Part shown: positions 1-24,412 of the stretch, one piece after another
Position numbering within the stretch: position 1 is the first letter of the stretch
How the letters are laid out: every line of letters starts with the position of its first letter
IMG/VR virus record: IMGVR_UViG_3300031975_000612
Coordinates: 1-24,412 of that record
DNA: 24,412 nt
Source: a virus
Strand: one strand, 5' to 3'
The notes under the pieces: model-generated
Seen by the model: the letters and a program-made list of their open reading frames with translations, nothing else
Told to the model about the DNA's origin: nothing
The model's database searches: none
Position numbers and translations under genes: made by a program

Positions 1-1
1 A

Positions 2-3000
2 GGCGCAAGTAGTGCTGGCATACATGGTGGAGAATTTGATGACGTTGTATCTGGTGCTATCGTTATGGGTGCCTTTGGTGTGCCTTGGTTAAGTAAAGGA
101 TTAGAGGCTACAGGATTTAGACAAAGAGTAGACCCTAACGTAGCTGCTCTTGAAAAGATGGGTGATAAAATTATTGAAATTAGAAAAGGATCAGAAGAAA
201 TTGCTAACACTATTCAAAGAACAGATTTGCATAAACAAATAGATGGCATAACTGATTTTACCATAGATAAAAAAGCCTCTGGTTTTGTTAGAGAAACTAA
301 AAGAGAAGTTTTAGAAATTGATCCACGAGTTCAAGAAAAAAGAAAAAGTATTTCTTCAGACTATAGTGAGCGTGGCAATCTAGAAAAACTTATACCTACT
401 AAAAAAACAAAACGTCAAATAGAAAAAGGTCAAGACGTTATAACATTTAAAAGACAAACTGCAGAGTCTAAAGAGTATAACCAACCTATAGACAGAGTAA
501 AACCTTTTGAGGATATAAGAGAAACAAGACAAGATTTAAAATTAGAAGAACAATTAAAACTAGAAGAGACTGCTAAATCTGAAAAAGAAAAAAGAAAACC
601 TGTATTCGAAGAAGTACTGGTCGAAAGAGATACAGTATTTAGAGATGGAGAGTTATTAGATGTCTATGTAAAATTAGATGGTAAAGGTAAAGTAATAGGA
701 ACAGCAGATTATATTACAAGAACTGAAGGTTTTGACCCTGTTAAAACAGATTTATATGAGGGTTTAGTAATGAAAGCTACTGCAGAATCTGCACCCACTT
801 CAAAAACAAATACTGTTGCTTTTGCAGAACGATTTGGATTTAAGATTGGAGGAGATGGTGCAGTTATAGCTAAGTTATCTGATCTTGTAAAATTAAAAGA
901 GGATAAAGGTACTAGAATAAAATCAACTAAAGACTGGTTAAATAAAGCAATAGTAGATACTACAAAAATAAAAACTACTCTTGAAACTCAATTAAGTAAA
1001 AGAGTTAATGACTATAGTAAAGTTTTAGATAGAACAACAGATACAGCTAATAAAGTTTTTTCTGCACTACTAGATAAAGATGCATTTAAAAATGTTGGAT
1101 TGTCCCAAGAAAAAAGCGGAATTGAAGTAGACCATCTTATATATAGTTATAAAATGGATGGCTCTAAATCTCGTAAGAAAGGTAAAGATGGTAGGCCACA
1201 AGAAAAAGATATAAATGAAAAAAATGTATCTGGCGTATTTAAAATGTTAAATGATGGTTTACGTTTTACAGAAACATATATAAATCCTCCAAAAATGATA
1301 GGTGGTATTGAGAGTAGCCGATTAATTAAAGCCTATGTATCTGCACTTGAAAAAATGAATTATGAAACGCAAGCATTAATAAACCTTGTTGATTACAAAA
1401 AAAGAGTTGTTACAGAAAAAGGCGATGTTTTTGATCAAAAGTATATCTTTGAAGAAGGTGCTGGAGTAAAAGGAATACGTTCTGTTGTAAGCACAGCCTT
1501 AAATGATGTTGTTGTTCAGCGTGGACTTGATGGTGCTATGACAAAATTTGAAGCTCTTATACAACGTGGGGGTAAAGAAGGTATAAATTCTGCTTTAAAA
1601 ATTATGAGGGCTAGAATTGACCGTGATAATATAATGTATGATTCTGCTATTAAAAATGTTACAGGTAAAGATAGAACTAGTGCAAAGATAGAAAAAGAAT
1701 ATTTATCAAAAAATTCTGATGGTACATTTAAATATCAAATGACATACGAAAGAATGCAAAAAGAGTTTAAATTAACTAAAGAAGAAATAGATATAATTAA
1801 ATTAATGGATCAAGGCTTGTATCTTAAAGCCTTAATATATAATAATGCTGTTGGTAAATTTAAATCACAAGATTCTAAGCCAATACAGATAAGGCCAAAC
1901 TATGATCCTCGTTCTTGGTTTGGTTTAGAAAGAGCATTTATAAAGGCTAAAGAAAAAACAACATTAGAATCTGGACAGATAATGAATAAAGGGGATACTG
2001 TTGCAGTAATACCTGGACATACTAGGCCTGAGTTAAATAGGTTTATGAAAGTATTTTTACAAAGAAATCCAGAGTTTGCAGATACCAGTAAATTTTCTGT
2101 TAATAAATTTAGAAAAAATGAATACGGGGAAAGAACAGGACAACCTTTAATAGACGCATTTTTAACAACACATGAATACCATAAGTTATTACCTGCAGAT
2201 GTTGTATCTAAAATTCGTAAAGTAGAATCAGAAGTAAGAGCAAAGAATAGATTTTTTGTAGCCCCTGTGCAAAGAAAAGGTGTTAGGGGAGCTGCTGGTG
2301 AACAGCCAGGTATGGAAGGTTTACAAAATTATATAAGAGCACACAAAGATTATGGTAGAGGTGCAATTAGAGCTGCTAAAGGTATGGAGTTTAGGCATAA
2401 CTGGGAAATACATTTAAATAGTGAAATAGGACAACGTTGGAGAAAAGACTTTCCTAATCAAATGAAAGTTATAGAAATGTATTTAGATAATGCATTAGGT
2501 AGAAATGATGCTGCTGTAACAAAAGTTATAAATAAAACTGTAGATGTTATAGGGGAAAATTTTAGAAACATGGTAGGCAATGTGCCATTGTTAAATAAAC
2601 TACCAGATGCTATTTTAACGGCTAACAAAATAACATTATATTCTAAATTATTATTTTGGAATGTTAGATTTATGTCTGCACAAGTTGTTCAGCCTTGGCA
2701 AGTTGTTATACCAAAATTAGAACAATTAAAAGTAGACTACAATATTAAAGGCAGTACATCTGAGGCATTAGCAAGAGGATCTTATGAAATATTTTTTAGA
2801 TCGGATAAAGAATTTGTAAAGGCATTAGGTGTTGCAGTAGAACGTGGAGTTATTGATCAAAAGTTTTTAAAAGAGTTTAATGATTATATACAATCAGGAG
2901 GTTCAGTTAGAACGCCTGGCCAAAGAAAAATAGAAACTATGTTAGATGCAACTAGTGGTAAGACAGCTAGTGGTGCATTAGAAAGATTTAGTAGATTGCA

Positions 3001-4303
3001 ATCGTTTGCATTTATGTATTACTTCTTAAAGAGTGGAAAACGAGATAAAGAAGTTGGTAAAAAACAAATGATAGAAGAAGCAGGTGAATTAAGTAATAAT
3101 CTAATGGTTGAATATGATTATAAGAATCGTGCATTTTTATATGGCAATAAAGGTTTAGGTGCTTTAGGATCATTTATTGGATTATTTAAAACATTTCAAC
3201 ATAACTATTATGGTAAAACTGCAGAGTATGTAAGAACTTGGGCAAGAAATGGATTTAAAAAAGGTGCAGAACCTTTACTATTTCATATATACTCACAGAT
3301 ATTTACCGCTGGTTTATTTGGTTTGATGGCTATTGAACAAGCTGATGCCTTAGTAGATTGGATGAATGGTGTACTTTCAAGTTATGGTAAAGAACCCATG
3401 TTTACAACACCAAGTGATTTAATTTTAGTTTCAGATTTACCTACATCTGCAAAATTTGGATTACCTTCTGCTGCAATGGGAGGAGATATGTCATCTACAT
3501 TAGCTGCTCCTGGTATGGGATTGGCTGATATATTTAGTTTTCCGTCTATGGATTATCTATTTGGTTTAATGAATAGTAACAATTCAGGTATAGTTGGTGA
3601 AGGATTTAATTTTATAGGCAAGACTGTGGCTGGTTCTATGACTGATGCAGACGTATATAAATTTTTAAAAGTCACTGCACCTCCAGTATTACAAGGTGAG
3701 ATCGATAGACGTTGGGGAGTAAACGTAACACAAGAAGGCGACCTTGTTCCAAAACCAGCTATATCTTTATTTGGTAAAGAGGGTATATTTAATCCATGGA
3801 GAGAAGATCCAAGAGCAACTGTTCATGATGATGTATCTAACGTATTCTATGAAAAAGTAAAAGATAAGTATGTTATTAGAGATCCATATAAAGGAATGCG
3901 TGGTAAAATTAAAAGAGATGCAGAAGGATTTTTATACAAATATTTATCTGGTAAAAGTTTTGAAGAGAGTTTAGTATTAAAGGCTATTTATGCTAACAAT
4001 AAAATAAGTAGAAATATTAAAACTAAAAAAGAAGCTATGGTTGTAGGCGCATCTTTAGAATTACTTAACCAAAGATATACTACAGCAATGTTTTATGTTG
4101 AGGCTTTGATTGCTCAAGGTTATACATATGATGAAGCTATGAAAAAAATATTTAATAGAATGGAAATGATGAACAATACAGTTATTGATAGAATTAAAGG
4201 ACTGGATAAACCATCAAAAATGAAACAAAGCAGTTTCTTATTGGATGTACTACACAATAATAGATTAGATGATAGCTACATTCCAGGATCTGCATATGAT
4301 TAA
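2..4303 (+). CDS. Giant virion-associated protein, 5' end outside window
   Basis: The reading frame is already open at base 2, so at least 1433 residues are present and the true start lies upstream. The ATG at 65 is internal, not preceded by a ribosome binding site, and should not be taken as the start. The N-terminal part is very rich in Lys and Glu with long predicted helices (about residues 20-220). The C-terminal third has a hydrophobic stretch near residue 1095 (numbering from base 2), around the motif LLFHIYSQIFTAGLFGLMA. Very long proteins of this kind next to lysis genes in podophages are usually internal virion or ejection proteins, or carry 'large polyvalent protein' domains. The position just before a membrane/lysis cassette fits an internal virion role. 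No catalytic motif was recognised, so the specific role is inferred from size and context. Confidence 0.75.
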   Translation, partial: GASSAGIHGGEFDDVVSGAIVMGAFGVPWLSKGLEATGFRQRVDPNVAALEKMGDKIIEIRKGSEEIANTIQRTDLHKQIDGITDFTIDKKASGFVRETKREVLEIDPRVQEKRKSISSDYSERGNLEKLIPTKKTKRQIEKGQDVITFKRQTAESKEYNQPIDRVKPFEDIRETRQDLKLEEQLKLEETAKSEKEKRKPVFEEVLVERDTVFRDGELLDVYVKLDGKGKVIGTADYITRTEGFDPVKTDLYEGLVMKATAESAPTSKTNTVAFAERFGFKIGGDGAVIAKLSDLVKLKEDKGTRIKSTKDWLNKAIVDTTKIKTTLETQLSKRVNDYSKVLDRTTDTANKVFSALLDKDAFKNVGLSQEKSGIEVDHLIYSYKMDGSKSRKKGKDGRPQEKDINEKNVSGVFKMLNDGLRFTETYINPPKMIGGIESSRLIKAYVSALEKMNYETQALINLVDYKKRVVTEKGDVFDQKYIFEEGAGVKGIRSVVSTALNDVVVQRGLDGAMTKFEALIQRGGKEGINSALKIMRARIDRDNIMYDSAIKNVTGKDRTSAKIEKEYLSKNSDGTFKYQMTYERMQKEFKLTKEEIDIIKLMDQGLYLKALIYNNAVGKFKSQDSKPIQIRPNYDPRSWFGLERAFIKAKEKTTLESGQIMNKGDTVAVIPGHTRPELNRFMKVFLQRNPEFADTSKFSVNKFRKNEYGERTGQPLIDAFLTTHEYHKLLPADVVSKIRKVESEVRAKNRFFVAPVQRKGVRGAAGEQPGMEGLQNYIRAHKDYGRGAIRAAKGMEFRHNWEIHLNSEIGQRWRKDFPNQMKVIEMYLDNALGRNDAAVTKVINKTVDVIGENFRNMVGNVPLLNKLPDAILTANKITLYSKLLFWNVRFMSAQVVQPWQVVIPKLEQLKVDYNIKGSTSEALARGSYEIFFRSDKEFVKALGVAVERGVIDQKFLKEFNDYIQSGGSVRTPGQRKIETMLDATSGKTASGALERFSRLQSFAFMYYFLKSGKRDKEVGKKQMIEEAGELSNNLMVEYDYKNRAFLYGNKGLGALGSFIGLFKTFQHNYYGKTAEYVRTWARNGFKKGAEPLLFHIYSQIFTAGLFGLMAIEQADALVDWMNGVLSSYGKEPMFTTPSDLILVSDLPTSAKFGLPSAAMGGDMSSTLAAPGMGLADIFSFPSMDYLFGLMNSNNSGIVGEGFNFIGKTVAGSMTDADVYKFLKVTAPPVLQGEIDRRWGVNVTQEGDLVPKPAISLFGKEGIFNPWREDPRATVHDDVSNVFYEKVKDKYVIRDPYKGMRGKIKRDAEGFLYKYLSGKSFEESLVLKAIYANNKISRNIKTKKEAMVVGASLELLNQRYTTAMFYVEALIAQGYTYDEAMKKIFNRMEMMNNTVIDRIKGLDKPSKMKQSSFLLDVLHNNRLDDSYIPGSAYD

Positions 4304-4314
4304 AGGAGATAAAA

Positions 4315-4746
4315 ATGCCATTTGAAATGATAACCATGCTAGGGTCTACCGTACTTGGTGGCATCATGAGTATATGGTCACAAAGCATAAAAGCAAAACA
4401 AGCAGAACAAAAGATGTTATTGCAACGAGCTGAAGTACAGACTGCAGCTTTTAAAGAAGCAAGAGAATATGAGAACGTAGGATTTCAGTGGACTAGAAGG
4501 ATCATAGCATTAACTGCTATATTCGCTATTGTAGTTCTACCTAAGATACTACCATTAATTAGTCCTGATGCTCATGTTATTGTAGGATATACAGAATGGA
4601 AGCCAGGCTTCTTATTCTTTGAAGGTAAAGATGTAATGCAGTGGGTGCCTATGGCGCATAAAGGTATAGTGATTACCCCACTAGATACTAACTTAGTTGC
4701 GGCTATTATAGGCCTATACTTTGGAGGATCGCTAGTTAAAAAATAA
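4315..4746 (+). CDS. Three-segment membrane protein, holin candidate
   Basis: A 143-residue protein with three hydrophobic stretches, about residues 5-22, 62-81 and 124-139. A charged helical Lys/Gln/Glu-rich segment (23-55) lies between the first two. Number and spacing resemble three-span holins such as those of gene transfer agents and some marine phages, but I see no decisive motif. A strong ribosome binding site (AAAGGAGA) precedes the ATG, directly after the giant virion gene, and the stop overlaps the next start by one base (TAATG). Position in a late cassette with secreted proteins and a lysozyme-domain protein supports a role in lysis or envelope passage. It could instead be a membrane protein used during DNA ejection. 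Confidence 0.6.
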   Translation: MPFEMITMLGSTVLGGIMSIWSQSIKAKQAEQKMLLQRAEVQTAAFKEAREYENVGFQWTRRIIALTAIFAIVVLPKILPLISPDAHVIVGYTEWKPGFLFFEGKDVMQWVPMAHKGIVITPLDTNLVAAIIGLYFGGSLVKK

Positions 4747-4961
4747 TGTATTGGGTAATTACGGTAATGCTAATGTTTCATGGTACAGATGTACTAGTGG
4801 AGAGAGAATATAAACTTAAACAGTTTAATGACGATTGGAGTTGTCATGAATATATTCACGAGAATAAAATTGATCTGTTAAAACAACATGTTCTTGACTA
4901 CCCTAACCAATTAAAAAGTTTTGAATTTTATTGCGAAAGCAGATACGGAGAAGAAGTATGA
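4746..4961 (+). CDS. Small protein with N-terminal hydrophobic anchor, unknown function
   Basis: A 71-residue protein. Residues 1-18 (MYWVITVMLMFHGTDVLV) are hydrophobic and look like a signal anchor. The rest is polar with two cysteines, in DDWSCHEYI and FEFYCESRY, which could pair in the periplasm. The start shares one base with the preceding stop and the stop shares four bases with the next start (ATGA), so it is probably translated by coupling. Similar short proteins with a tryptophan-rich anchor and a closing FEFYCE-like segment occur in marine phage genomes as far as I recall. Function unknown. Confidence 0.75.
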   Translation: MYWVITVMLMFHGTDVLVEREYKLKQFNDDWSCHEYIHENKIDLLKQHVLDYPNQLKSFEFYCESRYGEEV

Positions 4962-5686
4962 TAAGAAGTATAGGCATAGCTGTAATAATTACAGTATGTA
5001 TGTTGTGGGCCTTTAGCGCATTAATGGATTCTGCTATGGCAGACGTAACTGGTGCTGGTAGTACCACAAATGATCAGGTAACTTCTGGATCATCATCAAG
5101 TAATACGGCTATAACAGGAGGATATCACAGTGAAGCAACAACAAACTATCAATCAGGATCTTCTCAAAATACAACCACAACCAACACAACCAACAACAAT
5201 AACAACTCCTATACAGGAGACACTAGAACTGTGCCTTCAGCATCTGCTCCTGGCATCTCTGCTATGTCTCAAGATCTGTGTACTGTTGGCGTTGGTATAG
5301 GAATACAAAAGCCACTTATAGGCGGCAGTATTGGTATTACTAAACGTGATATGAATTGTGAACGTATGAAACTGGCTAAACTTCTTTTTGATTTTAATAT
5401 GAAGGTTAGTGCTGTTGCTATATTATGTCAAGATGCAAGAGTATTTCAAAGCATGGTCATGGCAGGCACACCTTGTCCGTTCCAAGGAAAGATAGGTGAT
5501 GAAGCTCTAGCTGAATGGAATAAATATGATCAGCAAAGACCAGACTACGAAGAATATACTAAGGCTCTTAATTATATGCAAAGAGTTGATAATAAAATTG
5601 CAATAGAATTAGAACAAGAGGCTAACCCAGATGAACAAATTATTACTGACGGTAACGGCAATCGTATTAAACTCGGTAACGATTAG
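4958..5686 (+). CDS. Secreted Ser/Thr/Asn-rich protein, unknown function
   Basis: A 242-residue protein. I chose the ATG at 4958 over an in-frame TTG at 4931 because it makes an ATGA overlap with the preceding gene, has a GGAG about seven bases upstream, and starts a clean signal peptide: Met-Ile-Arg, a hydrophobic core, then a likely cleavage after AMA before Asp. After cleavage comes a low-complexity Ser/Thr/Asn/Gly region (about residues 33-85), including a run of Thr and Asn. A more ordered Cys-containing domain (about 100-190) with four cysteines and a charged helical tail follow. Export to the periplasm is likely; the role is unknown. The last 56 bases overlap the next gene in another frame. 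Confidence 0.72.
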   Translation: MIRSIGIAVIITVCMLWAFSALMDSAMADVTGAGSTTNDQVTSGSSSSNTAITGGYHSEATTNYQSGSSQNTTTTNTTNNNNNSYTGDTRTVPSASAPGISAMSQDLCTVGVGIGIQKPLIGGSIGITKRDMNCERMKLAKLLFDFNMKVSAVAILCQDARVFQSMVMAGTPCPFQGKIGDEALAEWNKYDQQRPDYEEYTKALNYMQRVDNKIAIELEQEANPDEQIITDGNGNRIKLGND

Positions 5687-7457
5687 TGCGGATACTGTTG
5701 TAGTCATACCTGACACGCCCAATGTGGGAGATTTTACTACTGTTACAACTGTGACAACAGGTAATCCTGTTACTAGTAATAACTTGATAAGCCAAGATTT
5801 TGCTGATGGTACTTGGAATGGTACTATGTTTCCAGATAATTCTGATCTCAATCACTCAACTTGGTTAACTGGTAAAGAGGGTAAGTATGCAGAAACTTCA
5901 ATAGACTCAGAAGATTATGTTTCACTAGAAGAACTAAAACTAGGTTTTACTTCAAACTTTATGGCTAATATCAGGTGGTGGAATCAGGTTGAATCTACTG
6001 TTACCATGACACAATCTATTAGTAATGGTATCGACACCACAACACAAAGCACAACTTTTGAAGATACTACAAACTCTAGCTATCAGGTAAATCCATATGG
6101 TAATACTTTAGTAGTTAATCCTGATGCCAATATGACACACGGCACGGCAACCTATAGATTTGATTTTGATATTATAAACAACAATCAAGCAGGTTATAAT
6201 GGAGGGCATGCGGGCGTGGATGTGCGAGATCCATCTGCCAGGATAGACTATACCGCTTTATCTAGTACTACTATAAGTGAGATAACATATTGTTGGCAAC
6301 AGACACCGCCAACGTGTCCAGGTCAGGAAGAGATAGAAGATGTTCAGGATATTATTGAAGAGATAGATACTATTATAGTTGACTTTGAAGTGCCAGAAGA
6401 TACATTTTTACCTGAGTATGTGGAGATAGACTATGAGTTTAATAATATCTTTGAAGATGAAATTATAATAGAAGAAGATACATTTGAAATTTTAGCACTT
6501 GATAAATTTTTTTTTGAAGAGGATTACTTTCAAACTGACTATTACGAAGAGCCTGAATTGGAAGTCTTTTTTCCAGAAGATATTATGTTGGTAGAAGAAA
6601 TAGAAATGTTTGATGCGCTACCACCAATAGAAATGTTTGAAGAAATGCCAGTAATTGAAGAGATATATGAGGCAGTGCCTGAAACAATGTTTGTAGAAGA
6701 ATTTACAGACGAAATGCAAGAGGAGTTTATAGATGAAGTTGAAGAATATTTTGAAGAGCCTATGGAAGAAATTGCCATGGTTGAAGAAGAAGTTGTGCCT
6801 ATGCAAGAAGAACCCAGTATGCCAGTGCAAGAAACAATCCAAGAAGAAGTCGTACAAGAAGAAAGTATCCAAGAAGAGGTTATCGAAGAAGAACCAACAG
6901 AAGAGATAGCAAGTGAAATTGAAGAGCAACCCAGTAGCGAAGAGCCTACTGCAAACGAACCAGAACCAACAACAGAAGTTGCCGAACAAGAAGAAGTTAT
7001 CGAGGAGCCAATTGAAGAAGGACCTACAGAAGTTGCAGAAGAGCCAGGAACAGAACCTAAAGGAGACGTGGAAGTTGATCTAGATATTAAGGTTGCAAAG
7101 ATTGAACAGGCTATACAAAGTAAAATAAAAAATGTTGCACAACAAATAGATGCAACACTAACGGTTATAAATGAAGTGGTCAGTAGAGAAATGATATCTC
7201 AAGAACCTGATATGTCATCTTACTTTAATACTAATTTGGCATTGTTTGATACTAGGCAATTGCCATCAGGCAATCAAGATTTTTTTCTACAAGCTAGCCT
7301 TGCTAGCTACAGTAAACCTATTTACGTTGCACAAGTAAGTATAGCAGATACAGATCCTGTAGTGCAATATCAAATTAAAGTAAACAACGCAAAACAAAAA
7401 ACAAATGAAGCATATAAAAAATTAAAGGAGTTATTAAATGCAAGGAATATTCAATAA
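5631..7457 (+). CDS. Exported, extremely Glu-rich protein
   Basis: A 608-residue protein starting with a clear signal peptide (MNKLLLTVTAIVLNSVTISA, cleavage before Asp-Thr). Residues 21-220 are Thr/Asn/Ser-rich and look like a beta-structured exported domain ending in a Cys pair (CWQQTPPTC). From about 225 to 485 the protein is dominated by Glu with irregular EE, EEV and EEP repeats, giving a very large negative charge. A helical C-terminal domain (about 490-608) follows, rich in Gln, Asn and Lys. The start lies 56 bases inside the preceding gene, which is unusual but supported by the signal peptide. The product may act in the periplasm or be packaged for ejection. The plus-strand coding assignment is firm; a long open frame on the opposite strand is only a by-product of the GAA/GAG repeats. 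Confidence 0.75.
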   Translation: MNKLLLTVTAIVLNSVTISADTVVVIPDTPNVGDFTTVTTVTTGNPVTSNNLISQDFADGTWNGTMFPDNSDLNHSTWLTGKEGKYAETSIDSEDYVSLEELKLGFTSNFMANIRWWNQVESTVTMTQSISNGIDTTTQSTTFEDTTNSSYQVNPYGNTLVVNPDANMTHGTATYRFDFDIINNNQAGYNGGHAGVDVRDPSARIDYTALSSTTISEITYCWQQTPPTCPGQEEIEDVQDIIEEIDTIIVDFEVPEDTFLPEYVEIDYEFNNIFEDEIIIEEDTFEILALDKFFFEEDYFQTDYYEEPELEVFFPEDIMLVEEIEMFDALPPIEMFEEMPVIEEIYEAVPETMFVEEFTDEMQEEFIDEVEEYFEEPMEEIAMVEEEVVPMQEEPSMPVQETIQEEVVQEESIQEEVIEEEPTEEIASEIEEQPSSEEPTANEPEPTTEVAEQEEVIEEPIEEGPTEVAEEPGTEPKGDVEVDLDIKVAKIEQAIQSKIKNVAQQIDATLTVINEVVSREMISQEPDMSSYFNTNLALFDTRQLPSGNQDFFLQASLASYSKPIYVAQVSIADTDPVVQYQIKVNNAKQKTNEAYKKLKELLNARNIQ

Positions 7458-7716
7458 ACTAGCTAGTTATGCCGCACTCGCAGGCGTTATTGGAGCCATT
7501 GGTGGAGGCTTTATGGCGTGGGGTGAGTTTAATAATAGGATAGCACAGTTAGAAAATACAGAGTTTGTAATAAATCAAGAAGTAGATTTATCTGATATTA
7601 TAAAACAATTGGAAGCACTGAAAGGTGATATCAAAATTAATGGGGCTGCATTAGAATATCTTGATGCAAAGATAGAAGAACTAAAAGCTATGCAATCAAA
7701 TCCATTACTGAACTAG
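7438..7716 (+). CDS. N-terminally anchored coiled-coil membrane protein
   Basis: A 92-residue protein with one N-terminal membrane segment (about residues 9-28, rich in Ala and Gly) followed by a heptad-like helical region (about 30-85, IKQLEALKGDIK and YLDAKIEELKAMQ). A strong ribosome binding site (AAAGGAG) lies inside the end of the preceding gene, and the two genes overlap by 20 bases. One anchor plus a periplasmic coiled coil is the shape of an inner-membrane spanin, and the neighbours suit a lysis role. No lipobox-containing outer spanin was found next to it, so the identification stays open. Confidence 0.65.
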   Translation: MQGIFNKLASYAALAGVIGAIGGGFMAWGEFNNRIAQLENTEFVINQEVDLSDIIKQLEALKGDIKINGAALEYLDAKIEELKAMQSNPLLN

Positions 7717-7724
7717 GAGCAAAC

Positions 7725-8942
7725 ATGGTAGACACATTAGCACCAAAAAGAATATTTACTCAAAGAGATTTAGATAAAAGTTTAGTACAGCCAACGCCTG
7801 TTGGTCAAAGTATTATGGCACCTGCATCTAATGTACTTGATACGACACCTGATGTTAGCACACAAAAAAGTTTAACGGATACTCCACAACCAGATTATGT
7901 TGTAGACAAAAATCAAGTATTTAATATGATGCAAAATTTACAGAAAGCATCAAGATCTAGAGTTGCTGAAACTAGAGACACAGTTAAATCATCTGAAGAA
8001 ACTACAAAAGAAAAACAAACAGGCATGCGTACTGAAAGACAAGAGACACCTCAAAGTGGTAGTTTGGTAATGAGACCTGTCGAGTATGCAGCTGATGGTG
8101 TGAAAGATAAAGAAGTAAGTGGCCCAATACTTGTTGGAGAAAAAGGTGCTGAACTTGTAGTGCCAACTGGAGATGGTAAAGTTAGTATACTAGATGCTAA
8201 GACTACTAGTGGATTGATGATGCCTATGAAAAAAGCTGAAAAAGGAATGGATGATATTAATATAGCTGGTGCTATGAAATCAGATGATGCATACACAGAT
8301 TTTAATATTACAAATTTTTTACTTAAAGATAGAGAAAGTGATGCTCAAGAAAATTTAGAAAAGTTTGTAGATGTTGTGCATAATATAGAAAGTAGCAGGG
8401 GTAAAAATTTAAATAATAAATCTTCAGCTGCTGGAGATTTTCAATTTAAAACTCTAGTGGATCCTGATGATCCTACATCAACAAAAGGATCAGCCTTTAT
8501 GACTGGATTACAAAGAGTAGAAAATTTTTATAAGGCAAACAATCAAACTGTTCCTTACTGGGTACAAGAGGCAAGACAACACAACGATCCAAATAAATTA
8601 AGTTATAAGGAACAAGAAGAATTATTTTTAGTTAACTTACAACAACAAAAAGGCACTGATGATTTGATTAATAAAATGTTAGAGGGTGACATAGAAGCTT
8701 CAAAACAATTATACGGACAATTTCATCACACTAAACCTGAAGTTTTAGGTAATCCAAGAGTACAAGATATATTTGATCGTGCATATTTTGATACTAAAAA
8801 AGGTGCAAGAAAATTTACTGATAGATCTTTAATGTCCATGTTACCAGAAGGAATAACCAATGCGAGAGAGTTTAAACAATATATTGAATCTGGTTCTGGA
8901 GGGTCTATTGGACCTCAAGCTCCTAAAAGAAAAAAACCCTAA
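7725..8942 (+). CDS. Virion protein with lysozyme-like (peptidoglycan hydrolase) domain
   Basis: A 405-residue protein with an AGGAG ribosome binding site six bases before the ATG. The N-terminal 110 residues are polar and probably disordered. Residues 130-147 contain VGEKGAELVVP, matching the G-E-x-G-x-E-x-V-x-P motif common near the ends of tape measure and related tail proteins. Residues 210-370 resemble a lysozyme/transglycosylase fold: a candidate catalytic Glu222 in NIESSRGKN, then AAGDFQFK (237-242), like the E-S-x-G...G-x-x-Q pattern of lytic transglycosylases. It probably opens the cell wall locally during DNA entry. It is the last gene of the rightward block and its stop overlaps the stop of the converging gene. 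Confidence 0.65.
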   Translation: MVDTLAPKRIFTQRDLDKSLVQPTPVGQSIMAPASNVLDTTPDVSTQKSLTDTPQPDYVVDKNQVFNMMQNLQKASRSRVAETRDTVKSSEETTKEKQTGMRTERQETPQSGSLVMRPVEYAADGVKDKEVSGPILVGEKGAELVVPTGDGKVSILDAKTTSGLMMPMKKAEKGMDDINIAGAMKSDDAYTDFNITNFLLKDRESDAQENLEKFVDVVHNIESSRGKNLNNKSSAAGDFQFKTLVDPDDPTSTKGSAFMTGLQRVENFYKANNQTVPYWVQEARQHNDPNKLSYKEQEELFLVNLQQQKGTDDLINKMLEGDIEASKQLYGQFHHTKPEVLGNPRVQDIFDRAYFDTKKGARKFTDRSLMSMLPEGITNAREFKQYIESGSGGSIGPQAPKRKKP

Positions 8943-9322
8943 CCCACATCCTTAATTTTATACGGATCTGTATTTAATCTAGGAACCTTATCCCCTTGCT
9001 CCCCACTTAAAATACTCTCAAGATTTTTATGTAAGTAGGTTACAGCAGAGCCTACTATTGAATCCTTAGTTAAAGTTTCTGCCACTTCTTTAAAGCTACA
9101 ACCATACTGTAGCAATAAAGATATCATCTTACCCGATGCCCTCAGTTCTCTATCTAAAGTAGACTCTGTTGGTCTTACCTTAATCCACACAGCCATAGGC
9201 AAAATGCCTAACTCATTTACAGTGTAGTCTACTATTGCTAACACTCTTCTATCGTCTATATTCATACGGATAGTTGTACTTCTCATTCTATTTGGGACTT
9301 CAGCTCTTGCCACGTTATTCAT
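8939..9322 (-). CDS. TSCPD-domain-like protein
   Basis: A 127-residue protein. The segment from about residue 40 to 95 (AVWIKVRPTESTLDREL, then SGKMISLLLQYG, then VAETLTKDSIVGSAVTYL) follows the pattern of TSCPD domains found at the C-terminus of some ribonucleotide reductases and as stand-alone proteins in alphaproteobacteria and their phages. The stand-alone forms have no established activity, and no reductase gene is visible here. A ribosome binding site (AAAGGA) precedes the ATG, which shares one base with the stop of the upstream gene. It is the last gene of the leftward block. Confidence 0.55.
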   Translation of the reverse strand: MNNVARAEVPNRMRSTTIRMNIDDRRVLAIVDYTVNELGILPMAVWIKVRPTESTLDRELRASGKMISLLLQYGCSFKEVAETLTKDSIVGSAVTYLHKNLESILSGEQGDKVPRLNTDPYKIKDVG

Positions 9323-9546
9323 TATATCCTTTCAATTAATTGTTTAATATCACCATTAAGTCGTTGACTTGTTTCAATGCAATGCTTGACCACACTCGCC
9401 AATAAGTTTGCATAAAAAATTTCATCTATATCTTCTAACGAATCTTTTAGCATACTTGGCTGAATGTAGTCAAGATCAATTGCTATCTGACTATTGTTAG
9501 TCAGAGAAACTTTCATGGTAAAAAGTTCTGAGTTACTTCTTGGCAT
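9322..9546 (-). CDS. Small hypothetical protein
   Basis: A 74-residue protein I do not recognise. It is mixed in charge with a helical second half (about residues 30-74) and no cysteine motif or membrane segment. The ATG at 9546 lies inside the end of the upstream gene (14-base overlap) with a weak ribosome binding site. An internal ATG at 9516 is possible but has no better site. Its stop shares a base with the TSCPD-like start, so the two are probably coupled. Confidence 0.6.
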   Translation of the reverse strand: MPRSNSELFTMKVSLTNNSQIAIDLDYIQPSMLKDSLEDIDEIFYANLLASVVKHCIETSQRLNGDIKQLIERI

Positions 9547-9742
9547 TGTCTGCAGGTTTTGCTACAAAGTCAGCACCTATATTAGGATCAAGTTGTCTTA
9601 ACCCTTTCGATAATACTTCAATACCTTGAACTACTTCTCCATATGGTCTTGTAAATAAGTAACGAAGTATGCTTTGAACTTGCGTACCAGATATAATATA
9701 CTGAGTATCTATATCTTGCTGCTCTTGTTGTTTTTCTGCCAT
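9533..9742 (-). CDS. Small hypothetical protein, first gene of its sub-operon
   Basis: A 69-residue protein of unknown function. It is Gln-rich at the N-terminus (MAEKQQEQQDIDTQ), then helical, with a Lys-Lys ending. A strong ribosome binding site (AAAAGGAG) precedes the ATG. Upstream is the longest gap in this part of the leftward block, with a candidate promoter and several inverted repeats, so this gene and the two that follow may form a separately controlled unit. Confidence 0.65.
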   Translation of the reverse strand: MAEKQQEQQDIDTQYIISGTQVQSILRYLFTRPYGEVVQGIEVLSKGLRQLDPNIGADFVAKPADNAKK

Positions 9743-9778
9743 TTTATTCTCCTTTTATTAAATTTTTCTTTCTGAGAC

Positions 9779-9820
9779 GCTCAAATATGAGCAAGTTTGT
9801 ATGTTTTGATACCAACATAC
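9779..9820. repeat. Two inverted repeats in the 9743-9882 gap
   Basis: GCTCA-4-TGAGC lies at 9779-9792, and GTATGTT (9799-9805) pairs with AACATAC (9814-9820) around an 8-base spacer. The sequence ATATGAGC occurs at 9785-9792 and again at 9852-9859. They lie between the candidate -10 and the start codon, so they could be operators or leader hairpins. There is no T-run to suggest a terminator. Confidence 0.4.
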
Positions 9821-9838
9821 CAGCCCATACCACTTGTT

Positions 9839-9868
9839 ATTATACGTTAAGATATGAGCGTTTAAACG
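9839..9868 (-). promoter_or_regulatory. Candidate promoter and palindrome upstream of 69-residue gene
   Basis: On the minus strand a perfect TATAAT occupies 9839-9844. The expected -35 position holds no good TTGACA match, so this is a weak or activator-dependent promoter at best. The 10-base palindrome CGTTTAAACG (9859-9868) sits where the -35 would be, which suits an operator or activator site. Confidence 0.35.
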
Positions 9869-9882
9869 TTATTTGCTACATT

Positions 9883-10140
9883 CTATTCATCTGGATACTC
9901 CTTTTGTTGCTTTTCTACATCTTGTTCTAAAACTTCTACGATTAACCTCCTCAAGTACCATTCTGCCTTCTCTAAATCTTGAACAGGCTGTCCTTTGTAC
10001 TTGTACCTTGACATGTATTTCATACATGCACCTTTGAGATAACCATGAAACTCTTCAGTAGTCATTGACTCTTTGATTAGATCAATAGTCTCAGTCTTTG
10101 ACTGGCGATAATGTTTAGGAAAGTTAACTACGTCTTCCAT
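9883..10140 (-). CDS. DUF3310 family protein
   Basis: An 85-residue protein matching the phage DUF3310 family over nearly its whole length: VNFPKHYRQ near the start, the TIDLI segment, then CMKYMSRYKYKGQPVQDLEKA and WYLRRLI. The P-K-H-Y and K-Y-x-x-R-Y-K-x-K-G elements are hallmark positions. The family is widespread in phages and sometimes annotated as a nucleotide kinase, but no P-loop is visible and the biochemical role is not settled. The start overlaps the end of the metallophosphoesterase gene by 17 bases. Confidence 0.85.
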   Translation of the reverse strand: MEDVVNFPKHYRQSKTETIDLIKESMTTEEFHGYLKGACMKYMSRYKYKGQPVQDLEKAEWYLRRLIVEVLEQDVEKQQKEYPDE

Positions 10141-10870
10141 ATCTTTTCTTTACCTCGTTAATATGGACAGTCTCAATATCATACTCCCCACCTTTTACAT
10201 TTCGTTTTACAATTAATCCAGACCACCATAGTCTCTGTGTGTTATATGCGTACTTTTCTCTATGAGTCAAGTAGCAACCTGCAGATAATCCCATTATCTT
10301 TTTACCAGATGGCTGTGATGCAATAGCATAATCTAATAGATGAGAGTGCCCAACAGTAGAAGATACTTTATTTTTATTTACTAAAGATCTGGCCATGTTC
10401 TCACCTGATATAGCTGTGCCCATAACACCACTAGGAAAGTTATGCGAGTAGTATACTCCATCGATCACAGCAGGATATCTGTAATCATAGGTATGCCATC
10501 CATATTCAGGATACTTTAGATCATCTATAGTCATGTGGCCTTCAAGCTCTGGATTATCCTCTACCATACGATCAATCCTATCTTCATGATTGCCCAGTAG
10601 CATATGCATCTCTGGCTCATACTTGCCTAGACCATCATTAAATTTTTGTAGTGCGTCATGTGCATGCTCTATATCTTTTTTATATCTCCTACCCTCAAAA
10701 GATTTCTTCTTTTTATCATAGCTAGACATAGAATCCATACTAGCAAAGTCTCCCATACAAATAACTTTATCTACCTTTAAGTCTTTAGCCATTCGTCCTG
10801 CCCAAGTAAATCTTTCATTACTAGCACTAGGTGTACAATGGGGGTCTCCTATTACTAAGTGAGTTGTCAT
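10124..10870 (-). CDS. Calcineurin-like metallophosphoesterase
   Basis: A 248-residue protein with the five metallophosphoesterase blocks: GDPH (Asp9, His11), GD(F) (Asp41), GNHE (Asn94, His95), a histidine in YYSHNF (His143), and GHSH (His175, His177). These bind two metal ions and hydrolyse phosphodiesters or phosphomonoesters; the substrate cannot be read from sequence. I chose the ATG at 10870 over 10894 because it follows an AAGGAG at suitable distance and forms a TAATG overlap with the upstream gene, and the protein then begins directly with the metal-binding strand. Phage members are thought to act in nucleotide or nucleic-acid processing. Confidence 0.85.
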   Translation of the reverse strand: MTTHLVIGDPHCTPSASNERFTWAGRMAKDLKVDKVICMGDFASMDSMSSYDKKKKSFEGRRYKKDIEHAHDALQKFNDGLGKYEPEMHMLLGNHEDRIDRMVEDNPELEGHMTIDDLKYPEYGWHTYDYRYPAVIDGVYYSHNFPSGVMGTAISGENMARSLVNKNKVSSTVGHSHLLDYAIASQPSGKKIMGLSAGCYLTHREKYAYNTQRLWWSGLIVKRNVKGGEYDIETVHINEVKKRYGRRS

Positions 10871-11151
10871 TAGTGTAAGTCTCCTTTTTTCCAAGTTAAA
10901 ATATCTATAACATTATCTAGGTCCGTTTCTTTTGGTTCGGACTCATCTTCTTTAAATCCATACATACCCTCTTCGTATATGAGGTCTGGATTTGATGTAA
11001 CAAAACGAACCAAACCTTTTGCTATATAAGAGCACACATCTCTATCATCAGGTGACTTTGGATCTATTATGCCACATGTAAATCCTTTATCATGTGGCGT
11101 TATAATTACAGATACAGATTGAAATATATCTATTGGCTTATCAAAGTCCAT
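10870..11151 (-). CDS. Hypothetical protein
   Basis: A 93-residue acidic protein of unknown function with no membrane segment and two isolated cysteines (FTCGII, RDVCSYI). The start shares a base with the preceding stop (TAATG) with GAGG just upstream, and the stop shares a base with the metallophosphoesterase start. Conservation of this tight coupling supports a real gene. It may pair functionally with the neighbouring phosphoesterase, but nothing in the sequence proves it. Confidence 0.65.
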   Translation of the reverse strand: MDFDKPIDIFQSVSVIITPHDKGFTCGIIDPKSPDDRDVCSYIAKGLVRFVTSNPDLIYEEGMYGFKEDESEPKETDLDNVIDILTWKKGDLH

Positions 11152-11336
11152 TATATAACCTCAATCAGAGCATCAAGCTCTCTTATTTCTTTATCTTCTT
11201 CTGGCACGCCAGCTTCTATTAACTTTTTTCTTTTGACTGCTAAGTCATGTAAGGCAGTGTCTACCTCTTCTTGTGCTTGTTCTGATAAAGTTTCTATTTC
11301 TTCATCAGTTATTCCTTGTGGAAATGTAACCATCAT
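11151..11336 (-). CDS. Small acidic helical protein, unknown function
   Basis: A 61-residue, strongly acidic, helix-forming protein with a heptad-like pattern (DEEIETLSEQAQEEVD, then LAVKRKKLIEAG), likely a short coiled coil or helical hairpin. It starts with two consecutive ATG codons after AGGAG, and the first overlaps the upstream nuclease stop (ATGA). No family recognised. Confidence 0.65.
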   Translation of the reverse strand: MMVTFPQGITDEEIETLSEQAQEEVDTALHDLAVKRKKLIEAGVPEEDKEIRELDALIEVI

Positions 11337-11710
11337 AATAAGTCTCCTAAGTTAGTTTTCATGTTTGATTCTTTGATTATAGCAACAAACTTTTTAAAGT
11401 CAAGCACAATCAATGGATCTCTTTTATTCATCTTTAATACCACAACAGGCTCTAAGTTAGCATTAGATATTGCTTGGTCATATGCATCATACAAACCTTT
11501 CCATGTTTCTTTATTTTTACACTCAATAGAAAATGGAAATAGTCCTTGTGCAAATCTAGATAACTTAACATCAATACCTGATTCGCCCATGATAGCACAA
11601 GAAACATCTTCGTCTTTCTTTAAGTTAGGGAACGTACTTAATAGCACGTCCCTAACCCAGTTTTGTAGCCTTCGCCCCTTGGCTTTTCGACTGCGTACAC
11701 TAGTAGCCAT
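11333..11710 (-). CDS. Small PD-(D/E)XK nuclease, possibly Holliday-junction-resolvase-like
   Basis: A 125-residue protein. The core reads SGIDVK (Asp47), a short linker, then PFSIECKN (Glu63, Lys65), the D...E-x-K signature of PD-(D/E)XK nucleases. A basic N-terminus (RSRKAKGRR) could bind DNA. Size and the conserved Gly-Glu-Ser-Gly before the Asp resemble small resolvase-type nucleases, which cut branched DNA during phage recombination and packaging. It lies directly behind the larger exonuclease gene (11-base overlap), which supports a role in recombination or DNA maturation. The specific substrate is inferred. Confidence 0.65.
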   Translation of the reverse strand: MATSVRSRKAKGRRLQNWVRDVLLSTFPNLKKDEDVSCAIMGESGIDVKLSRFAQGLFPFSIECKNKETWKGLYDAYDQAISNANLEPVVVLKMNKRDPLIVLDFKKFVAIIKESNMKTNLGDLL

Positions 11711-12593
11711 CGTCCTCTACCCTAGGATTATTGACTTCAGTATACCAAACCCACTTGGGGTTTTTACCTTGCGACTGCTGTTGTGGTAGCAGCTGCAAGT
11801 TTTCTCCCCAACAAGGAAACTTGTAAGGGCAGAAACTGCATGCCGTTCCTAATACTTTATTACCTGTCTTTTGTTTTCTAAAGTATTCGTCTTCGGCTTT
11901 GAAACATCTTTTAAATTTCTTATCTAAATTTATAGCTCTAATATTATTATCAATAGTACTCAATGCATGTTCTTTGTATTCATCATCAGCTAAAGGAGCC
12001 TCAGTTAGTGCCCATTCTCCAGTTGATTTATTGATAGCTATCCATCCGCCAAATGGTTTTTGTCTAGCTTCTGCATACATATATCCTTGTGCTAGATATC
12101 CAAACAAGTCATCACTTGCTACTGCATGAAAGCCACCATTCTCTCCAAACTTATTAGTGAATGACCATGGTGATGCGCTTTTAATATCCCATACCTTATC
12201 CTCAATCTCCACATCAAGAGTACCATTTACAGTAACATCGTCAAGTTTGTATTCAGTCTTTGTTTGCTCTGATTGTATTTCTACACCAGATGCTTTCATA
12301 ATAATCATTGCCGCTTGCTCTATAAGATCTCCAAATAGATTTCTCATCTTAACATTATATGGTTGCGACTCACCTTTAATGCCTTTCTTTTCCATCTGCA
12401 ATTGGCATAAAGGTCTACCGATGCTTGATGCTCTAAGACCAAACTCTTTATTTCTTTGGTCAGTGAATTGCTTGCGGAATGATTCCATGCAAGCGTTACC
12501 AAACTGAGTGATCAAGTCATCGGATACCTCGACTGCATCTTTATTAGCAGCCTCCAAAAACACCCTAACTTTTTCTAGGATGTCCGAACTCAT
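11700..12593 (-). CDS. Cas4/RecB-like exonuclease with probable Fe-S cluster
   Basis: A 297-residue PD-(D/E)XK exonuclease. Asp127 (NGTLDVEI) and Asp136-x-Lys138 (WDIKSA) form the metal-binding core, and Gln169 with the following tyrosine (AQGYMY) gives the RecB-family Q-x-x-x-Y motif. Cys63 near the N-terminus and Cys252, Cys255 and Cys261 at the C-terminus (CSFCPYKFPC) match the four-cysteine arrangement that holds a 4Fe-4S cluster in Cas4 and AddB nucleases. Phage members process DNA ends for recombination or replication. No cas1/cas2 or repeat array is present, so this is a phage replication nuclease, not a CRISPR component. Its start overlaps the SSB-like stop (ATGA). Confidence 0.82.
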   Translation of the reverse strand: MSSDILEKVRVFLEAANKDAVEVSDDLITQFGNACMESFRKQFTDQRNKEFGLRASSIGRPLCQLQMEKKGIKGESQPYNVKMRNLFGDLIEQAAMIIMKASGVEIQSEQTKTEYKLDDVTVNGTLDVEIEDKVWDIKSASPWSFTNKFGENGGFHAVASDDLFGYLAQGYMYAEARQKPFGGWIAINKSTGEWALTEAPLADDEYKEHALSTIDNNIRAINLDKKFKRCFKAEDEYFRKQKTGNKVLGTACSFCPYKFPCWGENLQLLPQQQSQGKNPKWVWYTEVNNPRVEDDGY

Positions 12594-13426
12594 GACGACA
12601 ATACTTCAATAGGATCATCATCAAACTCTGCCTCTACCGCCTGTACGGATACAGGTTCAGCTTTCTTGGCTTGTCTCCAAAGTTCTACTATCTCCTCATT
12701 TTCTGTGTTGATAGTGTCTTGGAAAGCAAGAAGAATTTCTTTTTCTTTATCAGAAAACTGTACTTCATCTGAGTCTACACTTATATCAGACACATAGAAT
12801 ACATTGCTTCCAGCCTTTTTCTTTTTACTTTTAAGTGTAAGCGTATGATTAAACATCACCTTACCTCTGCGTCTAAGACTTTCTATTGCCTCTCCAACAG
12901 GTTTAAAGTTACTACCTGTTACTTTCCATAGTACAGGCAAGTTAGTTACCTCTGCATCAGCTCCACCTGGAAGGCTACCTTTAAAAGAAACTAGACCATA
13001 AACTAAACGATAGCACTTTATTGCTTTCTGTTTCATTCTTTCTTCATCAGAAAGATTAGCCAGTTCCTTTGCAGGTATTTTGCCACAGCGTATACCACCT
13101 TGTATATCTATGGCCTCATCTTTCCAAGACTTAAAGATTATACTTCTGTTGCTATACTCATTCTTCTCTGCATCGTACTTCATGTACTGATATGCATTCA
13201 TGAATGGTCTAAATGTAACAGGCTTTCCGTAAGCCATGCTATCTAATTCAGGAACGTAAACACCGTATGATCCCACTGGTACCTCTGCCCCATCATCATT
13301 TTCTGGAAATCTATTTATGGCTAACTTCGGTAAGAAGTTACCAGTAGAAGATTTCTCTTGTCCAATCATAGACATAATCTGTTCTTGTGACAGACCATCT
13401 ATATTTGATATTTCATTATTAGTCAT
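12590..13426 (-). CDS. Probable single-stranded DNA-binding protein
   Basis: A 278-residue protein with no enzyme motif, a mixed-charge central region with many aromatic residues (about 50-220), a basic segment near 205 (TLKSKKKKAG), and a very acidic C-terminus (EAEFDDDPIEVLSS), the layout typical of phage SSBs whose tail recruits partners. Its place between the polymerase and an exonuclease in a replication operon supports this. A strong ribosome binding site (AAGGAGG) precedes the ATG. The family itself is not recognised from sequence alone, so the role is an inference from layout and position. Confidence 0.5.
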   Translation of the reverse strand: MTNNEISNIDGLSQEQIMSMIGQEKSSTGNFLPKLAINRFPENDDGAEVPVGSYGVYVPELDSMAYGKPVTFRPFMNAYQYMKYDAEKNEYSNRSIIFKSWKDEAIDIQGGIRCGKIPAKELANLSDEERMKQKAIKCYRLVYGLVSFKGSLPGGADAEVTNLPVLWKVTGSNFKPVGEAIESLRRRGKVMFNHTLTLKSKKKKAGSNVFYVSDISVDSDEVQFSDKEKEILLAFQDTINTENEEIVELWRQAKKAEPVSVQAVEAEFDDDPIEVLSS

Positions 13427-13445
13427 GCGACCTCCTTATTGTTAA

Positions 13446-13646
13446 TTATATATCTTTTATCTCTTCAATCGCCATAAGGTTATCTCTGGCGGACGCTATC
13501 TTTTGTACTTGTTTATCTACTTCATCAATGTGTTGGGGATGTTCTCCAATACCAACAGAATTATTTAAGTAAATTTCAAGCGTTGCCTTTGCCTCAGATA
13601 TCTGAGAGTTATAACGATCTACTAATGCTTTTAAGATTTGTGACAT
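13446..13646 (-). CDS. Conserved small phage protein, unknown function
   Basis: A 66-residue helical protein beginning MSQILKALVDRYNSQI, with a central Asn-Asn-x-x-Gly-Ile-Gly-Glu-His-Pro element (residues 28-37) and a helical tail. Short proteins with this V/I-G-E-H-P centre recur in many unrelated tailed phages as conserved hypotheticals. AAGGAGG precedes the ATG by a few bases. It sits between the polymerase region and the SSB-like gene. Function unknown. Confidence 0.7.
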   Translation of the reverse strand: MSQILKALVDRYNSQISEAKATLEIYLNNSVGIGEHPQHIDEVDKQVQKIASARDNLMAIEEIKDI

Positions 13647-13655
13647 ACTACCTCC

Positions 13656-13684
13656 TTACTATCACATTTTGTTACATTTGTCAA
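13656..13684 (-). promoter_or_regulatory. Candidate promoter before the 66-residue gene
   Basis: A perfect TTGACA (13679-13684) lies 17 bases before TAGTAA, or 15 bases before an extended -10 (TGTGATAGT). Both -10 matches are mediocre and transcription would begin very close to the ribosome binding site, so this is uncertain. The spacer repeats AATGT twice. Confidence 0.3.
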
Positions 13685-13764
13685 TAGATAATATGACCTA
13701 ATATTATTATATAAAGTATTACGCCAGCCATAGCTAAATTAAACCAAAATTCAAATAAATTCAC
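13681..13764 (-). CDS. 27-residue membrane microprotein
   Basis: A GTG-initiated frame of 27 residues whose GTGA overlaps the DNA polymerase stop codon. It begins MNLFEFWFNLAMAG and continues with a hydrophobic run of Val, Leu and Ile to the end, so nearly the whole product would be one membrane span. A purine-rich GGGTGG lies about four bases upstream. Similar microproteins are abundant in the 22872-24002 operon, which makes this one more credible. Function unknown; it could also be a chance frame, since the region is only 115 bases between two real genes. Confidence 0.45.
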   Translation of the reverse strand: MNLFEFWFNLAMAGVILYIIILGHIIY

Positions 13765-15824
13765 ATTACCACCCTTTCTTTTTTTAAGGAAACTTCATTC
13801 ATTTCTAACCAATTATCGCCTATCTTCAGCTCCGTGTCAAGTGGTACATTGAACTCAACTTTATAAAAGTCATACAAAGAATCAATAACATTTCTAGTTG
13901 CTTTGTCTAGTAGATCCGTCATTAATTCTATCTCATTTGGGTGCGCATCTACAACTATGGAATCGTGCACAGTATTTATTAATAAACTTTTTACACCCTT
14001 ATCTCTCATCATTTTGTAAGCATTGATACATGCTATGGGTACTATATCAGCAGTTGCAAAACCTTGAACTGGATAGTTCTTTATCTGTGTGGAATAACTA
14101 GAGCCACCCCATGCCTGTCTTTGTGCATACGGAAATGAATACTCACGGCCTGATGGTAGCTTTACTTTCTTAAACTCTATAGCTGTACTTTGTAAAGTCT
14201 CATGCCACTTTGCTATGTCTTTGTACTTCTCAAGAAATGCTTTGTAGTATCTTTTCTCACTATCACTACCTGACATGCCACCATACAAAGGTTTGAATGT
14301 ATGTGCTTTTGCATCTTGCCTACTCACTCCAATAGTATCTGCGGTAAACTGATGTACATCTACACCATCATCTATATCTTTCATGCCCTGCTTATCCTGT
14401 GCTAAGAATACAGCAGTCCTAAATTCTAATTGTGAAAAATCTATCTCCATAATTTTACCACCCTTAAACCTGGAAGATATAACTTTACGAATAGGAAAAG
14501 TATTACCTCTTGGTTGGTTCTGAAAGTTGGGATCACGACTTGATAGTCTTGCTGTAGCTGTAACACACTGCATAAACTTAGGATGCAATACGCTATCCTC
14601 ATTTACATGATCTCTTATGCCATTTACAAATGTATTTAGATATGTATCTATGGCATTGTATCTGATAATTAAATCAACAAACTCTTTCATATCTCCTTGC
14701 GCCCTCATAGATAACTTCTTCAGTGTATCTCTGTCTGTTTTAAAGCCACCCTCTGCTACCTCTGAGACACCAACAGGCATCTGATTAAAACCTGCAGTTC
14801 TGTTAAGCTGTAAATAAATTACTCCTTCTCCGTTGCAATGAGGGCACTTTGTAAGATTCTTAAATGGTTCTCCATTAACTTTAAATCTTCTAATTAAACC
14901 TTTACCTTCACAGTGACTGCACTGTGCTGCTAATGTCTGCTTAATTGTTTTTGTGTTTAATGCTACTAAATCTCTAAACTTAGACTTTGATAGTGTGGGT
15001 CTGCGTTTCTTTCTCTTGGTAAATTTATCTATACCTATGTTAAATGTCTCTGCCCACTTTTTTTTATCTATAACTTTTCTAGAGTAGATCAGCCAAGATA
15101 ATTGCTCTGTGCTAGCAGGATTGATAGGTGTATCTCCCATCTTCTCTCTTATAATCTTTTTTATTTCCTGTGCCAGTCTGCCAAACTCTTCTTTAAACTC
15201 TTGCTCCACAGCATTCAATGCATTTAGGTCAATGTTTATGCCATTTATTTCCATATCTGCAAGCACTGGCAGAAATTCATTCATCATTTTGGCTGATTTA
15301 AGTAAGGGTTTGTTACCTTCTTTCTTAAAATCTACCATCTGTGCATCAAACAAAGCTCTTGTAGATCTAACATCTTGCCTACCATACTCTTCAATAATAC
15401 TCACAGGTATATCTTCAAATGATATTTTGCGTTTCATATAGTCATCTACTGCATCCGACTTCTGAGATATGCTCCTGCGTTTACATATATCTTTTAGTGA
15501 TAGTGGCTTTCTTAATCCACGAAGTAATATATACTCACCTATCATGGTGTCGTACAATCTGCCAGTGTATTTGAATCCTGACTCCAGTAGCCACACTAAA
15601 TCAAACTTAATGTTGTGGCCAACAAGTAGTGTAGTCTTATCTAGTATATCTTGAACTGCCTTGTGATTAGATTGTATATCAAAGCTCTCGTGATTGTGAT
15701 TAAAAAAATAATACTCATCATTAACTCCAATACTAACTAGGCAATTGTTAGGATTAAATGGTAGTGGATCTACTTTGCCATCCACGATTTGAAAGCTGGT
15801 CTCTACATCTAATACTGTAATCAT
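13761..15824 (-). CDS. Family A DNA polymerase with DnaJ-type zinc insert
   Basis: A 687-residue replicative polymerase. The 3'-5' exonuclease domain shows Asp6 and Glu8 (VLDVETS), HNIKFD (70-75) and YGRQD (147-151). The polymerase shows TARLSSRDPNFQNQPR (424-439), motif A with Asp462 (DFSQLEFR), motif B with Arg502, Lys506, Phe510, Tyr514 in exact four-residue spacing, and motif C VHDS (His620, Asp621). Between the halves sit two CxxCxGxG motifs (302-309 and 327-334), the zinc-binding element of the DnaJ central domain, as described for HMO-2011-type phages. Phe510 aligns with E. coli Phe762, a state usually linked to lytic phages. The gene follows the helicase with an ATGA overlap. Confidence 0.95.
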   Translation of the reverse strand: MITVLDVETSFQIVDGKVDPLPFNPNNCLVSIGVNDEYYFFNHNHESFDIQSNHKAVQDILDKTTLLVGHNIKFDLVWLLESGFKYTGRLYDTMIGEYILLRGLRKPLSLKDICKRRSISQKSDAVDDYMKRKISFEDIPVSIIEEYGRQDVRSTRALFDAQMVDFKKEGNKPLLKSAKMMNEFLPVLADMEINGINIDLNALNAVEQEFKEEFGRLAQEIKKIIREKMGDTPINPASTEQLSWLIYSRKVIDKKKWAETFNIGIDKFTKRKKRRPTLSKSKFRDLVALNTKTIKQTLAAQCSHCEGKGLIRRFKVNGEPFKNLTKCPHCNGEGVIYLQLNRTAGFNQMPVGVSEVAEGGFKTDRDTLKKLSMRAQGDMKEFVDLIIRYNAIDTYLNTFVNGIRDHVNEDSVLHPKFMQCVTATARLSSRDPNFQNQPRGNTFPIRKVISSRFKGGKIMEIDFSQLEFRTAVFLAQDKQGMKDIDDGVDVHQFTADTIGVSRQDAKAHTFKPLYGGMSGSDSEKRYYKAFLEKYKDIAKWHETLQSTAIEFKKVKLPSGREYSFPYAQRQAWGGSSYSTQIKNYPVQGFATADIVPIACINAYKMMRDKGVKSLLINTVHDSIVVDAHPNEIELMTDLLDKATRNVIDSLYDFYKVEFNVPLDTELKIGDNWLEMNEVSLKKERVVM

Positions 15825-17029
15825 ACTCTATACCTTGATAGTTGTGGTTCGATATTACAAGTTATCTCTCCATGATAGCCTGATATCTTATTCTTACTTA
15901 TACACATAACTCGAGTAGTATCAAGCGAATCTAAAGATCCATGCTTACCAATGCCTATAATTAAATCTGCCTCTGCAGCTTTACCAGTCTTTGAGTTCTC
16001 CATCATATCAAAAGATATTCTAGTCTTACCATGTGCGTCTGCTGATGCTTGTGATATTGCTATCACACAACACTCATGTCGTTTTGCTATCTCTCTTGCT
16101 CCAGTATATACTGCTCTAAGTTTTTCATCTGTTCTTGTAAAGTTGCCAGACACACCTACCTTATCTAACTGATCAATAATGAGGATGTCAGGTTTGTTGC
16201 TACTGCAAAAACTGTCAACGTCATCAATAGTCCAATCAACAGTATCCATAAGTTTAACATTATCTTTTATCTCCTTCCATTTTTCTTTTGCTAAATCTAA
16301 ATTATCGGTAATCTCATCTCGTGTCATACCTGTGTGCGCATTAATTACTCTCATCTGAGTTCGGATTGCAGGTTCCTCATTAATTAACGCACACACTTTT
16401 GCACCTTGCGATGCAAATCCTTTTAGCCCACCAACAAGATTAACCCAGAATGCAGTCTTGCCTGACTCTGGCCTTGCAAAAACAATAACTAAATTACCTG
16501 GACCAATGCCTGGAACTTGTTCATGCAAACTTGGTAGATTAAATTCAAACTTAGTTTGTACATCTAAAGATTCTAATAACTCTGGTATATCCTCCGTAAC
16601 TGATTCATGCTCATCTGTATCTTCATCCGTATTATCTAGTAACTGTTTGATTTCATTAAACGATTTGTCCTGCCCGTTAAATATATCTGTAGCTATAACT
16701 GCCACCTTGTGTGCAAGATTTCTTTTGTATACTGCTTCAATGATATCTGTGGCAACAGATTCATTTGGCTCTTGCTCATCTTTTATTTCTTGTACAAGAG
16801 TTTCAAAGTTTAATCTCGCAGCTCGTGTCAATGCAGGATTATATTTTTCTGTGTGTAAATCTATCAGTTCATCTATTGTAAGATCTTCTTCGTAATCTTT
16901 GTGTGCTTTTTCTATTGTAGAATAAAAGTTACCAAGCCCATTGGTAAATGTAGTCTTAGATACTTTGCCTTTGTTTCTTTCGTAAAAATTTTTTTTAAGT
17001 AGTAACTTAATTAATTGTCGTTCCTGCAT
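15821..17029 (-). CDS. DnaB-like replicative helicase
   Basis: A 402-residue protein with a RecA-type ATPase core: Walker A ARPESGKT (185-192), the glutamate-containing strand ALINEEP (214-220), Walker B ILIIDQLD (282-289), and an ISQ sensor strand (325-327) as in DnaB and T7 gp4. It unwinds DNA 5' to 3' at the fork as a ring. The first 160 residues are a helical, charged N-terminal part and lack a primase domain; priming is supplied by the separate gene just upstream. The start overlaps the primase gene by 19 bases and its stop overlaps the polymerase start. Confidence 0.9.
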   Translation of the reverse strand: MQERQLIKLLLKKNFYERNKGKVSKTTFTNGLGNFYSTIEKAHKDYEEDLTIDELIDLHTEKYNPALTRAARLNFETLVQEIKDEQEPNESVATDIIEAVYKRNLAHKVAVIATDIFNGQDKSFNEIKQLLDNTDEDTDEHESVTEDIPELLESLDVQTKFEFNLPSLHEQVPGIGPGNLVIVFARPESGKTAFWVNLVGGLKGFASQGAKVCALINEEPAIRTQMRVINAHTGMTRDEITDNLDLAKEKWKEIKDNVKLMDTVDWTIDDVDSFCSSNKPDILIIDQLDKVGVSGNFTRTDEKLRAVYTGAREIAKRHECCVIAISQASADAHGKTRISFDMMENSKTGKAAEADLIIGIGKHGSLDSLDTTRVMCISKNKISGYHGEITCNIEPQLSRYRV

Positions 17030-17802
17030 AACATTTCCTTTATCTCTTCTGGTTTAAAATACTTTAGATCATCTTCTAACATGACAACTCTAGTATGTGC
17101 TACCATACCTACTTCTCTTGCTATGTCAAATGCTTTCGTTGTTGCATCTCTATCTAATGCTACGATAACATTCTTAAATCTTTTCTTTATTACTGTTGTG
17201 TATTCTTGTGGTAAACTTGTACCCATTAATGCTAGTCCTGCAAAGTTATCTGATACTGCACATGCTGATGCACAATCCTCTACTATCACTGCAGTATCTC
17301 CACCACCACAAATGAATGGGTATTTTTTACTGCCATATACATACCACTTTGGCAGCACATTGTAATTTAAAGATCTGCCCACACCTCCAATGATCTTGTC
17401 TTCATCATCATGCACCATAAATACTACACGATCTAGTGCAGGATCAAACCTCACATCTGCTTTATTAGTATTGAAAGCTGTAAATGAATTATTGTTCATC
17501 AAGTATCTGAGACATCTATTGCTGGAGTGGGGAGATATAAAATTTTTTGGTACGATAAAATCTACATCTACTTTATCCTTATCTTGATAGATAAAATGTT
17601 CTATATCATGCATAGTTTTCTCAGTGTAGTATGCACCTTTGGCATCACAAGATGCAGAGAAACAGTACCATAATACTTTTGAGTCTTCCTTGCTAATTGA
17701 GAAGGTATTATTACGCATGCAAAAAGGGCAATCCATTCTTATGGACTGCCCTTCATCTAACCCTAAATCTTTTATAACTTCTATCTGATCTGCGTAATTC
17801 AT
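17011..17802 (-). CDS. DNA primase (zinc finger plus TOPRIM)
   Basis: A 263-residue primase. Cys25, Cys28, Cys47 and Cys52 (CPFC, then WYCFSASC) form the N-terminal zinc-binding domain that recognises the priming site. The TOPRIM domain shows Glu175 (VIVEDCASA) and Asp217-x-Asp219 (VALDRDATT), the metal-binding residues. Length and domain order match the primase half of T7 gp4, here encoded separately from the helicase. No good ribosome binding site precedes the ATG. The candidate -10 (17809-17814) ends six bases before it, so the message may have almost no leader. Confidence 0.9.
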   Translation of the reverse strand: MNYADQIEVIKDLGLDEGQSIRMDCPFCMRNNTFSISKEDSKVLWYCFSASCDAKGAYYTEKTMHDIEHFIYQDKDKVDVDFIVPKNFISPHSSNRCLRYLMNNNSFTAFNTNKADVRFDPALDRVVFMVHDDEDKIIGGVGRSLNYNVLPKWYVYGSKKYPFICGGGDTAVIVEDCASACAVSDNFAGLALMGTSLPQEYTTVIKKRFKNVIVALDRDATTKAFDIAREVGMVAHTRVVMLEDDLKYFKPEEIKEMLCRNDN

Positions 17803-17808
17803 GTAAAA

Positions 17809-17837
17809 CCTATAGCATAGTTTTTATTTTTTGTCAA
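17809..17837 (-). promoter_or_regulatory. Candidate promoter for primase-helicase-polymerase
   Basis: On the minus strand, perfect TTGACA (17832-17837), a 17-base spacer, then TATAGG (17809-17814) in otherwise noncoding DNA. The predicted start of transcription falls at or next to the primase ATG at 17802, implying a leaderless or nearly leaderless message. The -10 is only a partial match. Confidence 0.5.
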
Positions 17838-17845
17838 GTATTAGT

Positions 17846-17872
17846 GGGAGCAGGAACGACTAACCTGCTCCC
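17846..17872 (-). terminator. Strong hairpin upstream of primase promoter
   Basis: A perfect 9-base stem, GGGAGCAGG (17846-17854) with CCTGCTCCC (17864-17872), around a 9-base loop. It lies just after the upstream leftward genes and just before the primase promoter, the position of a terminator or attenuator. There is no T-run immediately downstream, so termination may be weak or factor-dependent, or it may instead be part of a structured RNA with the adjoining repeat. Confidence 0.5.
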
Positions 17873-17927
17873 TGATACGAACACTACCTCTCTAGCTAGC
17901 TTTGGGTTTTACCATTTGTTCGTATCA
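17873..17927. repeat. Perfect 11-base inverted repeat beside the hairpin
   Basis: TGATACGAACA (17873-17883) and TGTTCGTATCA (17917-17927) are exact inverse copies 33 bases apart, directly touching the hairpin at 17846-17872. The upstream arm includes the stop codon of the small frame that ends at 17925. The enclosed spacer carries the self-complementary CTAGCTAG. Confidence 0.7.
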
Positions 17928-18122
17928 AACTTGTATTGGGTACATGTCATAAGATATGCTTTCTATTACATCCCATGATATACCCAGAGTAGCATCGTGT
18001 TTGTCTTTGACTGCATGTAAAACTTTTCTGCAGTCTGCGTCTGTTAAGTCTGGTCTTAGTTGCCTAACATCTTCTGTATTCCAACAAACAAATATTGTAT
18101 CATCTGTGTCATGCTTTGTCCA
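17925..18122 (-). pseudogene. Conserved-looking 65-codon frame lacking a start codon
   Basis: The frame encodes a plausible small phage protein (DTDDTIFVCWNTEDVRQ, then RPDLTDADCRKVLHAV, then KDKHDATLGISWDVIE) that resembles phage hypotheticals with a 'TEDV...RPDLT...VL' core as far as I recall. No ATG, GTG or TTG exists in this frame upstream of that core. GGAGG at 18129-18133 sits six bases before a TGG codon (18120-18122), where a start would be expected. The nearby ATG at 18110-18112 is in a different frame and runs into a stop after 18 codons. Either the start was lost by mutation or a small indel, or a non-standard start or frameshift from the upstream gene is used. Confidence 0.5.
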
Positions 18123-18279
18123 GGTAGTCCTCCTCTAATTCTGTTATGAAATCATCAACGGTTTGGGCAACTGAGTTAGGCAAATCAGTTAGCAACTCGT
18201 TGTGCCAAGTGCCGTCTTCATATTGCCAGTCAATACTCAATGCCCAGCCTGTCGCTATCTTCTTCTTTCCCTCACTCAT
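18109..18279 (-). CDS. 56-residue conserved-looking phage protein
   Basis: A 56-residue frame beginning MSEGKKKIATGWALSIDW, with an acidic helical C-terminus (DDFITELEEDYLDKA). Its ATG overlaps the end of the SH3-barrel gene by eight bases, so coupling is likely. Short proteins with a basic start followed by 'ATGWALS' occur in marine phages as I recall. The composition (Trp, charged helix) is that of a real protein. Function unknown. Confidence 0.7.
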   Translation of the reverse strand: MSEGKKKIATGWALSIDWQYEDGTWHNELLTDLPNSVAQTVDDFITELEEDYLDKA

Positions 18280-18598
18280 CAAGACCTACTACTGGTGTAA
18301 GTTTCATTTGATTCTTATTGTATTGTAGCTCAACAGTATACATCTGTCCATTGAAACGAATCCAATCAAGAGTCTTAAGATTGATATTACGATACTGTTT
18401 CTTAATAGTATCAAAGACAATCATAAACTCTTCTTTCTTTGTCGTTCTCTCTCCACCTCTCAGATGTTTCTTCACACCAAGCATACAGTTGATAACTCTA
18501 TCCGAGCCATCTTTCTTTGTAAACTTTGCTGAGAATATCTTAGAGCCTACAAGTTTATGTAGTTCATCTGAGAATGTTTGTCGTTTTAGTCTTTGCAT
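18272..18598 (-). CDS. SH3 beta-barrel fold-containing phage protein
   Basis: A 108-residue protein with the sequence pattern of small phage SH3-like barrel proteins: IFSAKFTKKDGSDRVIN, GVKKHLRGGER, then the strand set FMIVFDTIKKQYRNINL and IRFNGQMYTV. The K-K-D-G-x-x-R and G-V-x-K-x-L-x-G-G elements are typical. The members are thought to bind nucleic acid or protein, but no specific role is established. AAAGGAGG precedes the ATG at good distance. The gene lies behind a long structured leader (18599-18837). Confidence 0.72.
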   Translation of the reverse strand: MQRLKRQTFSDELHKLVGSKIFSAKFTKKDGSDRVINCMLGVKKHLRGGERTTKKEEFMIVFDTIKKQYRNINLKTLDWIRFNGQMYTVELQYNKNQMKLTPVVGLDE

Positions 18599-18627
18599 TT
18601 AGTCCTCCTTTGTTGTTGTTAATAAAC

Positions 18628-18701
18628 CATAGAGAGCCAGCATCGGATCGCCTTGCGTGCTTATTCCTTAACTCGAGTCTAGGCAACTGTGACTCTCTAT
18701 G
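18628..18701 (-). ncRNA. Leader stem-loop H1 before SH3 gene
   Basis: CATAGAGAG and CTCTCTATG (18628-18636 and 18693-18701) form a perfect 9-base stem, extended by CAG/CTG after a small internal loop. The inner part holds the palindrome ACTCGAGT. Total span 74 bases. Lying in the transcribed leader, it is a candidate regulatory RNA structure. A tRNA was considered and rejected. Confidence 0.5.
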
Positions 18702-18737
18702 TATCTGTATGCCTACAGAATATCTAAATATTTTAGC

Positions 18738-18782
18738 GAGAGAGGCTTATAGACTAACTAGTTAGCCATTCCCACCTCTCTC
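18738..18782 (-). ncRNA. Leader stem-loop H2, sharing stem sequence with H1
   Basis: GAGAGAGG and CCTCTCTC (18738-18745 and 18775-18782) form a perfect 8-base stem around a 29-base loop containing the 12-base palindrome CTAACTAGTTAG (18754-18765). Its arms can also pair with the arms of H1, giving alternative folds. A further 12-base palindrome, CACTAGCTAGTG, lies at 18794-18805. Confidence 0.5.
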
Positions 18783-18843
18783 TATCTCATACACACTAGC
18801 TAGTGGAAGGCTCTGTACCTTACATAACGCATGAGAATATCTT

Positions 18844-18872
18844 ATAATAGCACTATCATATCGCTATGTCAA
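18844..18872 (-). promoter_or_regulatory. Near-consensus sigma70 promoter for SH3 sub-operon
   Basis: TTGACA (18867-18872), 17-base spacer, TATTAT (18844-18849) on the minus strand, one mismatch from consensus. It overlaps the stop codon of the Gp88-like gene and would produce a leader of about 240 bases before the SH3-barrel gene. Confidence 0.65.
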
Positions 18873-19549
18873 TGCGTCTTAAATATAACTGATTGCTTCT
18901 TCATTGACCAGCACAGACCGCAATCGGCACAGCTCTTAGCCTTGCCTGTCTGCTCTGGGCATATCACACCTTTGTCTGCTATCTCTTCTGAGTTAGCTGA
19001 TAATATATCTCTGGTGTAATCTGAAAATCGTACTGAGAATCTATCCCATTGTGCTGTGCGTATTCTTTTGATTTCATCTCCTATGTCTGTGCCTGGGTGC
19101 CAATGTGTATATCCCCAGATGGCAAGACCTGGAAACTTAGCAAGACATCTCTCCCAGAACTGCACATAATCTACTGAATAGAAATCTCCAAGCACATGAA
19201 GTCTTACAAGAAACTTCTCATGCTTCTTCTGTATCTCTGTGAGGTCTGCGTATAGTTTGTGCGTCAGTCCTTTGCCATGTGATATCCTGTGTGCGAATGG
19301 CATATTGTTGCCATAGCAATCATCCCAATGCCCACAAGTACGAGGGCATGTAGCTCTCTCCTCTAGGGTAAGAGTAAAGATAGGTCTGTCTTTGTGCATA
19401 CCCTTGCTGACTTTCTTGCCTAACTTCTTGTTGAGGACTGGCTTCAAAGCCTTGAAAGGATAGAACTCTACTACCTTGATTGTCTTTGTGTATATCGTAT
19501 GGCCACTACTAATCTTATCTAGTGACGCTTGTGAATAATTTTTTTTCAT
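18869..19549 (-). CDS. Gp88-like Cys-rich phage protein
   Basis: A 226-residue protein matching the Gp88 family of phages. It has TCPRTCGHWDDCYGNN (Cys68, Cys72, Cys78), then VRLHVLGDFYSVDYVQFW (115-132), an AIWGYTHW strand (143-150), and a C-terminal cysteine set (Cys197, Cys207, Cys210, Cys213). The cysteines suggest a bound metal or Fe-S cluster. The catalytic role of the family is not established. The ATG overlaps the stop of the preceding gene (ATGA). A TTGACA in that gene 30 bases upstream may be chance. Confidence 0.72.
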   Translation of the reverse strand: MKKNYSQASLDKISSGHTIYTKTIKVVEFYPFKALKPVLNKKLGKKVSKGMHKDRPIFTLTLEERATCPRTCGHWDDCYGNNMPFAHRISHGKGLTHKLYADLTEIQKKHEKFLVRLHVLGDFYSVDYVQFWERCLAKFPGLAIWGYTHWHPGTDIGDEIKRIRTAQWDRFSVRFSDYTRDILSANSEEIADKGVICPEQTGKAKSCADCGLCWSMKKQSVIFKTH

Positions 19550-20070
19550 ATACTTATAGTAGGAGATTCGCTAGTCTGTGTCAACCACCAAGCAGGTGCA
19601 GGTACACCTTTACTCCAAACTGCAAAGTATCTCTTATCTGCCATGTAATAGTTTCTGTATGCTTGAACATAGTCATCACACTTGTATTCATCTGGCATAC
19701 ATTGTGGTGGATCTTGAAAGCCATTGTCTGCAAACATTACTGATTCATTTATCTCATCTAAAAGATCACATGCTATAACTTTAATTATACGATTTGATTT
19801 ATGTGCCTTACCAAATCTCTTTGTGTACTGTTGGGATATAGCTACTGCATGATCAAATGCCCATTCAAAATGTGGCTGTGAATCTCCAACCCATCTAGTC
19901 ATGGGGTGATTAGGATATGCTGGTTTGTACAGTATGGTATTCTCTCCTAAGTTTCTTTGGTATGCAGTAGATAACATCTGACAAGTCTCAAGCAACATCT
20001 TGGGTATATGCTTGTCGCATAACATCTCTGCTGACTTCTCTGGTAATCTATCTAAAAAAAATATATTCAT
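19546..20070 (-). CDS. Pyrimidine-dimer-glycosylase-like protein
   Basis: A 174-residue protein. MNIFFLDRLPEKSAEML, DKHIPKMLLETCQMLSTAY, then YPNHPMTRWVGDS, HFEWAFDHAV and RFGKAHKS follow the pattern of phage proteins usually labelled pyrimidine dimer DNA glycosylase (Pyr_excise-like), which would cut UV-damaged DNA. The repair activity is a family-level inference. I chose the ATG at 20070 rather than 20094 because AAAGGAG sits just before it and would otherwise be inside the coding region. A closing motif (YFAVWSKGVPAPAWW) is also family-like. Confidence 0.55.
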   Translation of the reverse strand: MNIFFLDRLPEKSAEMLCDKHIPKMLLETCQMLSTAYQRNLGENTILYKPAYPNHPMTRWVGDSQPHFEWAFDHAVAISQQYTKRFGKAHKSNRIIKVIACDLLDEINESVMFADNGFQDPPQCMPDEYKCDDYVQAYRNYYMADKRYFAVWSKGVPAPAWWLTQTSESPTISI

Positions 20071-20087
20071 TTGTTCTCCTTTTGCTA

Positions 20088-20116
20088 TTGACATTGATTT
20101 GAATCCGTGCTATAAG
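20088..20116 (+). promoter_or_regulatory. Candidate rightward (antisense) promoter
   Basis: TTGACA (20088-20093), a 17-base spacer and TATAAG (20111-20116) on the plus strand, in the gap between two leftward genes. A transcript would run antisense to the zinc-finger genes. A small hairpin (GAACC-TGT-GGTTC, 20117-20129) follows at once. Confidence 0.4.
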
Positions 20117-20138
20117 AACCTGTGGTTCCGAGGGGGGT

Positions 20139-20315
20139 CTATATACCATACTTAGTAAACACTTCTTTCCATTCATCTTTAGGTCTACCTTTTGGTTTGC
20201 CACGATTGGGTCGCCAGTTAGTCTTACAACTATCATTACAATATTGTTTTTTAGTTTGCCATTTATTTATAGCAAACTCAACACCACATGTTTTACATAT
20301 TTTTGTGCTTGTCAT
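20139..20315 (-). CDS. Small zinc-finger protein
   Basis: A 58-residue protein with two metal-binding pairs, KICKTCGVEF (Cys7, Cys10) and YCNDSCKTNW (Cys26, Cys30), followed by a basic Pro/Arg/Gly linker (RPNRGKPKGRPKDEW) resembling an AT-hook-like DNA-binding stretch. GGAG precedes the ATG by 11 bases inside the end of the upstream gene. Such small treble-clef or zinc-ribbon proteins are common in phage early regions and may act as regulators or recruit DNA enzymes; no role is proven here. A frame overlapping it in another register (20048-20236) is less convincing. Confidence 0.75.
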   Translation of the reverse strand: MTSTKICKTCGVEFAINKWQTKKQYCNDSCKTNWRPNRGKPKGRPKDEWKEVFTKYGI

Positions 20316-20317
20316 AT

Positions 20318-20695
20318 CTATTCATCTCCGTACTTTAATGAGATAGGATCAAGCCAACTGTTTATGTGATCGTGTGTTGTCCAATCAGATAATGCGTCAA
20401 TGCCCTCACCATTACAGGCAACCCACATGATCCACCCACCTTTATCAAAGATAATGTGCATTATATCTGTTTGATTGTATTCTTTGAGAGATTCTCCAAT
20501 ATCATTAGTGAACACCCAGTTATCATAGTCGCCTTGCTTTTCATTGACTTCGTCATGAGGAAAGAAGTTTTCTCCATCACATTGGAATATCCATTTCAGT
20601 CCTTGTGCTTTAGCTTCTGTAAGAATAGCAACGATTAGAGGGATCTTAATTAATCCCTGTGATTCTAGTCTTTTTAGTTCTGATTGCGTAATCAC
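20318..20695 (-). CDS. Hypothetical protein, GTG start
   Basis: A 125-residue protein of unknown function rich in Trp, Asp and Ile, with no cysteine motif (two isolated cysteines) and no membrane segment. The GTG at 20695 is chosen because it overlaps the preceding stop (GTGA) and follows GGAGAGGG at suitable distance. The central segment (DYDNWVFTNDIGESLKEY) suggests a compact globular domain. Its neighbours are zinc-finger proteins, which points only to an early accessory role. Confidence 0.65.
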   Translation of the reverse strand: MITQSELKRLESQGLIKIPLIVAILTEAKAQGLKWIFQCDGENFFPHDEVNEKQGDYDNWVFTNDIGESLKEYNQTDIMHIIFDKGGWIMWVACNGEGIDALSDWTTHDHINSWLDPISLKYGDE

Positions 20696-21216
20696 AGTAC
20701 CCTCTCCAATCTTCTAGCCATAGCATTGTAATCTGGTAAGTCATTCTTAACCTGTCGTTTCTTTCTAGGTTTCTTAACAGGTATGATAGGCTCGGCTCTG
20801 TTAGCATCTATGATAGGAAGTATCTGTCTGATTATATCTGGTCGTTGTAGAAATTCCATCATACATTCTTGAGAATGAAACTGCCAAGGGACAGGCTCAC
20901 CTACTGGCTCACTATGCTCTACATAGTAGTGCCTACCTTCTTCATCATAAGGCGTTGTATAATCTATCTTTAAATCTTCATTGCTAACCCCAGCATAATG
21001 TTTGTTTCTGTAGCCTAAAGCATTAAGCCTTTGAAGTTCCACTTCAGCTTCTGCTCTTGTATTAAATACTCTGTTGTTCTGTCTTAATGTCCAGTAACCA
21101 TAATACTTATACCCACTACACCCAAACCATTGTTGTGTGTATGTGTAGTTCATTCGTTTGCCACAGTTGGCACAGTAGATTTTAGGTCTTCCGTTCTTGT
21201 CTAGTTCTTGTGTCAT
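20692..21216 (-). CDS. Zinc-ribbon protein, first gene of the leftward early region
   Basis: A 174-residue protein starting MTQELDKNGRPKIYCANCGKRM, with Cys15 and Cys18, another Cys in WFGCSG, and a distant FHSQECM, consistent with a treble-clef zinc site. The C-terminus is basic (VKKPRKKRQVKN), suggesting nucleic-acid contact. I chose 21216 over an upstream ATG at 21273 because AAGGAG sits ten bases before it and the extra 19 residues are low-complexity Lys/Asn/Arg from the leader. It is the first gene after the strong leftward promoter. Confidence 0.68.
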   Translation of the reverse strand: MTQELDKNGRPKIYCANCGKRMNYTYTQQWFGCSGYKYYGYWTLRQNNRVFNTRAEAEVELQRLNALGYRNKHYAGVSNEDLKIDYTTPYDEEGRHYYVEHSEPVGEPVPWQFHSQECMMEFLQRPDIIRQILPIIDANRAEPIIPVKKPRKKRQVKNDLPDYNAMARRLERVL

Positions 21217-21271
21217 GTCGTTTTTTCTCCTTGTTTTGTTGTCGTTTTTGTTCTTTCTTTTTGAAATGTTC

Positions 21272-21286
21272 AATCCAAAATGGATT
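21272..21286. repeat. Operator-like inverted repeat in the leftward leader
   Basis: AATCCA and TGGATT, exact inverse copies separated by three bases, lie between the leftward promoter and the zinc-ribbon gene. Position just downstream of the transcription start suits a repressor site. Confidence 0.4.
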
Positions 21287-21323
21287 AGGTTTAGTATAAA
21301 AATCTTTGTCGAACATATGTACT

Positions 21324-21351
21324 ATTATAAGAATTTATGCCTATATGTCAA
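21324..21351 (-). promoter_or_regulatory. Consensus sigma70 promoter, leftward early
   Basis: TTGACA (21346-21351), 16-base spacer, TATAAT (21324-21329), both boxes perfect. Transcription would begin near 21317 and read into the zinc-ribbon gene and the replication region. Confidence 0.8.
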
Positions 21352-21355
21352 ACAC

Positions 21356-21384
21356 TTGACTCACACACACGAACACCATATACT
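21356..21384 (+). promoter_or_regulatory. Near-consensus sigma70 promoter, rightward early
   Basis: TTGACT (21356-21361), 17-base spacer, TATACT (21379-21384), one mismatch in each box. Its -35 lies four bases from the -35 of the leftward promoter, so GTCAA-4-TTGAC forms an inverted repeat. It drives the 347-residue gene. Confidence 0.75.
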
Positions 21385-21421
21385 AAAACTATATCAACGC
21401 CAAACAAAAGGAGTTAATCTT

Positions 21422-22465
21422 ATGGCAAAAACACTAATAGATAAGAACGTGAAAGAGAATATCATTCTCCCTCATGCACTAAAAACTATACACAATCTAC
21501 CCAGCGAGTTGAAAGAAGCCTATGACACGGCACAAGCTCAATGGGAGCCTTCGTATAACAAGGCATGGAATGTGGCTAGTAAGTATGTAAGATCACATAC
21601 ACCAATCGAAGAAGTAAATGCTATGCGAGAGATCGCTGACAGAAACAAGTGGAACAACTCTGGGCTACCAGTAAACAAAGTTGCTTCTGATTTAACTATG
21701 GCAGACTTTAAAGACAAAGAGAATGATGGCTTTAAGTCTACTATTGATGGTAGTAGCCGTTATCATGGCAGTCGTGCTATCTTTCATCTCGATCAATGCG
21801 TCACCTTTAATCTTATGACAGAAGATGCAGACGGCATGGATAGAGAAGAGGGTACTGCTCGATTCAATATGTTCCCAACTAGAAGCACCTTTGAGTTAGT
21901 CAATCACGATTATCTAAAAGAGAAAGGTATCGGCATGATCGCTAATGATAGTAGAAGGATCAATCCCGAATATCATACTATGGGTTGGAGTAGGCAACGA
22001 GACTATGAGAATCAAGTTAATACCCATGAGGCTTACAGTAATTGGGTGATTGATAACTTCAATGACAAGGTATGCATCAGGCTAAATGTAGATTGCCACC
22101 AACAAGGCTTGGCAATATATGAAACAGGCGACTTCGAGACTATCAAGCAAGAGCGAATACTCTGTGATAGAATGAAGAACTCATTAATAGATCTACAAGC
22201 AGAGCGTCAAGGCTACTATGATGACGTGCGTGGCGTACTATCTAAGATACGAAGTGTTGAGGGCTTACTTGAATCACCACTTGGTAAGATGATGAAACCT
22301 ATTGAGGCACAGATACGAGGAGCAGGAAACAATACTGCTCTTGCATTGACACCTCAAGCACAGTTCAGAATCAATAAGTTAAACAATGCGTTAGACTCAA
22401 TGTCTGATGTACCACAAGAAGTTCCAAATGTTATTGTCTTACATGGCATGACTGGTACTGCTTAA
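21422..22465 (+). CDS. Monocistronic early protein, unknown function
   Basis: A 347-residue soluble protein I do not recognise. It starts MAKTLIDKNVKENI, is rich in charged residues, and has helical N- and C-terminal parts (about 20-60 and 240-300) around a middle section with many aromatic residues (RAIFHLDQCVTFNL, RFNMFP, HTMGWSRQRDY). No enzyme or zinc motif was found. The ATG at 21422 follows AAAGGAG; the frame stays open upstream, but that part is promoter DNA. A strong promoter 38 bases upstream and a strong terminator immediately after make it a separate, probably highly expressed early unit. Host take-over or DNA coating are possible roles, not shown. Confidence 0.8.
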   Translation: MAKTLIDKNVKENIILPHALKTIHNLPSELKEAYDTAQAQWEPSYNKAWNVASKYVRSHTPIEEVNAMREIADRNKWNNSGLPVNKVASDLTMADFKDKENDGFKSTIDGSSRYHGSRAIFHLDQCVTFNLMTEDADGMDREEGTARFNMFPTRSTFELVNHDYLKEKGIGMIANDSRRINPEYHTMGWSRQRDYENQVNTHEAYSNWVIDNFNDKVCIRLNVDCHQQGLAIYETGDFETIKQERILCDRMKNSLIDLQAERQGYYDDVRGVLSKIRSVEGLLESPLGKMMKPIEAQIRGAGNNTALALTPQAQFRINKLNNALDSMSDVPQEVPNVIVLHGMTGTA

Positions 22466-22485
22466 CAAATAAAGGAGTTAAAAAG

Positions 22486-22519
22486 AAAACCCCACTAGTT
22501 AATTCTAGTGGGGTTTTTT
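22486..22519. terminator. Strong intrinsic terminator, possibly bidirectional
   Basis: A 13-base stem (AAAACCCCACTAG, 22486-22498, with CTAGTGGGGTTTT, 22505-22517), six-base loop, then T-run for the rightward gene. On the opposite strand the A-rich flank gives a T-run too, so it could also end the leftward microprotein operon. Confidence 0.88.
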
Positions 22520-22538
22520 ATTGGGGGGATATTTTATA

Positions 22539-22787
22539 TTATACTTTTGATTGCATACCCTTGCAGACATCTGCATGACTAACATAAGTATCTATACTTT
22601 CACCTTCGGGTACTACATCCAATCTAGTAAAGATGAAATATTTATCACCAGATTTAGTAATACTACTCAGATCATCTTTAGCTTTTACATAAGCAATACA
22701 CTTAAATCTATCTTCTGAATTAAACACACAAGTATATGTGTCATCTATGTGCGAGTATGTATTTAATCTCATTACTGCGTATACCAT
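22539..22787 (-). CDS. Hypothetical protein, last gene of microprotein operon
   Basis: An 82-residue protein of unknown function (MVYAVMRLNTYSHIDD), probably a small alpha/beta fold with alternating strands (YTCVFNSEDRFKCIAYVKA, KYFIFTRLDVV) and three isolated cysteines. GAGGAGATAAT precedes the ATG. It is separated from the rest of the operon by a hairpin pair (22818-22865), so its expression may be adjusted separately, and it ends just before the terminator at 22486-22519. Confidence 0.68.
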   Translation of the reverse strand: MVYAVMRLNTYSHIDDTYTCVFNSEDRFKCIAYVKAKDDLSSITKSGDKYFIFTRLDVVPEGESIDTYVSHADVCKGMQSKV

Positions 22788-22817
22788 ATTATCTCCTCTC
22801 TCTCCAAATTATTTACA

Positions 22818-22865
22818 CTACCCCTAGAAGTTTGGAGTCACTAGGGGTAGGATTCCGTAAGGAAT
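22818..22865 (-). terminator. Tandem hairpins between microprotein cluster and 82-residue gene
   Basis: CTACCCCTAG (22818-22827) pairs with CTAGGGGTAG (22841-22850) in a perfect 10-base stem, and ATTCC (22852-22856) pairs with GGAAT (22861-22865) around four bases. No T-run follows in the leftward direction, so an attenuator or message-stabilising structure is as likely as a terminator. Confidence 0.5.
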
Positions 22866-22871
22866 ATTTTG

Positions 22872-22925
22872 TTATATAAACCAAACAATAAAACTAATAA
22901 CTATAATTAGTATATCTGTTTCCAT
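22872..22925 (-). CDS. 17-residue membrane microprotein
   Basis: A frame of METDILIIVISFIVWFI, nearly all hydrophobic with an acidic N-terminus. The ribosome binding site TTTGGAGG lies six bases before the ATG, which shares one base with the preceding stop (TAATG). The excellent site and the consistent chain of neighbours support translation despite the size. Function unknown. Confidence 0.5.
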   Translation of the reverse strand: METDILIIVISFIVWFI

Positions 22926-23038
22926 TATGAACCTCCAAACTTAAAAGCTAAGTACAGCACACCGAGAATAATAACGGCAGTTTCAAGTTTCCTAGTCTTT
23001 GGCGGAAACCTAAAACCTTTCCATTTATATACCTTCAT
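22925..23038 (-). CDS. 37-residue membrane microprotein
   Basis: A basic N-terminal half (MKVYKWKGFRFPPKTRK) is followed by one membrane span (AVIILGVLYLAFKF) and a Gly-Gly-Ser end. TTTGGAG precedes the ATG and the start overlaps the preceding stop (ATGA). Positive-inside charge suggests the N-terminus stays in the cytoplasm. Function unknown. Confidence 0.58.
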   Translation of the reverse strand: MKVYKWKGFRFPPKTRKLETAVIILGVLYLAFKFGGS

Positions 23039-23208
23039 ACTCTCTCCAAATTACAGGCTCTGATAAATTTATTTTTATCAAAGTTCCTGTTATCTTCTTT
23101 AAATATGACGCACATTCCATCAGCTATATCTGTTATTGTGAAAAAGCCGTCATTACTTACATACTCTCTTATGAGTTCTGCAAATTTTTCATATTCTTTT
23201 TTACTCAT
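23035..23208 (-). CDS. Small soluble protein in microprotein operon
   Basis: A 57-residue soluble protein (MSKKEYEKFAELIREYV, then FFTITDIADGMCVIFK) with two cysteines and a mixed-charge helical start; no family recognised. It begins with an ATGA overlap with the preceding gene and lacks a strong ribosome binding site of its own (GGCGG), so it probably depends on coupling. Confidence 0.6.
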   Translation of the reverse strand: MSKKEYEKFAELIREYVSNDGFFTITDIADGMCVIFKEDNRNFDKNKFIRACNLERV

Positions 23209-23282
23209 AGCATACCGCCTGTGATTGATATTACAAAGAGCATAACTACTACAGCTATTGTCATTAAAAATAATTCAACCAT
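23205..23282 (-). CDS. 25-residue membrane microprotein
   Basis: A hydrophobic frame (MVELFLMTIAVVVMLFVISI) forming a single membrane span with a short Gly-rich end. It overlaps both neighbours (eight bases upstream, ATGA downstream). Its ribosome binding site (GGTGG) is modest. Function unknown. Confidence 0.5.
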   Translation of the reverse strand: MVELFLMTIAVVVMLFVISITGGML

Positions 23283-23391
23283 AGAACACCACCAATAATC
23301 CACCAATAATGGCAGTAGTAAATACGCAAGTGGCTATTATGAACTTACCAAAGTTAGTAAAGTACGGATTACTTCTTGGTTCTTTTTTCAT
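23275..23391 (-). CDS. 38-residue membrane microprotein
   Basis: A polar, basic N-terminus (MKKEPRSNPYFTNFGK) is followed by a membrane span (FIIATCVFTTAIIGGLLVVF). A strong TTTTGGAGG precedes the ATG, though the start lies 23 bases inside the preceding gene. Function unknown. Confidence 0.6.
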   Translation of the reverse strand: MKKEPRSNPYFTNFGKFIIATCVFTTAIIGGLLVVFYG

Positions 23392-23488
23392 CTTTATCCT
23401 CCAAAAAATTAAGTATAAATAATGCACCTGCTGTCATTAGTCCTACACTAATGAAGCAAACCAATAAGACTTCAACGAATGGATACAT
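23369..23488 (-). CDS. 39-residue membrane microprotein
   Basis: A membrane span (VEVLLVCFISVGLMTAGALF) from the N-terminus, followed by a charged tail (LEDKDEKRTKK). The start shares one base with the stop of the zinc protein gene (TGATG). It has one cysteine in the span. Topology is probably N-out, C-in. Function unknown. Confidence 0.58.
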   Translation of the reverse strand: MYPFVEVLLVCFISVGLMTAGALFILNFLEDKDEKRTKK

Positions 23489-23769
23489 CAATACCCCCTT
23501 CGAAGCTCAGACATAACACCCTCTAGCACTTCGCTAATGTGTAATGTTCTATGCTTTCTCTTTGGGTTATGCACTCTGATCCAACGATCTTCTGCTTGTC
23601 GTTTATCTTCTTCACTAAACTTAGCGTAATGCTCATCAGATAAAACACCCGAACCACCACAAGTGGCACAGGTTTTCATTCCTGTTTCATCTTCAAAAAT
23701 GTTAGTAAAAAATTTATGATACCCATTACCTTGACAGTCAGGGCAAGTGTTTAGTTTTTTATCAGTCAT
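23488..23769 (-). CDS. DnaJ-type zinc protein (two CxxCxGxG motifs)
   Basis: A 93-residue protein with CPDCQGNG (residues 9-16) and CATCGGSG (33-40), the pair that holds one zinc ion in the DnaJ central domain, followed by a charged helical tail without a J-domain. Similar short zinc proteins in phages have no fixed role; they may assist folding or bind a partner through the zinc hairpin. The start overlaps the upstream 15-residue frame (ATGA). It is notable that the phage polymerase carries the same type of motif pair. Confidence 0.8.
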   Translation of the reverse strand: MTDKKLNTCPDCQGNGYHKFFTNIFEDETGMKTCATCGGSGVLSDEHYAKFSEEDKRQAEDRWIRVHNPKRKHRTLHISEVLEGVMSELRRGY

Positions 23770-23813
23770 AGTAATACCACCACGACAAATAATTTTATTA
23801 GTAGTTCACACAT
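23766..23813 (-). CDS. 15-residue hydrophobic leader-like microprotein
   Basis: A frame of MCELLIKLFVVVVLL with an AAAGGAG site seven bases before the ATG and an ATGA overlap with the zinc protein start. It may be a membrane microprotein or act mainly as a leader that couples translation of the following gene. The strong ribosome binding site and overlap support translation. Confidence 0.45.
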   Translation of the reverse strand: MCELLIKLFVVVVLL

Positions 23814-23843
23814 AATAAGACTCCTTTGTTAATGTGTTTGTTA

Positions 23844-23860
23844 ATATACTTACAGTATAT
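23844..23860. repeat. Operator-like inverted repeat over the -10 box
   Basis: ATATACT, three bases, AGTATAT: exact inverse copies covering the -10 of the leftward promoter. A dimeric repressor bound here would block transcription. Confidence 0.5.
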
Positions 23861-23882
23861 CAAAACACACAAGTCAAATCAA
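23854..23882 (-). promoter_or_regulatory. Candidate promoter of the microprotein operon
   Basis: TTGATT (23877-23882), 17-base spacer, TATACT (23854-23859) on the minus strand. The -10 is inside the inverted repeat at 23844-23860, a typical repressor arrangement. Confidence 0.55.
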
Positions 23883-23894
23883 ATGCTTATAAAT

Positions 23895-24002
23895 TTATAG
23901 TATAATATTAACAGCAGGAATACCGACTACAAAAAATAGAATTACATAGTAAAGTATTGTAGCTGTTAAATCATAGTTATGTATTTTCTTTTTTTCTTTC
24001 AT
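23895..24002 (-). CDS. 35-residue membrane microprotein
   Basis: A basic start (MKEKKKIHNYDLTAT) is followed by one membrane span (ILYYVILFFVVGI) and a short hydrophobic end. The ribosome binding site is weak (CAGG). It is the most upstream frame of the leftward cluster, ahead of the second promoter, so it may be expressed separately. Function unknown. Confidence 0.48.
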   Translation of the reverse strand: MKEKKKIHNYDLTATILYYVILFFVVGIPAVNIIL

Positions 24003-24008
24003 GCCTGC

Positions 24009-24037
24009 ATATTATTATTATATATATTAAAAGTCAA
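24009..24037 (-). promoter_or_regulatory. Weak candidate promoter for 35-residue frame
   Basis: TTGACT (24032-24037), 17-base spacer, TAATAT (24009-24014) on the minus strand. The region is so AT-rich that the -10 match carries little weight. Confidence 0.35.
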
Positions 24038-24112
24038 ACCAATAAAATTGCCAGTTGTTCCAGCTCTACAGCTACAGCTGAAAAATTGCACCAAATAAAT
24101 TAAGATAAAAAA

Positions 24113-24190
24113 AAACTAAGCTGTTGAATTACTTGAATAATTCCTGCTAGGGCGAGCAGGAATTTATTAAATAAAACAATAACTTAGTTT
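24113..24190. repeat. Nested inverted repeat in AT-rich intergenic region
   Basis: Outer arms AAACTAAG (24113-24120) and CTTAGTTT (24183-24190) enclose an inner hairpin, AATTCCTGCT (24139-24148) with AGCAGGAATT (24155-24164). The inner stem can continue by three pairs past a bulged T. The region 24003-24269 has no gene; it also holds CAGCT three times (24059-24080). Confidence 0.6.
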
Positions 24191-24202
24191 AAAAATAAAT
24201 AT

Positions 24203-24231
24203 TTGAATAACTTTAAAAATAGGTGTAAGAT
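24203..24231 (+). promoter_or_regulatory. Candidate promoter for the right-end gene
   Basis: TTGAAT (24203-24208), 17-base spacer, TAAGAT (24226-24231) on the plus strand, about 38 bases before the ATG at 24270. Both boxes are partial matches in AT-rich DNA. Confidence 0.35.
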
Positions 24232-24269
24232 TTTTTTATAAACAACTCATTAACAGATAGGAAAAAAAA

Positions 24270-24412
24270 ATGAGCAAAAATAAAAAAACGATAAGCATTA
24301 TCGAACAGAATGCACAAAACGAAACCGCACTTAAAAACTTTGCAACTGAAAATTTAAAAAATTCAAATCTTGCAACTTCATCAAGTGTAATTGAAAACTT
24401 TGCCACGCATAT
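24270..24412 (+). CDS. Start of a rightward gene, cut by window end
   Basis: An open frame of 47 codons running off the window, beginning MSKNKKTISIIEQNAQNE, with ATAGGA upstream. The visible part is polar, Asn-rich and contains two similar segments, LKNFATENL and IENFATH. This is too little to name a family. The start of an integrase or another DNA-binding protein would be compatible with the position beside an inverted-repeat region, but the sequence gives no direct support. Confidence 0.6.
   Translation, partial: MSKNKKTISIIEQNAQNETALKNFATENLKNSNLATSSSVIENFATH

Follow-up and report, generated by a model that had tools for sequence, protein, structure and literature searches.

A conserved, mostly unannotated operon of predicted single-helix microproteins opens the early region in a clade of HMO-2011-type phages

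Could a compact run of hydrophobic reading frames of 15 to 39 residues, missed by gene callers, be a genuine set of phage genes, and what might such a set do during infection? The question is raised by a 24,412-base virus record (IMG/VR IMGVR_UViG_3300031975_000612, positions 1-24,412), called the window hereafter. HMO-2011-type phages rank among the dominant marine phage groups and are defined by a DNA polymerase with a partial DnaJ domain containing two CXXCXGXG motifs (PMC9038755). The polymerase of the window (13761-15824, minus strand, 687 aa) has such a domain with the motifs CSHCEGKG and CPHCNGEG, and this marker assigns the window, as a fragment, to an HMO-2011-type phage. The closest isolate is Pelagibacter phage HTVC033P, with 63% identity in the polymerase compared with ~42% for HMO-2011, and the likeness to the HTVC033P subgroup extends to the genome layout as well as to the DnaJ-containing polymerase (PMC9038755). 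The structural genes lie on the plus strand (1-8942) and the replication genes on the minus strand (21273 to 8939). Upstream of the latter, the micro-ORFs form a separate minus-strand unit (~24037 to 22486), convergent with a conserved plus-strand gene of 347 aa (21422-22465) that serves as a synteny anchor and has no function assigned. A palindromic intrinsic terminator (22486-22517, minus strand) stands in between and is probably common to both. In a 52-kb relative (G001) the unit is the first part of the rightward replication-side module; a 309-aa gene running leftward and the genes for packaging and structure diverge from it. Profiles from Pfam, PHROGs, NCBIfam and PADLOC assigned no function to the chain's neighbour genes.

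The earlier note on this DNA had described, from 23813 to 22872, a leftward chain of six hydrophobic frames together with a 57-residue protein and a DnaJ-type zinc protein, and we found every one of these where it had been placed. Read in the direction of transcription on the minus strand, the chain consists of micro-ORF B (23766-23813, 15 aa, hydrophobic, perhaps a coupling leader), a 93-aa protein with Cys pairs (23488-23769), micro-ORF C (23369-23488, 39 aa, a helix and a charged C-terminal tail), micro-ORF E (23275-23391, 38 aa, a basic N-terminus and a helix), micro-ORF F (23205-23282, 25 aa, almost entirely helix), a soluble 57-aa protein of no confident family (23035-23208), micro-ORF G (22925-23038, 37 aa, a strongly basic N-terminus and a helix) and micro-ORF H (22872-22925, 17 aa, hydrophobic). 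F starts at the ATG at 23282, and an in-frame TTG is found at 23306. The successive junctions overlap by 4, 1, 23, 8, 4, 4 and 1 bases, exactly spanning the claimed range of 1 to 23; the ATGA motifs at 23766-23769, 23205-23208 and 23035-23038 and the one-base overlaps at 23488 and 22925 are likewise present. The ribosome site that several frames were said to share was found, as TTTGGAG or TTGGAGG, before the 38-, 37- and 17-aa frames. A seventh hydrophobic frame, the leader A (23895-24002, minus strand, 35 aa, a basic N-terminus and one hydrophobic helix), stands upstream under its own promoter as had been proposed, and a terminal gene of 82 aa (22539-22787, minus strand) lies 3' of the structured RNA that follows H.

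We scanned the region with fixed rules, i.e. an ATG start, 15-45 aa, a hydropathy of 2.0 or more in the best stretch of 15 residues and a Shine-Dalgarno match of 4 bases or more at 3-11 nt. The scan returned a chain of six such hydrophobic ORFs in a stretch of 1131 bases. Among 2000 dinucleotide-preserving shuffles of this stretch, 1880 had none, 118 had one and 2 had two. The antisense strand of the stretch has zero such ORFs, and the rest of the window never has more than two. With frames of up to 50 aa admitted, the same rules never gave more than two in T7, HTVC010P, HTVC019P and the first 50 kb of T4, nor in CRP-1, CRP-212, CRP-345, HMO-2011 (from 10 kb on) and HTVC033P. The micro-ORF products are shorter than 100 aa and have a membrane segment, as expected of early small membrane proteins, with the segment called by hydropathy only. 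We consider it quite likely, on this prediction from hydropathy alone, that they are single-span membrane proteins.

Nine further IMG/VR contigs with the unit (L007, L008, L009, L012, L013, L014, L015, L017 and L121) were gathered by using the zinc protein, the 347-aa protein and the polymerase as queries; L008 is identical to L001 and L012 to L002 and L026, and L009 is a near-twin of L010. With the window they make ten metagenomic fragments of one clade. They have a common plan: an optional leader with its own promoter (the leader microprotein is in eight of the ten, window included), the promoter P2 of the main operon, an optional B, the protein with two Cys pairs, a variable run of hydrophobic micro-ORFs mixed with small soluble genes, a gap of ~80 bases and a last gene of 57-83 aa, which is missing in L007. 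Frame B (15-17 aa) occurs in four contigs, namely the window and L012, L013 and L017 with counterparts of 16-17 aa. The variable run differs from contig to contig. C is lacking in L012, where its start is fused to the body of E; in L008 E is directly followed by H; L014, L015 and L121 have a different 38-aa membrane frame; and relatives have either lost the 57-aa soluble protein or carry a replacement. The position of the unit is conserved but its content is exchanged, with individual genes gained and lost freely. The earlier note had proposed conserved order as a check, and this holds for the locus and the plan in all ten contigs but not for the micro-ORF content, which is swapped; conserved start/stop overlaps, also proposed, are seen at 35 of 50 junctions in eight contigs. 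The comparison also supports that the predicted membrane character is kept where the sequence is not. In L007 (4205-4051) the 25-aa microprotein F seems to have been duplicated in tandem, including the ribosome site embedded in it.

A blind scan of ~100 HMO-2011-type loci found clusters of at least three frames only at the unit's locus in L007, L012, L015 and L017 and in the more distant contig L092, which has one such cluster near the front of its early region. Fewer frames pass every rule in the remaining contigs, and the six-member chain of the window is extreme rather than typical. HTVC033P itself does not have the exact unit. It has two comparable hydrophobic frames of 25 and 22 aa (L004, 400-477 and 529-597), unannotated and lying in the gap between gp02 and gp03, the second of which is kept in L117; the suspected oversight in annotation is borne out by these frames. 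A DNA search of a phage collection with the whole region gave no match, and no convincing match was found when the zinc, 57-aa and 37-aa proteins were used as protein queries. Our data indicate that a conserved, mostly unannotated operon of predicted single-helix microproteins heads the early region of this HMO-2011-type clade.

Are the frames under selection as proteins? In nine pairs of homologous membrane micro-ORFs, the members of each pair taken from different contigs, the differences at the first, second and third codon positions number 85, 46 and 114, and the third-position share was reached by none of 20000 column permutations. Since the changes fall mostly at third codon positions, most of the micro-ORFs appear to be genes. 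A dN/dS below 1 had been suggested as a further check, and the values are 0.09-0.31 over five micro-ORF families: 0.27 for C and 0.28 for F (both compared with L007), 0.14 for H (with L009), 0.31 for the leader (with its 37% identical L013 homologue) and 0.09 for the 38-aa frame of L014 and L015. The pairs were picked by protein resemblance, which biases these values to low dN, and the codon-position test is less exposed to this bias. The larger proteins give 0.11-0.18 for the Cys-pair protein (with L008 and L012) and 0.13 for the terminal gene (with L014). The leader pair L015/L121 has no third-position excess. E and G, respectively 76% and 89% identical in L012, have few base differences between the window and that contig, and B is too short for a substitution test; the case for these three depends on where they lie, on hydropathy and on overlap because the silent changes are too few to judge them singly, and for B it is weak. 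Stops or frameshifts without constraint on codon positions, which would speak against coding, were not seen in the relatives. By this pattern of substitution most of the frames are genuine genes under coding constraint, and the whole is very probably a genuine coding unit.

The main operon is preceded by a sigma-70-type promoter, P2 (TTGATT-17-TATACT, 23854-23882, minus strand). It is at the same place in nine of the ten contigs with 9-11 of the 12 consensus bases and a spacing of 16-17 bases, and its summed score is 91 compared with a mean of 28 and a maximum of 68 in shuffles. The leader has its own promoter P1 (TTGACT-17-TAATAT, 24009-24037, minus strand), which ends 6 nt 5' of the leader ATG. 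The distance is also 6 nt in L012 and is 9 nt in L017, and a Shine-Dalgarno site is absent from the leader in all three. The leader may be read from a leaderless mRNA, because the -10 box stands 6-9 nt before the ATG without such a site; the starts with this apparent layout are at 24002-24037 in the window, 4947 in L012 and 7043 in L017. The leaders of L007, L014, L015 and L121 do have a Shine-Dalgarno site, and a terminator-like hairpin follows the leader in the first three. Within the chain, ribosome sites are encoded by the last codons of the preceding frame, i.e. LED (ttGGAGgat) for E and FGGS (ttGGAGGTtca) for H, and in the F-like frames of L007 and L121 a T-G-G ending (acnGGAGGT) overlaps the ribosome site of the next gene. 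This layout suggests that the chain is translated with tight coupling. The promoter type and the position of the unit make its early expression likely.

A predicted structured RNA with two hairpins and a pseudoknot (22802-22865, minus strand) lies between H and the last gene. In the window, hairpin P1 is formed by 22865-22852 and hairpin P2 by 22850-22818, and the loop CTCCAAA (22837-22831) is complementary to TTTGGAG at 22808-22802. After H or its counterpart, all ten contigs have hairpin P1, a hairpin P2 of 9-10 bp and a loop complementary to the bases before the next ribosome site. The loop and its partner are CTCCAAA with TTTGGAG in five contigs, ACTCCT with AGGAGT in L007, and TTACTCCT with AGGAGTAA or AGGAGTAG in the other four. 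The P2 stem likewise occurs in several variants (CTACCYCTAG, CCAAGTCTAG, GTAGCCCTAG and GCCACCTAG), which differ in sequence and keep the complementarity. With the strands set by hand, 99 of 100 cells are paired in the P2 stem and 76 of 80 in the pseudoknot, a result matched by none of 20000 shuffles of the distinct sequences, and both sides have changed in 5 of the 10 stem pairs and 7 of the 8 pseudoknot pairs. On a MAFFT alignment, in which the pseudoknot is misplaced between clades, the covariation score was 0.288; shuffles gave 0.154, and partners that had been slid gave no more than 0.148. We regard the pseudoknot as highly probable on this pairing evidence.

The RNA element is previously uncatalogued and stands outside Rfam. 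A search of the whole window with Rfam 15 gave no family at or above the gathering threshold, and over the element itself just one sub-threshold match on the opposite strand (E 3.7). A covariance model of the element, run over 717 kb and 742 kb (1.46 Mb together), matched at the unit's locus only; the RNA pattern had no match in bacterial genomes, and a blast search against phages gave short chance matches only. No paper in the collection searched names both 'pelagiphage' and 'pseudoknot'.

What might this RNA do? In nine contigs its 3' pseudoknot strand ends 13-16 nt before an ATG, and the ribosome site falls within this interval. The element thus resembles the pseudoknot operator in the mRNA of T4 gene 32, which also stands 5' of the ribosome site of a phage gene (PMC535899), but here it is known from sequence alone, and the downstream gene encodes 57-83 aa with no family recognised by profiles. 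In operators of the gene 32 type the RNA is bound by the product of the gene under its control. Its most likely action would be to set the translation of the last gene via access to the ribosome site, and control of that gene is a reading that we slightly favour. In L007 the terminator comes immediately after the pseudoknot, so that no gene lies between them, and the target may not be the last gene, because the element persists there without that gene. We noted by eye that the ten loop bases CTCCAAACTT (22828-22837, minus strand) could also pair with AAGTTTGGAG (22933-22942), the ribosome site of H; this match did not recur in the relatives and carries no weight here.

The 93-aa protein has two CxxC pairs and matches only a part of the DnaJ zinc domain PF00684, with 24.2 bits against a cut-off of 32.7. 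DnaJ co-chaperones have a J domain and a complete zinc domain, and no J domain was found in this protein. Its structure, predicted with moderate confidence (mean pLDDT 75), consists of a hairpin and helices, with weak fold matches to the DnaJ zinc region (best DnaJA2, E 0.2), UvrA and lambda Q, and it may best be described as a DnaJ-zinc-like ribbon with helices. A search for it in bacterial genomes found none.

Could the micro-ORFs be explained without a set of membrane effectors? The genome is AT-rich, and T-rich sequence tends toward membrane-like frames according to PMC7005711, and hence the frames might be chance or very young products that are translated without function. However the same-dinucleotide shuffles do not yield the chain, the third-position excess and the dN/dS below 1 speak for constraint, and the frames keep the same place in ten contigs. 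We consider chance frames very improbable in general, and the idea is contradicted for A, C, F and H. The hydrophobic segments are consecutive on one strand, as the remains of one decayed multi-span membrane protein would be, but each has its own ATG and most have a ribosome site, the relatives conserve the separate frames and their overlapping starts, and no fused multi-span homologue was seen among them. That explanation is hardly credible and was rejected. The shortest frames, B and H, might instead be translational leaders that deliver ribosomes to the next overlapping start. B stands on a strong AAGGAG site, its end is the start of the zinc protein, and it is too short to show selection; in the six contigs without B the zinc protein itself uses the strong site. 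Yet B is hydrophobic in all four contigs at just 19-47% identity, the changes in H relative to L009 are biased to silent ones, and C, E, F and G are left unexplained. We therefore think it unlikely that B and H serve as leaders and not as functional proteins.

The earlier note had also thought of lysis timing, and some of the microproteins could be a holin, an antiholin or a small single-gene lysis protein. Their size and hydropathy suit pinholin- or antiholin-like proteins, and no holin was recognised by profile anywhere in the window. This role is quite unlikely in our judgement, because the lysis enzyme is encoded at the late end: in G001 an enzyme with PF00959 above the cut-off ends the late operon, far from the unit, and the window homologue of this protein is at 7725-8942, after a 92-aa protein with one hydrophobic segment. 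In HTVC033P and HMO-2011, too, the genes annotated as lysozyme and amidase belong to the late strand, whereas the unit lies at the start of the early region, downstream of host-type promoters, and the replication genes come next on its strand. A canonical phage lysis cassette, in which a membrane gene adjoins an endolysin or spanin gene in the late region, was rejected too, as no lysis gene was recognised in or beside the chain. As a separate observation, the window gene at 7725-8942 and its counterpart in L046 (17449-19125) have a common N-terminal part and different C-terminal parts. A lysis-domain swap is likely, in which the relative has the PF00959 lysozyme domain and the window an unrecognised one.

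We prefer, with a little better than even confidence, to read the locus as an early host-transcribed unit of six or seven single-helix membrane microproteins and a zinc-ribbon protein, closed by the pseudoknot before the last soluble gene, which would serve the phage in take-over and exclusion. The host RNA polymerase would transcribe the unit at once after infection, and coupled translation would yield several single-helix inner-membrane proteins along with the zinc-ribbon protein. The N-termini of A, E and G are basic and the tail of C is rich in lysine; by the positive-inside rule, the topology would be N-in for A, E and G and C-in for C. Each microprotein might bind or perturb one host membrane protein involved in transport, energy, the cell wall or the genome entry of a second phage. 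The unit would then be a cassette shaped by an arms race and serving exclusion and the take-over of the host membrane, and a membrane arms race would suit the rapid exchange of content with hydropathy retained. Exclusion proteins such as Imm, Sp and SieA stop a second phage from entering or injecting. Superinfection exclusion and host take-over are plausible as putative roles; that the microproteins themselves act in one or the other has, in our estimate, somewhat less than an even chance. We speculate, with considerable doubt, that the pseudoknot might represent a new class of phage regulatory RNA that senses the infection state or the product of the last gene, and that the microproteins might form a combinatorial, exchangeable membrane assembly instead of acting as independent effectors, an early module that targets the membrane and is specific to SAR11-type phages.

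Several known systems resemble the unit in part. Gp11 of Staphylococcus phage PhiNM1 is a tiny early membrane protein of 53 aa that binds MurG and DivIC (PMC11237401). It offers a precedent for action on membrane-bound host machinery by a small early membrane protein, but it is one protein with two predicted helices, unlike the chain of single-helix proteins here. The T4 early exclusion and membrane genes imm and sp are also small and act at the envelope in T4, a role that we infer for the frames here; they are longer and dispersed, and the first 50 kb of T4 have no cluster of three. Catalogued phage small-protein genes are similarly short, missed by annotation and in many cases without known function (PMC11323111, a review), whereas here several coupled genes make up one unit, which has a promoter and an RNA element and sits at a single conserved locus. 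The word 'membrane' is absent from the main text of the paper on HMO-2011-type phages (PMC9038755). Most early genes of these phages have no known function, and a compact microprotein unit missed by gene callers points to where take-over functions may lie. It suggests an overlooked layer of host-membrane take-over by abundant ocean phages, to which the pseudoknot adds a clearly covarying regulatory RNA outside Rfam in phages that are genetically hard to study.

Other features of the early region were noticed along the way. The 347-aa gene is on the plus strand within an early region that otherwise runs leftward. A 10/12 promoter for this gene (21356-21384, plus strand) stands back to back with a perfect 12/12 sigma-70-type promoter at the head of the replication genes (21324-21351, minus strand). 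A pyrimidine-dimer glycosylase-like gene, with PF03013 above the cut-off, is also found in the early region at 19546-20094.
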